Positions 1 to 64,000 of a DNA stretch of 64,000 bases are shown in pieces. Below the pieces are notes generated by a model. It had not been told where the DNA came from. It saw only the letters and a list, made by a program, of their open reading frames with translations, and did not search any database. The position numbers and the translations under genes are program-made. The stretch's first letter is position 1; each line of letters begins with the position of its first letter. Source of the stretch: Lysobacteraceae bacterium NML07-0707 (GTDB lineage: Bacteria > Pseudomonadota > Gammaproteobacteria > Xanthomonadales > Xanthomonadaceae); assembly GCA_002798295.1 (NCBI GenBank), contig NWQT01000017.1, positions 62,001-126,000 on the forward strand, written 5' to 3'.

Positions 1-116
1 GCGCCGATATGTTTTTCGGCCATCATCCGCAGCGCATCAATCACAGGGGCATCCGGCGCTATCCAGGCCACTTCCTTGTTTGCCTTGGCTTCGAGCAGTT
101 GTTTCATCTGGCGCAT
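1..116 (-). CDS. CBS-domain protein, N-terminal fragment (cut by window edge)
   Basis: Reading leftwards from an ATG at 116, the frame stays open to the edge of the window. The roughly 38 visible residues begin MRQMKQLLEAKANKEV and continue with a stretch ending in DALRMMAEKHIGA. A short leader followed by a 'D-A-L-x-x-M-x-E-x-x-I-G-A' helix is typical of the start of a CBS domain, a module that binds adenosyl ligands. The start overlaps the 3' end of the upstream glycosyltransferase gene by 13 bases, so the two are probably co-transcribed. The rest of the protein is outside the window, so only the family-level call is supported. Confidence 0.6.
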   Translation of the reverse strand, partial: MRQMKQLLEAKANKEVAWIAPDAPVIDALRMMAEKHIG

Positions 117-1090
117 AACGGCTCCTTGGCTGTGGACAGGTTTTCAGCATACGCCGGTTCGGCCGCCGGCTGCCAATCCGCCAGCAGATACAGCGGGCGT
201 TGCTTGACCTCCAGATACATGCGGCCGAGGTACTCGCCAATCGTGCCCAGCGCCGTCAGTTGCACGCCGCCCAGGAACAAAATCACCGCCATCATCGTTG
301 GCCAGCCGGCTACCGGGTCGCCATACAGCAGCGCTTTGGCGACCACGAACAGTCCGTAACCCATCGCCAGCACGGCCGTCATCAGCCCCAGATAAGTCGC
401 CACCCGCAGTGGGATGGTGGAAAAACTGGTGATGCCTTCCAGCGCAAAATTCCATAGTCGCCAGAAATTGAATTTGCTCTTGCCTGCCACGCGGGCTTCG
501 CGCTGATAGCGGATTTCCGCGCTATTGAAGCCCACCCAGCCGAACAGGCCTTTCATGAAGCGATGGCGCTCGCGCAACTGCCGGAGTGCGGCCAATGCGC
601 GCGCTGAAAGCAGGCGAAAATCACCGGTATCTTCCGGAATCGGCGTAGGCGAGAGTCGTGCCATCAGCCGATAAAACATGGACGCACTGGCACGCTTGGC
701 GATGGTTTCGCCTGCACGCGCCTCGCGCCTGCCATAGACATTGTCAAAGCCTTCGCGCCATTTGCCGACAAACTGCGGAATCAGCTCCGGCGGGTCTTGC
801 GCATCGGCATCCAGAATCATCGCCGCCCCCTCGTGCACTTGGTCAAGCCCGGCAGTCAGGGCGATCTCTTTGCCGAAATTGCGCGACAGGCGCAGCAGCG
901 CCACTTGCGCATCTTCTGCGGCTAGCCGCTGCATCACCTGCCAAGTGGCATCACTGCTGCCATCATCGACATACAGCACGCGGGTCTTGATACCCAAGCC
1001 ATCGAGTACTGGCCGCAGCCGGGCATGCAGCAGGGGCAGAGATTCTGCTTCATTGAAAGCCGCTACCACGACGGTCAAACATTCAGTCAT
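104..1090 (-). CDS. GT2 family glycosyltransferase, polyprenyl-phosphate sugar transferase type
   Basis: The 328-residue protein has a GT-A fold domain over about residues 1-230: TVVVAAFNEAESLPLL at the nucleotide-sugar site, YVDDGSSD, then LDADAQDPPE carrying the metal-binding acidic residues. Two hydrophobic segments follow at about 235-255 and 270-295. This is the layout of DPM1/GtrB/ArnC-type enzymes, which move a sugar from a nucleotide sugar to a polyprenyl phosphate on the cytoplasmic face of the inner membrane. The start codon overlaps the stop of mtgA by 4 bases (ATGA), so the two are translationally coupled. The sugar and acceptor cannot be told from sequence. It may feed lipid or surface-glycan modification, in keeping with the nearby glycan island. 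Confidence 0.85.
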   Translation of the reverse strand: MTECLTVVVAAFNEAESLPLLHARLRPVLDGLGIKTRVLYVDDGSSDATWQVMQRLAAEDAQVALLRLSRNFGKEIALTAGLDQVHEGAAMILDADAQDPPELIPQFVGKWREGFDNVYGRREARAGETIAKRASASMFYRLMARLSPTPIPEDTGDFRLLSARALAALRQLRERHRFMKGLFGWVGFNSAEIRYQREARVAGKSKFNFWRLWNFALEGITSFSTIPLRVATYLGLMTAVLAMGYGLFVVAKALLYGDPVAGWPTMMAVILFLGGVQLTALGTIGEYLGRMYLEVKQRPLYLLADWQPAAEPAYAENLSTAKEPLCAR

Positions 1091-1815
1091 TGCAACTTTT
1101 CCAAATAAGCCTTGCCACCGATATTGCCCATCTGTCGCTGGATGGCGCGCGCGCGCCGCTGCACATAGGCGCCGGGTTTGGCAATACTGTAGCGCTTGGG
1201 GTTGGGCAGCACTGCCGCCATGCGTGCCGCCTCGGCAGGCTGTAGCGCCACGGCCTCTTTGCGGTAGTAAGTCCGCGCCGCTGCCTGTGCGCCATACACG
1301 CCATCACCAAACTCGGCGACATTGACATACATCTCCAGAATGCGTGTTTTCGGCCAGAAAAGCTCCATCCAGAAGGTGTAATAGGCCTCCAGCGCCTTGC
1401 GCAGCCAGCGATTCCAGCCACTACCGCGCCATAAAAATAAGTTTTTGGCCGTCTGCTGGCTGATGGTGCTGCCGCCACGGATACGCTTGCCCTGCTGATT
1501 GGTTTGCATGGCCTTTTCAATCGCGCCCCTGTCAAAGCCCCTGTGCTCGGCAAACAACTGGTCTTCGGCGGCAATCACCGCCACGGGCAGGTGCGGCGAA
1601 ATATCCTGCAAGTCGCGCCAGTCGTAGGCAGTACGAAAGCGCCAGTCACCCGCACGCCAGGCATCCATCTGACGAATCAGCATGAAGCTGGAAAACGGCG
1701 GCTCCACCACCCGCAACGCCAGCACCTGCACAACCGGAAAGGCCAGTGCAAACGCCAGCAGCCATGACATGCGCCGCAGCCAATGCCGCTTTTTGCCTGC
1801 TTGCACTTTACTCAC
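1087..1815 (-). CDS. mtgA: Monofunctional biosynthetic peptidoglycan transglycosylase
   Basis: MtgA polymerises lipid II into glycan strands at the periplasmic face of the inner membrane. The 242-residue product has one N-terminal membrane segment (about residues 15-35) and a GT51 domain. Visible motifs are AAEDQLFAEHRGFD with the catalytic Glu of EDxxFxxHxG, then GGSTISQQTAKNLF and an EMYVNVAEFG stretch. The length fits the family. I chose the GTG at 1815 because it lies just after a GGGGGCG stretch and gives the normal short cytosolic tail. The frame is open much further upstream, but that part reads antisense through hslO and is not family-like. It overlaps the downstream glycosyltransferase and is divergent from hslO, 57 bases away. 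Confidence 0.92.
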   Translation of the reverse strand: MSKVQAGKKRHWLRRMSWLLAFALAFPVVQVLALRVVEPPFSSFMLIRQMDAWRAGDWRFRTAYDWRDLQDISPHLPVAVIAAEDQLFAEHRGFDRGAIEKAMQTNQQGKRIRGGSTISQQTAKNLFLWRGSGWNRWLRKALEAYYTFWMELFWPKTRILEMYVNVAEFGDGVYGAQAAARTYYRKEAVALQPAEAARMAAVLPNPKRYSIAKPGAYVQRRARAIQRQMGNIGGKAYLEKLQ

Positions 1816-1872
1816 CGCGCCCCCATAAGAGAATTCATTGATAATTATGCCGCCTCGCTTGCACTCTCCCCG

Positions 1873-2793
1873 ATGAACGACAACATCCCCAATCCGCTGA
1901 CCGTTTTTCTGCTGCCCGAAGCCGGTGTGCGCGGCGCGCATGTGCGCCTGGACAGCGCCTGGCAGAGTATTGCCGGCAAGAGTGATGCAAACGGCAAAAC
2001 CCTTGAACTGCTCGGACAGGCCACTGCCGCCACTGCACTTTTGACCGCGCATATCAAAATCGACGGCAGGCTTTCGGTACAACTGCGCGCCCCCGGTGAT
2101 TTGCGCAGCCTGTTTGCCGAATGCACGGCGCAAGGCACCCTGCGCGGGCTGATTCGCAGCGCCGAAGACGCCGAGCCCGCACAGCTTGAGGCCATTGCCC
2201 AAGACTTGCGCCTTGCAGGTGAGGGCGCACTCATCGCCATCACCATTGAAAACCCGAGTCCCAGTGGTGAATTGACGCGCTATCAAGGCCTGGTGCCACT
2301 GGAGAGGCCGACACTGGCCGAAGCCTTCGAGCATTATTTCCAGCGCTCCGAACAGCTCTCCACCCGCCTGCTGCTGGCTGCCGATGGGCAGCACGCCAGC
2401 GGCCTGCTGCTGCAAAAGCTGCCGGGTGAAGCCGCTGCCGATGTGGATGGCTGGGAGCGCGCCCAACAATTGTTCGCCACCCTCGGCGCGCAAGAGCTGC
2501 AAGCCACGGATGCGGCCACCCTGCTGCATCGGCTGTTTCATCAGGAGAGCCTGCAGCTTCTGGGTCAGCGCACACTCGACTTTGGCTGCTCCTGCTCGCG
2601 TGAGCGGGTCGAGGAGATGCTGCGCAGCCTGGGGCGCGAAGAAGCCGAGGCGGCCGTTGCCGCCGGTAGCAATGGTCAGGCACAAATCCGCTGCGAGTTC
2701 TGCGCCGAGCGCTACCACTTCAGCCTGAGTGAAGTGGAGGCATTGTTCAGCAGGCCAGCAGCCACCAGCGACGCCCCCGCCAGATTGCAATAA
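1873..2793 (+). CDS. hslO: Redox-regulated chaperone Hsp33
   Basis: Hsp33 is a cytosolic holdase that is switched on by oxidative unfolding of its zinc-binding C-terminus. The 306-residue protein carries the diagnostic redox switch near its end: FGCSCSRER (CxC, about residues 237-239) and CEFCAERYHF (CxxC, about 275-278). These four cysteines bind zinc in the reduced form. The body has the family's DGQHASGLLLQKLPG stretch. I start it at the ATG at 1873 (MNDNIPNPLTVFLL) rather than the in-frame ATG at 1783, because the earlier one would run through the mtgA start region and add a tail the family lacks. No strong ribosome-binding site is visible. Confidence 0.95.
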   Translation: MNDNIPNPLTVFLLPEAGVRGAHVRLDSAWQSIAGKSDANGKTLELLGQATAATALLTAHIKIDGRLSVQLRAPGDLRSLFAECTAQGTLRGLIRSAEDAEPAQLEAIAQDLRLAGEGALIAITIENPSPSGELTRYQGLVPLERPTLAEAFEHYFQRSEQLSTRLLLAADGQHASGLLLQKLPGEAAADVDGWERAQQLFATLGAQELQATDAATLLHRLFHQESLQLLGQRTLDFGCSCSRERVEEMLRSLGREEAEAAVAAGSNGQAQIRCEFCAERYHFSLSEVEALFSRPAATSDAPARLQ

Positions 2794-2888
2794 CCCCATC
2801 GCGCCACAACTGTTTGCCACGACGGGATGTGCAGCTGAACCCTCACCTGCCAATACCCGCTTACCCTGCTGTTTTTCCCCGGAATTGA

Positions 2889-2917
2889 TTGTTAAACAAA
2901 CATAAATCCGGTATGTT
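2889..2917 (+). promoter_or_regulatory. Possible sigma-70 promoter of the exported protein at 2971
   Basis: TTGTTA at 2889-2894 and TATGTT at 2912-2917 are separated by 17 bases, with 4 of 6 consensus matches each. They lie in an AT-richer part of the 177-base gap after hslO, about 50 bases before the next start codon. This is a pattern match by eye only. Confidence 0.35.
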
Positions 2918-2970
2918 GTAACTCCTGCTTGGGAGTGGGAACTTTTCGTCACCAACGAAGTCCATAGCAC

Positions 2971-3789
2971 ATGAGCAAACGCCGCCTGCCACTGCTGCTG
3001 ACAAGTCTTGCCGCTGTCCTGACAGTGGCGAGCGCCTCTGCGCAAGTGCGGCAGGGCGATTTGACTGTGCTGCCCATCGTCAACAGCAAGAGCGGCAAGG
3101 TTGAAGGCGCTATCGCACTGGAACCGGCAGGCCGGCCTGCCAGCAATGCCCGCTGGCGCTTTGGCAGCAATACGCTGGAATCGGCCTTCGGGCTTTCCTC
3201 AGGCCAGTCGCTGGCGCTGCTATGCGATGGTCAGGGCGGTATCCCAAGCCGCATGGATCGCCTGTCCGGCAGCTGCGCGCTGGGTGCCATTGGCCCGGCC
3301 AGTGCCAGCTTTGGCAATCAGAATGCCCGCGTAGGCGTGGCCGTTGGCCGCAGCCAAAATCATCTTCCCGGCTGGCTGGCTCAAGGCCGGCACGCCCGCA
3401 GTGAGCAAACCGACTTTGCCCTGTTTGCCGAATACAACCTGGGGCGCAACGGTGTGGTTTCCATTGCCGGCACCACGGCCAAAGCGCGCCTGATGACCGC
3501 ATCGGAGCTCCCGCAGACCTCTGGTCACTGGAACAGCCTGGGACTCTCGCTCGGTGCAGGCATTGGCAACTTTCGCGCCAATGTTTTCGGTCGTGTCGTG
3601 GATGTCGCGGGTCAACCCGGCAAATGGGAAGGCTTCGGCGTAGGCATCACCTGGCGCACGCCCTGGAGCGGACAGCTCAGCGTCGGCGCCGAGAATGTCG
3701 TCTCTCGTGGCCGCAGCCCATTTGCCTCCCCCGGCAAGGGCGAGGACGAAGGCACCGTGCCTTACGTGCGCTACCAGCAAGACCTGTAA
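2971..3789 (+). CDS. Exported protein of unknown function, possible outer-membrane or periplasmic beta protein
   Basis: I do not recognise a characterised family with certainty. The 272-residue product starts with a classic Sec signal peptide (KRR, then a hydrophobic core, ending in SASAQ near residue 25). The mature part is rich in Gly, Ser and short alternating hydrophobic stretches (GLSLGAGIGNFRANVFGRVV, then GFGVGITWRTPW, then GQLSVGAENVV), which resembles amphipathic beta strands. It ends in VRYQQDL with no C-terminal Phe, so it is not a textbook BamA substrate. It looks similar to uncharacterised proteins common in Xanthomonadaceae, but I recall no function. It stands alone between hslO and the convergent sulfotransferase cluster. 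Confidence 0.7.
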   Translation: MSKRRLPLLLTSLAAVLTVASASAQVRQGDLTVLPIVNSKSGKVEGAIALEPAGRPASNARWRFGSNTLESAFGLSSGQSLALLCDGQGGIPSRMDRLSGSCALGAIGPASASFGNQNARVGVAVGRSQNHLPGWLAQGRHARSEQTDFALFAEYNLGRNGVVSIAGTTAKARLMTASELPQTSGHWNSLGLSLGAGIGNFRANVFGRVVDVAGQPGKWEGFGVGITWRTPWSGQLSVGAENVVSRGRSPFASPGKGEDEGTVPYVRYQQDL

Positions 3790-3805
3790 ATATCTCTGCT
3801 CTGCC

Positions 3806-4582
3806 TTAACGGCGATTGAGACTTGCCAGAATCGCCCTGGCATGCCGCACTTCGCGGCGTAGCAGCCAACGCAGCAGCCATGCAAGCCAGGGGCGCTCCC
3901 CCAAGGACTGGTACTGCCCCTCAAACACACGTGCAAATCTCAGGGTATCCACCCCTTGCGCAGGCAAGCCCAGAAAATGGCAAACCTGTGCAGTCACCGC
4001 CTGCGGGTTTTCGGCCAGCGCGCGGTTATCTATCAGCAATACCTGATTGTGCGGAAAATGCTGGTACAACACGCGCAATTGCCGGGCGTAATCACCCCGC
4101 GCGCGATAGCTGTAATGCCGCAATGGCGAACCATGCGAGAAATTATCGCCATGCCCGCGCAGTCGCCAGCGCTCAAACAAAAACGCGGCCCAGGCGGGCC
4201 AATGCTCATCACCACGGGCGCGCTCCATGCAATATTGCGAGTAGGCTCGCTCCACCGGATCGCGCAGCAATATCACCCAGCGCATCGCCGGGTTATAGCG
4301 GGCGATACGCGCTACCAGTCGTGGATGAAAAACATAGATGGGGGTGGCATCGCCATGTAGCAGCCCACTGTCCGGACTTTGGGAAAAATGTCCGGCATAA
4401 CGGGCATTGATCTCATCCACACGCCAGCTTTCCTCAAAGTCTGGCGCATCAAATACATGCGCTTCCTTGCCACCGGGCAGCGCCACACCGGGCATTGCCG
4501 CCAGATACTGCGCCAGTGCGGTGGTGCCAGCCTTCTGTACCCCGCCAATGACAAAACGCACCCTGGGCATGGTCTTGCTCAT
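3806..4582 (-). CDS. Sulfotransferase (PAPS-dependent, carbohydrate type)
   Basis: The 258-residue protein has the two PAPS-binding signatures of sulfotransferases. The 5'-phosphosulfate loop is GGVQKAGTTALAQYL (about residues 13-27). The 3'-phosphate site is VILLRDPVERAYSQY (about 103-117). The DPVERAYSQY form resembles the heparan-sulfate N-sulfotransferase-like branch, so a sugar acceptor is likely. It should move sulfate from PAPS to a glycan in the cytoplasm. The start overlaps the stop of the upstream sulfotransferase gene by 4 bases, and it is the last gene of the wzt operon. The short length suggests a compact single-domain enzyme. The acceptor is unknown. Confidence 0.85.
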   Translation of the reverse strand: MSKTMPRVRFVIGGVQKAGTTALAQYLAAMPGVALPGGKEAHVFDAPDFEESWRVDEINARYAGHFSQSPDSGLLHGDATPIYVFHPRLVARIARYNPAMRWVILLRDPVERAYSQYCMERARGDEHWPAWAAFLFERWRLRGHGDNFSHGSPLRHYSYRARGDYARQLRVLYQHFPHNQVLLIDNRALAENPQAVTAQVCHFLGLPAQGVDTLRFARVFEGQYQSLGERPWLAWLLRWLLRREVRHARAILASLNRR

Positions 4583-5439
4583 GAACTGCCAGCCAGTGCG
4601 GCCGCAGCAGCCAAGATCGCCTCACGGCCATACCAGTGCGACCAGGCACCGCCACGCGCCAGCAGGCGTTGCGCCCAATATTGCGAGGCTTCGGCATTGT
4701 ACAGGCGGCTGCTGTTGCGGCTTTGCAAATCTCGCACTGGCAGTGGCAAGTCCAGCATCGCAGCCAGCGACCGCCCATGACTTTGCACCAGTTGCTCGTA
4801 GCGGCTGACGTGCGCAGCAGGCAGATGCTCGGCAAAATGGCCAAAAAACCAGTCCAGAATTATCAGCTGCCGTGCCAGCAGATCCGGCTCGCCGGCCAGT
4901 TGCGCTTGCAGGCGTGGACAGAGCCGTTCACCGGCAGGCAGGCGACCTTGTGACACCGGCAGGCTCACCGAATGCCAGGAGCCCAATACCGCTAGCGGGT
5001 TGCGGATGATGCCGTACACCTGATAACGCTTAACCAGTTCCGGCAGCAAGGCGGTAAATGCCGCATTGTGTTTGATGGCCAGCGTAAAGCCCGGCGAAAG
5101 CGGCTTGTTGATGCGTATTTGTCCACGTATCGCCTGATGTGTCCGGCTGCCGTCCTGCGCACGCTCGCTGGACACCGGATTATCCGGCACCTGGCCATCC
5201 ACATGTTGCGACCAGCAGCGCCCCTCATGCCGTAGCTGGCTACGGCTTTGCGCCAGAAATTCATGAATCTGCGCTACCGCTGCAACCGGCGCATGCTTGG
5301 GCAGCAACTCCACCTGCATCGGCTCGAACAGCGCCACGACATCGGCCGCATCATTGAGCAGCCGACAAGAAAGCGTCGTGCCCGAGCGTGGCACGCCAGT
5401 CAGAACGATATCGCGGCCAGTGCTCACATCAATCCCCAT
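4579..5439 (-). CDS. Sulfotransferase family protein
   Basis: This 286-residue protein has a P-loop-like VLTGVPRSGTTLSCRLL near residues 12-28 and an IIRNPLAVLGSWHS motif near 145-158, matching the PSB and 3'-phosphate sites of sulfotransferases. The sequence between them differs clearly from the next sulfotransferase, so the two are not a recent duplication. They probably modify different acceptors or positions. It overlaps the glycosyltransferase gene upstream by 16 bases and the sulfotransferase downstream by 4. It is soluble, without signal peptide or membrane segment. The placement behind a Wzt-type ATPase suggests that it sulfates a sugar of the exported polymer before export. Confidence 0.78.
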   Translation of the reverse strand: MGIDVSTGRDIVLTGVPRSGTTLSCRLLNDAADVVALFEPMQVELLPKHAPVAAVAQIHEFLAQSRSQLRHEGRCWSQHVDGQVPDNPVSSERAQDGSRTHQAIRGQIRINKPLSPGFTLAIKHNAAFTALLPELVKRYQVYGIIRNPLAVLGSWHSVSLPVSQGRLPAGERLCPRLQAQLAGEPDLLARQLIILDWFFGHFAEHLPAAHVSRYEQLVQSHGRSLAAMLDLPLPVRDLQSRNSSRLYNAEASQYWAQRLLARGGAWSHWYGREAILAAAAALAGSS

Positions 5440-6350
5440 TCACGCAAGGCGGCAGCCAATGCCTGGCGCTCATCTGCCAAGGTAAAACGCAGTGCGGTCA
5501 GATGCGCCGCCTGCACCAGTTGCTTGCGCAAAACTGGCGCCTGGCAAAGCTGCAGAACCGCCTGCCCCAAAGACTCAACATCCGGCAGCGGCATCAGGCA
5601 GTTCTGCATATGCCGGGCATATTGCAGATTGCCCCCGGCAGCGGGCATCACCACGGGTTTACCCAGCGCCATCGCCTCCAGTCCCGGCAGGAAAAATCCT
5701 TCCTCTGCCAATGGCAGCACGACCACCACAGCCGCCTGTGACAGGCGCGCCAGATATTGCGTGCGTGGCAGCATGTCCATCAGCAAATCCACCGTATGGC
5801 CGCGCGCAAACAGCCATGCAGCCAGCGCCACCGCCAGCGGCTGTTGCTTATGCGCGCTGATAAACACCTTCCCATGCAAATCCGGCTCCGGCTGCGGCGT
5901 ACTCACCGTCATATCCAGTGCGGCGGGAATCACCCGCAACGGGCCGTTGACTTGCCCGGTCGCTTGCACAGCATCGGCCACGGCCTGACTGACACAGATA
6001 CGAAATGCCGGATTGGAGAGAAAATCACGCAGCGGCAGCGCTGGCGCACTTTGCGCATGACGCATTCCCTGCAGCAGATTGATGACCGGCGGCAGTGCCT
6101 TGTTTTCCGGTACGGCCTGCCAATCCATCCCGGCAAGAAACAAAAGATCAGCCTCCTGCGGGTTGAACTGCGGCGCAATCAACTCCGGGCATTGCATCCA
6201 CGGATTACTGGCATCACGCCGCGACTGTGGCGTCAGATACACCTGCGCCTGCCAGCCCAGCGCACGCAGATGATTGAAATAATCCCAGACCTTGCCATGA
6301 CCGCCGCTGTACTGGCGGAAATCGCGGTGAAACAGCACACGCTTGCTCAC
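5424..6350 (-). CDS. Glycosyltransferase, GT-B fold (GT4-like)
   Basis: The 308-residue protein starts with a Rossmann-like strand and a SGGHGKVWDYFNHL glycine loop, typical of GT-B enzymes. The C-terminal half has a donor-site region, VVLPLAEEGFFLPGLEAMALGKPVV (about residues 210-235), which is the E-x7-E motif of GT4-type transferases. GNLQYA follows. At about 308 residues it is shorter than a usual GT4, so parts of the acceptor domain are reduced. The start overlaps the wzt stop (ATGA). It likely adds a sugar to the polymer exported by the Wzt ATPase. Donor and linkage are unknown. Confidence 0.75.
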   Translation of the reverse strand: MSKRVLFHRDFRQYSGGHGKVWDYFNHLRALGWQAQVYLTPQSRRDASNPWMQCPELIAPQFNPQEADLLFLAGMDWQAVPENKALPPVINLLQGMRHAQSAPALPLRDFLSNPAFRICVSQAVADAVQATGQVNGPLRVIPAALDMTVSTPQPEPDLHGKVFISAHKQQPLAVALAAWLFARGHTVDLLMDMLPRTQYLARLSQAAVVVVLPLAEEGFFLPGLEAMALGKPVVMPAAGGNLQYARHMQNCLMPLPDVESLGQAVLQLCQAPVLRKQLVQAAHLTALRFTLADERQALAAALREWGLM

Positions 6351-7633
6351 AAATGCGTGACCTCGATTTGCATCGGCACGGCAAAAAGCCCGGTAAAGCG
6401 CTCGCGACTATCGTCCACCAACTCAAACGACAGGCGCCCTTCCTGCCGGGACAGTACGGTGGTTTGCTCGATGCTGGGCGCATCCACCACCCGGGTGCGG
6501 ATACGGTAAATACCTTGCTGAAACTCTGCCGCCATCCCGATAGCTATCCGGGTTCTACCCGGCTGCGCAGGCAGGCTGATACGCCGCCCGGTCAACTGCA
6601 AGCCACGGCCATCCATCACGTCAAAAATCAGCTGAGGCTTTTCCACCCCTTCGCCGACTTGCACTTCCAGCATGAATTCCAGCCGCTGCCCATAGCGCAG
6701 GCTGACATGCTCCAGCCCGCCATTGATATGGCTTGCCACTACACAGCTATCGGCAAGACCGTAACCATCGGCCAGACGCTCTACCCTGTTCACCCTGGCA
6801 TCGCCGCGCGCCTGCAGGGCGCGCTTATGGGTACGATGCAGATATTCGGTAATCACTTCATCAGGCAGACCTTCCAGCACGATACGGCCTTTTTCCAGCA
6901 ACATCGCCCGGTGGCAAAAAGCTTTGACGGCATTGAGGTCATGGCCGACAAACAATAACGTGGTGCCGCGCGAGAGAATCTCGTCCATGCGCGCCATCGC
7001 CTTGGCCTGGAACGCGGCATCGCCCACCGCCATCGCCTCGTCCACAATCAGGATATCCGGCTCGGTATGCACCTGTACCGCGAATGCCAGTCGTAACGCC
7101 ATCCCCGAGCTATAGGTTTTGACCGGCTCATCGATATACTGGCCAATATCGGCAAAGGCGATGATTTGCGCCATGCGCTCATCCACCTGCTGCGGACTCA
7201 AGCCCAGAATGGCGGCATTGACCCGCACATTTTCGCGTCCGGTCAGCTCCGGGTTGAAGCCCGAGCCCAGCTCCAACAATGCCGCTACCCGGCCATTAAC
7301 CGTAACCTTGCCAGCGGTTGGCTCCAATACCCCGGCAACGATTTGCAAAAGCGTGCTCTTGCCACTGCCGTTATGACCAATGATGCCTAACGCCGCCCCG
7401 CGCGGCAGGGTGAAACTGATGTTTTCCAGTGCCTGGTGTTCATGCACCTGGGCTTGCAGATGCGCCTGCAATCTGCGCTTCAACCCGGCCGGCAGCAGCC
7501 CGGCAAGGCGATAAAGCAACGGCAGCCAGAGCCGGCTGGAAGGACTTGCCCAGAGCCGATAGCGCTTGCTGATGTCTTGTACCTGCAACGCAGGCACTTC
7601 AAGTTGTTCCACTGCCACTGATGCCAAGCCCAT
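6347..7633 (-). CDS. wzt: ABC transporter ATP-binding protein, Wzt type, with C-terminal glycan-recognition domain
   Basis: This is the motor of an ABC-2 polysaccharide exporter. The nucleotide-binding domain spans about residues 10-240, with Walker A GHNGSGKSTLL near 85, signature YSSGMALRLAF, Walker B ILIVDEAMAVGD and switch His in LFVGHDLNAV. The remaining 180 or so residues form a beta-rich extension like the sugar-binding domain of Wzt proteins, which selects O-antigens by their terminal modification. I use the ATG at 7633 (428 residues); an in-frame TTG at 7681 would overlap the -10 box. No permease gene is adjacent: the likely partner lies 14 kb away at 21924-22748. Confidence 0.88.
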   Translation of the reverse strand: MGLASVAVEQLEVPALQVQDISKRYRLWASPSSRLWLPLLYRLAGLLPAGLKRRLQAHLQAQVHEHQALENISFTLPRGAALGIIGHNGSGKSTLLQIVAGVLEPTAGKVTVNGRVAALLELGSGFNPELTGRENVRVNAAILGLSPQQVDERMAQIIAFADIGQYIDEPVKTYSSGMALRLAFAVQVHTEPDILIVDEAMAVGDAAFQAKAMARMDEILSRGTTLLFVGHDLNAVKAFCHRAMLLEKGRIVLEGLPDEVITEYLHRTHKRALQARGDARVNRVERLADGYGLADSCVVASHINGGLEHVSLRYGQRLEFMLEVQVGEGVEKPQLIFDVMDGRGLQLTGRRISLPAQPGRTRIAIGMAAEFQQGIYRIRTRVVDAPSIEQTTVLSRQEGRLSFELVDDSRERFTGLFAVPMQIEVTHL

Positions 7634-7654
7634 GCCTTGCAAATACAGCGCAGA

Positions 7655-7683
7655 ATTATAGCCCGTCACCGATGAGCACAAGC
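7655..7683 (-). promoter_or_regulatory. Probable promoter of the wzt-glycosyltransferase-sulfotransferase operon
   Basis: The minus strand has a perfect TATAAT at 7655-7660. The best -35 is a weak TTGTGC about 15 bases upstream. Transcription would start near 7648, giving a very short leader before the ATG at 7633. This would let the last four genes be expressed independently of the heptose operon. Confidence 0.42.
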
Positions 7684-7704
7684 CACATAATTTACATGTT
7701 CAAA

Positions 7705-9963
7705 TTAAATCATTCGCCTTGGAGGGAATGCCAAAGAGAATGGCTGATCCAAGGAAAGGTTCGGATTGTAGAAAACATCATTTTCAAGCGAGTCCCCGTA
7801 ACGATTATACATAAAATCAACTTCTTTGAAGAAGCGATCCAGTTTTTCCGGAGTATCATCACAACCTCGCGAAGCCGATTCATGGTGATACAATTCTGCA
7901 TACGGTGTCCAAACATTACGATAACCCGCCTGCTGTATCCGCAAACATAGGTCTACATCATTAAAGGCCACCGCCAGATTTTCATCTAGATACTGAACTT
8001 GCTCCAGCACACTGCGACGAACCAGAAGACAAGCTCCGGTGACCACACTAATGGACTGTGCCAGTCGGGCTCTGGCAAAATAACCATCACTGCCACGGGG
8101 CTCTCCGCAGTAAACATGCCCTGCAACCCCGCCAACGCCTTTTACGACCCCGGCATGCTGGATAGTGTCATTAGGGTAATAAAGCATCGCTCCGACTGCC
8201 CCCACACCTGGTTGTATTGCATGCCCAACCATTTCAGAAAGCCAATCTTCAGAAATTACCTCAACATCATTGTTAATTAACCCAATAATCTCACCCTTGG
8301 ACTCCAAGATTCCATGATTGTTGATTGCTGAATAATTGAATGGCGCATCGTGAGAAATAACTCTAACTCGCTCATGCCGCCCAATCTGATCCAGATAATC
8401 GAGCGTCCCCTGCTCTTTTGACTGATTATCCATTATCAAGATATCAAAATTCGAATATCTTGTTCTCTCCAAAATACTGCCTATACTAATTTTTAGCAAA
8501 TCCACCCGATCACGAGTCGGCACTATCAGACTTACCCAAGGCTCATTTTTAGGCATATGATAACGCACCCGCAAATACCCTCCCTTTGCGACACTCACAT
8601 CTGCCTGCACTGCAACCCTCTGCAAATGCTCCCGTACCGCGCGTTGTGCCGCTACTACAGCATAACTCTTTTCCTCGACGCCCAATGCCGTTGACCCTGG
8701 AATTGTGCGCCAGTGGTAGAGCACCTTGGGAATATGCACGATTTGTTCTGGTCGAATTTTTTCTATACAGCGCAGTGTCATATCCCAATCCTGAGAACCC
8801 TCCAGCCCCCTGCGAAACCCGCCAATTTCACGAACAAGCGCAGCCTCATATACACCAAGATGGGAAACACAATTCTGCCCAAGCAACAAGTCGTAGTTCC
8901 AGTCCGACTTGAAATATGGATCAAAGCGCACACCCTTTTCGTTTATTTTATCTTCGTCGCTATAAAAAATCCTAGCATTCGGATTTTTATTGATGGCATC
9001 AACAACACAAAGTAGCGCCTCAGGATGCAGCTCATCATCGTGATCTAGATACGCAAGAAATTCACCTTTAGCAATAGCCAGTGCCGAGTTATAAGAATCA
9101 GAGATATGCCCATTCTCCTCTCGAAAAATCAGACGAATACGTTGATCTTTCCTTGCGTACTCATTAAGAACCTTGACAACATGAGCCTCTTTTGATGCAT
9201 CATCGGATACACACAACTCCCAGTTCTGATATTTCTGAGCAAGAACGCTATCCAGCGCCTTACGCAACCATTTATCTGGAGTATTATAAGTTGAAAGAAG
9301 AACTGAAATTAATGGCTTCCTCTTCAATCCAGACAATATTTCACTCACCTTTTTATCGCCCAACGCATCAAATATCCCCAGCCAGCTTAAATAATCAGAA
9401 TCAACGCCAGGAAAAGATCTAATATAACGCTTCTTAAGCTCCTCTACCATATACTTCAGACCATACTGTCGAGCATTAAGAAAAATATCTCCAAACAGAT
9501 GGAAGAACTTTAATTTCCTAGATTCATCAACCTCGAAACATAGTGCCTTAATCATGGCAGCATAAGCAACCGGTCGACTCAACCGGGATATCTTGGCCTG
9601 CCCAAGTGAAAATTTCGCCTTCTGAATTGTCGGGTCAAAGCGCAGACTGCGCGCAGGCTTCAACAACACGACAATACAGTCGATCCGCTGCCCTTCCTGG
9701 CGGTACCACAATGGTATTAGAGTCGATTCGCAGGCACCTTCACCATAATCAGGATAAAGACAAGGTGAAAGAATTTGCTCCGGAGCGCTACGCAATTTTA
9801 TTTCAATACGATACCAGCCAGCCAGCCAATCCTGGCAGCCATTTTCATGCATCAACAAGAACTGCGGATCATTATTATCGCACTGCCAATGCTGCCAACC
9901 ATCCCCATCACCAACATGAGTCACTCCAAACAAGGGAGTCAGGCTAAGATTGGATTTAAACAT
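7705..9963 (-). CDS. Large glycosyltransferase with two tandem GT2 domains
   Basis: The 752-residue protein has about 210 residues of unrecognised N-terminal sequence, then two GT-A domains. The first (about 217-445) has SVLLSTYNTPDKWL and YLDHDDE as its metal-binding motif. The second (about 470-735) has SLIVPTRDRVDLL, LINNDVEV and AFNDVDLCLRI, typical of rhamnosyl/WbbL-like or bifunctional O-antigen polymerising GT2 enzymes. A GAGGGA site lies 7 bases before the ATG. The gene is visibly richer in A+T and rare codons than the housekeeping genes around it, a sign of horizontal acquisition. Two active sites in one chain would suit assembly of a repeating glycan. Sugars are unknown. Confidence 0.87.
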   Translation of the reverse strand: MFKSNLSLTPLFGVTHVGDGDGWQHWQCDNNDPQFLLMHENGCQDWLAGWYRIEIKLRSAPEQILSPCLYPDYGEGACESTLIPLWYRQEGQRIDCIVVLLKPARSLRFDPTIQKAKFSLGQAKISRLSRPVAYAAMIKALCFEVDESRKLKFFHLFGDIFLNARQYGLKYMVEELKKRYIRSFPGVDSDYLSWLGIFDALGDKKVSEILSGLKRKPLISVLLSTYNTPDKWLRKALDSVLAQKYQNWELCVSDDASKEAHVVKVLNEYARKDQRIRLIFREENGHISDSYNSALAIAKGEFLAYLDHDDELHPEALLCVVDAINKNPNARIFYSDEDKINEKGVRFDPYFKSDWNYDLLLGQNCVSHLGVYEAALVREIGGFRRGLEGSQDWDMTLRCIEKIRPEQIVHIPKVLYHWRTIPGSTALGVEEKSYAVVAAQRAVREHLQRVAVQADVSVAKGGYLRVRYHMPKNEPWVSLIVPTRDRVDLLKISIGSILERTRYSNFDILIMDNQSKEQGTLDYLDQIGRHERVRVISHDAPFNYSAINNHGILESKGEIIGLINNDVEVISEDWLSEMVGHAIQPGVGAVGAMLYYPNDTIQHAGVVKGVGGVAGHVYCGEPRGSDGYFARARLAQSISVVTGACLLVRRSVLEQVQYLDENLAVAFNDVDLCLRIQQAGYRNVWTPYAELYHHESASRGCDDTPEKLDRFFKEVDFMYNRYGDSLENDVFYNPNLSLDQPFSLAFPPRRMI

Positions 9964-9993
9964 TAATTAGTCCCTCAAAAACCAAAATTTTAA

Positions 9994-10563
9994 TTATTTG
10001 AATATGCATCTTTGCCTTTCCAAAAAATTTTTAGCTATTCTATAACCACGACCTATATCCGCCGCTTGCGCTGCCTGCATATCAGTATCCTTATCACCCA
10101 GCATCAGTGACAATGTCGAATCGGCGTCCCAATCGCGCATTGCCGCTTGCAACATTCCCGGCCGTGGTTTGCGGCACCGACACTGCGCCAGATATTCTCC
10201 AATACCAGCTTCAGGATGATGTGGACAGTAATAAGTTGCCAACAACGGGACTCCTTTCCCAGAAAATATACGATGCACCCAGGCAGTGTACTCAAGGAAT
10301 TGCTGTTCGTTATAGTAACCTCTTCCAATCCCTGCCTGATTGGTGACCACGATCAATAAATAACCCTTCTCACAGGCCTGCCTGCACAGCTCGAAGATCC
10401 CAGGCATCCAATCAGTCTGCTCTGGACGATGCACATAGCCATGATCGATATTGATTACGCCATCACGATCAAGAAACAAAGCTCGACGAGGCGTGTCAGC
10501 GGCAGCTAAAATTTCTTTGGCTGCCGGATCGATATAAGGTGGGCGCACTGTAGCAACATTCAT
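9994..10563 (-). CDS. gmhB: D-glycero-D-manno-heptose 1,7-bisphosphate 7-phosphatase
   Basis: GmhB removes the 7-phosphate from heptose 1,7-bisphosphate. The 189-residue HAD protein has motif I ALFLDRDGVINIDHG (about residues 28-42), VVTNQAGIGRG as motif II, a cysteine/histidine zinc site (YYCPHHPEAGIGEYLAQCRCRKPRPG) and motif IV LMLGDKDTDMQAA. These are diagnostic for the histidinol-phosphatase/GmhB subfamily. It overlaps hddC by 4 bases and is preceded by GGAG. Next to hddA and hddC it most likely acts on the alpha anomer, in the GDP-heptose branch, rather than on the beta anomer of the ADP-heptose route. Confidence 0.92.
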   Translation of the reverse strand: MNVATVRPPYIDPAAKEILAAADTPRRALFLDRDGVINIDHGYVHRPEQTDWMPGIFELCRQACEKGYLLIVVTNQAGIGRGYYNEQQFLEYTAWVHRIFSGKGVPLLATYYCPHHPEAGIGEYLAQCRCRKPRPGMLQAAMRDWDADSTLSLMLGDKDTDMQAAQAADIGRGYRIAKNFLERQRCIFK

Positions 10564-11258
10564 GCGAATAACTCCTGCGCGCGGTGATAGTCTTCCGGTA
10601 CTCCGATATCAATAAAGCCCCGAGTCTGCGTAAATGCCACTACCTCCCCAGCGAAGCATCTTGGACGCAATATTTCCTGCTCAAATGAAAATGGCGACTC
10701 AATTTGCATGGTGACCAAAGCTTCCACAGTAATAAAATAACAGCCGGCATTGATATAGCCTGCGCCTTGCCCGCCCTTTTCTTCAAAACCTATGACTTTT
10801 TCGTCTTGCAAACGCACTGCGCCATAGCGACCAACATCATCCACCTGTGCCAAGGCCATACCAATCGCGGCTCCATTGGCAATTACGCGCTCACGCAAGA
10901 CGGCGGGCGAATACTCCAGCCAGGTATCGCCATTGAATACATGCACACCAGTATCCGATTGCAAGGCAGATGCCGCATTTTTTAAGGCTCCCCCAGTGCC
11001 CAGGGGGCGATCTTCAATAATATGGCTGATCTTGATGCCGCACCACTCATTACCAATGGCTGCCTGAATTTTTTCAGCCATATAGCCACTGGCCAACACG
11101 ATATGCTGCATACCATCCGCCACCAACCTGTCGAGCAGGCGGCATAAAAATGGTTTGCCTGCGACCTGTGCCAGTGGTTTAGGCACATCACTGACCACAC
11201 TGCGTAGCCGGGTGCCTTGCCCTCCGACTAGAACGATGGCTTCTTCAAATATTTTCAT
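10560..11258 (-). CDS. hddC: Heptose 1-phosphate nucleotidyltransferase, GDP-heptose forming
   Basis: The 232-residue protein starts with the nucleotidyltransferase signature IVLVGGQGTRLRSVVSDVPKPL, where GGxGTRL binds the nucleotide and the Lys of PKP contacts phosphate. GTGGALKNA and FNGDTWLE follow, the latter with the catalytic metal Asp. In the HddC branch these enzymes join GTP and D-glycero-alpha-D-manno-heptose 1-phosphate. The assignment to heptose rests on position between gmhA and gmhB with hddA nearby. By sequence alone it could be another sugar-1-phosphate transferase. The gene overlaps gmhA by 14 bases and gmhB by 4. Confidence 0.87.
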   Translation of the reverse strand: MKIFEEAIVLVGGQGTRLRSVVSDVPKPLAQVAGKPFLCRLLDRLVADGMQHIVLASGYMAEKIQAAIGNEWCGIKISHIIEDRPLGTGGALKNAASALQSDTGVHVFNGDTWLEYSPAVLRERVIANGAAIGMALAQVDDVGRYGAVRLQDEKVIGFEEKGGQGAGYINAGCYFITVEALVTMQIESPFSFEQEILRPRCFAGEVVAFTQTRGFIDIGVPEDYHRAQELFA

Positions 11259-11832
11259 GCGGGAACACCCGAGCCTCGATCAGTGCACACAGCATATGGC
11301 CGATGAACTCATGTCCCTCCTGGATGCGCGGGGTTTCATTGGATGGCACGCGAAAACAGATATCGCACAGCGTCGCCAACTTGCCGCCCCCCTGCCCGGT
11401 AAAACCAATCACCTTGATACCACGCTCGTGGGCAGCCTCTGCCGCATTCACGATATTCGGTGAATTGCCGGAAGTGGAAATGGCGATGAACACATCTCCG
11501 GCCTTACCCAGCGCTTCTATCTGGCGGGCAAATACATAGTCATAGCCATAGTCATTACCGATTGCAGTCAAAATGCTGGTATCAGTGGTCAATGCTACTG
11601 CAGCTAAACCTGGACGGTCATAATAAAAACGGCTGACCAACTCACCCGCCCAATGCTGGGCATCGGCAGCACTACCACCATTGCCTGCAAGCATCAGTTT
11701 TCCGCCATCATTCAATGCTTTGCAGCATATGAGTACGGCTTGCTGCAGACTTTCCGCCAGCATAACGTCTTGCGACATTGTTCGAAAATTTGCCAACGCC
11801 CTGTCAAACTCAGCGGCAATCATGGTTTTCAT
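11245..11832 (-). CDS. gmhA: Sedoheptulose 7-phosphate isomerase
   Basis: GmhA converts sedoheptulose 7-phosphate to D-glycero-D-manno-heptose 7-phosphate, the first step of heptose synthesis. The 195-residue protein has a single SIS domain with LAGNGGSAADAQHWAGEL (about residues 47-64), the phosphate-binding loop, then AISTSGNSPNIVNA, and a C-terminal QEGHEFIGHMLC helix carrying active-site Glu and His. A GGAG site lies before the ATG. Start and stop overlap hddA and hddC. It supplies the heptose cluster and could also feed the ADP-heptose core pathway. Confidence 0.94.
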   Translation of the reverse strand: MKTMIAAEFDRALANFRTMSQDVMLAESLQQAVLICCKALNDGGKLMLAGNGGSAADAQHWAGELVSRFYYDRPGLAAVALTTDTSILTAIGNDYGYDYVFARQIEALGKAGDVFIAISTSGNSPNIVNAAEAAHERGIKVIGFTGQGGGKLATLCDICFRVPSNETPRIQEGHEFIGHMLCALIEARVFPHENI

Positions 11833-12869
11833 CGTTGTGCTCTCCAGGCAACTGCACCCTGCGGATTGAAATGAAAGTCCATCAGTTTGCCGCCCTCTCC
11901 ATTTAATGCCTGCACCAACCGGATACGATCACATGGGTCGCAGACGAACATCATAAAGCCGCCGCCGCCAGCCCCCGAAACTTTGGTGGCGCGCGCACCA
12001 TTAGCCATTGCCACACGCTCGACTTTGTCAATCATCGGATTACTGATGGAATTGGCAGTACGTTTTTTAGCAAGCCAGCCACGCTGAAAGGTGTCAGCAA
12101 AGGCATCGAAATCACCTTTTAGCAGTGCTTCTTTCATCAGCACAGCCTCTTGTTTCAGCTCATGCATGGCCTCAATTGAGTGCCCACTCGCAGCACTAGC
12201 GTTTTTCACCTGCTCATCAATAATTCGCGCCGACTCTCGCGATACACCGGTGAAATACAGCAATAGCGAGGCCTCCAGCTCCTGAGCCACCCATTCTTTA
12301 ATACGCAATGGATTAACGATGACACGGTCTCCGGGATGAAACTCCATAAAATTGAAGCCGCCAAACGCCGCTGCATATTGATCTTGCTTTCCACCAGAAA
12401 GCCCCAAATCTTTGCGCTCAATCTCGTAAGCAAGATGAGCAACTTCGTACTCCCCCAAAGGCAATGAGAAATACTCGGACAACGCCGTAATAATGGCAAC
12501 CACTAGAGTGGATGAGGAGCCAAGCCCAGAACCAGGTGGTGCGTCTGACCAGGTGCGAAGATGAATTGGTGGCAACTCACCATTCAAATAATCACGGCTA
12601 ATACGCCGACAACAACCTGCCAAAAGCGTAAGTACACCAGGTATTACCTTATCGTCCAGGCCACCCTGTGCACCCGACCAGTGCGCATTATGCTCCAATG
12701 ATTCCAGATGCCAATACTCATCGGCACTTTCCTGTACCAGGACATAAGCATATTTGTCAATGGCAGCATTCATCACAAAACCGCCATACAGATCGCAATA
12801 AGGCGCTACATCAGTGCCTCCGCCAGCAAGGCCAAGACGCAAAGGAGCACGGGCACGTACCAATTTCAT
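11829..12869 (-). CDS. hddA: D-glycero-alpha-D-manno-heptose 7-phosphate kinase
   Basis: HddA is a GHMP-family kinase that phosphorylates C1 of heptose 7-phosphate. The 346-residue protein has [17 protein letters not shown] at the N-terminus, the ATP loop [17 protein letters not shown] near residues 110-126 and the C-terminal GHMP motif [14 protein letters not shown] near 293-306. The family length fits. AGGTAAGGAA lies just before the ATG, and the start overlaps the stop of the giant fusion gene by 4 bases. Together with GmhA, GmhB and HddC this makes GDP-D-glycero-alpha-D-manno-heptose, used in S-layer glycans, capsules and O-antigens rather than in lipid A core. Confidence 0.92.
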
Positions 12870-15800
12870 TTCCTTACCTCATCCCGAATACCACAGGCAT
12901 CCAGCAATACCTTGCGTACCGCATCACGGGAAAAATGCTGCCGGGTATAATTCACACCTGCCTGTGATGCCATGCGCCATGTATCATCATCTATTAATAA
13001 ATGCTCGATACTTGAGGCAATTTCTTCTGGCGCTTGTTTCACTGCCACAAAGCCTTCAATACCAAGTAGTCCCTGAGCACCAATTTCGGTAGTAACAAGC
13101 GGCAAACCTTGCTGCAAGGCTTCTACCACCTTGCTCTTGACACCCGCACCAAAACGCAGTGGCACGACCGCAACACGGGCATTGGCATAATGCTGCGCTA
13201 GTACTTCATCGCTGACATAGCCTGTTACTTGCACTTGCGACCCGGCCAGAGCACGCACCTGCTCAGTCGGATTGGAACCCACCAGCCACAGTTTCAATTG
13301 CGGATGACGCTTCCACAGAATTGGCATGACTTCATTGACCAGCCACAGCGCCGCATCCACATTCGGCGGATGTGCAAAACCTGCGACAAACAGTACGCCT
13401 TCCCGACTCTCGGGGATTGCATCATCAACAAAGTGGTCATAAGCATAAGCATTGATGGCGCGCGCATCGACTTTTGGCTCAAGTGCGCGTACTTCACTGG
13501 CTTCTTCTTCGGATGGATAAAGCACCACATCTGATTCACGCCAAAGTTCACGCTCATTGCTCTCCATTTCAGCAGCCTGCAATGCTAATTGCGAATTTGC
13601 ACCCACGACTGTTGCTTCACTTTGCATGCGTTTGAAGTGCAGATCATGACCGTAATACACCACTTTGGCACGAGTCTTACTACGCACGGCACCAATCAAT
13701 GGGCGGCTTACATGTGGGCGCGACAGCAGTACTGCATCCAATTGCGCCCCATACTCATCCAGCATACGCTCAAAGCCATCTGACCAACGTATGCCGTGGA
13801 AAATTTCCACCCCCATCGTTTGCAAAGCGGGCGCGTACTGAGCATCATAGAAAAGGTTTTCTGGCCAAAATTTGACCACGCATCCTGCGTCCACCAACGA
13901 ACGGATAAAGGCCAACATAGTGCGTGAACCAGCATCACGATCAGGTTGTGGAATATAGTGGTCGACTACCAAAACCACCGGCCTTGCCCACGCCCGATCA
14001 CGCGCCCGAACAATATTTTCGGCATTGGGATAGTGCGCCTTCAGCTTTCCTTGCCAGCGTGCAAACAGTTTTTTCTGGTTCTCTACCTGATAAGCCTTAA
14101 TGCCGCTACCAGTATCAGTGCCATGCGATACGCCTTCGTGGTGGATCACCACCGAACGTGGCGCGTAATACACTTCAAAGCCGGCATCACGCACCCGGAA
14201 TGCCAAGTCGGAATCTTCACAATAGGCAGGCACAAAATACTCATCAAAGCCACCCAGTTGCCGCAACAACACTGCTGAAATCAGTAACGATGCGCCCGAA
14301 CAATAATCAACGCGGCGCACATAATTAAATTCACCCGCATCGGCATCTCCCAGCCGGCCATAGTTCCAAGCCGAGCCATCACTCCATATAATTCCACCAG
14401 CCTCTTGCAATCGCCCATCGGGATAAATCAGCTTCGAACCTACCATACCTGCATCTGGATGAGTATCAAATACCTCCAGCATTGCATCCAACCAGCCCGG
14501 TTGCACCTCGGTATCATTATTGAGGAAACACACATATTCTCCACGAGCAAGCACCAATGCCTGATTACAGGAAAGCAAAAATCCTAGATTTTCAGCATTT
14601 TCGTGATAGCGCAGACCCGGCACAGTACGCAGCACCTCCATTGCCGAATCACCTGAAAAGTCTTCCAGCACAATTACTTCATAGGTTGCATTATCGGGCA
14701 AAGCTTGAATTGAGCGCAGACAGCGCAAGGTATAATTCAGCTTGCCATAAGTTGGAATGACCAGCGACACCTTGGGGGAATTCCACTGAGCGAAAGCTAA
14801 GCCCTGAACAGAACATTCATCCTCTAGCACATTGGAATCGGAATTTCCGTTTTCCAACGGCTGTGGCATGCTCCACGGCAACATCGATGGAGGCTCGGGA
14901 ATTTTGAATTCAGCATGTGCTCCGCTAATATTCGCCTTCATGCGACGTAATAACGAGGTTATACGCCAAGATCTGGAAGCAAGCAGCATTTGCAAGGCTT
15001 GCTGTAATTGTTCGGCATAACCTTTTTGTAGGTTGAACTGGTGTTGCATATGTTGCAAAGCAGCACGCTTGTTGAGCAATTCCGTTTCCAGGCTTTGCAC
15101 TTGCAGCAAAGCATGCTTGCGCTCGATACGTAACTGCACCAGATCCATCACCTCCCCGCGCAAGCTTTCCAGTTCTTTGGATTGGCTCTTGGCCAAGGCG
15201 ACCACTTGCTCATGCTCAGCCACAACCTTGCCGTGCTCTTCACGTAAATCATCTAACTGCATATCTAGCTCCTTGGCCCAAGCAACTGTTTGCTCATGCT
15301 CAGCCACAACCTTGCCGTGCTCTTCACGTAAATCATCCAGCTGCATATCTAGTGCCTTGGCCCAAGCAACTGTTTGCTCATGCTCAGCCACAACCTTGCC
15401 GTGCTCTTCACGTAAATCATCTAGCTGCATATCTAGCGCCTTGGCCCAAGCAACTGTTTGCTCATGCTCAGCCACAACCTCGCCATGAACCTCACGCAAA
15501 TTATCCAGTTGCACATTCAACTTCTTTGCCCAACCAATCGCCTGCGCATGCTCGCTCACCAGACTACCATGCTGCTCGCGCAAGACTTGCAGCTCACCAT
15601 CTAGCTTTCTGGCCCAAAGTACCGTCTGCTCATGTTCAGCGGACGCACGCTGATATTCATGTTCCAGGTTTTGGAGCCGCTCACCTAGCATGACTACTCG
15701 GTCATCCGAATTATTCAGCGCTTGTTGCAAGATCGCGCTTTCGATCTTGGCAGCATCGACTTGTTGGCGACTATCAGCCAACATTTCAGCCAGTCCATCT

Positions 15801-16609
15801 ACAACGGAACTCGTCTGATCAAGCACCACATCCACGCTGTCCTCAATTTGTTGTCGCTGCATTTGTCCAACTTCAGCGATATACAAATCGCGCAATGGCA
15901 CCAACAACGGCAGCTCTACATGCCCAGAAGCATGATGATGCCGCAGCTGCGGACGCAAAAATTTTTCTATTTCTGCACATTGAGCAGCATCTGGTGCCAG
16001 CAATAGCCCCAAATCCCTGCCAATATGTTCAAGCGCGGCACGCCAGTCCTGCAAAATCCCCTGATAGCTAATGAAAGACCTACGCAACCTGCGGCTGACA
16101 ACTTCGGCCTCCCGCATATACCTTGCCCAAAGCAATTCACCCACAGCTGTCGGCACTTTGTTCCGCTTGTGCAGAGACTGAGCTACTTCTGAGGGGTCAC
16201 GGCTCACCAGCAGCACCCTTGGCTCGATACCTTGGCGCTGTAACTGATCTATCCACAATGGTGCCAGACGACATAAGCGCGGATCTTTCAACCCACATAG
16301 CTCATGCCCAACAAATTCGCGTTCAATCAAATCGGCAATTTTTTCCGCCGCCTGCCTAGCCGCTGCACTATCTAACCAATCCTTAGGCATCAGGCGAACA
16401 TCATCCCAACTCCTACCCAAGTCGAACATCAATCTTTCATTGATTTCCACTGCTTCGGCATGCTCCCAAAAGCCCAGCGGATTATCGTCTCCCGCAGGCA
16501 TCAACTTACTGCCCAGATATACCCCACAGATATTCAACAAGCGAGTTGCGAGTGAAGTGCCGCTACGATGCATGCCCAATACTAAGACAGCAATCGGAGG
16601 AGATTTCAT
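12866..16609 (-). CDS. Giant fusion: sulfotransferase, coiled coil with repeats, GT2 and GT4 domains
   Basis: At 1247 residues this protein joins three enzyme modules. Residues 1-230 are sulfotransferase-like, with [17 protein letters not shown] (P-loop) and [15 protein letters not shown] (3'-phosphate site). Residues about 260-560 are heptad-rich coiled coil with three near-identical 28-residue repeats at about 380-463. Residues about 612-860 are a GT2 domain ([36 protein letters not shown]). Residues about 875-1245 are a GT4 domain ([22 protein letters not shown]). It heads the heptose operon and overlaps hddA. One chain could extend and sulfate the same glycan, with the coiled coil as spacer or oligomer. 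No clear Shine-Dalgarno site precedes the ATG. Confidence 0.9.
15220..15471 (-). repeat. Three tandem 84-bp repeats inside the fusion gene
   Basis: Three head-to-tail units begin at 15220, 15304 and 15388, with a fourth, diverged one from 15472. Each codes for 28 residues such as [20 protein letters not shown] followed by VAEHEQTV. The copies differ at only a few bases, so they are young or kept alike by recombination. Unit length is a multiple of three, so gain or loss keeps frame and would only lengthen or shorten the coiled coil. More degenerate versions extend on both sides. Confidence 0.93.
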
Positions 16610-16641
16610 GAAAGAGAGGTGCGAAGGAGGAATATTTGCGA

Positions 16642-16647
16642 AGTATA
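16642..16647 (-). promoter_or_regulatory. Possible -10 box of the glycan/heptose operon
   Basis: TATACT lies on the minus strand about 33 bases before the ATG of the fusion gene. No convincing -35 box is found at 16-18 bases. The operon might use an activator or another box here. The promoter must lie in 16610-16770, since a terminator closes the upstream gene. Confidence 0.28.
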
Positions 16648-16770
16648 CGCCAGCGCATGACTCACCGCGACCCTATAGGCCTTAGCATAGCGTCATTCTT
16701 CACAGAAAAGTCTATACCGGGGAAGACCACCAACCAGCCGGGTAGCCAACAAGCGAAATATACCCAGAAG

Positions 16771-16806
16771 CAAAACAAGAAGCGGGCGGCTTACGCCACC
16801 CGCTTC
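16771..16806 (-). terminator. Strong Rho-independent terminator of the S-layer-like gene
   Basis: On the minus strand a 12-bp stem (16779-16790 with 16795-16806, one G-T type mismatch region, GTAA loop) is followed by TTGTTTTG. It begins about 35 bases after the stop codon at 16841. It isolates the highly structured upstream gene from the glycan operon. Confidence 0.9.
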
Positions 16807-16840
16807 TTTGTTGCTTAACCCTAAGGCTGTGTACTACGAA

Positions 16841-18598
16841 TTACAGCTTTACGGGCGGGGTCAGCCACTGGTTACCAATGGTCTTTTCCGGGGTCAAGTT
16901 GGTGACCGTACCATTGGTGGCGTTGCGGTTCAGAGCAGAGCCCTTGAAGTTACCGCAGCCTGCGGTGACGCGGACATACCACTTACCAGTACCGCGATCG
17001 TTCGGATCCAGGGCGCCCTTGACAGCGCGACCACGGCTATCCTTACCGGTCTCCAGTGTGTCGATGTTGAACTGCTCGGAAGCATGCGGTGCCAGCGTGT
17101 AGCTGAACGTGCCGGAGTGCTTGCCAGCATCGTCCTTAGCGTCGATGAAGACCGGGCAGTCAAAAGCATTGTTGTTGGTCAGGCGCAGGAACGACTGAGC
17201 CGTAGCATTCTTACCCGGGTTGACGTTCTGGAACACCATGCTGACGCCATTTTCCAGCAGCGGATGCAGGTTGAACTGACCACGCGGCGGGGTCAGACGC
17301 TGGGTCGCCAGCCTGTAGTCCACACCGATATCGCCAACCAGCTTCTCATTCACGACCATCACGTTGTCCTTGGCATTGCTGACCATGCAGAAGTAGACGT
17401 CAGTCGGACCCGGAGGATTGCTGGTGACCTGGGTGCCACCCAGCGAAGAAATCACAGTGGCCGGCAGCGTGAAGTTATAGGTAGCCTTGTCAGCACTCAG
17501 AGCACGAGTCACGCCCGCCGGGAAGCGATCAGCATCTGCACAAGTAGTGCTGCGCGACAGGAACATTTCCCCGCCCGGATTGCTGAAGGCAGCCAAGTTG
17601 GTGCCCATCACCTTGATGTCAAACACAGCACGGGTGTGAACATTCCACCAAGCTTGACGGGTACCGCTGGTACCGTCACCGCTGAAGTTCAGCACGTACT
17701 GGAGGGCGCCGCCATTTTCAGCCGCAGCCTTGGCGATATCAATGCGGACGCCACCCGGGCTCCAACGACGGATATCGTTCACAGTCAGGCCGGCAGCGCT
17801 GGCACCACCCACTTCACCGGTCGGCGAGAAACGGGCGCGACCATTGAAGTCTTCAATAGCGGTCGGAGTCTGACCACAGCACAGGAAGCTATTAGCGCCA
17901 ACCACGTCAATGCGAGCATTCTTGTTGGTTGCATCAAGCGAGCTATAGACCACACCCCACTTGGACTTGGCGATCACCTGGCGACCAGAGAGGATTTGAC
18001 GACCACCAGAGCCATCCCAAACCTGCGCGGTGATTTCCGCAGTGACACCACCCAGACCCGGAGCATCCTTACCGATGGTCTTCACCAGATTCTTGATATC
18101 CAGGCCATTGATCGAGATTGCCCAGCCATTCGGCTCAGTCGGGGTGACCACTTTGCCATCACCGGGGACGCGGACATCAAAGATCAGCTCAGAACCACCG
18201 GTGGTGTAAGAATAGTTAACCACTTCACCATTGGTGCCTGCAGACAGCGGAGTCACGCCGTCACCACCCAGCTCTGCACCCAGCACATAGCTACCAACGA
18301 TGTCAGCCAACGGACGCATTGCGTTCTCGTTGAAGACTACCTTATCTTCCAAGGTGACCTTGAAGCGGATCACATTACCAGCCTTAACAGTTGCCATCTG
18401 CGGGGCATCCGCAGGATGCGCATCAAGACGCAGACCATGCGGAGTCACAAGGCTGATGCCATCATTGACGATCAGTTCGCGAGCAAAGGTGATTTGAGTG
18501 TTCGGCGCCCAAATCAGATCAGATGCGGAGGCAGCACCCGGCAGAACTACAGCAGCAGCGATTGCAGAGGCAATCAGACGCTTATTCAGCTTAAACAT
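16841..18598 (-). CDS. Exported abundant surface protein, candidate S-layer protein
   Basis: No named family is recognised. The 585-residue product has a clean Sec signal peptide (MFKLNKRLIASA, hydrophobic core, cut after ASA at residue 25) and no membrane anchor. The mature part is rich in Gly, Asn, Thr and Val and looks all-beta. It has six cysteines (LCCGQ, TTCAD, YFCMV, FDCPV, AGCGN), an even number that allows disulfides in the periplasm. A GGAG site lies at the right distance from the ATG. A consensus -35, a leader of about 160 nt and a strong terminator suggest high expression. Lying between type II secretion genes and a glycan island, it may be a secreted, glycan-bound surface layer. 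An abundant secreted enzyme is not excluded, but I see no catalytic motif. Confidence 0.7.
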   Translation of the reverse strand: MFKLNKRLIASAIAAAVVLPGAASASDLIWAPNTQITFARELIVNDGISLVTPHGLRLDAHPADAPQMATVKAGNVIRFKVTLEDKVVFNENAMRPLADIVGSYVLGAELGGDGVTPLSAGTNGEVVNYSYTTGGSELIFDVRVPGDGKVVTPTEPNGWAISINGLDIKNLVKTIGKDAPGLGGVTAEITAQVWDGSGGRQILSGRQVIAKSKWGVVYSSLDATNKNARIDVVGANSFLCCGQTPTAIEDFNGRARFSPTGEVGGASAAGLTVNDIRRWSPGGVRIDIAKAAAENGGALQYVLNFSGDGTSGTRQAWWNVHTRAVFDIKVMGTNLAAFSNPGGEMFLSRSTTCADADRFPAGVTRALSADKATYNFTLPATVISSLGGTQVTSNPPGPTDVYFCMVSNAKDNVMVVNEKLVGDIGVDYRLATQRLTPPRGQFNLHPLLENGVSMVFQNVNPGKNATAQSFLRLTNNNAFDCPVFIDAKDDAGKHSGTFSYTLAPHASEQFNIDTLETGKDSRGRAVKGALDPNDRGTGKWYVRVTAGCGNFKGSALNRNATNGTVTNLTPEKTIGNQWLTPPVKL

Positions 18599-18977
18599 TG
18601 TTAAACTCCATTGGAAAAAGTACTCGAGCATCGTAGCCTGATCAGCGACCTATCCACCCTCCAATGCTGGCAAAAGCTCACAGATGGCAGAAAAGTCGAA
18701 AGAGCGATGTTTTGTGCGCGAGCTCTACTCGCCCCCTAATACATGCCCATCCCAACATGCTACACCATCAGATTAACGGGACATTAGCAGCGATGTCAAG
18801 CATTGAAACATTACTTTTCTTGATGAATTCCTCAACTTTAAAGTCCTTGAAAAGGATCCATCTTTCAACTTAACACACTGATTCCAAAGTAATTTTCAAG
18901 AAAAAAATTCAGCTTTCAGACTTTTCCTATAGCACAACGCCAATGCGTCCGAGCAAAGACACAAACCCAGATGTATT
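18599..18977. other. 379-base AT-rich intergenic region
   Basis: This gap between gspF and the surface-protein gene holds the promoter at 18770-18799 and the long leader of the latter. The part nearer gspF (18800-18977) has A/T runs but no hairpin-plus-T-tract that I would call a terminator. I see no open frame with coding character on either strand. Confidence 0.6.
18770..18799 (-). promoter_or_regulatory. Promoter of the S-layer-like gene
   Basis: A perfect TTGACA lies at 18794-18799 on the minus strand, with TAATCT 18 bases further (18770-18775). The leader to the ATG at 18598 would be about 160 nt, a length seen for stable mRNAs of abundant surface proteins. The weak -10 lowers confidence. 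Confidence 0.55.
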
Positions 18978-20189
18978 TTATCCGGCAATATCGTTGGCAC
19001 TGGTAATGGCAAGAATGATGCCGGTCATGATGACGCCGATCACGCCGCCGATTAGCAGGATGGCGATGGGTTCAAGCAAGGTGAGGAATTGCTTCATGCG
19101 GGTGCGGCCCGATTCGCGGTAGAGCTTGGCAAGCGAATCAAGCATGGCCGGCAGCTCACCGGACTGCTCGCCCACCCGGATCAGGTTGTAGCCGGTAGGC
19201 GAGAGCGTACCTTGTTCTTCCAGGGAGTCGGCCAAGGTACGGCCGCTGCGCACAGCGCGGGTGGATTCTTCCAGGCGGGCGCGGCGGCGTGGCGAGGCCA
19301 CGCTTTCTGCCGACAATGCCAGGGCTTCGAGCATGGGCACGCGGTTCCCCAGCAAGGTGGCCAGCACCCGCGCCCAGGCGGCGACTTCGGCCTCAATACG
19401 CCAGGTACCAAGTACCGGAATGCGCTCCATCCCCTGTAGCAAATTGGCACGCGCGGCAGGGCGACGCAGGACAAGGCTTGCGGCAAACACGATGCCTGCC
19501 AGCGCGATGCTGATCCAGAGGAAATTCTCGCGGGCAAACATGCCGGTATTGAGCACCGCCGAAGCCAGCCACGGCAGGTCATCTGCCCGCTTGAGCAAAG
19601 TGGCGAACTTGGGCACCACATAAGTGAACATCATCACCACCGCGCCAATGCCTGCCAGCACCAATACCATCGGGTAGGTCAGCGCCTGGCGCATCTCGTT
19701 GCGCACGCTGCGGTCGTAATCCATCTGTGCGGCGGCATCGGCCAGCGATTTGGCCAGCAGTCCTGCTTTTTCGCCGCTGCGCACCAAAGTATCAACATAG
19801 CGTGGCAACGGCAGCTTGGCCGCAGCCAGCGCCTCAGAAAACGGTTGCCCCTGACGCAAGGCAGCGGCGATGCCGGTAAAAGCATCGCGCATCTTCGGGT
19901 GCGGATTGGAACGCGCCTGGGCATTGACGGCATCTGCCAGTCCTACCCCCGCGCTCAGTAGTGTGGAAAGTTCCTGCAAGGCCAGGATGATGTCCTGGGC
20001 GCCCAGCTTGGCTTTACGCCCTGCCAGTACGCCACGGGGCGCTGCCTGCTCATCGGCAGGCTTGACCGAAAGCGGCATCAGGCCACGCTGCTCAATATCG
20101 CGTGCAGCTTCGCGCTCGCTGGCGGCGACGATTTCACCGTCGAGCTTGACACCTTCGGGGTTCAGGGCCTGATAACGGAAGCGACGCAT
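18978..20189 (-). CDS. gspF: Type II secretion system inner-membrane protein F
   Basis: GspF is the polytopic platform protein that contacts the GspE ATPase. The 403-residue product has the family start FRYQALNPEGVKLDGEIVAASEREA, two T2SSF domains (about residues 70-190 and 270-395) and three membrane segments (about 170-195, 225-250, 370-395). LLEPIAILLIGGVIGVIMTGI at the end is typical. It follows gspE with a 39-base gap. Genes gspG to gspD are on the other strand, unlike the single-direction xps order known from Xanthomonas. Confidence 0.95.
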   Translation of the reverse strand: MRRFRYQALNPEGVKLDGEIVAASEREAARDIEQRGLMPLSVKPADEQAAPRGVLAGRKAKLGAQDIILALQELSTLLSAGVGLADAVNAQARSNPHPKMRDAFTGIAAALRQGQPFSEALAAAKLPLPRYVDTLVRSGEKAGLLAKSLADAAAQMDYDRSVRNEMRQALTYPMVLVLAGIGAVVMMFTYVVPKFATLLKRADDLPWLASAVLNTGMFARENFLWISIALAGIVFAASLVLRRPAARANLLQGMERIPVLGTWRIEAEVAAWARVLATLLGNRVPMLEALALSAESVASPRRRARLEESTRAVRSGRTLADSLEEQGTLSPTGYNLIRVGEQSGELPAMLDSLAKLYRESGRTRMKQFLTLLEPIAILLIGGVIGVIMTGIILAITSANDIAG

Positions 20190-20228
20190 TTCAATCCTGC
20201 CTTTGCCGATGCGGGTTCAAGTCGGGCT

Positions 20229-21911
20229 TCATACAGCGGTCACGCGCAGCACTTCGTCCACGCTGGTGATGCCTTGCCAGGCTTTGAGCAGGCCATCCTC
20301 GCGCAGAAAGCGGCAACCTTCGGCGCGCGCCATGGCTTTGAGCTCTTGATGGCTGGCACCAGCCACCACTGCCTGTTGCATGGCTTCGCTGACCGGAATC
20401 ATTTCATAAATCCCCACCCGTCCACGGTAGCCGGTGTGCTGGCAATGCGCGCAGCCCACCGGCTCACGCCATTGCGGCGCCTGCCCGGGCAATACCTTGG
20501 CCGCCCACGGTGCGGTTTCCTCGACGATTGCCGGCAATACATGCTGAGCCGGACGGGCACAATGTGGACACAGCCGCCGCACCAGCCGCTGTGCCTGCAA
20601 GCCTTTCATCGGCGCGGCTACCAGAAACGGCTCCACGCCCATATCGATCAGACGGGTAAAGGCGCCGATAGCGTCATTGGTATGCACGGTGGACATCACC
20701 AGGTGGCCGGTCAGGGCGGACTGAATGGCGATTTCCGCCGTTTCACGGTCACGGATTTCGCCCACCATGATCACATCTGGATCCTGTCGCAGAATTGAGC
20801 GCAGCACATTGGCAAAGGTCAGGCCAATATCGGCATGGGTTTGAATCTGGGTAATGCCTTCAAGCTGGAACTCCACCGGATCTTCGACGGTGATGAGCTT
20901 CTTGAGGCCGTCATTGCTGGCCGCCAAAGTGGCATACAACGTGGTGGACTTACCCGAGCCAGTGGGGCCGGTGACCAATACGATGCCATGTGCCTCACGA
21001 CTCCATTGCTGCAAGGTGTGCAAATGGTCGGCCGCCATGCCCAGCCGCTCCAGCCCCAGGTCTTTGCGCTCCTTCGGCAAAAGGCGCAATACGATGGATT
21101 CGCCATGCACGCCAGGCAGCGCCGAGGCGCGGATATCCATGGCCTGGCCACTGGCGCGTACAGTCAGGCGACCGTCCTGCGGCAGGCGCCGTTCGGCGAT
21201 ATCCATGCCGGAGATCAGCTTCAGGCGCGAGGCGACGGCATTGAAGCGATCACGCGGCAGATGCAGGCGACTGTAAAGCACGCCATCGATACGCAAGCGC
21301 ACCACGAACTCATGCTCGCCCGGCTCCAGGTGAATATCCGAGGCGCGCTGCTCTACCGCTTGTGCCATCAGGCTATTGACCAGCTCCACCACCGGAGCTT
21401 CTTCGGCCAGCTCGCGCAAGTGGCGGATATCATCGGCATGACTGGCATCAGCACGGCGTGCATGCCCCAAGGCATCGAGCAGGCGCTCCAGCAACTGATT
21501 GGGCGCCAGCACCCAGATATGTTCGTGACCGGGGAAAAGATAGGCCATCGCCTCGCGCAACTCCGGCGCTGCCGGGTCACGACTGGCACATAGCACCCTG
21601 CCCTCGCTGTCCTGCCAAATCAGTGCTTGACGGTCAATCATCCAGTCGCCGGGCAGATCAGTGCCTTCGGGCAAAGACCATTCGTAAATCGAAGGCGGCT
21701 CCAGGTCGCGCCCGAGCAGCGGCAAACCCAGCTGCTGCGACAGCGCATCGAGCAATTGTTCTTCTGACAATGCGCCGATACGGATCAGCAGATTGCCGAT
21801 GCGGCCGCCGACATCACGCTGCAACTCCAACGCACGCTCAAGGTCGGCCTCAGTAATGGCCTGACGTGCCAGCAGCAATTGCCCCAAAGGTTGTGCGGTG
21901 GATACGGTCAT
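20229..21911 (-). CDS. gspE: Type II secretion system ATPase E
   Basis: GspE is the cytosolic hexameric ATPase that drives pseudopilus assembly. The 560-residue protein has an N-terminal GspE-N domain (about residues 10-150, with LLDALSQQLGLPLL), Walker A GPTGSGKSTTLYATL near 319-326, an Asp box (ITVEDPVEFQLEGITQ) and Walker B-like VGEIRDRETAEIAIQSALTGH. It has the CPHC and CAHC pairs of a zinc domain near 450-490. The His-rich HTNDA motif is present. The ABC permease gene lies 12 bases upstream in the same direction, so the two are probably one unit. Confidence 0.96.
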   Translation of the reverse strand: MTVSTAQPLGQLLLARQAITEADLERALELQRDVGGRIGNLLIRIGALSEEQLLDALSQQLGLPLLGRDLEPPSIYEWSLPEGTDLPGDWMIDRQALIWQDSEGRVLCASRDPAAPELREAMAYLFPGHEHIWVLAPNQLLERLLDALGHARRADASHADDIRHLRELAEEAPVVELVNSLMAQAVEQRASDIHLEPGEHEFVVRLRIDGVLYSRLHLPRDRFNAVASRLKLISGMDIAERRLPQDGRLTVRASGQAMDIRASALPGVHGESIVLRLLPKERKDLGLERLGMAADHLHTLQQWSREAHGIVLVTGPTGSGKSTTLYATLAASNDGLKKLITVEDPVEFQLEGITQIQTHADIGLTFANVLRSILRQDPDVIMVGEIRDRETAEIAIQSALTGHLVMSTVHTNDAIGAFTRLIDMGVEPFLVAAPMKGLQAQRLVRRLCPHCARPAQHVLPAIVEETAPWAAKVLPGQAPQWREPVGCAHCQHTGYRGRVGIYEMIPVSEAMQQAVVAGASHQELKAMARAEGCRFLREDGLLKAWQGITSVDEVLRVTAV

Positions 21912-21923
21912 GTGGATAGTGAC

Positions 21924-22748
21924 TCAAAGAAGGTCGGCAAAGCCCCGACGCAATACGGCAAAAGCACGCTGCCCGAGAACCAGCAGCAGTACAGCAACAA
22001 CACAATAAATGGCAAAGCCCGAGGGCGAAGGCCACTGCCCGTGCAAAACAGCCTCACGCATCGCTGCCACCGGCCAGGTGATGGGGTTGTAATCGACCAG
22101 CCCGTGCAGCACCTGCGGCACCATATTGCGCGGATAAAACACCGGCGCGGTAAACAGCATCATGGTGATCACCACATTGATGACCTGCCCCAGGTCACGC
22201 AGATATACACCCAATGCAGCAATCAGCAGCGACAGGCCGTATAGCAGCAATAGATACGGCAGCAAAATCAGCGGCACTGCCAGCGCGGAAAGATGCAGCG
22301 TGCCGTGAAAAAGCGCCGCCACGATACCCAGTAGCAACAAGCCAATAAGCGCATGGATCAGCGCAACCCCCAACGGCACGGCCACCAGAACTGGCAACGG
22401 AAACACCATTTTGCGCACAAAATTGCTATGCCGCTGCATCAGTCCCGGCGCCTGCCCCACCGATTCGGCCAACATGCTGTGCACCAACAAACCAACATAC
22501 AGGTTGAGCACAAAACCCAGATTGTCGCCCTCGGCAAGTCCCGGCCAGCGCGCACGGAAGATGGAGCCGAACACAAAACCGTACATCGCCAGCATCAGCA
22601 GCGGCAGCAATATCGGCCATAAACGCCCCAGCAAAGTGCCGCGATAACGCGCTGCCATCTCCTGCGCTACCAGCGTGCGCCACAGCGAGAAATTGCGCAT
22701 CAGGCGCTGATAGAAAGGCATGGACAAGGAAAGCGGGGGCTGGGACAT
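21924..22748 (-). CDS. wzm: ABC-2 type polysaccharide export permease (Wzm-like)
   Basis: The 274-residue protein has six hydrophobic segments and the family patterns: QEMAARYRGTLLGRLWPILLPL near the N-terminus (the RYRxSxLGxxWxxxxP type), VYLRDLGQVINVVITMMLFTAPVFYP and DYNPITWPVAAMREAVLHG. This identifies a polysaccharide-exporter permease of the KpsM/Wzm group. I use the ATG at 22748; the frame is open to 22886, but that extension looks antisense-like and overlaps gspG. It is an orphan, since its ATPase is not adjacent. The only ATPase in the window is the Wzt-type protein at 6347-7633. Why it stands directly before gspE is unclear. Confidence 0.9.
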   Translation of the reverse strand: MSQPPLSLSMPFYQRLMRNFSLWRTLVAQEMAARYRGTLLGRLWPILLPLLMLAMYGFVFGSIFRARWPGLAEGDNLGFVLNLYVGLLVHSMLAESVGQAPGLMQRHSNFVRKMVFPLPVLVAVPLGVALIHALIGLLLLGIVAALFHGTLHLSALAVPLILLPYLLLLYGLSLLIAALGVYLRDLGQVINVVITMMLFTAPVFYPRNMVPQVLHGLVDYNPITWPVAAMREAVLHGQWPSPSGFAIYCVVAVLLLVLGQRAFAVLRRGFADLL

Positions 22749-22864
22749 CCGACAAGCCAGCACGGGTGCAAGAAGGACGCATAGAGTAACAGGCGATGGC
22801 ACAAATTCAGCTCTCATGCTCAGCCTGCGCTTATACTTCGGCAGTTTCCCGGAGCAATGACGGA

Positions 22865-23326
22865 TTGATCGTGCGCAAAGCCCCATTTTCCTTAGCGCGC
22901 CGCCAAAGCGGCTTTACCCTGCTTGAAATGATTGTAGTACTGGTCATCATCGGCCTGATCATGGGTCTGGTCGGACCACGGCTGTTTGGACAGGCCGACA
23001 AGGCCAAGGTGCAGACTGCCGAAACCCAGGTCAAAATGCTGCGTGGCGCCCTGCAAACCATGCGACTGGATATTGGCCGAGTACCAACAGCCGAAGAAGG
23101 ACTTGCCATCCTCAATACTGCTCCCAACGACCCACGCATTGCACAACGCTGGCGTGGCCCGTATCTGGATGAGGCGCTTCCTGAAGATCCCTGGGGCAAC
23201 CCATATCAATATTCCCCTGCCGCCAGCGGCTCTTCGCCCTTCTCACTCTATTCTTTAGGTGCCGACGGCCAGCCCGGCGGTGAAGGCTATGACGCGGATA
23301 TTGGCTACGTTCCGGATCGGCAATAA
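22865..23326 (+). CDS. gspG: Type II secretion major pseudopilin G
   Basis: GspG is the main subunit of the pseudopilus. The 153-residue precursor has a type III (prepilin) signal, RRQSGFTLLEMIVVLVIIGLI, cut after Gly and N-methylated at the following Phe; Glu5 is present. The mature C-terminus has the calcium-binding pattern of GspG (PLYxx-like YLDEALPEDPWGNPYQY, then GADGQPGGEGYDADIG). The start is uncertain: TTG at 22865 sits 10 bases after GGAG, GTG at 22871 is also possible. It diverges from the wzm-gspEF unit and begins the plus-strand half of the system. Confidence 0.93.
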   Translation: MIVRKAPFSLARRQSGFTLLEMIVVLVIIGLIMGLVGPRLFGQADKAKVQTAETQVKMLRGALQTMRLDIGRVPTAEEGLAILNTAPNDPRIAQRWRGPYLDEALPEDPWGNPYQYSPAASGSSPFSLYSLGADGQPGGEGYDADIGYVPDRQ

Positions 23327-23720
23327 TTTCCCGCGCGCATCTTGCGGCTTCACCCTGCTGGAATTGATGGTGGCCTTGGCCGTCATGGGGCTTGCCATGG
23401 CTCTAGTAGCACCATCAGGAATGCGTATGGTTGCCAGTTGGCAAGAACGTGATGAGGTGCAATCAGTATTGCGGGCAATTTCTGCAATACCGGCCAAAGT
23501 CAGACGCAACAGCATAGCGATCACACTGGATAGTTCGACATCAGCAGAAAAAGTACATGAACTGATCCCGCTGCCAGCCGGCTGGCAAATGGAACTGGAT
23601 CAGCCACTGAAAATCCATGCCAGTGGTGCCTGTGAGCAAACCGATGCCACTTTGACCACGTCCCGACAGGAGTTGCGTCTACGTATTCAAACTCCCTTCT
23701 GTCAACCGATACTGCTCTGA
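23289..23720 (+). CDS. gspH: Type II secretion minor pseudopilin H
   Basis: This 143-residue protein has a prepilin peptide, SCGFTLLELMVALAVMGLAMA, preceded by a short basic leader. The rest is a variable domain as in GspH minor pseudopilins. Its start ATG at 23289 lies inside the end of gspG (38-base overlap), so translation is likely coupled. It would sit near the tip of the pseudopilus. Identity rests on position between gspG and gspI, as the globular domain is poorly conserved. Confidence 0.85.
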   Translation: MTRILATFRIGNNFPRASCGFTLLELMVALAVMGLAMALVAPSGMRMVASWQERDEVQSVLRAISAIPAKVRRNSIAITLDSSTSAEKVHELIPLPAGWQMELDQPLKIHASGACEQTDATLTTSRQELRLRIQTPFCQPILL

Positions 23721-23730
23721 CTCCCAGTAC

Positions 23731-24180
23731 ATGCTCATTTTCCGCCCTACTGCAATGCATCCTGACCGACAGACGGGCTTTACCCTCCTTGAAGCAATCG
23801 TGGCACTGGTGATCATGGCCACCACCTTGCTCGCACTTTATGCCTGGCTTGGCAGCAATACTATTGCCGCCGCCCGAGTGCAAGCGACCAGTGACGGGCT
23901 GACTGATGCCAGAGCCGCACTGGAGGTGATTGAGGGCATTAACCCGATGCAAGAACAGAACGGCAGTCGCGAAGTTGGCGAGATGATAGTACGCTGGCAA
24001 GCTGAGCCGATCACCGACCGTCGCACTGGTATCACTCAGTCAGGCTCGGCAGCTCCGTTTGACTTCACCTTGTATCAACTGCATGTGGAAACCCTGCGAG
24101 CTGGGCAGATCACTCATGATTTCAGTCTGCGCAAGGCCGGCTGGCTTGCAACCATGACGCTTTTGGAAGACGAGCCGTGA
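23731..24180 (+). CDS. gspI: Type II secretion minor pseudopilin I
   Basis: The 149-residue product carries the prepilin motif QTGFTLLEAIVALVIMATTLL and a 100-residue globular part with alternating hydrophobic strands (FDFTLYQLHVETLRAG). An in-frame ATG at 23755 gives an 8-residue shorter leader and may be the true start. GspI works in the tip complex with GspJ and GspK. It overlaps gspJ by 4 bases. Confidence 0.88.
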   Translation: MLIFRPTAMHPDRQTGFTLLEAIVALVIMATTLLALYAWLGSNTIAAARVQATSDGLTDARAALEVIEGINPMQEQNGSREVGEMIVRWQAEPITDRRTGITQSGSAAPFDFTLYQLHVETLRAGQITHDFSLRKAGWLATMTLLEDEP

Positions 24181-24782
24181 TACGTCACCTGTCTGCTCGT
24201 GGCTTTACCCTAATGGAGATGATCGTCGTGTTGTTGATCTCCAGCATGGCGGTGATGCTCGGCTTTCAGTCACTAATGCAGTGGCAGCAGGCCGAAGCCA
24301 CTTTTTCACGTATTGGCAATGAAACTGAAGCCAATACTTTGACTGCAGCTTGGTGGCGCAGTTCGATGCGCGGCCTGATGCCGGTGGAAAAAACACCTTT
24401 TTGGGGCAATGCCAGCAGCCTTTCGGGTTTTACCAACAACCCGATTTTTTCCACAGCCGGCGCAATGACCCCGATCCACTGGCAGGTGCTAGAAAATACC
24501 GAAGGCAACGGCATGCGGCTTGTCTTAAAAGAGAATAATCGCATTCATAATTTACCGATCGACGGAGGAGCCACAGCACAGTTTGCCTATATGGACAGAG
24601 ATGGCGGCATTCACCCACAATGGCCCCCCAAGGTACTTGGTGAAGCCCCTACCCAGCTACCACAGGCCATTCGACTCAACATCCGTTACAGCAACGGCGA
24701 AGAACGCAGTTGGGCAGCCCATGTAATTGGTCCACTTAACCCTTATTACAGAGTATTTTCAATCGAGGAAGACTTCGAGTGA
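24177..24782 (+). CDS. gspJ: Type II secretion minor pseudopilin J
   Basis: The 201-residue product begins with a very short leader before the prepilin motif SARGFTLMEMIVVLLISSMAV. The larger body (about 170 residues) is as expected for GspJ, which binds GspI and GspK at the tip of the pseudopilus. The GTG start overlaps the gspI stop, and its end overlaps gspK by 4 bases. There is no internal break. Confidence 0.88.
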   Translation: MIRHLSARGFTLMEMIVVLLISSMAVMLGFQSLMQWQQAEATFSRIGNETEANTLTAAWWRSSMRGLMPVEKTPFWGNASSLSGFTNNPIFSTAGAMTPIHWQVLENTEGNGMRLVLKENNRIHNLPIDGGATAQFAYMDRDGGIHPQWPPKVLGEAPTQLPQAIRLNIRYSNGEERSWAAHVIGPLNPYYRVFSIEEDFE

Positions 24783-25855
24783 AGATGTCGCATCCGACTT
24801 TACCACCGGCTCGACAGCGTGGATTTGTGCTGATCATCGTCCTGTTGACACTAGTAGTCCTGACTTTGCTTGCTGGTAGCGCCGCACTAACCACCCAAAC
24901 TGCAATCGATCGTGTGCAAGAGGAGCTGGATATATTCGAGGGAGAGCTAGACATGCTGTCTACCCGTGACACTTTGCTATTCATGCTCTCCACCCAACCA
25001 CGCAATGCCGCCGGTCTCAGCACCGAACGCTATGTCAGCCCGCCACAGTTTTTCGATGAAGACAGCATCGACATGTTTGGCAGTGTTATCACTGGCAACG
25101 AGATCCGACTGGATCGCCGTGCCTATATCGGCATCGGCAAGGCTGCCTTTGCGCTTCAGGATGATCGAGGCTTGTTGAATCCGAACTGGGGGGATCCATT
25201 CATGATCCACAACATGCTGAAAATGCTGGGTGTCGCGCCTGAGCGCTATACGCAATATTTGAATACATTGGAAGATTATCAGGACGAAGACGATCTTCGC
25301 CTTCTGAATGGTGCCGAGCAAGAACAGTACCAAGCAGCTGGCCTGCCCCCCCCCAGCAACCAACCCCTCACAACTCCACTTGAGTTGCGGCGAATCCTGC
25401 TGTGGAGCGATTTACTGGCTCCGATGAGCAACGACTCTCTGCTACAAATCATGACCGTTGCCCGCACCCCGCAGCTCAATCTCAATACCGCTCCGGTGGA
25501 GGTATTGCGCTTACTACCAGGCATGGATGAAGAAAGTGTGCGCAGAATGATGCTGATCCGTAATGAAATGCCTTTCATGTCAATCCACAGCGTACAGACC
25601 AATTTCCCCCTCAATACGCTTTCCGAAGACTCCTTGACCCTCTTCCCAAATCCGTCCGGAAATCTTATTCTATGGGATCGTCACAGGGGCGGAAGACGGC
25701 TGATTCACTGGACACTTTCGTCTCTTCCCAATGGCCTTCCGCCTTGGCGGATCGACTACGAGATCGAGCTTCCACGCAATGAAGAATCAGGCCAGTCCTT
25801 GGATAAAACGCCTACGTCGGAACTTTTCCCCCAAGAGAATACGAGCCGGCACTGA
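24779..25855 (+). CDS. gspK: Type II secretion minor pseudopilin K
   Basis: GspK is the largest minor pseudopilin and caps the tip. The 358-residue protein has a hydrophobic start RQRGFVLIIVLLTLVVLTLLAG without Glu5, as is usual for GspK. A large alpha-helical domain contains DDRGLLNPNWGDP and the helix-hairpin-helix TPQLNLNTAPVEVLRLLPG. The stretch WTLSSLPNGLPPWRIDYEI lies near the end. It overlaps gspJ by 4 bases and gspL by 77. Confidence 0.93.
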   Translation: MKMSHPTLPPARQRGFVLIIVLLTLVVLTLLAGSAALTTQTAIDRVQEELDIFEGELDMLSTRDTLLFMLSTQPRNAAGLSTERYVSPPQFFDEDSIDMFGSVITGNEIRLDRRAYIGIGKAAFALQDDRGLLNPNWGDPFMIHNMLKMLGVAPERYTQYLNTLEDYQDEDDLRLLNGAEQEQYQAAGLPPPSNQPLTTPLELRRILLWSDLLAPMSNDSLLQIMTVARTPQLNLNTAPVEVLRLLPGMDEESVRRMMLIRNEMPFMSIHSVQTNFPLNTLSEDSLTLFPNPSGNLILWDRHRGGRRLIHWTLSSLPNGLPPWRIDYEIELPRNEESGQSLDKTPTSELFPQENTSRH

Positions 25856-26906
25856 CAGAACTGCTTTTTTGCCGGGCGGCGGCTCATCTCGCCGCTTACT
25901 GGTCTTGGTCGGCCGTGAACTTTGCCTGTTTTTAAGTATTGATGCATCACGCATCGCTGCCAAGCAGCGACGGGAATTCATTGAGTTGGCCGTGCGTCGC
26001 GCAGCGCCATTTCCAGACCCCGAATACGACTTGACTTGGTTTGGCTCGCGCGCTGCCATCTGGTACTGGCCACGTTCTCGAGTAAAAAGCTTGTTAGGAA
26101 CCGGTGTTCCAACGGACTCCCCTGTGCTGGCCGAATCGGGTTTTATCACTCCAATGGTCAACACTGATGGTGGCGTCGAACTACTGCAACTGGAGCATGG
26201 CTACAACGGCAGAGTCTGGGATCAGCAGCGTCTACTGGCAGACCGTTGGTGGCGCGACATCCCCGACCAAGCCGAATGGACTACTTTTGTACGCAGTGCT
26301 GGCCTATCGGCCAGCACCATCCCTGATATTTCACAAGCACAATATCAGCAACAATCCTGGTTTCAACGCACCGGCGCTCGCCGCTCCGGGATTGGCAGCA
26401 GCTCTGGTTGGCTGAAGCCTACCGCCATTGCGCTAATATCACTCGGCTGTTTGACAGTCGGCCTTCAGCTTGGCGCTGGCTTGCGCGGCATAACTGATCT
26501 GCACGGTGCCGAGCAAGCACGAGACCAATTAGACACACAGGTTGAAGCCGTCTTAGTTGCCAAAGCCGAAGCTGAGGCCAATGCCAGCGAATTGCTTGAA
26601 CTACTACGACTGCGTCCCATACAAACACAAAGCACTTTGCTGGCAGAGGTCAGAAATGTTATGCCGACATCCAACTGGCAGATCAATAACTGGACGCAGC
26701 CCGAGCCCGGCAAGCTTGAAGTGGCGTTCATCATGCCCGATGCCACACCTGATGCCTTGGTCAGTGCTTGGGAAGCATCATCAATGTTCAGCTCAGTCAG
26801 TGCCAATATCGACAGTAACTCGGCACAGCGCATCGTTGTCCGCGCCAAGATCCTGCCTTCATTTCAGGTACTACAACAGTATTCGCCCATGGAGACTGCA
26901 CCATGA
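25779..26906 (+). CDS. gspL: Type II secretion inner-membrane protein L
   Basis: GspL bridges the cytosolic GspE ATPase and the inner-membrane complex. The 375-residue product has a cytoplasmic actin-like part (about residues 1-215) and one membrane segment near 230-250 (PTAIALISLGCLTVGLQLG). A periplasmic ferredoxin-like part of about 120 residues follows. I start it at the ATG at 25779 (MKNQASPW), inside the end of gspK; the frame is open from 25731 without a better site. It overlaps gspM by 4 bases. Sequence conservation is low for this family, so position helps the call. Confidence 0.88.
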   Translation: MKNQASPWIKRLRRNFSPKRIRAGTDRTAFLPGGGSSRRLLVLVGRELCLFLSIDASRIAAKQRREFIELAVRRAAPFPDPEYDLTWFGSRAAIWYWPRSRVKSLLGTGVPTDSPVLAESGFITPMVNTDGGVELLQLEHGYNGRVWDQQRLLADRWWRDIPDQAEWTTFVRSAGLSASTIPDISQAQYQQQSWFQRTGARRSGIGSSSGWLKPTAIALISLGCLTVGLQLGAGLRGITDLHGAEQARDQLDTQVEAVLVAKAEAEANASELLELLRLRPIQTQSTLLAEVRNVMPTSNWQINNWTQPEPGKLEVAFIMPDATPDALVSAWEASSMFSSVSANIDSNSAQRIVVRAKILPSFQVLQQYSPMETAP

Positions 26907-27490
26907 GCTCAATGGAGCGCCTGCGTCAACAGCTGGGCAGCAATTCGCGCTTGCAAATCGGTTTGCTGCTGGCCATGATCTTGGCATTTGCCATCCTCGT
27001 GCAGGCGTTGGATAGCTGGCGCAAAGCCCAACAGCAGCAAGCCATCGAAAGCGAGCTTGATCTGCGCAAGGCTCGGCAAATGCAAAAACAGCACATCTGG
27101 CAAGGTCGTAGTAAGCAAACAGCCGATGCCAAAACCACAATACTGGAAGAAATTCCAAGTGTTGCCACACCCGGTATGGCGCAAGCACAAATGCAAACTT
27201 GGCTGCAAGGAGTGAGCAGGAACTTGGAAGTAGATAGAGAAATGAGGATTTCCGTTTCTGCACCAATTGAAATGGAGGAGCACCCCGGCATTTACCGGAT
27301 CCGCGCCACAGTAACCATGTCTTCGCATCCATCCCATGTCTTTGCCTTCATGGACATAGTGGAATCTGCAACTAACCTAGCGATGGTGGAAACCTCGCAA
27401 GTGATCAGTACTGCTAACAACCGCAGTGCAACGATCAATATCATTGCTTACTATCGTAGCGTCGGAACCGATACGGGCAACACACCGTGA
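26903..27490 (+). CDS. gspM: Type II secretion inner-membrane protein M
   Basis: GspM is a bitopic inner-membrane partner of GspL. The 195-residue protein has one N-terminal membrane segment (about residues 18-38, LQIGLLLAMILAFAILVQAL), then a helical linker and a ferredoxin-like periplasmic domain with VFAFMDIVESATNLAMVETS. It overlaps gspL and gspN by 4 bases on each side, which supports a tightly coupled operon. Confidence 0.87.
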   Translation: MSSMERLRQQLGSNSRLQIGLLLAMILAFAILVQALDSWRKAQQQQAIESELDLRKARQMQKQHIWQGRSKQTADAKTTILEEIPSVATPGMAQAQMQTWLQGVSRNLEVDREMRISVSAPIEMEEHPGIYRIRATVTMSSHPSHVFAFMDIVESATNLAMVETSQVISTANNRSATINIIAYYRSVGTDTGNTP

Positions 27491-27993
27491 AATATCTCAA
27501 GCATTGGATCATCTGGCCAGCTATAGCTCTGCTGAGCGGTTTAATTACCGGATGGGCTCTACCGCCGCCACCGTTGCCCAAGGCTGAACCTGAAACCGAC
27601 AACTGGATGTTCGCAGAGACTTTGAATCTGACACGTAGCAGTGATTTAGCCAAAGGGACTGCTGCCGGAAATATCTGGTTAGGGCAGTCTGAACCCGCTG
27701 GAACAGACAACCCGAAGCCTTGGCGTTTAGCAGGCATTGCCAGTGGTCCAGTAGCACTGGTTGAACTTACCGACACCACCTCCAGAACTGTCGAAAGAGT
27801 CAATCTTGGTGAGAAACTCCCGGATGGAGCCAGCCTTGTAGCCGTGGGCAACCACCATATCGAGGTCGATGACAAGCAATGTCGTATGACCTACATGATG
27901 TTTGCCAAAGAGCCTACTCACAAAATCGGTGAGGGCTGCCCGAAAGAAGAGCCACAAGCAGAGCAGCCAGAAGCCAACGAAATTACGAAATGA
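27487..27993 (+). CDS. gspN: XpsN-type secretion protein (GspC-like role)
   Basis: No gspC gene is seen in the window; at this place before the secretin Xanthomonas has xpsN. The 168-residue product has one N-terminal membrane anchor (about residues 8-25), a proline-rich linker (PPPPLPK) and a small periplasmic domain with WRLAGIASGPVALVELTD and a terminal acidic tail. The WRLAGI stretch looks like the homology region of GspC, which binds the secretin. It is shorter than I would expect for XpsN. Overlaps with gspM and gspD are 4 bases each. The name is a positional and partial-sequence call. Confidence 0.72.
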   Translation: MKYLKHWIIWPAIALLSGLITGWALPPPPLPKAEPETDNWMFAETLNLTRSSDLAKGTAAGNIWLGQSEPAGTDNPKPWRLAGIASGPVALVELTDTTSRTVERVNLGEKLPDGASLVAVGNHHIEVDDKQCRMTYMMFAKEPTHKIGEGCPKEEPQAEQPEANEITK

Positions 27994-30200
27994 GCTATTT
28001 TTCAATGTCAAAATCAGGCCGACTCAACGCCACCACGCTCTCAATAAGCTTGGCACTCGTACTTGGCTGCAACAGCGTCAAGGCTCAGCAGGGCACAGAC
28101 ACCCCACAAGTGGAATCCAGTCCAACTACCGCTCTTGGGACTACAAGATCAGCCTTGGTCGAACATCAAACCCCCAAGGCTGAGGATGCCCCGCAAGCGG
28201 TTGCTGGACTTGAAGAAAAAGATGATATCCCACCACTGCCGCGCTCCGGCTCATTGACCATCAATGTGGACAGCATTCCAATCAATGTCTTTGCTAACGA
28301 AGTGTTTGGCAATCTGCTGGGGTTGACGGTCAAAATCGACCCACAGGTGGTTGATCTCAAAGAGCTGGTAACGCTCAATACTTCGGAACGCTTGCCTCCT
28401 CATGAGTTATATGTGGTTGCCCGCCAAGTACTAGCCGATTACGGTATCGCAGTACGTCGCGAAGGAGGCGTAATCCGTATCATGGTCTCGCCTACCGGCT
28501 CCTCTGCATTACCTCCTTTGGTAATCAGCGGGCGTGCGTTACCGGATGCCCCCATTTCCCATCGACCGGTATTTCAGCTGATGGACTTAAAGGCAGCCCG
28601 CTCCGCAGACATGCGCCGTTGGCTGACTACTATCTTTGGGGAGGAGCTGGAAATCAATGACGATGCCACACGTAACTCTCTACTGATACGTGGCAAGCCT
28701 GAATCAATCCGCCAGGCAATGTCAGTGATACAGGTCTTTGATCGCCCCAATATGAACGGGCGCATTAGTACCCGGATTGATCCAGCCTTTGTGGCAGCCG
28801 ATCAGTTGACACAACAGCTGCACGATGCACTCACTATTCAAGGCTACAGTGTCAGCCGCAATCCCGGCACCATTGCCAGCATTACCCTGCTACCGGTGCA
28901 GACCAGCAATACTATCCTAATATTTGCCACCAACCAGCAGACCTTGGATTACGCTGTACAGTGGGCGCGTGAGCTGGATCGCCCCTCACCCACAGCTGGA
29001 GATAAGTCACTGTTTTATTATCAAGTGCGCAATACAAGAGCTGCGGACATCCTTACCATCCTGAGCTCATACAACATGCAATCATCAGGACAGGTGCTTG
29101 CCAATATCAACAATACCAGTAGCAGCGCCGCAACCAGCAACAATACGGGAGCAGGCGCTACTACGGGCACATCATCACAGTCCATAGCTCGAAACTCGAC
29201 GGGAACGATTCCATCCGTACAAAGCAACAGCCTGATGCTTGACGAGCCACGCAATGCATTGATTTTTCAAGGCACGCCGGCTGAATGGGAGCGCATGCAA
29301 CATTTGATCAAACAAATTGATCGTGCCCCACGTCAGGTATTGATTGAAGTCACAATTGCCGAAGTTAGCTTGGACAATGAATTGTCCATCGGAGTCAGCT
29401 GGTTCGCCAAAAATGGATTCCGCCGCTTTGACGGCCGAGTAAGTTCTGGCTCCACTCCAAATGGCAAAGGTAACGGCTTGACCTATTTACTAGATATTGC
29501 TGGACAAAACCGGATGGCACTAAATGCTTTTGCCAACGACAACCGCGTCACCGTACGCTCCAGCCCGCGCCTTCTGGTCAAGAGCGGCACTGAGGCAAAC
29601 ATAGATATCGGCACCGAGGTGCCGACCATCACCATGCAGACCACATCCAATCAGACCACGAACGGCAATAGCAACTTACTGCAAACAATCCAATACCGCA
29701 AAACCGGCATCATCACCAGCATCAAGCCCACAGTACTGTCCAATAACCGTGTGGATCTGGAAATCTCCCAAGAAGTCAGTGAGGTTACCGATACTGGCAC
29801 TACCATTGGCGGCTCCCCTTCGATTTTCAACCGCTCACTCAATACTTCCTTAAGCTTGAATGACGGCGGTTCGATCGTGATTGCCGGGCTGATTTCGGAA
29901 CGCCAAACACGCGGTAGCTTAGGCGTACCTTTTGTAAAGGATATTCCAGTAATTGGCAATTTGTTTAAGACCAATGCCAAGAAACGTGCTCGCACCGAGC
30001 TGGTAATCATGATCGTGCCCTATATCGTGGAAACCGACGAATCCATTGCCGCGATCAGTCAAGCCATTATCGATAGCTTCAATACACTAGAAATACCCGC
30101 TGAAGCGCCACTGACTCCACCAGTCCCATTGCCTGGCCCGGTGCCATCCCGCCCGGTACCACCGGCGACCAACACTCCTACCCCCAAAACCACCCATTGA
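27990..30200 (+). CDS. gspD: Type II secretion secretin D
   Basis: GspD forms the outer-membrane channel. The 736-residue protein has a signal peptide (ending near SVKAQ, residue 32), N0 domain (SLTINVDSIPINVFANEVFG), N1-N3 domains with IQVFDRPNMNG and QIDRAPRQVLIEVTIAEV, and the secretin core (VTVRSSPRLLVKSGTEANIDIGTEVP, FVKDIPVIGNLFKTNAKKRARTELVIMI). A Ser/Thr/Asn-rich loop of about 45 residues (N-T-S-S-S-A-A type) lies between N2 and N3. A Pro-rich tail closes it, where a pilotin could bind. It overlaps gspN and the next lipoprotein frame. Confidence 0.96.
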   Translation: MSYFSMSKSGRLNATTLSISLALVLGCNSVKAQQGTDTPQVESSPTTALGTTRSALVEHQTPKAEDAPQAVAGLEEKDDIPPLPRSGSLTINVDSIPINVFANEVFGNLLGLTVKIDPQVVDLKELVTLNTSERLPPHELYVVARQVLADYGIAVRREGGVIRIMVSPTGSSALPPLVISGRALPDAPISHRPVFQLMDLKAARSADMRRWLTTIFGEELEINDDATRNSLLIRGKPESIRQAMSVIQVFDRPNMNGRISTRIDPAFVAADQLTQQLHDALTIQGYSVSRNPGTIASITLLPVQTSNTILIFATNQQTLDYAVQWARELDRPSPTAGDKSLFYYQVRNTRAADILTILSSYNMQSSGQVLANINNTSSSAATSNNTGAGATTGTSSQSIARNSTGTIPSVQSNSLMLDEPRNALIFQGTPAEWERMQHLIKQIDRAPRQVLIEVTIAEVSLDNELSIGVSWFAKNGFRRFDGRVSSGSTPNGKGNGLTYLLDIAGQNRMALNAFANDNRVTVRSSPRLLVKSGTEANIDIGTEVPTITMQTTSNQTTNGNSNLLQTIQYRKTGIITSIKPTVLSNNRVDLEISQEVSEVTDTGTTIGGSPSIFNRSLNTSLSLNDGGSIVIAGLISERQTRGSLGVPFVKDIPVIGNLFKTNAKKRARTELVIMIVPYIVETDESIAAISQAIIDSFNTLEIPAEAPLTPPVPLPGPVPSRPVPPATNTPTPKTTH

Positions 30201-30211
30201 GCCCATATCGT

Positions 30212-30787
30212 ATGAATACCCGCTTGATCTCAGCTTACTCGATCTTGCTCTCGGTCGCCCTGGTCACTGGCTGTGCTCGCCAAGGGGAAACAGAAACTGC
30301 AGAAGCCGATACCGATACCGTGGCTCAGCAGCCCAAGCAACAGCCAAGCAGCACCCGCCAAGACGATAAGGAGCCGCCAAAAGAGCCGCCCCCGCCGCAA
30401 ATTACCCCTGTCACCATCAATCTGACGCTTTCTCCCAAGGCTGCGGAAGAAATCAAGCAAAGTGGTGAGACCATTGTGGTCGAAGTAATTTACGGTGGTG
30501 ACCCGATAGCCTCGGCGCAGTCACAAACCAATGAATTTGATCTGATTGAGCTTGGCCGCGTCAAGAAAGAGCTCCAGGGCCCCGAAACCATCCTCCTGTC
30601 CGAGGATGTGATCAACAAGGATCAGTTGGAGAAAACCATCGGTCAGCCACAGATCATGATCAATACGACCTCGGGTATGAAAGTCTCCAAGGAAAACATC
30701 TTGGGCTGCGAATTTTACTGGGATACCCTTTCCAAGGCTGGTCAGGCTCCGGTCAATATTGCCTGCAAATTGCTCTCAGAAAGCTGA
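30212..30787 (+). CDS. Lipoprotein after the secretin gene, possible pilotin
   Basis: I do not recognise a family. The 191-residue product has a lipoprotein signal peptide with lipobox LVTGC near residue 21, then a low-complexity Gln/Pro/Glu linker (about 25-65). A globular domain of about 120 residues follows, with two Cys at the C-terminal end (LGCEFYW, IACKLL). The ATG at 30212 is used; a TTG at 30197 overlaps the gspD stop. Its position suggests a secretin assembly factor of the pilotin type, but this is inference from context. Confidence 0.6.
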   Translation: MNTRLISAYSILLSVALVTGCARQGETETAEADTDTVAQQPKQQPSSTRQDDKEPPKEPPPPQITPVTINLTLSPKAAEEIKQSGETIVVEVIYGGDPIASAQSQTNEFDLIELGRVKKELQGPETILLSEDVINKDQLEKTIGQPQIMINTTSGMKVSKENILGCEFYWDTLSKAGQAPVNIACKLLSES

Positions 30788-30919
30788 TATAAGATTCTGT
30801 GATCCCATACATGTACGCGTGGATCTACATACGGAAATCCACTTGCCACTGGAACAGCGGGCAAGCAACCGGTATCGTTGGCTAGAAAATATCTCCCTAA
30901 GCCTTGCAATGGAGCGGTT
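30788..30919. other. 132-base gap between lipoprotein gene and pilU
   Basis: A short hairpin (GTGGAT at about 30819 with ATCCAC at about 30836) and a second weak one (TTGCC with GGGCAA) are visible, with no T-tract. I see no clear promoter box for pilU; it must lie here or further upstream. Confidence 0.4.
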
Positions 30920-32071
30920 GTGGACATTACTCACTTTTTGAAACTGATGACCGAGAAACATGGTTCAGACATGTTTCTCTCAACCGGCGCCCCTATCCAT
31001 ATCAAGGTGGAAGGTCGCCTGTATCCGCTTGGCACCACCAATCTGCCTTCCGGTCTTGTTGAGCGCATTGCTTATTCGATGATGGACAAAGACCAGATCG
31101 AGGCTTTCGAGCGCGATATGGAAATGAACATGGCCGTGCTCATCCCCGATGCCGGCCGCTTCCGCGTCAATGTATTCCGCCAGCGCGGCGAGGTCGGCAT
31201 GGTGATTCGTACCATCCGTACGGAAATTCCCAGCATTGAGGAGCTGCAATTGCCGCCGGTGCTGCGCGACATCATCACCAGGCCGCGCGGTTTGGTGCTG
31301 GTAGTAGGCTCGACCGGTTCGGGCAAATCCACCACACTCGCGTCGATGATTGACCACCGCAATAACAATATGACCGGGCATATCCTCACCATTGAGGATC
31401 CGATCGAGTTCCTGCACCGCCACAAGCGCTCACTGGTCAATCAGCGCGAGGTCGGCATTGACACCCAGAGCTTCCACAATGCCCTGAAAAACGCCATGCG
31501 TGAAGCACCGGACGTGATCCTGATCGGTGAAATCCTGGACGCGACTACCATGGAGGCGGCCATCGCCTTCTCCGAAACCGGCCACCTCTGCCTTGCCACG
31601 CTGCACTCCAATAATGCCGATCAGGCGCTGGAGCGCATCCTGAACTTCTTCCCGGAAGCCGCCCACAAGAATGTGCTGATGAACCTGTCGTTGAATCTCA
31701 ACGCCGTGATTTCCCAGCGTCTGGTGAAAGGCAAGGACGGCAAGCGCCTGCCTGCCGTCGAGGTGCTGATCAATACACCGTTTGTACGCGACCTGATGCG
31801 CCGCGGCGAGATCCACAAGATCAAGCCGGCAATGGAAGAATCACTGGCCGAACAAATGCAAACCTTTGATCAGGCACTGTTCAATCTCTACAAGCAAGAC
31901 CGGATTGAAATGGAAGAGGCGCTCAATGCCGCAGACTCCCCCGATGGGCTGGCACTGAAATTCCGCCTTTCCGAAGGTAGCCAGACCGAACACGACCCGT
32001 ATGCCAATGTGTTCAATACCAATATTCCGGGCATCACTCAGGGATTTGACGACAAGACTTTCAACGACTGA
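30920..32071 (+). CDS. pilU: Type IV pilus retraction ATPase accessory protein PilU
   Basis: PilU is a hexameric ATPase that supports PilT in pulling back type IV pili. The 383-residue protein starts with a PAS-like N-terminal domain (DITHFLKLMTEKHGSDMFLSTGAP) and has Walker A GSTGSGKSTTL, Asp box ILTIEDPIEFLH and Walker B ILIGEILD. The C-terminal extension beyond the PilT core (about residues 340-383) supports PilU over PilT. I use the GTG at 30920, 5 bases after GGAG. A TTG at 30878 would add a tail the family lacks. Other pilus genes are not in the window. Confidence 0.93.
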   Translation: MDITHFLKLMTEKHGSDMFLSTGAPIHIKVEGRLYPLGTTNLPSGLVERIAYSMMDKDQIEAFERDMEMNMAVLIPDAGRFRVNVFRQRGEVGMVIRTIRTEIPSIEELQLPPVLRDIITRPRGLVLVVGSTGSGKSTTLASMIDHRNNNMTGHILTIEDPIEFLHRHKRSLVNQREVGIDTQSFHNALKNAMREAPDVILIGEILDATTMEAAIAFSETGHLCLATLHSNNADQALERILNFFPEAAHKNVLMNLSLNLNAVISQRLVKGKDGKRLPAVEVLINTPFVRDLMRRGEIHKIKPAMEESLAEQMQTFDQALFNLYKQDRIEMEEALNAADSPDGLALKFRLSEGSQTEHDPYANVFNTNIPGITQGFDDKTFND

Positions 32072-32073
32072 CA

Positions 32074-32104
32074 AAAAACGCCTCGCATCTGCGAGGCGTT
32101 TTCA
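32074..32104. terminator. Bidirectional terminator between pilU and maiA
   Basis: AACGCCTCGC (32077-32086) pairs with GCGAGGCGTT (32091-32100), with flanking A-run on the left and T-run on the right. It can end transcription of pilU on the plus strand and of maiA on the minus strand. Confidence 0.85.
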
Positions 32105-32113
32105 TCCTTTGAG

Positions 32114-32767
32114 CTATGCCGCATCCGGCTGGTTTTCCGGCTGGGCGTCCTCGAACGCTGGCAAAACAAGCGCGCGCGCCTCGATAGCCGCAAGCGTGGG
32201 ATAGGCCGCCATGTCAATCCCAAAGCGGTGGGCGTTGTAAAGCTGTGGAATCAGGCAAATATCCGCCAGCGTCGGTGTATCGCCATGGCAGAACGCGCCG
32301 GTTTGCTCGCTCCGGGCAAGCATTGCTTCCATCGCCGCAAAACCTTCGCGCATCCAGTGGCGCATCCAGTCTTCCACCGCCGCCTGCGCCAGTGCGTACT
32401 CGGCTTTCAGGTACTGCCCCACGCGCAGATTATTGAGTGGGTGAATATCGCAGGCCACCAATTGCGCCAGGGCGCGCACGCGGGCACGGCCTGCGGCATC
32501 ATCCGGCAGCAGCGCAGGTGCGGGATGGATGTCGTCGAGATATTCCAAAATTGCAAGGGATTGGTTCAGCACCACATTCCCATGCTGCAAGCTAGGCACC
32601 AGTGCCTGCGGATTCAGGGCGCGGTAGGCGGCACTGCGTTGCTCGCCGCCATCGCGCAGCAAATGCACATTTTTTTGCGTGTACGGCAATGCCTTCAGAT
32701 TCAGGCCAATGCGCACGCGATAGGCGGCGCTGGAGCGCCAATAGGAATACAGAACCAGCTCGGACAT
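32114..32767 (-). CDS. maiA: Maleylacetoacetate isomerase (zeta-class GST)
   Basis: MaiA isomerises maleylacetoacetate to fumarylacetoacetate with glutathione, in tyrosine breakdown. The 217-residue protein starts LVLYSYWRSSAAYRVRIGLNLK; the SSxxYRVRI motif binds glutathione and is diagnostic of the zeta class. NPQALVPSL and the acidic NQSLAILEYLDD (Ser of the GST site) follow. I use the ATG at 32767, after GAGAGA. It lies behind the fumarylacetoacetase-family gene, with a hairpin and T-run in between. The pathway partners hmgA and hppD are 29 kb away. Confidence 0.93.
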   Translation of the reverse strand: MSELVLYSYWRSSAAYRVRIGLNLKALPYTQKNVHLLRDGGEQRSAAYRALNPQALVPSLQHGNVVLNQSLAILEYLDDIHPAPALLPDDAAGRARVRALAQLVACDIHPLNNLRVGQYLKAEYALAQAAVEDWMRHWMREGFAAMEAMLARSEQTGAFCHGDTPTLADICLIPQLYNAHRFGIDMAAYPTLAAIEARALVLPAFEDAQPENQPDAA

Positions 32768-32777
32768 GGGTTGTCTC

Positions 32778-32807
32778 TCAAAAAAGCAGGCGCCCATGGG
32801 CGCCTGC
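32778..32807 (-). terminator. Intercistronic hairpin with T-run between fahA and maiA
   Basis: A perfect palindrome GCAGGCGCCCATGGGCGCCTGC (11-bp half-sites, 32786-32807; the loop will open at CATG) is followed on the minus strand by six T. It ends only about 10 bases before the maiA start, so maiA must be read through it or be expressed at lower level. Confidence 0.8.
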
Positions 32808-32818
32808 GTGATGCGGTG

Positions 32819-33808
32819 TTATGGCGCGGCCTGCCGCTCGATGACTTGTTCGATGGCACCAAAAATATCGCGGCCATCGCGGTCTTTCATCTCAATGCGC
32901 ACCACATCGCCAAACGACATGAACGGTGTGGACGGTTGGCCATCGCGCAAAGTTTCCACGGTGCGTTGCTCGGCAAAGCAGGAAGCGCCTTTGGCGGTGT
33001 CTTCATTGGCGATGGTGCCCGAACCAACAATGGTGCCGGCCGACAGCGGTCGGGTCTTGGCTGCATGCGCCACCAATTGCGCGAAATTGAACTGCATGTC
33101 CACACCGGCTTCCGGTGCGCCGAACCACTTGCCATTGATATGGGTCAGAAGCGGCAGATGCACCTTGCTGTCCTGCCAGGCATCGCCCAACTCGTCAGGG
33201 GTGACGAACACCGGCGAAAGCGCCGAGCGCGGCTTGGACTGCAAAAAGCCAAAGCCCTTGGCCAGCTCCGGCGGAATCAGGTTGCGCAGCGAAACGTCAT
33301 TCACCAAACCAATCAGCTGGATATGAGCGGCGGCCTGTTCCGGGGTCACGGCCATCGGCACATCATCGGTGATCACAACGATTTCAGCTTCCAGGTCAAT
33401 GCCATAGTCTTCGCTGACCACCTTGACCGGATCGCGCGGGCCATAAAAACCGGCGCTGACCGCCTGATACATCAGCGGATCGACATAGAAACTCTCCGGC
33501 ACTTCCGCGCCACGGGCACGGCGCACGCGCTCCACATGCGGCAGATAGGCGCTGCCATCGACAAACTCGTAGGCGCGCGGCAAGGGCGCGGCCAGCGCCT
33601 TCATGTCGATATCGAACGCCGCCTCTGCCTTGTCCTCATTCAAGGCCTGGTACAGGGCATTCAGACGCGGCGCGGCATTGCTCCAGTCTTCCAGTGCAGC
33701 CTGCAAGGTGGCGGCGATGCCGGTGGCGCGTACACCGCGAGCCAAGTCACGAGAAACGACAATCAAGGTGCCGTCGCGGCCACCTTCTTTGAGAGAACCA
33801 AGTTTCAT
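32819..33808 (-). CDS. fahA: Fumarylacetoacetate hydrolase family protein
   Basis: The 329-residue protein belongs to the FAH family with the extra N-terminal domain common in proteobacterial fumarylacetoacetases. Visible motifs are DLEAEIVVITDDVPM, with the metal-binding Asp/Glu, and GSGTIANEDTAKGASC and SFGDVVRIEMKDRDGRDIFG near the end. It should split fumarylacetoacetate to fumarate and acetoacetate, the last step of tyrosine breakdown. The maiA gene directly downstream supports this role over other FAH-family activities. The start ATG at 33808 is followed by KLGSLKEGGRDGTLIVVS, a family-like start. Confidence 0.87.
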   Translation of the reverse strand: MKLGSLKEGGRDGTLIVVSRDLARGVRATGIAATLQAALEDWSNAAPRLNALYQALNEDKAEAAFDIDMKALAAPLPRAYEFVDGSAYLPHVERVRRARGAEVPESFYVDPLMYQAVSAGFYGPRDPVKVVSEDYGIDLEAEIVVITDDVPMAVTPEQAAAHIQLIGLVNDVSLRNLIPPELAKGFGFLQSKPRSALSPVFVTPDELGDAWQDSKVHLPLLTHINGKWFGAPEAGVDMQFNFAQLVAHAAKTRPLSAGTIVGSGTIANEDTAKGASCFAEQRTVETLRDGQPSTPFMSFGDVVRIEMKDRDGRDIFGAIEQVIERQAAP

Positions 33809-33852
33809 GCAAGCTCCAAAAATGAGTTGGCTACATTGTAATGTTCAGGCGT

Positions 33853-34596
33853 CTAAGCGGCAGCGGCTTCATCCTGAAAGCCACCGGCGCGATAAGTCAG
33901 CACCAGCGTATCGCGATACCCCAGTACCCCGGGCGTTTCCGGCTGAATCGGGGTGGACTCATGAATCACCCTTGCATCATCCATCAGCAGCAAACTCCAG
34001 GGCGCTTCCAGGGTAAAGCGTCGTCCAGCCGGGCCATCAGCCTCGAATACGCGGGTTTCACCGCCCTTGATGCCCTGCCTTGCCAGCAAGAAAACCGCGA
34101 CGAAATCCACGCCATCGCGGTGTGCGCCTTCAGGCGTGGGGCGGCCTATGCCATCGCCGGTATCAATGCGGAACTGATGCGCCTCCACTGACCAGCGCTG
34201 GCTGCCGGCAAGCGCATCGCACATCTTGCCAATACCGACAATCAGCTTTTCCCAGGCGGGCAAGTTGCGCGTGGCCTCGGTCACTGGCGCAAACCAGCGC
34301 TGCATGCCGCCATGCAGGGCGTTGTACTCCAGCGATTGCCAATGCGCACGGTGCGGCACGTCTTGTAGCTTCCCCGCCTGATAGTGATAGCTGGCATGAC
34401 GGCGCGAGCGATAGCGACCGCCATCGCGCAGGTATTCATCTGCCGGCAAATCATCCCAGGCAACCTGCAAGGCCTGCAGTTGTGCCAGACTCACGCCCAC
34501 CAAACTCGCCACGTCCTCCGGTGCCAACAGTACATAGCCTTGCGCACGAACATCGGCCATCAGTGCTGCGGGCGTTGAAAACGGCGGCTGAAACAT
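33853..34596 (-). CDS. 2OG-Fe(II) dioxygenase family protein (isoleucine dioxygenase-like)
   Basis: The 247-residue protein has the layout of the 2OG-Fe dioxygenase family that includes the amino acid hydroxylase IDO. Iron ligands are probably His and Asp in GAHRDGVDFV (about residues 165-174) and His in ARVIHESTPI (about 215-224). An Arg near YRDTLVLTYR could bind 2-oxoglutarate. Such enzymes hydroxylate free amino acids or related small substrates, but the substrate cannot be told. It stands alone, between the FAH gene and a terminator plus tRNA gene. Confidence 0.78.
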   Translation of the reverse strand: MFQPPFSTPAALMADVRAQGYVLLAPEDVASLVGVSLAQLQALQVAWDDLPADEYLRDGGRYRSRRHASYHYQAGKLQDVPHRAHWQSLEYNALHGGMQRWFAPVTEATRNLPAWEKLIVGIGKMCDALAGSQRWSVEAHQFRIDTGDGIGRPTPEGAHRDGVDFVAVFLLARQGIKGGETRVFEADGPAGRRFTLEAPWSLLLMDDARVIHESTPIQPETPGVLGYRDTLVLTYRAGGFQDEAAAA

Positions 34597-34623
34597 CGCT
34601 ATGGGAAACTCCTGCTAAGCAAC

Positions 34624-34654
34624 GAAAAAAGCCCACCGGAAGGCGGGCTTTTTG
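34624..34654. terminator. Terminator downstream of tRNA-Gln
   Basis: GCCCACCGG (34631-34639) pairs with the following AAGGCGGGC half (to 34648), flanked by A6 on the left and T5 on the right. On the minus strand it ends tRNA-Gln transcripts. On the plus strand it could also work, though no plus gene reads into it. Confidence 0.85.
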
Positions 34655-34688
34655 ACCGGAGTTCTCGCCCAAGGCGAGTATTCGGATT

Positions 34689-34763
34689 TGGCAGCCCCGG
34701 ATGGATTCGAACCACCGAATGCCTGAGTCAGAGTCAGGTGCCTTACCGCTTGGCGACGGGGCT
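34689..34763 (-). tRNA. tRNA-Gln (anticodon CUG), CCA encoded
   Basis: On the minus strand a full cloverleaf reads AGCCCCG / CGGGGCT for the 7-bp acceptor stem and TCGCCAAGCGGTAAGGCA for the D arm. The anticodon stem is CCTGA/TCAGG around CTCTGAC, and a GGTGG-TTCGAAT-CCATC T arm follows. The anticodon CUG and the tRNA-Gln-like D arm and TGACTCAGG region identify Gln(CAG). Discriminator G and CCA are encoded at 34689-34692. A single copy; no second tRNA or integrase adjoins. Confidence 0.95.
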
Positions 34764-34774
34764 AGAGGCTGTAC

Positions 34775-34780
34775 ATTGTA
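34775..34780 (-). promoter_or_regulatory. Likely -10 box of the tRNA-Gln promoter
   Basis: TACAAT on the minus strand lies 11 bases before the tRNA 5' end, as expected for a tRNA promoter. The -35 position (34798-34803, TTTCGT) is weak. Confidence 0.45.
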
Positions 34781-34811
34781 CTGCTTTTGTGCTGCAAACG
34801 AAAGTGCTTTC

Positions 34812-34843
34812 AGCTGTTGCCCATAATAACGCGGGCAACAGCT
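34812..34843 (-). terminator. Stem-loop after rpsI
   Basis: AGCTGTTGCCC and GGGCAACAGCT form an 11-bp perfect stem around a 10-base loop, about 14 bases after the rpsI stop. No T-tract follows directly, so it may be a weak terminator or an RNA-stabilising 3' structure. Confidence 0.5.
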
Positions 34844-34856
34844 AATGCAGTCGCGA

Positions 34857-35249
34857 TTAACGCTTGGAGAACTGGGTGGCGCGGCGTGCCTTGTGCAGGC
34901 CGACCTTCTTGCGTTCCACTTCGCGGGCATCGCGGGTCATGAAACCGGCCTTGCGCAGCTCGGCCTTCAGGGTTTCATCATATTCCACCAGCGCGCGGGC
35001 AATGCCCAGACGCACTGCACCCGCCTGACCCGTGGTGCCACCGCCGCTGGCGGTTGCCACCACGTCGAACTTGTCCAGCGACTGGGTCAGCTCCAGCGGC
35101 TGGCGCACGATCATGCGCGCGGTCTCGCGGCCAAAGAACTCGTCCAGCGGACGGCCATTGATGGTGATGTTGCCCGAACCCTTGCGCAGGAACACGCGGG
35201 CGGTGGAGGACTTGCGACGGCCAGTGCCGTAATTCTGTTGAAGTGCCAT
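34857..35249 (-). CDS. rpsI: Small ribosomal subunit protein S9
   Basis: The 130-residue protein has the typical [19 protein letters not shown] start, [15 protein letters not shown], and ends in the conserved basic RRATQFSKR tail whose last residues reach the P-site tRNA. It follows rplM with a 12-base gap, the standard rplM-rpsI operon. No oddities. Confidence 0.98.
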
Positions 35250-35261
35250 TATCGTCAGACC

Positions 35262-35690
35262 TTAGATATCCAGAACCTGCGGCTGCTGGGCAGCGTGCGG
35301 ATGCTCGGGGCCAGCATAGACCTTGAGCTTCTTGTACATGGCGCGACCGAGCGGATTCTTCGGCAGCATGCCCTTGACGGCGATTTCAATCACGCGTTCG
35401 GGGTGGCGCTCCAGCGCCTCAGCCAGGGTTTCGGTCTTGAGGTTGCCGACATAGCCGGTGAAACGGTGATATTTCTTGTCCGAAAGCTTCTTGCCGGTGA
35501 CGGCAATCTTTTCGGCATTGATGACGACCATGTAATCGCCGGTATCGACGTGCGGGGTGTAAACCGGCTTGTGCTTGCCGCGCAGGCGGTAAGCCAGTTC
35601 TGCGGCGAGACGGCCGAGGGTCTTGCCTTCGGCATCGACCACGTACCAGTCGCGCTGGACGGTCTCGTTCTTGGCGGTAAAAGTTTTCAT
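35262..35690 (-). CDS. rplM: Large ribosomal subunit protein L13
   Basis: The 142-residue protein starts [29 protein letters not shown] and has the [31 protein letters not shown] segment of L13. It is an early assembly protein of the 50S subunit. It is first in the rplM-rpsI operon and has a good promoter and a leader of about 90 nt. In E. coli this operon is autoregulated by L13 via its leader; a similar control here is possible but not shown. Confidence 0.98.
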
Positions 35691-35787
35691 TAGAAACTCA
35701 ACTTGTGGAAATAGTCGGGCTGATTGCGCGCCTTAAAGCGCGGAACTTTGCCATCGCGTTGTGGATTGGATACAGCAAAGAGGCGGG

Positions 35788-35816
35788 ACTATACCCGCCC
35801 CCAGGCAGAAATGCAA
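35788..35816 (-). promoter_or_regulatory. Promoter of rplM-rpsI
   Basis: TTGCAT (35811-35816) and TATAGT (35788-35793) lie 17 bases apart on the minus strand. An inverted repeat GGCGGGACTATACCCGCC spans the -10 box. The distance to the rplM start is about 90 bases. Confidence 0.72.
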
Positions 35817-35824
35817 GATGGCGG

Positions 35825-36655
35825 TCAATCCGCCAGATTGCGGCCCTGATACAGCTCCTCGATTTCGCGGCGCAGGCGCGCTTCAATCTTCATGCGCTCC
35901 TTGAAGGACAGGTTGCGCGCCTTTTCTTCGAACAGGTAGTTGTCCAGGTCAAAATCCTTGAGGTGCATCTTGGTGTGGAACAGGTTTTCCTGATACACGT
36001 TCACATCGAGCATTTCGTAGCGGGATTTGATGCTCTTGTGCAGATAATCCTGGATGGAATTGATCTTGTGGTCGATGTAATGCTTCTTGCCCTTCACATC
36101 GCGGGTAAAGCCGCGCACGCGGTAATCCATCACCACGATGTCCGATTCCAGCGACTCAATCAGGTAGTTGAGCGCCTTCAACGGTGAAATCACGCCGCAG
36201 GTGGAGACATCAATATCGGCGCGGAAGGTGGCAATACCGTTGTCCGGGTGGGTTTCCGGATAGGTGTGCACGGTGATGTGCGACTTGTCCAGATGCGCGA
36301 CCACCGCATCGGAAATCACGCCCTTGGCATCAGCCTTGTCAATGACCGGCTCTTCGGAAATCAAGATGGTGACCGAAGCGCCCTGCGGCTCGTAGTCCTG
36401 GCGGGCAATATTGAGGATATTGGCGCCGATGATTTCAGCCACATCGGTCAGAATCTGGGTCAGGCGGTCAGCATCGTACTGCTCGTCGATGTATTCGATA
36501 TAACGACGGCGCTCTTCTTCCGATGCGGCATAACAGACATCGTAGATGTTGAACGACAGCGATTTGGTGAGGTTGTTGAAACCTTGCAGCTTGAGGCGCG
36601 GCAGCGGCTTGACCACAGGCGGGACTCCATGAACATAAGGATTGCAGGCCGCCAT
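35825..36655 (-). CDS. speD: S-adenosylmethionine decarboxylase proenzyme
   Basis: SpeD makes the aminopropyl donor for spermidine. The 276-residue proenzyme cuts itself before a Ser to form the pyruvoyl cofactor; the site is [14 protein letters not shown], Ser at about 125. The [18 protein letters not shown] stretch has the catalytic Cys. Length and the [21 protein letters not shown] part fit the E. coli-type family. It is divergent from clp, as in Xanthomonas. No speE is seen in the window. Confidence 0.96.
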
Positions 36656-36713
36656 TATGGAGCATCTCTCCTTTCATGGGGGCAATTGGGACGCATCTGC
36701 CGCCCGTGAGAAT

Positions 36714-36742
36714 TTGCCCAAGCGCTCACTCTCCACTAACCT
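36714..36742 (+). promoter_or_regulatory. Possible promoter of clp
   Basis: TTGCCC (36714-36719) and TAACCT (36737-36742) are spaced by 17 bases, ending 16 bases before the clp start codon. Both boxes are imperfect. Confidence 0.28.
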
Positions 36743-36757
36743 TGCTGTTTGGCTACC

Positions 36758-37459
36758 ATGGGCACGGTTATGACAATTCCCGCCACTCTCCAGACCGCGC
36801 TGCGTCGCATAGACAGCCCACTGGCGCCTGATAACGCAACCATTGGGCGCTTCCTGTCCCATGCACAACAGCGCCGTTACCCTTCGCGCACCTATATTTT
36901 CCGGCCGGGCGATCCTGCCAATACCATGTATTACCTGATCGAAGGCTCGGTCAGCGTATTGGTGGAAGAAGACGATGGCCGCGAGCTGATTCTGGGCTAT
37001 TTCGGCCCGGGCGAGTTCATTGGCGAAATGGGGCTATTCATCGAATCACAGCAGCGCGAAGTGATATTGCGCACGCGCACGCCCTGCGAAATGGCCGAAA
37101 TCGGCTATCGCGAATTCATGCAGCTTTTGACCGGCCAGCTGGCTGCCGATGCGCCCAGGCTCTTGTATGGCATTGGCAGCCAACTGAGCCGTCGCCTGCG
37201 CGATACCAGCCGCAAAGCCGGCCGGCTGGCGTTTCTGGATGTCAGCGACCGCATCAGCCGCACCCTGAATGACCTGGCCGAAGAGCCTGATGCCATGAGC
37301 CACCCCGAAGGGGTGCAAATCCGCGTGTCGCGCCAGGAGCTGGCACGCCTTGTCGGCTGCTCGCGGGAGATGGCCGGGCGAGTGCTGAAAAAATTGCAGG
37401 CAGACGGCAAACTGCATGCACGCGGTAAAACCATCGTCATCTACCGGCAACCCAACTGA
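36758..37459 (+). CDS. clp: CRP/FNR-family regulator Clp (CAP-like protein)
   Basis: Clp is the CRP-like global regulator of Xanthomonas; it controls secreted enzymes, exopolysaccharide and pili and is inhibited by c-di-GMP. The 233-residue protein has a cyclic-nucleotide-binding domain (about residues 45-160: GSVSVLVEEDDGRELILGYF, GEFIGEMGLFIES) and a helix-turn-helix (RVSRQELARLVGCSREMAGRVLKKLQADG). REV replaces the RSA of E. coli CRP in the cAMP site; the Glu at about 101 aligns by my recall with the c-di-GMP-linked Glu of Xanthomonas Clp. ATG at 36758 is chosen. It may control the secretion and glycan genes in this window. Confidence 0.9.
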   Translation: MGTVMTIPATLQTALRRIDSPLAPDNATIGRFLSHAQQRRYPSRTYIFRPGDPANTMYYLIEGSVSVLVEEDDGRELILGYFGPGEFIGEMGLFIESQQREVILRTRTPCEMAEIGYREFMQLLTGQLAADAPRLLYGIGSQLSRRLRDTSRKAGRLAFLDVSDRISRTLNDLAEEPDAMSHPEGVQIRVSRQELARLVGCSREMAGRVLKKLQADGKLHARGKTIVIYRQPN

Positions 37460-37470
37460 GGACAGACCCC

Positions 37471-37920
37471 ATGCAGGGCGAGATGGAAAATGTCGATTTG
37501 CGCTGTGCCACCTTGATGGATGCGGACGATGTTGCCCTGCTGCTTTCCGAGCTGGGCTATCCCTGCGACCGCGAAGATGCCAGCGAGCGCATCCACAGCA
37601 TCATCGCCAATGACCGCCAGGCGCTGGTTCTGGCGCGCCATGAGGGCGTGGCCTGTGGCCTGATTGCGCTGGACTTCATGTACTACCTGCCACTTGGCAC
37701 CACGACCTGCCGGATTACCGCCATGGTGGTGACCCCCGAAGCCCAGGGCAAGGGGCTGGGGCGGCAGCTGCTGCGCGAAGCCGAGCGCCGCGCCCGGGTG
37801 GGCGGCGCTGCCCGGCTTGAAATCACCAGTGGCTCGCAGCGCGTGGATGCACAGGCGTTCTATCGCGCCTGTGGCTATAGCGACGGCACCTTGCGCTTTG
37901 TCAAATATCTGGGCGCCTGA
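37471..37920 (+). CDS. GNAT family N-acetyltransferase
   Basis: The 149-residue protein has the GNAT fold, with the acetyl-CoA loop VTPEAQGKGLGRQLLREAERRA (Q/RxxGxG/A) near residues 88-109, and RITAMVV before it. The end (AQAFYRACGYSDGTLRFVKYL) is typical of the family. It follows clp by 11 bases in the same direction. Substrate unknown; it could acetylate an amine, a peptide or a protein N-terminus. Confidence 0.87.
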   Translation: MQGEMENVDLRCATLMDADDVALLLSELGYPCDREDASERIHSIIANDRQALVLARHEGVACGLIALDFMYYLPLGTTTCRITAMVVTPEAQGKGLGRQLLREAERRARVGGAARLEITSGSQRVDAQAFYRACGYSDGTLRFVKYLGA

Positions 37921-37938
37921 GCGCCCGCGCAAAGGCGT

Positions 37939-38661
37939 TCAGCCCACCGGCTCACCCGCCCGCCCCGGACACCCCCAATTGAGCATCGGCGTGCCAGCGG
38001 GCAGTTTCCGCCGGAACAAGGCCAGCGCGGCGGGCTTGGGATTGACCACCACCGGCTTTTGCGCGGCCATCAGCAATGGCAGGTCGGCGCTGCTATCGCT
38101 ATAGGCATGGTCGATGGGCTGGGTAAAACCGGCCTGGCGTATCATCCTGACCTTCATCTCATGATGGCAATGGCGAGTGGCCACCACCGCCCCGAAGCTC
38201 GGTCCAACCTCAGTGCCGATGACGGGCACATCTTCATGGGCGACAAAGGCCAGAATGGCGCGCGCCAACGCGGGCGGCGCGCCGGTGGCGACAATCACGG
38301 TGTGCCCCGCCTGACGGTGCCGATGGAATACTTCCAGCGCGGTGGGTAGCAGTTTTTTGCGGATTTCATCCTGATTGCGGCGCACATAGGCTTCAATCAG
38401 GTCATTCAGGTCACGACGGCGATGCAGCCCCACCGTGCCCACCCAGACGAAGGCGGAAATGCCGCGGCGGCGGGTGGGCAAAAAGGCAATCATCGGCGCC
38501 GCCAGCGGCGCAATCATCAGCGCCAGCAGCACCCGCCAGGGGCTACGGGCAATCAGCCATTTGAACAGATGGGTGCCGGAGTCGCCATCGTACAAGGTGT
38601 GGTCGAAATCAAAGACCACCAGCTCGCCGCTGGCCTGTGCGCGTGCAGGATTACTCATCAT
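37939..38661 (-). CDS. HAD-superfamily phosphatase, subfamily IB
   Basis: The 240-residue protein has HAD motif [17 protein letters not shown] (about residues 16-30), motif II in VIVATGAPP and motif [20 protein letters not shown] near 185-200. A hydrophobic patch at about 45-60 may be a membrane-near cap. The subfamily includes phosphoserine phosphatase-like and phosphatidylglycerophosphatase C enzymes; the hydrophobic insert would fit the latter, but this is not proven. It overlaps trpC by 4 bases and probably shares its transcript. Confidence 0.82.
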
Positions 38662-39467
38662 GGCGCCGAGAATATCGCAGCCAGTGCCTGCCCCGGGTCA
38701 TCAGCGCGCATCAAGGACTCGCCCACCAAAAAGGCCTGGACATTGGCCGCGCGCATGCGCTGCACATCTTCATGGTTGTGGATGCCGCTTTCAGTCACCA
38801 GCAGGCGCCCATCCGGGATGTGCTGCAGCAGCCCCAGGGTGGTGTCGAGGCTGACATGGAAACTGCGCAGGTCACGGTTGTTGATGCCAATCAGCGGCAT
38901 GTTGCCATCCAGCCCAGGCACGGCCAGCGCGCGCAGCAGCTCGGCTTCATCATGGGCTTCAATCAGCACATCCATGCCCAACCGGAGCGCCTGCTGCGCC
39001 AGTGCCCGCATGGACTCATCGGCAAGCGCGGCGACAATCAGCAAGATGCAGTCCGCACCCAGCACCCGAGCCTCGGTCACTTGCCAGGGGTCGATGACAA
39101 AATCCTTGCGCAGCACCGGCAATGTGCAGGCAGCGCGCGCCTGACGCAGATAGGCATCGCTGCCTTGAAAAAAATCCACATCGGTCAACACCGACAGGCA
39201 GGCGGCGCCCCCGGCCTGATAGCTGCGCGCGATTTCAACCGGGTTGAAGTCGGCACGAATCACGCCTTTGGAAGGACTGGCCTTTTTGACTTCGGCAATC
39301 ACCGCAGGCTGCCCGGCGGCGATTTTGGTCTTCAGCGCCGCGGCAAAGCCGCGTGGCGCCGGGGCTGCAGCAAGCTGCGCCTGCAATGCCGGAAGCGGCT
39401 GTTTTGCGCTGCGCTCGCGTACTTCTTCGCGCTTGCGCATCAGTATCCGCTGCAATACATCACTCAC
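38658..39467 (-). CDS. trpC: Indole-3-glycerol phosphate synthase
   Basis: TrpC closes the indole ring in tryptophan synthesis. The 269-residue TIM barrel has [21 protein letters not shown] (catalytic Lys region), [26 protein letters not shown] and LVTESGI. I use the GTG at 39467, 7 bases after GGAGC; the frame is open to 39530 without a family-like start. It overlaps trpD by 8 bases. It is monofunctional, as no trpF domain follows. Confidence 0.96.
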
Positions 39468-40494
39468 CGGCAAGCTCCTGTGTGACCTGCACAAATTGCT
39501 GCAATTTTTGCATCGCCGCGCCCGAGGCAATCACCGCACGGGCACGGGCAATGCCATCGGCCATGCTCTCGGCAACCCCGGCCACGTACAGCGCGGCTCC
39601 GGCGTTCATCACCACAATCTCCAGCGGCAGGCCGGGGGTATTGGCCAGCGCGCCGAGCAGCATGTCCCTGGATTCGGCGACATCGGCCACGCGCAGGTTA
39701 CGGGTATGCGCCATGTGGATGCCGAAGTCTTCAGGATGGACTTCGTACTCGCGCACTACGCCATCGCGCAGCTCACCCACCAGGGTGGACGCGCCCAGCG
39801 AGATTTCATCCATGCCATCGCGCCCCCAGACCACCAGCGCACGCTTGGCGCCCAATGCCTGCAATACCCGCACCTGGATGCCGACCAAATCCGGGTGGAA
39901 TACGCCCATCAGGATGTTTTCCGCAGCCGCCGGGTTGGTCAGCGGCCCGAGAATATTGAACAGCGTGCGCACCCCCATTTCCCGCCGTACCGGCGCGATC
40001 TGCTGCATCGCCGGGTGATGCAGCGGCGCATACATGAAGCCGATGCCGGTGCGCTCGATGGCCTGCGCCACCTGCTCGGGGGCAAGCTCAATGCGCGCCC
40101 CCAGCGCTTCGAGCACATCGGCGCTGCCGGAGCGCGACGACACGCTGCGTCCGCCATGTTTGGCGACGCGGCCGCCAGCAGCGGCAACCACGAACATCGA
40201 GGCGGTGGAGATATTGAAGGTCTGCGCGCCATCGCCGCCAGTGCCGACGATATCCACCAGATGACGACGGTCTTGCACATCCACCTTGCGCGAGAACTCG
40301 CGCATCACCGTGGCCGCGCCGGCAATCTCGTCCACGGTTTCCTTCTTGACCCGGAGGCCGGTGAGGATGGCGGCGCTCATCACCGGCGAGACTTCGCCGC
40401 GCATGATTTGCCGCATCAGATCCACCATTTCGTCGAAAAAGATTTCGCGATGCTCGATGGTGCGTTGCAGGGCTTCGTGTGGCGTAATCGGCAT
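39460..40494 (-). CDS. trpD: Anthranilate phosphoribosyltransferase
   Basis: TrpD joins anthranilate and PRPP. The 344-residue protein has [17 protein letters not shown] (PRPP-binding loop, about residues 80-96), [21 protein letters not shown], and [31 protein letters not shown]. Length is normal and it is not fused to trpG. It follows trpG with a 2-base gap and overlaps trpC. Confidence 0.97.
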
Positions 40495-40496
40495 GT

Positions 40497-41075
40497 TCAG
40501 CGCTCCAGAAAATTGCGCAGCAGCGCATGGCCATGCTGGGTGAGGATGGATTCGGGGTGGAATTGCACGCCTTCCACCGGATATTCGCGGTGCCGCAACC
40601 CCATGATTTCCTCCATCGAGCCATCGGCGTTTTCTGTCCAGGCGGTGATTTCAAGGCAGTCCGGCAGGCGCGTCTTGTCCACCACCAGCGAGTGATAGCG
40701 GGTGGCCTCATAGCCATCGGGCAACCCGGCAAACACGCCCTTGCCCTGATGATGGATGGCGGAAGTCTTGCCATGCATGATGCGCCCGGCGCGAATGACA
40801 TGGCCGCCATACACCTGACCGATGGCCTGATGGCCAAGACATACGCCCAATATCGGCACCCGCTGCCCCAGCTGTTCGATGAGCGCCATCGACACCCCCG
40901 CGTCGTCCGGGGTGCCGGGCCCTGGCGAAATCACGATTTTTTCAGGCGCAAGGCGCTCGATTTCAGCCACGCTCATCGCGTCATTGCGCTCTACACGCAC
41001 TTCGGCGCCCAGGGTTTGCAGGTACTGCACCAGGTTGAAGGTAAAGCTGTCGTAGTTGTCGATCATCAAAATCAC
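40497..41075 (-). CDS. trpG: Anthranilate synthase glutamine amidotransferase component
   Basis: TrpG supplies ammonia from glutamine to TrpE. The 192-residue class I amidotransferase has [28 protein letters not shown], catalytic Cys in [15 protein letters not shown] (about residue 79) and the His-Glu pair in VQFHPES. One base separates it from trpE. It could also serve p-aminobenzoate synthesis. Confidence 0.97.
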
Positions 41076-41076
41076 G

Positions 41077-42549
41077 TCACAGCCCCCTGGCAGCGGCGGC
41101 CACGGCGCGGAACAAGGCGCGACCTTTGTTCATGGTTTCATCCCATTCTTTTTCCGGGTCGGAGTCATAAACAATGCCGGCGCCGGCCTGCACATGCAGG
41201 CGGCCATCCTGAATGACGGCGGTGCGGATGGCGATGGCGGTATCGGCATCGCCATTCCAGCCCCAATATCCGATCGCGCCGGAATAGACATTGCGCTTGA
41301 CCGGCTCCAGTGCCTGGATGATTTCCAGCGCGCGAATCTTCGGCGCGCCGCTGACGGTACCGGCCGGAAACGCCGCACGCAGCACATCCATATAGCTCAG
41401 GCCATCGCGCAGCTGGCCGGTAACCTCGCTGACGATATGCATCACATGGCTATAGCGCTCAATGCTGAAAGATTCCCCCACTTGCACCGTGCCGGGCTGG
41501 CTGACCCGTCCCACATCATTGCGCCCCAGGTCAATCAGCATCAAATGCTCGGCCCGCTCCTTGGGGTCGGCCAGAAGCTCGGCCTCAAGCGCGGCATCTT
41601 GCTCGGCCGTGGCACCGCGCGGGCGGGTGCCGGCAATCGGCCGCACGGTGACGCGGCCGCCCTGCTGGCGCACCAGAATCTCCGGCGAGGAGCCCACCAC
41701 CTGGGTGTCGCCGGTATCCAGAAAATACATATACGGCGAAGGATTCATTGCCCGCAGCGCGCGGTACACATCCACCGGGCGGGCATGGAATGGCACTGAC
41801 AGGCGCTGGCTCAATACCACCTGAAACACATCCCCGGCATGGATATGGCGCTGCGCCTGCTGCACCGCGGCCATGAAGCCTTCGCGGCTGAAACCACTGA
41901 CAAAGTCGGCCTCATCCAGCACCTTGCCATGCAGGGTTTCCGGGTAGCCGCTGCCAGCCTGACGCAGCCGGTGCGCCAGTGCATCCAGCCGCCGCTCGGC
42001 GCGCACCCTGGCATGTGGCTCGGCCGGGTCGGCATGCACGATGAGATACAGCCGCCCCTTGAGATTGTCGAATACCGCCAGCTCGTCGCTGTGCATCAGC
42101 AAGATGTCGGCAGTGCCCAACTCATCACGTTTGTGATGATGCGCAAAGCGCGGCTCGATATAGCCGATGCTCTCAAAGCCGAACCAGCCCACCAATCCGC
42201 CGGAGAAGCCCGGCAATCCCGGCACGCCGGGTACGCGCTGCGCTGCATGGATGCGCTCGACTTCTGCCAGCGGGTCATCCACCTGACGGCGCTCGACTTC
42301 CACCCCGTGCTCACTGATGCACAGGGTATTGCCATAAAAGGCATACACCCGCCGCGCCGGCAGGCCAATCATCGACCAGCGCGCAAAGCGCTCGCCGCCT
42401 TCCACCGACTCAAACAGATAGCTGTACGGGCCATCGGCCAGCTTCAGATACACCGATAGCGGCGTATCCAGATCGGACAGCACTTCACGCACGACAGGAA
42501 TCAGGGTGTGGCCTTGGGCGGCCAGAGACTCGAAACTGGAAGCAGACAT
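41077..42549 (-). CDS. trpE: Anthranilate synthase component I
   Basis: TrpE makes anthranilate from chorismate. The 490-residue protein has the chorismate-binding domain with [37 protein letters not shown] and [18 protein letters not shown], diagnostic for the family. The N-terminal [10 protein letters not shown]-like [25 protein letters not shown] stretch is the tryptophan feedback site. I use the ATG at 42549 (MSASSFESL). It is first in trpEGDC; I see no leader peptide rich in Trp, so no attenuator is evident. Confidence 0.96.
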
Positions 42550-42643
42550 GCACAAAACTCAGGCAAACAACGGGCAGGCAAAACAAGCGCGGGACTGCGT
42601 CACCATCGCCAAGTGTTGTTCGAGACTGGCAAGCTCACCTGTT

Positions 42644-43603
42644 TCATGGCGCTACTGTGCCGGAAACCGCTTGCAACAGCAATGCACTGGCAGGCGGCAG
42701 GCAAAGAGAGAGGGCGGCGGGCATGCAGTCGATGCGGAAGGCATCGGCCTCGAACGGCTCGCCATCGAGATTCAGGCAAAACCCTTCATCGGCACTGACT
42801 TCCAGCCATTGCCCGCGACCTTGTATCGCCGCCTGCGCCAGCGCGGCCTCGCGCCCCTCTGACAATGCCGTGCCCAGCATTGACAGCATCTGTCCGCCAT
42901 CGGGCATTTCCGGCACCAGGGTGAAATCCAGCAAGCCGTCATTGAGGCTGGCATCGGGGCATAGCACCCGTCCACCGCCTGCCTGCCGGCCATTGCCCAC
43001 CGCCAAAGCCACAAACTCCCCTTGCCATTCAAAGTTTTCGGCACGCAACTGCGCCTGCATGGCGCCCATCTGTCCCAGCCGGGTCAGGCCGGTCAGGAAG
43101 TAGGCCAGACCCCCCAGATGCTTTTTCAGATCCGGGTCGGTCTCCAGGGTGACCTGGGTGCCAAAACCGCCGGTGACCAGATTCAGGCTCCAGCGCGTCT
43201 GATCGCCCGCACGCACACGCAACAAATCCACTGCTATCGGCATGGCCGTCTGCGCCAACTGCAAGGCCTCCAGTGCGATCTGCGGTATTTCTGCGGCCAC
43301 CGCAAAATCATTGGCCGTGCCCAGCGGCAGGATGCCCAGTGCCGGACGCTGTGCCCGGGGCAATGCCATCAGCGCATTCACCGCCTCGTTGAGGCTGCCA
43401 TCGCCGCCCCCGGCAATCACCCGCCGAGCGCCCAGCGCCACCGCCTCGTCCACAAAGCGCGCGACATCGCCGCCTTCCCAGGTCACCCGCACCGCCAGCG
43501 GCGCACCTGATTGGCGCAGCGCCTCAACCGCCGCCCGCACTTCCTCGCGCTGCGCGGCCTTGCCATTGAGAATCAGCAGGCTTGGAGTCAGCGCCACCAT
43601 CAC
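42644..43603 (-). CDS. yegS: Diacylglycerol/lipid kinase family protein, YegS-like
   Basis: The 319-residue protein is a diacylglycerol-kinase catalytic-domain protein with [18 protein letters not shown] (about residues 60-77, the ATP-binding GGDGT-like loop) and [15 protein letters not shown]. The C-terminal half has [25 protein letters not shown], typical of YegS/LCB5. It phosphorylates a lipid headgroup such as diacylglycerol or phosphatidylglycerol; the substrate is not certain. It overlaps rpe by 4 bases. Confidence 0.9.
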
Positions 43604-44274
43604 ACCGCTGCCACCTGCGCGCGCATCTGGCTGATGATGGCCCGGTAGTCAGGCTGACCAAAGATGGCCGAGCCCGCCACAAAGGTATCGGCACCGGCGG
43701 CGGCGATTTGCGCGATGTTGTCCACCTTCACCCCGCCATCGATTTCCAGACGGATGGCGCGTCCCGAGGCATCGATGCGCTCGCGCACCCGGCGCAGCTT
43801 GTCCAGCGTGGACGGAATGAACGCCTGTCCGCCAAAGCCCGGATTGACCGACATCAGCAGCACATAGTCCAGCTCGTCCAGCACATAGTCCAACACCTCG
43901 ACCGGCGTGGCCGGGTTGAGTACCAATCCGGCCTGGCAGCCCAGCGACTTGATCAGCTGGATGCTGCGATGCACATGGCGGCTGGCTTCGGGATGGAAGC
44001 TGATATGCGTGGCGCCGGCCTTGGCAAACATCGGGATGATGGCATCCACCGGCTCCACCATCAGGTGCACGTCAATGGGGGCGGTAATACCGTGTTTGCG
44101 CAGCGCCTCGCACACCAGCGGGCCGATGGTGAGATTGGGCACATAGTGGTTGTCCATCACATCAAAATGCACCCAGTCGGCGCCCGCTTCGAGCACGTTA
44201 CGGACTTCTTCGCCCAGACGGGCGAAATCGGCTGAAAGGATGGACGGGGCAATGACAGTGCTTTGGCGGCTCAT
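43600..44274 (-). CDS. rpe: Ribulose-phosphate 3-epimerase
   Basis: Rpe interconverts ribulose 5-phosphate and xylulose 5-phosphate. The 224-residue TIM barrel has [35 protein letters not shown] with metal-binding His and Asp, [22 protein letters not shown] and [12 protein letters not shown] use the ATG at 44274 ([11 protein letters not shown]); the longer open frame reaches 44412 but lacks support. It overlaps the J-domain gene by 4 bases. The pentose-phosphate flux also feeds sedoheptulose 7-phosphate for heptose synthesis. Confidence 0.96.
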
Positions 44275-44603
44275 CTGGATTTTTTCCGGAGTTTCTGGAT
44301 TTTTTCGTAGGCGGTATTGATATCGCGGGCTGCCCGCTCGGCGCGCGCCCGCAACTCGGGGGCGGCATTGACGTACTTGTCCGGGTGGTACTGGGAAATC
44401 AACCGGCGCCAAGCCTGCTCGACTTCCACATCACTGGCATCGGCACTGATGCCCAGCACGCGATAGGGCGAGGCGCGCCCAAACCAGTCGGCATCGAAAG
44501 CATGCCCCAGCAGCACGCCCAGCAACGCGCCAAACAGCGGATTGACCCGCACCAGCAGCACGCCAAGACAAGCTCCCAGGATTTTTCCGTACCAGCGTTT
44601 CAT
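44271..44603 (-). CDS. Small membrane-anchored J-domain protein (DjlA-like)
   Basis: The 110-residue protein has an N-terminal Gly-rich hydrophobic hairpin (about residues 8-33, with [24 protein letters not shown]), then a J domain (about 45-108) with [22 protein letters not shown] and the HPD motif in [10 protein letters not shown]. It should stimulate DnaK ATPase near the inner membrane. It resembles a DjlA without its central TerB domain. It is in front of rpe and lipid kinase in one coupled group. Confidence 0.87.
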
Positions 44604-44661
44604 GGCGGCGATTTTACCTGCCGCGACCCATTAAAATTGCCAGCCGCCCAAGGAGATGCCC

Positions 44662-45558
44662 ATGTCCACTACATTGACCCAATCCGACCTGCCCGGCCTC
44701 AAGCTCATGCACCGCGGCAAAGTGCGCGATGTTTTTGACTTGCAAGATGGCCGCCTGCTGCTCATCGCCACCGACCGGCTGTCCGCCTTCGATGTGGTGC
44801 TGCCCGACCCGATTCCCGGCAAGGGCGAAATGCTGACGCAAATCAGCAACTTCTGGTTCGACAAGACCCAGCACATCATCGCCAACCACCTGACCGGCGA
44901 TGCAGTCGCCAGCGTACTGCCTGCCGCCGTTGACCCGGCACGCTATGCCCGCCGCGCGGTAGTGACCAAAAAACTCAAACCCGTGCCGGTGGAATGCATC
45001 GCCCGCGGCTACATCATCGGCAGCGGTTGGAAAGACTATCAAGCCAGCGGCCAGATCAGCGGCATCGCCCTGCCCGCCGGACTGCAACAGGCCGAGCAAC
45101 TGGCAGAGCCGATCTTCACCCCATCCACCAAGGCCGCCGTGGGCGACCATGATGAAAACATCGACTTTGCCACCGCAGTCAACCTGGTCGGCCGGGAAAT
45201 GGCTGAAGCGGTGCGCGATGCCACGCTGAAAATCTACAGCTTTGCCCGCGACTACGCCGCCCAGCGCGGCATCATCCTGGCCGACACCAAATTCGAGTTC
45301 GGCACCGACGAAGACGGCAAGCTCTACATCATGGACGAAATGCTGACCCCCGACTCCAGCCGCTACTGGCCAGCCGAAGACTACCGGCTTGGCAGCAGCC
45401 CGCCGAGCTATGACAAGCAAATCGTGCGCGACTACCTGGAAACGCTGACCTGGGACAAAACCCCGCCCGGCCCCAGACTGCCCGCCGAAGTCATCGAACG
45501 CACCCGCGCCCGCTACGCCGAAGCGCTGCAAAAGCTCGCCGGCATCAGTCTGGATTGA
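44662..45558 (+). CDS. purC: Phosphoribosylaminoimidazole-succinocarboxamide synthase
   Basis: PurC joins CAIR and aspartate in purine synthesis. The 298-residue enzyme has [47 protein letters not shown] and [32 protein letters not shown] start at the second ATG, 44662, 6 bases after AAGGAG; the ATG at 44656 touches the site itself. The 298-residue length is the longer proteobacterial/yeast-like form, not the short E. coli type. Confidence 0.96.
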
Positions 45559-45562
45559 AACA

Positions 45563-46051
45563 ATGCGCCACGATCGCGAACAGGCTCGGCGCCGGCTCAG
45601 CCAGTGGTTCGACAACTATTCCGCCGACCACCGCAATGAAATCAACCAATGGTTTCATGTGTTTTGCGTGCCGCTGATTTTGTGGGCGGTGGTGGCGCTG
45701 CTATGGTGTATCCCGGTGCCGGGCACGCTGTTTGGCCCCGGCGCCTTTGCCGCGCTGGCGATGTTCCTCACCTGGTCGTTCTATTACCGCCATTCGCGGC
45801 CGTTGGGTTTGGGCATGCTGGCGGTGTTCGTGGCCTTTGCATGGGGCACGCGCTGGCTGCATCTGACCCTTGGCACGGCAAACCTTGCCTGGCTGGCACT
45901 GGCGGTATTTGCGCTGGCCTGGGTGGGACAGTTCATCGGCCATCATTTCGAAGGGCGCCGGCCGAGCTTCCTCACTGACCTGACCTATTTGCTGATTGGC
46001 CCGGTGTGGGTGCTGAACAAGCTCTACCGCAAACTTGGCTGGAAGTATTAA
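45563..46051 (+). CDS. Mpo1-like (DUF962) membrane protein
   Basis: The 162-residue protein has the YGL010w/Mpo1 family look: a first part with NYSADHRNEINQWFHVFCVPLILW, where HRxxxNxxxHxxxVP has conserved His and Asn; four membrane segments; and GHHFEGRRPSFLTDLTYLLIGPVWVLNKLYRK. Mpo1 is an iron-dependent dioxygenase of fatty-acid alpha-oxidation in yeast. The bacterial role is not known to me. It begins 4 bases after purC. Confidence 0.83.
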   Translation: MRHDREQARRRLSQWFDNYSADHRNEINQWFHVFCVPLILWAVVALLWCIPVPGTLFGPGAFAALAMFLTWSFYYRHSRPLGLGMLAVFVAFAWGTRWLHLTLGTANLAWLALAVFALAWVGQFIGHHFEGRRPSFLTDLTYLLIGPVWVLNKLYRKLGWKY

Positions 46052-46057
46052 AGCCCC

Positions 46058-46948
46058 ATGAGCCTGCCGCATATCAGCCGACGCGACCTGCTGCTGCTTT
46101 GGGTAGTGTGCGTCATCTGGGCGTTGAACTTCTTGATGTCGGCCATTGGTCTTCGCGAAATTCCGCCGCTCACCTTTACCTTGCTGCGCTTTTCCATCCT
46201 GGGACTGGTGCTGCTGCCATTTGTGCGGCGCGCGCCCGCAGGTCAGGGCTGGCGGCTGTTTGCCGTCTCCACACTGATTGGCGTGGTGCATTTTTCGCTG
46301 TGCTTCTGGGGGGTGGCGCTGGCCGGGGAGCTGTCCTCGCCTGCCATCCTGCTGCAAAGCTATATCCCGATGACGGCGGTGCTGGCCTGGGTTTGGCTGG
46401 GCGAGAAATTCGGCTGGCGCACCGGGCTTGCCATCGCGGTGAGTTTTCTGGGCGTGCTGGTGCTCTCGCTTGACCCGCAGGTGCTGCAAAAACCTGCGGC
46501 GGTGATTACCCTGCTGCTCTCGGCGCTGGCGATTGCCATCGGCACGGTGATGATGCGCGGGCTTTCCGGCGTGGGCATGTTGAACCAGCAGGCATGGACG
46601 GCGCTGTGCAGCGTCGGGCCACTGGCGCTGCTGTCTCTGGTGTTCGAGCCGGGCGCGCTGACCACTTTGCCCAAGGTCAGCCTGCCGGCCTGGAGTGGCG
46701 TGATTTATGCGGCGCTGGCCTCCTCACTGCTCGGGCACGGACTGTATTTCATACTGGTCAAACGCTACCCGGTGGCGCTGCTGATGCCCTGGCTGTTGCT
46801 GACCCCGGTTATCGCCATTGCCCTTGGCATCGTGTTCTGGGGCGATAAACCGGGCTTCAAAGTCTGGCTGGGCGGCGCGATGGTACTGGGCGGGGTACTG
46901 GTGATTGCCCTGCGCAAGCGTGCCAATTACACGCCGCAAAAGTCCTGA
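46058..46948 (+). CDS. EamA family drug/metabolite transporter
   Basis: The 296-residue protein has ten hydrophobic segments in two EamA repeats (about residues 10-140 and 155-285). WAVNFLMSAIGLREIPPLTF-like and PPLTFTLLRF motifs open the first repeat; LLTPVIAIALGIVFWGDKPG is in the second. Such exporters move amino acids or metabolites out of the cell. The substrate is unknown. It starts 7 bases after the Mpo1-like gene and is convergent with the epimerase gene. Confidence 0.87.
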   Translation: MSLPHISRRDLLLLWVVCVIWALNFLMSAIGLREIPPLTFTLLRFSILGLVLLPFVRRAPAGQGWRLFAVSTLIGVVHFSLCFWGVALAGELSSPAILLQSYIPMTAVLAWVWLGEKFGWRTGLAIAVSFLGVLVLSLDPQVLQKPAAVITLLLSALAIAIGTVMMRGLSGVGMLNQQAWTALCSVGPLALLSLVFEPGALTTLPKVSLPAWSGVIYAALASSLLGHGLYFILVKRYPVALLMPWLLLTPVIAIALGIVFWGDKPGFKVWLGGAMVLGGVLVIALRKRANYTPQKS

Positions 46949-46949
46949 C

Positions 46950-47792
46950 TCACGGCTGGAACGCACGCGGCGCGTAACCAAAATCTTCTCGCGCCGGTTG
47001 GCTGTCGAATACCAAGTCCTGCTGCATCCGCGCCAGCATGGCGTCATTGAAGCCGTTGACCTTGCCGCTGGCGCGCGCCAGCCACAGCAGTGCAGAAAAC
47101 ACCGGCAGCGGCACAAGATGCAGGCGCGGCGCAGGCTCGATGCCTGCCAGTACCCGCCGCACCATGTCGGTGTAATCAAGCGTTTCACCACCGGGCAAGT
47201 CATAGCTGCGCCCGATGGTGCGGCGCTCATGCAGGCAGGCGATGACGGCATCGGCCAAGTCATCCACATGCACCGGCTGGCGCAGTCCCCGCGCCGTGCG
47301 TGGCAGCACGAAGCGACCAAAACGCGCGGCCAGCGCGGCAATCCGGGTCAGGCTCTTGTCCATGCCAGCGCCATAGACCAGTGTCGGGCGCAGCAGGGTG
47401 AGCCCCGCGCCCTGCTGTGTGCAGGCGTCAATCAGGCGTTCTTCTGCCTGTGCAAGACGCGCCACCATCTCGCGCTCGGCCGCATCGGTCGAGTCCTGTT
47501 TGATTTTCAGGCTGGTGGAGCCAAAGGCAATCACCCGCGCTGGCAGGTTGATGTTTTGCGCATACCAGAGGGAGAACGCATCCAGCGGCCCGCAACTGAA
47601 GATGGCCGTGGGCGGATGCGGCAGTGTCGGCATTTGTTGCAAGCTGCCGGCAAGCCATGCCACGCCCGGCATTTCCGGCATTTGCACTGCGCGCCGGGAG
47701 ACCGCCATCACCTGCCAGCCATCGCCCAGAAGACGAGGCAGTAGCGCCTGGCCAATCTGGCCGCTTCCCCCCAGTAGCAATGCGGTTTTCAT
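46950..47792 (-). CDS. NAD-dependent epimerase/dehydratase family protein
   Basis: The 280-residue protein has a Rossmann fold with GGSGQIGQALLPRLL (GxxGxxG, residues 8-14). I see GSTSLKIKQDS and VYGAGMDKSL. The YxxxK pair of classical SDR epimerases is not clear, so it may be an atypical SDR such as a divinyl-chlorophyllide or complex I NDUFA9-like member. Start ATG at 47792. It faces the EamA gene with one base between the stops. Substrate unknown. Confidence 0.75.
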   Translation of the reverse strand: MKTALLLGGSGQIGQALLPRLLGDGWQVMAVSRRAVQMPEMPGVAWLAGSLQQMPTLPHPPTAIFSCGPLDAFSLWYAQNINLPARVIAFGSTSLKIKQDSTDAAEREMVARLAQAEERLIDACTQQGAGLTLLRPTLVYGAGMDKSLTRIAALAARFGRFVLPRTARGLRQPVHVDDLADAVIACLHERRTIGRSYDLPGGETLDYTDMVRRVLAGIEPAPRLHLVPLPVFSALLWLARASGKVNGFNDAMLARMQQDLVFDSQPAREDFGYAPRAFQP

Positions 47793-47886
47793 GGCAGGTA
47801 TGGCAAAAATGACATGGCGCAAAGCATAACCTGCAAGGGGAGCGCTAAACTCGGCATATCCCCATCAGGCCGCCCAAGGAGCGCCC

Positions 47887-48780
47887 ATGAGCATGCAACC
47901 ACTGGATACCCCGAAAGCGATTTTGCTTGCCACCGACCTCAGTGCCCGCTCCGACCGCGCCTTCGATCGCGCACTGCAACTGGCTGAACACTGGCAGGCC
48001 AAGCTGGTATTGCTGGTGGTACTTTCTGCCGAAAGCAGCTTCAGCAAGCCCAATCACTTCAGCCAGGGCGATGACGATGATGAAGAAGCCACGGCTGAAG
48101 AACTGGTTGCCGACCGGGTACGGGCAGAGCTGCCTGAAACCGATGTCAAAATCGAAGTGCATGTGGAGGCATCCGCACATATCGGCCAAACCGCATTGCG
48201 CGTGGCGGAAGAATATGGCTGCGGACTCATCATCACCGGCATTGCCCGCAGCGATGCCCTGCAGCGCGTTTCACTAGGCTCCACCGTGGTCTGGCTAAGT
48301 CGCCACTCCACGATCCCCACGCTGGTCGTGCAGCGTCGTCCGCGTGGGCATTATCGCCATGTGGGCCTTGCCACCGACCTGTCCGAGCCCGCCGCCAAAG
48401 CGGCTGTGGTCGCAGCCAAGTGGTTTGGTGATGCCCACACCCGGGTATTGCTGCATGGCTATGACGTGTCCCTGAGCGAGCTGACCGGCGATGAACAAGC
48501 CCGGGAGGCGGCGCTGGCAGATGCACAGCAGCAGGCGCGCCAGGAGCTGACGCAATGGCGTGATGAAAGCCTGCCCAAACTGTTTGCCCCGCACTGGCAA
48601 CCGCGTGCCGAGCTGAGCAACCCGGTGCGCCTGCTGCGGCAAGCCAGTATCGACACCGAGCTGGACTTGGCCGTGATTGCTTCCCACGGCCGCAATCGCC
48701 TCATGGATGCCCTGATTGGCAGCGTCGCCAAACGGCTTTTGGAGACCTCCATTACCGACACCCTGATTGTGCGCGCCTAA
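47887..48780 (+). CDS. Universal stress protein with two Usp domains
   Basis: The 297-residue protein has two Usp folds (about residues 8-145 and 155-297). The second has the ATP-binding SHGRNRLMDALIGSVAKRLL; the first has a similar GIARSDALQRVSLGST. Tandem Usp proteins of this kind act in stress survival. An Asp/Glu-rich insert (about residues 60-75, DDDDEEATAEE) is present in the first domain. No partner gene adjoins. Confidence 0.9.
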   Translation: MSMQPLDTPKAILLATDLSARSDRAFDRALQLAEHWQAKLVLLVVLSAESSFSKPNHFSQGDDDDEEATAEELVADRVRAELPETDVKIEVHVEASAHIGQTALRVAEEYGCGLIITGIARSDALQRVSLGSTVVWLSRHSTIPTLVVQRRPRGHYRHVGLATDLSEPAAKAAVVAAKWFGDAHTRVLLHGYDVSLSELTGDEQAREAALADAQQQARQELTQWRDESLPKLFAPHWQPRAELSNPVRLLRQASIDTELDLAVIASHGRNRLMDALIGSVAKRLLETSITDTLIVRA

Positions 48781-48821
48781 GTTCTAAAGTCGCACACATA
48801 AAATTGGTCATGGCCGCTATT

Positions 48822-48852
48822 GCCTAACCGCGTTGGGCAGTCTGGATTTTTT
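48822..48852 (+). terminator. Possible weak terminator after the universal stress gene
   Basis: GCCTAAC and GTTGGGC make a 7-bp stem with CGC loop, followed 8 bases on by TTTTTT. The distance to the T-run is not ideal. Confidence 0.35.
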
Positions 48853-48991
48853 GGAGAAAACACCAAGATCCGCTGTAAACCGATCCGACCCTTATGCGTT
48901 GGCCTTGGGCTATCCATGTCCAATGGCAGGGGGTATCTGGCCTGGAACTGGATAGAATTTCCCATTCGCCAGTCGTTCCGTATCCGTCATC

Positions 48992-50071
48992 ATGATGCCC
49001 AAATCCCGCTTTGCTGTTGCTGCCGTGTTGCTTTCGGTGGCTTTCTTGAGTGCCTGCGGCAAGTCCGAGCCTGCCGGACGGCAAGCCCGGGGCGGGGCGT
49101 CGGCAGTGCCGGTGACGACGGCGGTGGCGCGGGAGGAGGCCTTTGTCGGTGCCGTATCGGCAGTGGGTACAGTCAGCGCACGCGAATCGGTCACGGTGAC
49201 TGCCAAGGTCAGCGAGACGGTGCAGCGGGTGCATTTTGAAAGCGGCCAGCAAGTGGCGCGCGGCGCCGTGCTGGTGACGCTTTCCGGTCAGCAGCAGCAG
49301 GCGGCCTTGCAGGCGGCCGAAGCCAATGCCGAGGAGGCCGAGCGCCTGTATCAGCGCAACCGGCAGCTGGTCGAGCAACAACTGATTGCCCGGGCGAGCT
49401 TTGATGCACAAGTGGCCAGCCGCAGTGCGACACGGGCGCAGGTGGCGCAAATCCGGGCGCAATTGGCCGAGCGGGTGATTCGTGCGCCGTTTTCCGGGGT
49501 GCTGGGCATCCGTCAGGTCAGCCCCGGTGCGCTGGTCACGCCCGGTACGGTGATCACCACGCTTGATGACATCAGCCGGGTGTATGTGGACTTCCCGCTG
49601 CCTGAGTCGCAGTTGGCATTGCTGGGGGTTGGGCAGCGCTTGCTCGGCACCACTGTGGCCTGGCCGGGGCGGAGTTTCGAGGGTGTGGTCACGACCATCA
49701 ATACCCGTATTGATCCGGTCAGCCGCGCCGTCATGGTGCGCGCGGATTTTGCCAATCCCGACCGTGCGTTGCGCCCGGGGATGCTGTTCAACATCCAGTT
49801 GCAACAGGCAGAAAGAACGGCGCTGATGGTGCCGGAAATTGCCCTGACGCAAGTGGGGCGCGAGCGTTATGTATGGAAGGTGGATGCCGACAACAAGGTA
49901 CAGCAAAGCCCGGTGGAAACCGGCCAGCGCGAGGCTGGCAAGGTGGAAATCGTGCAGGGCTTGAAGGCGGGCGAGCGTATCGTGGTGGAGGGCGTGGGCA
50001 AGCTGCGTAACGGCCAGCGTGTGGTGGAAGCCGGGGGCGGGGCTGAAGAGCCGGGCGCAGCCAAGCCATGA
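48992..50071 (+). CDS. RND efflux periplasmic adaptor lipoprotein
   Basis: The 359-residue membrane-fusion protein has a lipoprotein signal (LLSVAFLSAC, Cys at about 23). A lipoyl/barrel-hybrid part follows (AVGTVSARESVTVTAKVSETVQRVHFESGQQVARGAVLVTL), then a hairpin and a beta-barrel part with LPESQLALLGVGQR. It ties an RND pump to an outer-membrane channel. It overlaps the pump gene by 4 bases. No TolC-like gene follows, so a shared channel must be used. Substrate unknown. Confidence 0.92.
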   Translation: MMPKSRFAVAAVLLSVAFLSACGKSEPAGRQARGGASAVPVTTAVAREEAFVGAVSAVGTVSARESVTVTAKVSETVQRVHFESGQQVARGAVLVTLSGQQQQAALQAAEANAEEAERLYQRNRQLVEQQLIARASFDAQVASRSATRAQVAQIRAQLAERVIRAPFSGVLGIRQVSPGALVTPGTVITTLDDISRVYVDFPLPESQLALLGVGQRLLGTTVAWPGRSFEGVVTTINTRIDPVSRAVMVRADFANPDRALRPGMLFNIQLQQAERTALMVPEIALTQVGRERYVWKVDADNKVQQSPVETGQREAGKVEIVQGLKAGERIVVEGVGKLRNGQRVVEAGGGAEEPGAAKP

Positions 50072-53000
50072 AGATTTCCGATATTTCCATCCAGCGGCCG
50101 GTATTGGCCACGGTGATGAGCCTGCTGCTGATTGTGCTGGGCATCATGGCGTTCTTGCGGCTGACGGTACGCGAGCTGCCGGCCATCGATCCGCCGGTGG
50201 TTTCAGTGGATGTCAGCTATCCGGGCGCGTCTGCGGCCGTGGTGGAAACCCGCATCACCCAGCTGCTGGAAGGCGCACTGGCCGGTATCGAGGGCATTAA
50301 CAGCATCGAATCGAGCAGCCGTAACGGGCGCGCCTCGGTGACCATCGAATTCAGCCTCAACCGCGATATCGAGGCCGCTGCCAATGATGTGCGCGATGCC
50401 ATCAGCCGGGTCACCGGGCGCTTGCCGCAGGAGGCCGATGCGCCGCGGGTAGCCAAGGTGGAGTCGGATGCCGATGTGATTCTCTGGCTGAACATGCGTT
50501 CCACGCAGATGGATACGCTGGCGCTGACCGACTATGCCAACCGCTATATCGTTGACCGGCTCTCGGCGCTCGATGGCGTGGCACAGGTGCAGGTCGGTGG
50601 CGGGCAGAACTACGCCATGCGCATCTGGCTTGACCGCGATGCATTGGCCGCACGCGGTCTGGCGCCCGCCGATGTGGAGGCTGCATTGCGGGCAGAGAAT
50701 GTGGAACTGCCTGCCGGCACGCTGGAATCGGCACAGCGTGACTTCACCCTGCGCATGCAGCGCGATTACACCAGTGCCGAGGCATTTGCCCAGCTACCGA
50801 TCAAGCGCGGTGCGGATGGCTATGTGGTGCGACTTGATGATGTTGCCGATGTGGAATTGACCGCTGCCGAGCGCCGCTCCTATCTGCGCAGTAACTTCCA
50901 GCCCAATGTCGGCCTTGGCATCGTGCGCACTTCCACCGCCAATGCGCTGGAAGTGGCGCGCGCCGCGCGTGCCGAGGCCGGGAAAATTCAGGACACCCTG
51001 CCCGAAGGCACGGAAATCTTTGTCGCCTATGACAGCACCATTTTCATCGATGCTTCCATCAAGCGCGTCTATCAGACCTTGCTGGAAGCGGCGATTTTGG
51101 TGGTGGCGGTCATCTGGCTGTTCCTCGGCAGCCTGCGCGCGGCCATCATACCGGCCGTGACCGTGCCGGTATGCCTTGTCAGCGCCTTCATCGCCCTGTA
51201 TGTGTTTGGCTATTCCATCAACCTGCTGACCCTGCTGGCGCTGGTGCTGTGCATCGGTCTGGTGGTGGACGATGCCATCGTGGTGCTGGAAAACATCCAG
51301 CGCCGTGCCGACCTTGGCGAGCCTGCCCTGCTGGCCGCCAAACGTGGCACCCGGCAAGTGGCGTTTGCGGTGATTGCCACCACCGCCGTGCTGGTGGCCG
51401 TGTTCCTGCCAGTGGGCTTCATGGAGGGCAATACCGGCCGCCTGTTCCGTGAGCTTTCCATCGCACTGGCTGCTGCGGTGGCGATTTCTTCGTTTGTGGC
51501 GCTGACGCTTACGCCGATGATGTGCGCGCAACTGGTGCGCGCCCACGGCAAGCAAACCGGTTTCAATGCCTGGATGAACCGCCAGCTCAAGCAGTTGGGC
51601 GATGGCTACGGGCGCGGCATTGCACGCCTGCTGTCGCTGTCCCCGGCGCGCATTGGCGCACTGCTGTTGCTGGTGATGCTGGCTTGTCTTGGCATCGCTG
51701 CATGGCTGTATGCACGGGTGCCCAGCGAACTTGCTCCCAGCGAAGACCGTGGCCGCTTTTTTGTCAGCATCAATGCGCCCGAAGGCGCCGGTTTCGATTA
51801 CACCGTGGCACAGGTGCAGCAGGTGGAAGAAGTGCTGCGCCCGCTGATTGGCGAGGACAAGCCGATTGTGCGCGCCAACTCGCGCGCGCCTGGCTGGGGC
51901 GGCGGTGAGGACATGCACACCGGCAATGTCATCGTCTTCATGCAGGACTGGGACAAGCGCCAGGTCACGACTGAAGACGTCGTCAATCAGGTACGCCGCG
52001 AGCTTGGCAAACTGCCCGGCGTGCAGGCGCGTGCCTCCGCACCCGGCGGGCTGGTGGGCGGGCGCAGCGGTGGCCGCTTCAGCCTGGTGCTGGGCGGGCC
52101 AAACTACGAAGAACTGGTGCAATGGCGCGACCGGATGATGGCGCGCATGGATGAATACCCCGGCCTACTGGCGCCGGATTCGGATTACAAGGAAACCCGT
52201 CCGCAAATGCGGGTATTGATTGACCGCGCGCGCGCCGCCGACCTGGGCGTGTCGGTCACCGAGATTGGCCGCACCCTGGAAACCCTGATGGGCAGCCGCC
52301 GCGTGACCACTTTTGTCGATGATGGTCGTGAATACGACGTCATCATGCAGGGCGAGCGCGACAAGCGCATGACGCCGGCCGACCTTGGCCAGACCCAGGT
52401 GCGCGGGCGGGCGGGCACGCTGGTGCCGTTGTCGAATCTGGTCACACTTGAAGAGCTGGCCGAGCCGGGACGCTTCAACCGCTACAACCGCCTGCGCGCC
52501 ATCACCGTGACCGCGGATTTGGCGCCGGGCACTAGCATGGGCGAGGCGATAGCCTGGGCGCAGCAGACCGCCCGCGAAGAACTGCCCGGCCACGCGCAAA
52601 TCGACTGGAAGGGCGAAACCCGCGAATACCTGCGCAGCGGCAGCGCGGTGCTGCTGACTTTCGCCATGGCGCTGATGATTGTCTATCTGGTGCTCTCGGC
52701 GCAGTTCGAGAGCTTCATCCATCCGTTGGTGATCATGCTCACCGTGCCGCTGGCCGTGCTGGGGGCGCTGATTGGCCTGTGGATAAGCGGTGGCACGCTC
52801 AACCTGTTCTCGCAGATCGGCATCGTCATGCTGGTCGGGCTGGCGGCCAAGAACGGCATCCTGATTGTGGAATTTGCCAACCAGCTGCGCGATGAAGGCC
52901 GTAGCGTGACCCAGGCCATCACCGAAGCCAGTGCCGTGCGCCTGCGTCCGATCCTGATGACCTCCACCGCCACCGTGGCAGGTGCATTGCCGCTGGTGAT

Positions 53001-53196
53001 TTCTGGCGGTCCCGGTGCCGCCAGCCGCGCCGCCATCGGCATCGTCATCATCTTCGGCGTGTCCTTCGCCACCTTGCTGACCCTGTTCGTGGTGCCTGCC
53101 CTGTACGCCCTGCTGGCGCCCTTCACCCGCTCACCCGATGCACTCAAACACGAATTGGAAACCCTGGAGGCCAGCACCCCGCAGGTGCAGGGATAG
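50068..53196 (+). CDS. RND family multidrug efflux permease
   Basis: The 1042-residue pump has the full HAE1-type layout with 12 membrane segments and two large periplasmic loops. The start FISIQRPVLATVMSLLLIVLG-like (DISIQRPVLATVMSLLL) and GLVVDDAIVVLENIQRR with the proton-relay Asp pair in TM4 are diagnostic. The second half has GIVMLVGLAAKNGILIVEFANQLRDEG. It works as a trimer with the adaptor just before it. It probably exports hydrophobic drugs or metabolites. Confidence 0.95.
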   Translation: MKISDISIQRPVLATVMSLLLIVLGIMAFLRLTVRELPAIDPPVVSVDVSYPGASAAVVETRITQLLEGALAGIEGINSIESSSRNGRASVTIEFSLNRDIEAAANDVRDAISRVTGRLPQEADAPRVAKVESDADVILWLNMRSTQMDTLALTDYANRYIVDRLSALDGVAQVQVGGGQNYAMRIWLDRDALAARGLAPADVEAALRAENVELPAGTLESAQRDFTLRMQRDYTSAEAFAQLPIKRGADGYVVRLDDVADVELTAAERRSYLRSNFQPNVGLGIVRTSTANALEVARAARAEAGKIQDTLPEGTEIFVAYDSTIFIDASIKRVYQTLLEAAILVVAVIWLFLGSLRAAIIPAVTVPVCLVSAFIALYVFGYSINLLTLLALVLCIGLVVDDAIVVLENIQRRADLGEPALLAAKRGTRQVAFAVIATTAVLVAVFLPVGFMEGNTGRLFRELSIALAAAVAISSFVALTLTPMMCAQLVRAHGKQTGFNAWMNRQLKQLGDGYGRGIARLLSLSPARIGALLLLVMLACLGIAAWLYARVPSELAPSEDRGRFFVSINAPEGAGFDYTVAQVQQVEEVLRPLIGEDKPIVRANSRAPGWGGGEDMHTGNVIVFMQDWDKRQVTTEDVVNQVRRELGKLPGVQARASAPGGLVGGRSGGRFSLVLGGPNYEELVQWRDRMMARMDEYPGLLAPDSDYKETRPQMRVLIDRARAADLGVSVTEIGRTLETLMGSRRVTTFVDDGREYDVIMQGERDKRMTPADLGQTQVRGRAGTLVPLSNLVTLEELAEPGRFNRYNRLRAITVTADLAPGTSMGEAIAWAQQTAREELPGHAQIDWKGETREYLRSGSAVLLTFAMALMIVYLVLSAQFESFIHPLVIMLTVPLAVLGALIGLWISGGTLNLFSQIGIVMLVGLAAKNGILIVEFANQLRDEGRSVTQAITEASAVRLRPILMTSTATVAGALPLVISGGPGAASRAAIGIVIIFGVSFATLLTLFVVPALYALLAPFTRSPDALKHELETLEASTPQVQG

Positions 53197-53337
53197 TGAG
53201 TCGCCGGGAATTGCCGAATATCAGAGAGCATGTCTTTGGGCGCTGCATTGATAAGCCGCTAATACCGAGTGGCAGCCAACAAGCGGACAAAAATCGGTCA
53301 CAATCACGCCTGTCCTTCGCCTGAACGGGAGCGCACA

Positions 53338-54816
53338 TTGGAAGCCTGGGTCAAAAACATCAATGATTGGGTCTGGTCAACGCCGCTGATTGTGCTGTGT
53401 CTGGGGGCGGGGATGTATTTCTCGCTGCGCACGCGCTTTGTGCAGGTGCGGCAGGTGCGCGAGATGGTGCGGCTGTTGCTGACGGATAATCGCTCCGAAG
53501 CCGGGGTGTCGTCATTCCAGGCGCTGGCGATGTCGCTTTCCGGGCGTGTGGGGATTGGCAATATCGCCGGTGTGGCCACCGCCATCGCCTACGGTGGCCC
53601 CGGTGCGGTGTTCTGGATGTGGATTGTGGCTTTTCTGGGGGCATCCACGGCCTATGTGGAATCCACGCTCGGGCAGATTTACAAGGAAAAAGACAGCGAA
53701 GGCCGCTATCGCGGTGGGCCTGCGTATTACATCGAAAAAGCCACCGGGCAAAAGTGGTACGCATGGCTGTTTGCCATCACCACGGCGGTGGCCTGCGGGC
53801 TGTTGCTGCCGGGGGTGCAGGCCAATGGCATTGCCGATGGCCTGAAAAATGCCTGGAATATCCCGCCGCAGATGACCGCCACCGTGGTGGTGGTATTGCT
53901 CGGTTTCGTTATCTTTGGTGGGGTCAAGCGCATTGCCCGGGTGGCGGAAATCGTGGTGCCGTTCATGGCGCTGGCCTACATTCTGGTGGCGATGGTCATC
54001 ATGCTGCTCAATGCCGACAAGCTGCCGGCCATGTGGCTGCTCATCATCAAGAGCGCTTTTGGCAGTGAGGCGGCATTTGGCGGCATGTTGGGGCTTGCCA
54101 TTGCCTGGGGTGTGAAGCGCGGTATCTATTCCAACGAGGCCGGCCAGGGCACCGGCCCACATGCGGCGGCGGCGGCGGAGGTTTCGCATCCGGCCAAGCA
54201 GGGTCTGGTGCAGGCATTTTCGGTGTATGTCGATACCCTGCTGGTGTGCTCGGCCACGGCCTTCATGATGCTTTCCACCGGCGCCTATAACGTCATCCAG
54301 CGCAGTCAGGATGCCGCCGGCCAAATGGTGGACACGATGCTGGTGGAGAATCTGCCCGGAGTGAAAGTCGGGCCTGGCTTTGCACAAAATGCAGTGGAAT
54401 CGGTACTGCCGGGTTATGGCGCGGGTTTTGTGGCGCTGGCGCTGTTGTTCTTCGCCTTCACCACCATCATGGCCTATTACTACATGGCCGAAACCAATGT
54501 GACCTTCCTCACCCGTGGCAAACGCTCAGGCGTCTTGGTATTTGCGCTGCGCCTGCTGTTGCTGGCGGCGGTGACCTTTGGCGCGGTACGCACTGCGGAC
54601 ATGGCCTGGACGCTGGGCGATATCGGCGTGGGGTTGATGGCCTGGCTCAATATCATCGCCATCTTGCTGATTCAGCGCCCGGCACTGGCGGCGCTGCGTG
54701 ATTACGAAAAGCAAAAGCAGGCAGGCATCAAAGAGCCGGAATTCGACCCGGATGCGCTGGGCATCAAAAATGCCGACTTTTGGCGCGAGCGCAAGGCAGG
54801 CCGCAATGCAGATTGA
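53338..54816 (+). CDS. Alanine/glycine:cation symporter (AGCS family)
   Basis: The 492-residue protein has about 11 membrane segments and the AGCS signatures GRVGIGNIAGVATAIAYGGPGAVFWMW and YSNEAGQGTGPHAAAAAE. It takes up small neutral amino acids with Na+ or H+. I start at the TTG at 53338, 6 bases after GGGAG, giving the normal start EAWVKNINDWVWSTPLI. The open frame from 53269 lacks a site and a family-like start. A Na+-coupled symporter fits the nearby mrp Na+/H+ antiporter. Confidence 0.92.
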   Translation: MEAWVKNINDWVWSTPLIVLCLGAGMYFSLRTRFVQVRQVREMVRLLLTDNRSEAGVSSFQALAMSLSGRVGIGNIAGVATAIAYGGPGAVFWMWIVAFLGASTAYVESTLGQIYKEKDSEGRYRGGPAYYIEKATGQKWYAWLFAITTAVACGLLLPGVQANGIADGLKNAWNIPPQMTATVVVVLLGFVIFGGVKRIARVAEIVVPFMALAYILVAMVIMLLNADKLPAMWLLIIKSAFGSEAAFGGMLGLAIAWGVKRGIYSNEAGQGTGPHAAAAAEVSHPAKQGLVQAFSVYVDTLLVCSATAFMMLSTGAYNVIQRSQDAAGQMVDTMLVENLPGVKVGPGFAQNAVESVLPGYGAGFVALALLFFAFTTIMAYYYMAETNVTFLTRGKRSGVLVFALRLLLLAAVTFGAVRTADMAWTLGDIGVGLMAWLNIIAILLIQRPALAALRDYEKQKQAGIKEPEFDPDALGIKNADFWRERKAGRNAD

Positions 54817-55600
54817 AAAGCCCGGCCCCTGGCAGCGCAGCGGCCGGGCGGCCGGCGATAGCCAGACCACGGCGCCTCACCGTGAGCTGCGGTTGTACGG
54901 CGTGAATGCGGTGCGGGCGCGGTTTGCCCGTCATCCTGAAAGCCTGCGCAAGCTGTACCTGTCGCATGGCCGCGCCGGCGCCTTTGCCGACCTGATGAAA
55001 TGGTGTGCGGCACATCGCATCGGCTATCGGTTGGTGGACGAAGACGACCTGCGCCGTCTGGCAGCCAGCAACCATCATGAAGGCGTGGTGGCCGATGTCG
55101 TGCGCGAGCCATTGCAGCCGCTGCCGGACTGGCTGGCAACACTGCCCGAAGGCCCGTGCTGTGCCATCTGGCTCGACGGCGTCGGCAATCCGCATAATCT
55201 GGGCGCAATTTTGCGCAATGCCGCGCATTTTGGCGTCAGTGCGGTACTACTGCCCCAGCGCAGCCCGTTGCAGCTTTCTGGCGCGGCCGCACGGGTGGCC
55301 GAGGGTGGCGCCGAGGCGGTGAGCTGGGTGCAGATGAGCGATGCTGCCATCGCCCTGCAGGCGCTGCGTGCGGCAAGCTTTACCCTGGCGGCCACCTTGG
55401 TCGAGGGTGGTGATGATGTATTCACCACGCCGTTGCCGGAGCGTCTGGTTTATGTGCTGGGCGCGGAGCAAACCGGCATGAATCGCACGCTGGCACAAGA
55501 TTGTGACCTGCGGCTTTCCATTCCCGGCAGTGGCCGGGTGGAGAGCCTGAATGTCGCCAGCGCCACCGCGGTATTGCTGGCGGCCTGGGCGCGGCGCTGA
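54806..55600 (+). CDS. SpoU/TrmH family RNA 2'-O-methyltransferase (RlmB-like)
   Basis: The 264-residue protein has an N-terminal substrate-binding domain (LYGVNAVRARFARHPESLRKLYLS) and the SpoU knot: LDGVGNPHNLGAILRNAAHFGVSAVLLP (motif 1), VLGAEQTGMNRTLAQDCDLRLSIPG (motif 2) and VESLNVASATAVLLAAW (motif 3). It methylates a ribose 2'-OH, probably in 23S rRNA like RlmB; the target is not certain. The ATG at 54806 overlaps the symporter stop by 11 bases. Confidence 0.9.
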   Translation: MQIEKPGPWQRSGRAAGDSQTTAPHRELRLYGVNAVRARFARHPESLRKLYLSHGRAGAFADLMKWCAAHRIGYRLVDEDDLRRLAASNHHEGVVADVVREPLQPLPDWLATLPEGPCCAIWLDGVGNPHNLGAILRNAAHFGVSAVLLPQRSPLQLSGAAARVAEGGAEAVSWVQMSDAAIALQALRAASFTLAATLVEGGDDVFTTPLPERLVYVLGAEQTGMNRTLAQDCDLRLSIPGSGRVESLNVASATAVLLAAWARR

Positions 55601-55603
55601 GCC

Positions 55604-55957
55604 TTAGCGTTTGTCGTCAGGGAGGGTGTCTTGACCCGGCGGTGGCGGTACCGGGGCGTCGGCCTTTTGTGCCAGATGCAGGGCGGCTTTGCCCATCATG
55701 TGTGCGCTGACCGGGGCGGTGAGGAACAGGAATACGGCAATCAGCAGCTCACGCGGATGGAAGCCATCGCCGTAAACGCTGTGGTAGAGCATCGAGGCGA
55801 GCAGGATGCAGCCTACCCCCAGGGTGCTGGCTTTGGTCGGGCCATGGATGCGCTGGAAGAAGCTGCGCAATTTGACCAGCGAAAAGCCGCCGAGAAAGGT
55901 GAAAAACACGCCCACGGCAAGCAGGGCGATGAGCAGGATGTCGATGAAGAGATTCAT
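55604..55957 (-). CDS. mrpG: Na+/H+ antiporter subunit G
   Basis: MrpG (MnhG/PhaG) is a small subunit of the Mrp antiporter. The 117-residue protein has three membrane segments and the family patterns FFTFLGGFSLVKLRSFFQRIHGPTKASTLG and FLFLTAPVSAHMMGKAALH. It is the last gene of the operon. It overlaps mrpF by 4 bases. Confidence 0.93.
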   Translation of the reverse strand: MNLFIDILLIALLAVGVFFTFLGGFSLVKLRSFFQRIHGPTKASTLGVGCILLASMLYHSVYGDGFHPRELLIAVFLFLTAPVSAHMMGKAALHLAQKADAPVPPPPGQDTLPDDKR

Positions 55958-56223
55958 TCCACGATGTCCCGACGGATGACGTATTTGGTCAGCACCAGGG
56001 TGCCGAAGAAGCCAAGCATGGCGATAATCAGCGCCGCTTCAAAATAGATTTCGTTTTTGATGTACATGCCCAGCAGCATCAGCTGGGCGATGGCGCTGAC
56101 ATACAGGGTGTCGAGCGCCAGGATGCGGTCAGGGGCGGTGGGGCCGCGCAGCAGGCGCCATAGCGAGAGCAGCATCGCCACCCCGACGATATGCATGCTG
56201 ACCAGGATGACGGCATCAATCAT
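55954..56223 (-). CDS. mrpF: Na+/H+ antiporter subunit F
   Basis: The 89-residue, three-segment protein has the MrpF features RLLRGPTAPDRILALDTLYVSAIAQLML and GFFGTLVLTKYVIRRDIVE. It overlaps mrpE and mrpG by 4 bases each, so all are translationally coupled. Confidence 0.93.
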   Translation of the reverse strand: MIDAVILVSMHIVGVAMLLSLWRLLRGPTAPDRILALDTLYVSAIAQLMLLGMYIKNEIYFEAALIIAMLGFFGTLVLTKYVIRRDIVE

Positions 56224-56708
56224 GGGAACACCTTTTTGATCGGGGCTTCGTAGCGGGTCTTGATTTCAGCAATCAATGCCTCGGGGTCGTCCACGTTGAG
56301 GCAGTGAATCAACAGGTATTTGCGGTCTTCCGACAGCTCGGTGCTGAGCGTGCCGGGAGTCAGGGTGATGATGCTTGCCAGCGCCGAGATGCCGTGGATA
56401 TTGGTCAGCTCCAGCGGCACCCAGACAAACTGTGATTGCAGCCGGTCGTTTGGCCCCAGCACCTGGCGGGCGACGGTGATATTGGCCTTGACGATGTCCC
56501 ATAGCAGCATCAGCACGACTTTCGGCAGGTGGCGCAGCTCGCCCAGCCGCGCAAATTCGCGCTCCAGCCGCTCCGAGACCCAGGGCAGCAGGACGGCCAG
56601 CAACAGGGCCATCAGCACATGTCCCATGTCCACCACATCCACCAGCAGCAGCCAGAACGCAAATACCGTGATGCTTTGCGGAATCGAGGGAAAAAAACGT
56701 CTTCTCAT
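56220..56708 (-). CDS. mrpE: Na+/H+ antiporter subunit E
   Basis: The 162-residue protein starts MRRRFFPSIPQSITVFAFWLLL and has WDIVKANITVARQVL and ITLTPGTLSTELSEDRKYLLIHCLNVDD, as in MrpE. I start it at 56708, overlapping the mrpD stop by 4 bases. The same frame is open to 57401, but the extra part is antisense-like Arg/His-rich sequence inside mrpD and is not real. Confidence 0.93.
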   Translation of the reverse strand: MRRRFFPSIPQSITVFAFWLLLVDVVDMGHVLMALLLAVLLPWVSERLEREFARLGELRHLPKVVLMLLWDIVKANITVARQVLGPNDRLQSQFVWVPLELTNIHGISALASIITLTPGTLSTELSEDRKYLLIHCLNVDDPEALIAEIKTRYEAPIKKVFP

Positions 56709-58261
56709 CGCATCGGCTCCCGCAGCAGCGGCAAGGTATCGCGCACGGCCTGCAAATAATCTGCCGGCCGCAGGATTTGCGCAGTCGTGGCCTGGGTGTA
56801 ATCGAGCAGCGGTTGTGCGGCCAGGGTCATGGCCAGGATATAGCCCAGCAAAATCACCACGGCAATGGTTTCCTGGCGGTGCAGCGGCGGCGGCGAATAG
56901 TTTTCCGGGTTCGGCTCGATACGCCAGAACAGCTGCGTGCCCATCCGGGCGATACCGATGATGGCGAGCAGGCTGCTGGCGAGCACGACCGCCCAGGTGA
57001 CCAGGCGCGCATCTGCTGGCACGGCCATCAGCAGTGCCAGTTTGCCGATGAAGCCCGACAGCGGCGGCAGGCCGGAAATGGCCATGGCAGCGATCAAGAA
57101 CAGGATGCTCATCACGGTCTTGTTGGCAATCGGCGCGATTTTGCGCAGCAGCTCGCCGGTATCGCCGCGCAGGCGCAGGATCAGGTCGGCCAGCAAAAAC
57201 AGGGCTGCGGCGGCAAAGGTGCTGTGCGGCAGATAGTACAGGCCGGCGCTGAGGGTGCCGGGGGTGTCGAGCGCAAAGGCTACAAACAAGGTGCCTGCCG
57301 AGAGCAGTACCAGATAGGCAACGGCTGCGCGCAGACGCGCTGCGCCAAGCACACCCAGCGCTGCCAGCACGATGGTGATGAGGCCGGCCAGCCACAGCCA
57401 TTGCCGGGCGAAACCGGCCAGCTCACCGGCCTGCTCGCCAAACATCAGCGTGCCGGTGCGCAGCGCGGCATACAGGCCCAGCTTGGTCATGATGGCAAAC
57501 AGCGCAGCCACCGCCGCCGGGGAGCGCGAATAACTGTCCGGCAGCCACATATACAGCGGCAGCAGGGCCGCCTTGGCGCAGAACACCAGCAGCAACAGGC
57601 CGCCGCCAGTGCGCAGCAAGGTGGCCTGGGTGGGGGTGGCCACGGCGATGCGCGCGGCCATCTCGGTCATGTTGAGCGTGCCGAGCACCGCGTACAACAC
57701 GGCCAGGGCAATCAGGAACAGGGTCGATGCGGCGATGTTGAACACCACATAGTGCATCCCGGCGCGCAGGCGCGGACCGCGCGCGCCGGAGAGCATCAGG
57801 CCGTAGGAAGCAATCAGCAGCACTTCAAAAAACACGAACAGGTTGAACAAGTCGCCAGTCAGGAAGGCGCCGTTCAAACCGGCCAGCTGAATCTGGAACA
57901 GGGTATGGAAATGCAGCGCGCGCCGGTCCCAGCCCGCGCAGGCATACAGCAAGACCGGAATCGCCAGCAGGTTGACGGTCATCACCATCAATGCCGCCAG
58001 ACGGTCCAGCACCAGCACGATGCCGATTTGCCCCGGCCAGTCGGCCAGCAAATAGATGTCGATGTCGCCTTGCAGGGCGCGCCGCAACAGGGCGAGGCTG
58101 GCCAGGGTGAGCAGCGCCATGCCAACCCAGGCGACCACGCGCAGGATGCGCACTTCGTGCTTGCGCTCCAGCAATAGCAGCGCTGCGCCGGTCAGAATCG
58201 GGATCAGAATCGGCGCAATCAGCAGATGTTGCGACAGGCCTTGCAGCAGGGTTTGCATCAT
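56705..58261 (-). CDS. mrpD: Na+/H+ antiporter subunit D
   Basis: MrpD is a NuoL/M/N-like proton-pumping subunit. The 518-residue protein has 14 or so membrane segments, with LFVFFEVLLIASYGLML (conserved Glu in TM5), KAALLPLYMWLPDSYSRSPAAVAALFAIMTKLG and LSGFIGKLALL. It overlaps mrpC by 4 bases. Together with MrpA it forms the ion path of the complex. Confidence 0.95.
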   Translation of the reverse strand: MMQTLLQGLSQHLLIAPILIPILTGAALLLLERKHEVRILRVVAWVGMALLTLASLALLRRALQGDIDIYLLADWPGQIGIVLVLDRLAALMVMTVNLLAIPVLLYACAGWDRRALHFHTLFQIQLAGLNGAFLTGDLFNLFVFFEVLLIASYGLMLSGARGPRLRAGMHYVVFNIAASTLFLIALAVLYAVLGTLNMTEMAARIAVATPTQATLLRTGGGLLLLVFCAKAALLPLYMWLPDSYSRSPAAVAALFAIMTKLGLYAALRTGTLMFGEQAGELAGFARQWLWLAGLITIVLAALGVLGAARLRAAVAYLVLLSAGTLFVAFALDTPGTLSAGLYYLPHSTFAAAALFLLADLILRLRGDTGELLRKIAPIANKTVMSILFLIAAMAISGLPPLSGFIGKLALLMAVPADARLVTWAVVLASSLLAIIGIARMGTQLFWRIEPNPENYSPPPLHRQETIAVVILLGYILAMTLAAQPLLDYTQATTAQILRPADYLQAVRDTLPLLREPMR

Positions 58262-58623
58262 TTGAAATGCTCCGGCCGGTCACAGTCTTCCACGCCATCG
58301 ACGTGGTCGCTGTGCAGGTCGTGGTGCTCGCGCATCGCCACCACCACGGTGACCGCGGTCATGGCGAAGGCAATCACGATGGCGGTCAGCACCAGCGCCT
58401 GCGGCAGCGGGTCGGCGCTGTTGGCGAGGGTGTGCTCAATGCCATCGCGCAGTACCGGCGGTGCACCGGGGCGCAGGCGGCCGGAGGCGAATATCAGCAG
58501 ATTGGTCGCATAAGAGAGCAGGGTCAGCCCCAGAATCACGTCAAACGTGCGCGCCCGCAGAATCAGATACGCGCCGCTGCCAGTCAGTACGCCGATGGCG
58601 CTTGCCATTGCCCATTCCATCAA
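58258..58623 (-). CDS. mrpC: Na+/H+ antiporter subunit C
   Basis: The 121-residue, three-segment NuoK-like protein has TGSGAYLILRARTFDVILGLTLLSYATNLLIF and DPLPQALVLTAIVIAFAMTAV. An acidic/His tail (EHHDLHSDH) closes it. It overlaps both neighbours by 4 bases. Confidence 0.94.
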   Translation of the reverse strand: MMEWAMASAIGVLTGSGAYLILRARTFDVILGLTLLSYATNLLIFASGRLRPGAPPVLRDGIEHTLANSADPLPQALVLTAIVIAFAMTAVTVVVAMREHHDLHSDHVDGVEDCDRPEHFK

Positions 58624-61388
58624 TTATCCCTCGCCGCTTGACGTTGTTTGACCGTGCCCATGGTTGAGAGCATCAGCAAGGCGCTACAGAACACCACCAG
58701 ATAAACGCCGGTATCAAATACCAGTGCGCTGGCCAGCGAGAGCTTGCCAATCACCGGCAGTTGCAGGTCGATATGGCCGCTGGTCAGGAGCGGATAGCCA
58801 AACAGCAGCGAGCCCAGCCCGCCGGCGGTGGCGATGATCCAGCCAAAGGCGATGCCGCGCAGATAGTCAAAGCCGAAAGTCGCTTCCACCGTGCGTGCGC
58901 CCTGCAAAACATACTTCACCAGCACCGGCACGGCGATCGCCAGCCCGGCGATGAAGCCGCCGCCGGGCGCATTGTGGCCGCGCAGGAACAAAAACACCGA
59001 AACGGTCAGCGTCAGCGGGAACAGCAGCTGGGTCAGGTCGGCGGGAATCGGATATTTCGGCGCAGGCCCCGGGATGACCTCATCCGGGGTCAGGCGCGCC
59101 CATTTCAGCAGGGCATGCACCACCAGCGCGGCGACGCCGAACACGACGATTTCGCCATAGGTATCAAAGCCACGGAAGTCCACCAAAATCACATTGACCA
59201 CATTGCGACCATGGCCTTCGGGCAGCGCGCGCGCCAGGAATTCATTGGAAATGGACTGGTCGGGCTGGGTCATCATCGCCAGCGCCAGTGCAGTGGCGGC
59301 AATGCCGACAATCACCGCGACGATGATATCGCGCCATTTGCGCAGCAGATTGGGCGCAGGCGGCGACTGCTTGGGCAGGTAGTTCAGCGCCATCATCATC
59401 AATGCGATGGTCACCATTTCCACCATCAACTGGGTGAGCGCAAGGTCGGGCGCGGACAGGTACACGAAAATCAGGCTGACCATCAGCCCCACCACGCCAA
59501 TGATGATCAGTGTCGTCAAACGCTTGCTGTGCGTTGCCACCGTGCCCAGCGTACCGCCGACCAGCAGCGCCCATACCAGCCAGCCCAGCGGCGGCATGGC
59601 CTGCATGTCATGGACATTGGCCAGATAACTGCCCGGGGCCATGAGGAATGGCAGCATGCCCACCGTCATTGCGCTCAGCAGCAGCCACAGCAGGCTGCGC
59701 CGCAGGCCGCCGTTGGCCACGCGCTCGGTAAAACCATTGGCGAGCGTGAACAGTACTTCGATATTGCGATGAAACAGATTGCGGCCAATGGTTTTTTGCA
59801 CCACTGCATGCAAATCGAACATCCGCCGCAGTCCGAAATACAGCAGGCAGCCAAATACCATGCCGCCCAGGCTCATCATCAGCGGCAGGTTGAAGCCATG
59901 CCACAGTGCCAGACTGTATTCGGGCGTATTCTCGCCCAGCACGCCATGCACGGCGGTCGCCAGCACCGGCGCCACGGTTACTGCCGGAGCAATGCCCACT
60001 GCCAGACACAGCAATACCAGAATGATGACCGGCGCACGCATGAACAGCGGCGGCTCATGCACTTCGCGGTTGACCTTGCGCGGCCCCTCGCCAAAAAAGG
60101 TGTCATGCACAAAACGCAGGCTGTAGGCCACCCCGAAGGTGCCGGCCAGGAATGCGGCAATCACGGTGATCAGGCGCGGCGTGTCGTTACCGATTTCCAG
60201 CACTTCGGCAAAGAACATTTCCTTGGAAAGGAAGCCATTGAGCAGCGGAATCCCGGCCATCGCCAGGCTGGCGATGATGGCCAGCGTGCTGGTGATCGGC
60301 ATCAGCCGCATCAGGCCGCCCAGCCGGCGCATGTCACGGGTGCCGGTTTCGTGGTCGATGATGCCCGCGGCCATGAACAGGCTGGCCTTGAACGTGGCAT
60401 GGTTGATGACGTGGAACAGCGCCGCCACCACCGCCAACGGTGATGACAGCCCGAGCAGCAACACAATCAGGCCCAGATGGGAGATGGTGGAATAGGCCAG
60501 CAGCCCCTTCAGGTCATGCTGGAAAATCGCACTCCAGGCGCCGAACACCAGCGTGGCCGCCCCGGTCATGCTCACTACCAGGAAGAACAGGTCAGTACCG
60601 GAGAGCACCGGATGCAGGCGCAGCAGCAGGAACACCCCGGCCTTGACCATGGTGGCCGAATGCAAATACGCCGAGACCGGCGTAGGCGCGGCCATCGCCT
60701 GCGGCAGCCAGAAATGGAACGGGAACTGCGCGCTCTTGGTGAATACGCCCAGCAGCACCAGCAGCAAGATCGCCGGATACCAAGGGCTGGCGCGCACCAC
60801 ATCGCCGGCCGCCAGCACCGCATCGAGCTGGTAACTGCCGACCACCTGACCCAGCAAGATCATGCCGCCCAGCAGCGCAAGACCACCCATGCCGGTAATC
60901 GCCAGCGCCATGCGCGCCCCCTGGCGGGCATCCTGACGCCGGGACCAGAAACCAATCAACAGGAATGAGCTGATGGAAGTCAGCTCCCAGAACACCGCCA
61001 TCAGCAGGATATTGCCGGCCAGCACCAGCCCCAGCATCGCGCCCATGAACAGCATCAGATAACTGAAAAACCGCGGGGCACTGTCCTTGGGGCTGAGGTA
61101 ATAGGCCGCATACAGCACCACCAGCGCGCCAATGCCCAGCACCAGAAGCGCAAACAGCCAGGCCAGACCGTCCAGCCGCAAGGTGAAATCCAGCCCAAGG
61201 CTCGGTATCCACGCATGGCTCAGCAGCGGAATGCTGCCCTCATGCACCGCCGGAGTTTGCATGCCCAGAAGCACCAGCCCCAGTAACGGAGCCATGCCTG
61301 CAATCCATGCCACCTGTTTTCGGGACAGGCCGGAAATCAGTACCAGCAGCGCGGCAGCAAATGGAAGCAGCAGGGTCAGGCCAAGCAT
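58620..61388 (-). CDS. mrpA: Na+/H+ antiporter subunit A with fused B domain
   Basis: The 922-residue protein unites MrpA and MrpB, as in the group-2 operons of Gram-negative bacteria. The NuoL-like core (about residues 1-640) has VFWELTSISSFLLIGFW (conserved Glu), KSAQFPFHFWLPQAMAAPTPVSAYLHSATMVKAGVFLLLRL and HVINHATFKASLFMAAGIIDHE. The MrpB-like end (about 760-922) has YGEIVVFGVAALVVHALLK and RGHNAPGGGFIAGLAIA. I start at ATG 61388 (MLGLTLLLPF). A TAGAAT -10-like box is at 61441-61446 without a clear -35. It opens the six-gene mrpA-C-D-E-F-G operon for Na+ export and pH balance. Confidence 0.95.
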   Translation of the reverse strand: MLGLTLLLPFAAALLVLISGLSRKQVAWIAGMAPLLGLVLLGMQTPAVHEGSIPLLSHAWIPSLGLDFTLRLDGLAWLFALLVLGIGALVVLYAAYYLSPKDSAPRFFSYLMLFMGAMLGLVLAGNILLMAVFWELTSISSFLLIGFWSRRQDARQGARMALAITGMGGLALLGGMILLGQVVGSYQLDAVLAAGDVVRASPWYPAILLLVLLGVFTKSAQFPFHFWLPQAMAAPTPVSAYLHSATMVKAGVFLLLRLHPVLSGTDLFFLVVSMTGAATLVFGAWSAIFQHDLKGLLAYSTISHLGLIVLLLGLSSPLAVVAALFHVINHATFKASLFMAAGIIDHETGTRDMRRLGGLMRLMPITSTLAIIASLAMAGIPLLNGFLSKEMFFAEVLEIGNDTPRLITVIAAFLAGTFGVAYSLRFVHDTFFGEGPRKVNREVHEPPLFMRAPVIILVLLCLAVGIAPAVTVAPVLATAVHGVLGENTPEYSLALWHGFNLPLMMSLGGMVFGCLLYFGLRRMFDLHAVVQKTIGRNLFHRNIEVLFTLANGFTERVANGGLRRSLLWLLLSAMTVGMLPFLMAPGSYLANVHDMQAMPPLGWLVWALLVGGTLGTVATHSKRLTTLIIIGVVGLMVSLIFVYLSAPDLALTQLMVEMVTIALMMMALNYLPKQSPPAPNLLRKWRDIIVAVIVGIAATALALAMMTQPDQSISNEFLARALPEGHGRNVVNVILVDFRGFDTYGEIVVFGVAALVVHALLKWARLTPDEVIPGPAPKYPIPADLTQLLFPLTLTVSVFLFLRGHNAPGGGFIAGLAIAVPVLVKYVLQGARTVEATFGFDYLRGIAFGWIIATAGGLGSLLFGYPLLTSGHIDLQLPVIGKLSLASALVFDTGVYLVVFCSALLMLSTMGTVKQRQAARDN

Positions 61389-61517
61389 GAAGCCTCGGAA
61401 GTGTTTGACTTGGAAAGAAAATCCGCCAAGGCGGCGCAACATTCTAGCGGATGGCTGAAAAATTGGAGTGATGATTAAGGCCGATGAATCCCCTCATCTG
61501 CTTGATCGAGATAGCCA

Positions 61518-61550
61518 TAAAAAACGGCGCGGGGTATTCCTCGCGCCGTC
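61518..61550 (-). terminator. Terminator after hmgA
   Basis: ACGGCGCGAGG and the paired CCCCGCGCCGT form a strong GC stem about 25 bases after the hmgA stop; TTTTTTA follows on the minus strand. It closes the hppD-MAPEG-hmgA unit and separates it from mrp. Confidence 0.88.
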
Positions 61551-61574
61551 TTGGTGGGTCGCTTCAACAGGCCG

Positions 61575-62864
61575 TTACGGCGCCTTGAAGTGTTTTTTGA
61601 GTCCGGCCCAGCAGGCTTGATAGTCGCGTTGGCGATGTTCGGCATCCTGCGCCTGTGAAGTGGGGCGAATCACGCCACGGCTTTCAAACATGAAGGCCAT
61701 GGTGCCGGTGATGTAATCGGGTTTGGACAAGTCCGCGACGGTGGCTTTCTCGAACGTAACCGCGTCCGGGCCATGTCCGGTCATGCAGTTGTGAATCGAG
61801 GCGCCGCCGGGCAGGAAGCCATCGGCCTTGGCGTCGTAGGCGCCATGAATCAGTCCCATGAACTCGCTGGCGATATTGCGGTGGAACCATGGCGGGCGGA
61901 AGGTGTTCTGCATCGCCAGGATACGCGGGCCAAAAATCACGAAGTCCAGATTGCCAACGCCGGGGGTATCGCTGGGCGAGGTCAGCACCAGAAAGATCGA
62001 CGGGTCGGGATGGTCAAAGCTGATTGAGCCGATGGTGTTGAACTTGCGCAGGTCATATTTGTAGGGCACATGGTTGCCATGCCAGCCGACCACATCCAGT
62101 GGCGAATGACCAATATCGGCACGCCACAGATAGCCCTGGAATTTACCAATCAACTCGAAGTCGCCTTCCAGGTCTTCATAGGCGGCGACCGGGGTCAGGA
62201 AATCGCGCGGATTGGCAAGCCCGTTGCTGCCAATCGGGCCCAGGTCGGGAATGCGCAGGAAGGCGCCGAAGTTCTCGCAGACATAGCCGCGTGAGGCGCC
62301 ATCGGGCAATGCCACACGGAAGCGGATGCCACGCGGAATCACCGCGATTTCCTGCGGCTCGACCTCCAGCATGCCCAGTTCGGTGGCAATGATGAGCCGC
62401 CCGTGCTGCGGCACGATCAACATTTCGCCATCGGCGTTGTAGAAGTAGCGCCCCTGCATGTCGCGGTTGGCGGCATACAGATGCACGCCGATGCCGGTGC
62501 CTGCGCTGGGCACGCCATTGCCGGCCATGGTGAACAGCCCTTCGATGAAGTCGGTAGGCGCTTCGGGCAGCGGCAGCGGACTCCAGCGCAATTGGTCCGG
62601 GGTAATCGCCCCTTGCACAAAATCGTTATGGAGGCGCGGCTGCGCAAACGGCGTGAACTTGCCGTGCATCGCCGCCGGACGGATGCGATATGTCCAGGTG
62701 CGGCGGTTCTGATGGCGCGGTGCGGTAAATGCGGTGCCGCTGATTTGTTCGGCATACAGGCCATGTGCCACCACCTGTGGCGAATTGCGGCCATCGGGCA
62801 GGGTGCCGGGGATGGCTTCGGTGGCGAACTCGTTGCCAAAGCCACTCATATAGGAAAGAGACAT
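61575..62864 (-). CDS. hmgA: Homogentisate 1,2-dioxygenase
   Basis: HmgA opens the ring of homogentisate to maleylacetoacetate. The 429-residue protein begins [20 protein letters not shown], has [33 protein letters not shown], and the metal site in [20 protein letters not shown] and [11 protein letters not shown] use the ATG at 62864, after AAGGAG. The frame is open to 62990 but that part overlaps the next gene in another frame. Product flows to MaiA and FahA at 32-34 kb. Confidence 0.97.
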
Positions 62865-62880
62865 GCAAGCTCCTTGAAAA

Positions 62881-63273
62881 TCAGGCCAAAAGTGTGCGGA
62901 CACTGCCGATAAGTGCCAGCATGAGCAGCCCCATCGCCGGGAACATCGACAGCATGAAGCCCAAGGCGCGGCTGGCCGGGTTGCGTACATAGGCGCGCCA
63001 GTAAATCAGCCGTCCCATCAGGTACACCGCACCCAGTGCCACGATCCAGGTCACTGGCCAGTAGCGTGCGGCCAGGTACAGCGAGGGCAGAAACACAAAC
63101 AGCACTTCCAGTGTGTTCATCTGCACCCGATAGATGCGCTCGAAGCCTTCGTGGCCGCTAACGGCTGGCGCCTTCACGCCGTACAGGCCGCGTGCGCGCC
63201 CAACCAGAAATCCGAAAAACACAAACTGCACTACCGCCAGTGCGGCAATCAAGTCCACCCAAGCTGTATTCAT
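62881..63273 (-). CDS. MAPEG family membrane protein
   Basis: The 130-residue protein has four hydrophobic segments and the MAPEG pattern [25 protein letters not shown] (ERxxRxxxNxxE), a glutathione-linked membrane family. ATG at 63273 follows GGAG. It lies between hppD and hmgA in one direction with short gaps. A glutathione role could support MaiA or detoxify quinone byproducts of homogentisate, but that is inference. Confidence 0.87.
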
Positions 63274-63336
63274 CGCAATGCTCCGTTCACATAGGTGGGC
63301 AGGCAAGCCCACCCTGCAAAATTCAGGGTCGAATTT

Positions 63337-64000
63337 TTACAGTACGCCGCGCTTCATCTGGTCGCGCTCGATCGACTCGAACAGTGCCTGGAAGTTGCCT
63401 TCGCCAAAGCCTTCGTTGCCCTTGCGCTGGATGATTTCAAAGAAAATCGGGCCAAACGCATTCTGGGTGAAGATTTGCAGCAGTTTGCGCTGCTTGGTGT
63501 CCGGGTCGGCGTCGATCAGGATCGAGTTCTTGCGCAGCCGCTCCACGTCCTCGCCATGATTGGGCACGCGGATGTCGATGACATCGAAATAGGTGTCCGG
63601 GGTATCGAGGAACTTCACCCCGCGTGCGTGCATCGCTTCCACGGTGTCATAGATGTTGTTGGTAAACAGCGCGATGTGCTGGATGCCTTCACCCTTGTAG
63701 TCGCGCAGGTATTCGTTGATCTGGCTCTTTTCGTCGCTGGACTCGTTGAGCGGGATGCGCACGATGCCATCGGGGGCGGTCATTGCCTTGGAGAGCAGGC
63801 CGGTCTTGGCACCCTTGATGTCGAAGTAGCGGATTTCGCGGAAGTTGAACAGCTTTTCGTAATATTCCGACCACTTGTCCATATTGCCGAGGAACAGGTT
63901 ATGGGTGAGGTGGTCGATGAAGGTCAGGCCAAAGCCCTTGGGCTGCGCCTCGGCGCCTTCAAGCAGTTCAAAATCGGCGTACAGGTCAGCCTTGCCATCA
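63337..64000 (-). CDS. hppD: 4-Hydroxyphenylpyruvate dioxygenase, C-terminal part (cut by window edge)
   Basis: About 221 C-terminal residues are in the window; the start lies beyond 64000. HppD turns 4-hydroxyphenylpyruvate into homogentisate. All three iron ligands can be seen: His in TFIDHLTHNLF, His in GIQHIALFTNNI and Glu in IFFEIIQRKG, with GNFQALFESIERDQ at the end. It lies 63 bases upstream of the MAPEG gene and starts the visible part of the tyrosine operon. Confidence 0.96.
   Translation of the reverse strand, partial: DGKADLYADFELLEGAEAQPKGFGLTFIDHLTHNLFLGNMDKWSEYYEKLFNFREIRYFDIKGAKTGLLSKAMTAPDGIVRIPLNESSDEKSQINEYLRDYKGEGIQHIALFTNNIYDTVEAMHARGVKFLDTPDTYFDVIDIRVPNHGEDVERLRKNSILIDADPDTKQRKLLQIFTQNAFGPIFFEIIQRKGNEGFGEGNFQALFESIERDQMKRGVL

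Follow-up and report, generated by a model that had tools for sequence, protein, structure and literature searches.

The gene at positions 16841-18598 on the minus strand of the window, the 64,000-nucleotide stretch of Lysobacteraceae bacterium NML07-0707 that was analysed, encodes a putative S-layer protein (SLP). In our reading, to which we give a probability of roughly 0.78, it is a subunit of the VapA/NpdA/Slr4 kind, secreted by the neighboring type II secretion system (T2SS) and carried on an O-antigen-type glycan. An earlier note had proposed an S-layer protein from the DNA letters alone, and the proposal gains weight from a conserved genomic slot, fast divergence, an expression level predicted from codon usage, homology to a second protein group and weak matches of relatives to the Slr4 family. 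From what has been described in Aeromonas, Delftia/Paracidovorax and Pseudoalteromonas, we infer T2SS export, lattice formation and glycan anchoring. Briefly, SLP would cross the inner membrane by Sec and fold in the periplasm, where pairs of cysteines may form disulfides, before leaving by way of GspD, the secretin of the neighboring T2SS. Outside, it would assemble as a lattice on an O-antigen-type polysaccharide; the glycosyltransferase and GDP-heptose genes nearby would build this glycan, Wzm/Wzt would export it and the neighboring sulfotransferases would decorate it. The features of the gene itself are the following.

16841-18598, minus strand: putative S-layer protein, a 585-aa ORF aligned with its relatives
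18524-18598, minus strand: Sec-type signal peptide, residues 1-25, judged by eye, with similar N-termini in the alignment of relatives
16844-17281, minus strand: C-terminal domain, residues 440-585, from conservation and a structure model
16777-16808, minus strand: intrinsic terminator of the SLP gene with a 14-pair stem, from a terminator scan
18772-18799, minus strand: candidate promoter, TTGACA-16-GTTAAT, by eye

The ORF runs from an ATG at 18598 to a stop at 16841, and the closest relative used here is the homologue at 81% identity in the sister genome, that of Lysobacteraceae bacterium NML08-0793. Together with 25 other proteins, the two form a 27-member alignment (A1). The N-terminus, MFKLNKRLIASAIAAAVVLPGAASA, appears to be a Sec/SPI-type signal, and neither a second hydrophobic stretch nor a lipobox or sortase-type tail was seen by eye; the signal peptide and the lack of an anchor, as first described, are borne out by the sequence and by A1. 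The same applies to the cysteines, which do number six, two of them (C353 and C404) being invariant across the 27 proteins, and to the richness in Gly, Thr and Asn (11, 9 and 7% of the mature protein). The isoelectric point is 7.0 for SLP and 5.8 for the sister protein; it lies below 5 in 24 of the other 25 proteins of A1. The earlier note had held that a match to a periplasmic enzyme family would speak against an S-layer protein; among Pfam, NCBIfam and PDB sequences, SLP matches no family, enzyme or S-layer protein. An antisense frame of 598 aa (16808-18604, plus strand; 706 aa in the sister genome) spans the entire SLP gene, probably because of strong codon bias.

Regarding transcription, a perfect -35 hexamer, TTGACA at 18799-18794, lies about 200 nt upstream of the SLP start, with GTTAAT 16 nt further on. 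The leader deduced by eye from this candidate promoter measures about 165 nt, in agreement with the consensus -35 and the leader of about 160 nt reported before, whereas the automatic promoter scan did not list the TTGACA/GTTAAT pair. Conservation of the leader in the sister genome is only moderate, and an Rfam search of 16600-19100 returned no match. The strong terminator that had been noticed is also there 3' of the gene, as a stem at 16808-16777 followed by GTTTTGCTTC. Since three terminator-like sites were found in the region versus 2.2 expected in shuffled sequences, only the stem length of the SLP terminator stands out.

Profile scans of the neighbors confirmed the placement of the gene between T2SS genes and a heptose/sulfotransferase glycan island:

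3806-5439, minus strand: two sulfotransferases, the second below the Pfam cut-off (profile scan)
5424-6350, minus strand: GT4 glycosyltransferase (profile scan)
6347-7681, minus strand: Wzt ATPase with a Wzt_C-like C-terminal domain below cut-off (profile scan)
7705-9963, minus strand: GT2 glycosyltransferase with two domains (profile scan)
9994-12869, minus strand: GDP-heptose set, GmhA-, HddA-, GmhB- and HddC-like genes (profile matches)
12866-16609, minus strand: large multidomain glycosyltransferase with GT2 and GT4 domains
18978-20189, minus strand: GspF (Pfam T2SSF)
20229-21911, minus strand: GspE ATPase (Pfam T2SSE)
21924-22886, minus strand: Wzm-like ABC-2 permease (Pfam ABC2_membrane; Wzm/RfbD and KpsM models below cut-off)
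22796-30200, plus strand: T2SS genes gspG, H, I, J, K, L, M (195 aa), N-like (168 aa) and D (736 aa), by profile match, gene order and synteny

The T2SS is thus laid out in two divergent arms, with wzm-gspE-gspF one way and gspG to gspD the other, and the true start of the Wzm-like permease probably lies downstream of the ORF start. In the second arm, GspD matches the Pfam Secretin model, the TIGR02517 and GspM models score below cut-off, and the 168-aa N-like ORF hit no family in the profile scans; the genes that we take to be gspG to gspL were named by their order and their pseudopilin-like N-termini. Within the GDP-heptose set, GmhB alone passes a curated cut-off, the GmhA-, HddA- and HddC-like assignments being best matches below theirs. 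The large glycosyltransferase begins with a region that is sulfotransferase-like by eye only, followed by near-identical coiled-coil-like repeats and variants of these. Two secretins are encoded in the window genome (a 2.39-Mb assembly), the second within a pilM-Q-like run recognized by eye, and the T2SS of the window is apparently the sole one present.

The locus recurs in the family. A protein search recovered SLP matches in 32 of 395 family genomes, to which an iterated profile adds one (G379); the matches of another, G147, are repeat proteins only. The neighborhood was examined at 32 loci from 31 Lysobacteraceae genomes, the window's own being left out, with protein identities down to 23%. 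Within 10 kb of SLP, gspE is present at 23, wzm and wzt at 25 each and a sulfotransferase at 24 of these loci. Genus g5 (G020, G095 and G122) contributes three SLP loci, each lacking all four genes; there, SLP and gspE are on separate contigs and the wzm-gspE stretches (L099, L101-L103) contain no SLP match. Other misses fall at contig ends (L090, L091, L095 and L106, as well as L094 for the sulfotransferase) or, at L049, where the stretch examined stops short, the sister's wzt being about 9 kb away. At L057, L059 and L097, gspE spans two frames or scores below the 500-bit threshold. Also not found were wzm and wzt at L062, wzt and the sulfotransferase at L092, and the sulfotransferase at L063. 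In relatives, the usual order is sulfotransferase, glycosyltransferase and wzt on one side, reading away from SLP, and wzm on the other, reading toward gspE and onwards; the alternative, as in the window, runs wzm, gspE, gspF and SLP together. The slot therefore persists across rearranged orientations and many genera. In one genome (G146, L062:8729-10179), SLP is split over two overlapping frames, which indicates a broken or misassembled gene.

The distribution of SLP also follows that of its T2SS. A close gspE type (at least 65% identity, the next being 61%) is found in 31 of the 395 family genomes, and the raw genome lists for SLP and close gspE share 29 (Fisher p 3e-38, uncorrected for relatedness). 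After curation by hand, SLP is again present in 29 of the 31 close-gspE genomes, G379 having been gained by the profile and G147 dropped because it has repeat proteins only, with G023 unassessable on a 5.3-kb contig. Within the window's genus, close gspE is found in two of 17 genomes and SLP in the same two. When the A1 profile was run against 274 genomes of the class, matches were obtained in 15, all but the window's own lying within model positions 1-70, i.e., the signal peptide plus a little more. Phages gave no SLP match, and a search of plasmids with one member of the second protein group (A2, see below) returned nothing. Outside the family, close gspE does not always mark an S-layer locus. 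As an example, G593 and G449 (gspE 55%) have no further marker gene within the stretches examined, and G615 (61%) has T2SS genes and no SLP match in its stretch. Two gspE-like genes at 55% identity (L150:10038-11747 and L151:8760-10469), from two genomes of another family, have no recognized T2SS neighbors in the stretches examined.

Codon usage predicts high expression of SLP. With 20 ribosomal genes as the reference (mean 0.698), its codon adaptation index of 0.622 is the highest of the 24 locus genes (gspH left out), followed by gspF at 0.527; with an earlier reference set, which contained wrong ORFs, it ranked third among 43 window genes. At 21 of 24 loci, SLP has the lowest effective number of codons (ENC) of all genes compared, a count that omits L002, the partial or short SLP frames of L062, L090, L091, L095 and L106, and L064, L098 and L100, which have no comparison gene. 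At the same time, outside the sister genome, identity is 23-45% for SLP versus 65-80% for GspE and 50-75% for Wzt. Predicted high expression in combination with fast divergence fits a major surface-exposed protein. Elsewhere in the genome, beside a ribosomal protein operon on contig C23 (L145:1435-3018), there are short repeats translating as FLSCLFGSE and SLPNRQLRK, which look like a dispersed DNA repeat.

A second protein group, A2, was found at another type of T2SS. Its gspE occurs in 19 genomes (57-61% identity, E 1e-192 to 1e-206), and in 12 of them a protein of 429-486 aa with a similar signal peptide is encoded next to gspD; these proteins were picked by eye in 12 stretches (L108-L111, L113-L120). 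L121 (G169) has no such protein in its stretch, and G082, G071, G242, G214, G264 and G313 were examined only up to gspD. In 10 of the 12, wzm and wzt follow the A2-type protein; at L111 the contig ends after it and at L119 (G206) wzm/wzt lie beyond gspE instead (L087). A MetB-like gene intervenes in nine of the 12 and an EtfA-like protein occurs in two (L108 and L119), both recognized by eye, and the locus resembles the metB-etfA LPS locus of xanthomonads, as far as the accessible text of that report goes (PMC2238763). Eleven A2 proteins were aligned, that of L111 being omitted as very like L110 and similar in size, and comparison of the A1 and A2 profiles with hhalign gave a probability of 97.9 and an E of 6.2e-13 over 416 columns. 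Judging by these profiles, the A2 group is a full-length remote homologue of the SLP group, a link made by profile-profile comparison only, as a plain A2 profile search does not recover the window SLP. Against 299 genomes of the phylum, the A2 profile gave a single match, in G701. In G701 and G485 (gspE 61%), which lie outside the order, T2SS genes form one run with those for an A2-type protein and a sulfotransferase, with no wzm or wzt in the stretches examined.

The closest published counterpart of the locus is in Aeromonas. According to the accessible parts of two reports (PMC4483657, PMC4413209), the S-layer cluster of A. salmonicida lies between Wzm and Wzt, a sulfotransferase-domain gene coming after Wzt, and that of A. 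hydrophila AH-1 has a truncated Wzm upstream and complete Wzm/Wzt downstream. The genes are reported to run SpsE F G H I J K L M orf2 D VapA. Of two A. salmonicida mutants described, that in wzt is without O-antigen and that in vapA without A-layer protein. As in Aeromonas A450 and AH-1, the window has a T2SS and a putative S-layer gene beside Wzm and Wzt, which in Aeromonas belong to an ABC-exported O-antigen cluster, as far as those texts describe it. The layout Wzm, SpsE-D and VapA, Wzt matches that of the window in a comparison of gene arrangement and protein sizes, and both share the succession E F G H I J K L M orf D. In the same accessible texts, AH-1 SpsM, Orf2 and SpsD have 198, 166 and 743 aa (195, 168 and 736 in the window), and A. 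salmonicida Wzt has 438 aa (444 in the window). By analogy, the glycan exported by the window Wzm/Wzt is inferred to be LPS O-antigen. Unlike in Aeromonas, the window T2SS is divided between arms that diverge, wzm precedes gspE, SLP is next to gspF and not, as VapA, after gspD, and the glycan genes are a GDP-heptose set.

Two further systems resemble the locus. NpdA of Delftia and Paracidovorax is described, in the accessible parts of PMC10765051 and PMC3110197, as having a T2SS-type signal peptide, no conserved domain and an adjacent gsp cluster; SLP shares with NpdA (WP_011797163) the signal peptide, the lack of a known domain and the gsp cluster beside it, by description only. The part of the NpdA study available lists orthologues for Lysobacter species, Dokdonella and Rudaea and reports cryo-EM S-layers in 15 of a further 16 cultures (PMC10765051). 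The A2 proteins may be NpdA orthologues, the window SLP forming a distinct group remotely homologous to them. In a partial literature survey, the only S-layer genes named for the family were NpdA orthologues from Lysobacter and Dokdonella, tabulated in PMC10765051; the accessible texts of PMC8455137 and PMC12280403 mention S-layers or NpdA and, there, nothing on Lysobacteraceae. The Slr4 gene of Pseudoalteromonas tunicata (PF19526) follows a T2SS operon, in the accessible text of PMC7821379, and the SLP group resembles it in the adjacent operon, the beta-rich sequence and, in some relatives, C-terminal profile matches. These matches are below the gathering score, and the window SLP has none. 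Given that a near-identical Aeromonas arrangement is published and that the NpdA and Slr4 genes, too, adjoin a T2SS, as far as these sources go, the linked surface system is, contrary to the suggestion, not unusual in kind.

The C-terminal domain shows higher conservation than SLP overall, with a mean column identity of 47% versus 30% for the whole protein. In five of 27 proteins, this domain matches Pfam Slr4 below cut-off (best E 3.2e-5; best score 23.7 bits against a gathering cut-off of 25). Ten of the 27 were viewed in detail, and three of these match, all from profile position 263-264. Such matches vanish in full-length scans of the relatives, and the window SLP has no Slr4 match either as full protein or as C-terminal domain. 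Conversely, the Slr4 model found nothing over cut-off in 16 genomes, only one of which gave any match (E 0.19), and in a control set two of 14 genomes had below-cut-off matches. The structure prediction and remote-homology search called for in the earlier note differed in outcome: the homology side yielded the A2 group and the weak Slr4 matches in relatives, and the full-length structure prediction, with SLP plus one relative, reached only pLDDT 36 and was not used for fold searching. The C-terminal domain modeled alone (pLDDT 56) is probably a beta-sandwich. With this model, all Foldseek matches have E above 0.001, and the VIA-align list, which does not bear on families absent from it, is led by TM1070 and the Anabaena sensory rhodopsin transducer (ASRT; the ASRAH domain) at Z 8-9; RbmA follows lower down at Z 5. 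The match to 1nc7 has a Z of 9.1 over 107 residues (rmsd 3.8) and those to ASRT 8.2-8.8, a best Z of 7-8 being usual for unrelated models. The modeled sandwich is similar to that of ASRAH; the model is of low confidence, however, and no sequence similarity to ASRAH was found. ASRAH domains are predicted to bind sugars, in the accessible text of PMC2739507, and with Foldseek matches this weak beside the VIA-align list, sugar binding stays a lead. In G020 (genus g5; L006 and L008-L022), the stretches read contain the domain as four tandem copies, in frames of 824-1848 aa on contigs other than that of gspE, a recurrence that suggests a general surface-binding module. Its better conservation, the G020 tandems and the ASRAH-like model make the domain the first candidate for the glycan anchor.

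Several observations tell against the S-layer reading: SLP itself matches no S-layer family, the Slr4 matches of relatives are sub-threshold and disappear in full-length scans, SLP and T2SS are on different contigs in genus g5, the tie to A2 needs profile-profile comparison, and the isoelectric point of 7.0 sets SLP apart from relatives that are mostly acidic. The C-terminal domain also bears on the alternative that SLP is an abundant T2SS-secreted glycan-binding protein of a matrix or capsule, forming a non-crystalline coat on the cell or biofilm and RbmA-like in function. The beta-sandwiches to which the low-confidence model is similar, the tandem domains of the long G020 proteins and the description of Slr4 as S-layer protein and matrix component alike (in the accessible text of PMC7821379) all point that way. 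Against it, SLP is mostly a single gene in a VapA-like slot, with high predicted expression and remote homologues in an NpdA/VapA-like arrangement; yet these features fit a lattice and an amorphous coat alike, and overall we judge the alternative improbable. It is also conceivable that a general T2SS secretes SLP, an enzyme or adhesin, as just one of its cargos, and that a shared chromosomal hot spot accounts for the glycan genes next to it. An apparently sole T2SS could carry several cargos, and part of the SLP profile is similar to three sequences of Dr/Afa adhesins (E 0.02-0.06); the lack of any Pfam or NCBIfam enzyme family and a slot kept across rearranged orientations nevertheless make this very improbable. 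A protein that stays in the periplasm and aids the assembly or export of polysaccharide would suit the Sec signal and the Wzm/Wzt neighbors, but is hardly credible, as the linkage tracks T2SS genes as well as wzm/wzt, expression is predicted to be high, divergence is faster than that of the exporter and the A2 homologues lie beside a different T2SS.

Under the preferred reading of a T2SS-secreted S-layer subunit, a further, rather doubtful proposal is that lattice protein, T2SS and anchor glycan move and diversify as one module in Lysobacteraceae, the ASRAH-like C-terminal sandwich reading a sulfated, Wzt-terminated heptose O-antigen whose sulfation would set the attachment of the coat. S-layer proteins are too diverse for easy detection by sequence, and the recurring slot of T2SS, SLP, Wzm/Wzt and sulfotransferase flags them family-wide. 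The locus also suggests a concrete way in which the S-layer of a Gram-negative cell may hold on to a glycan, with the C-terminal domain, the Wzt-exported polysaccharide and the sulfotransferases as its components.
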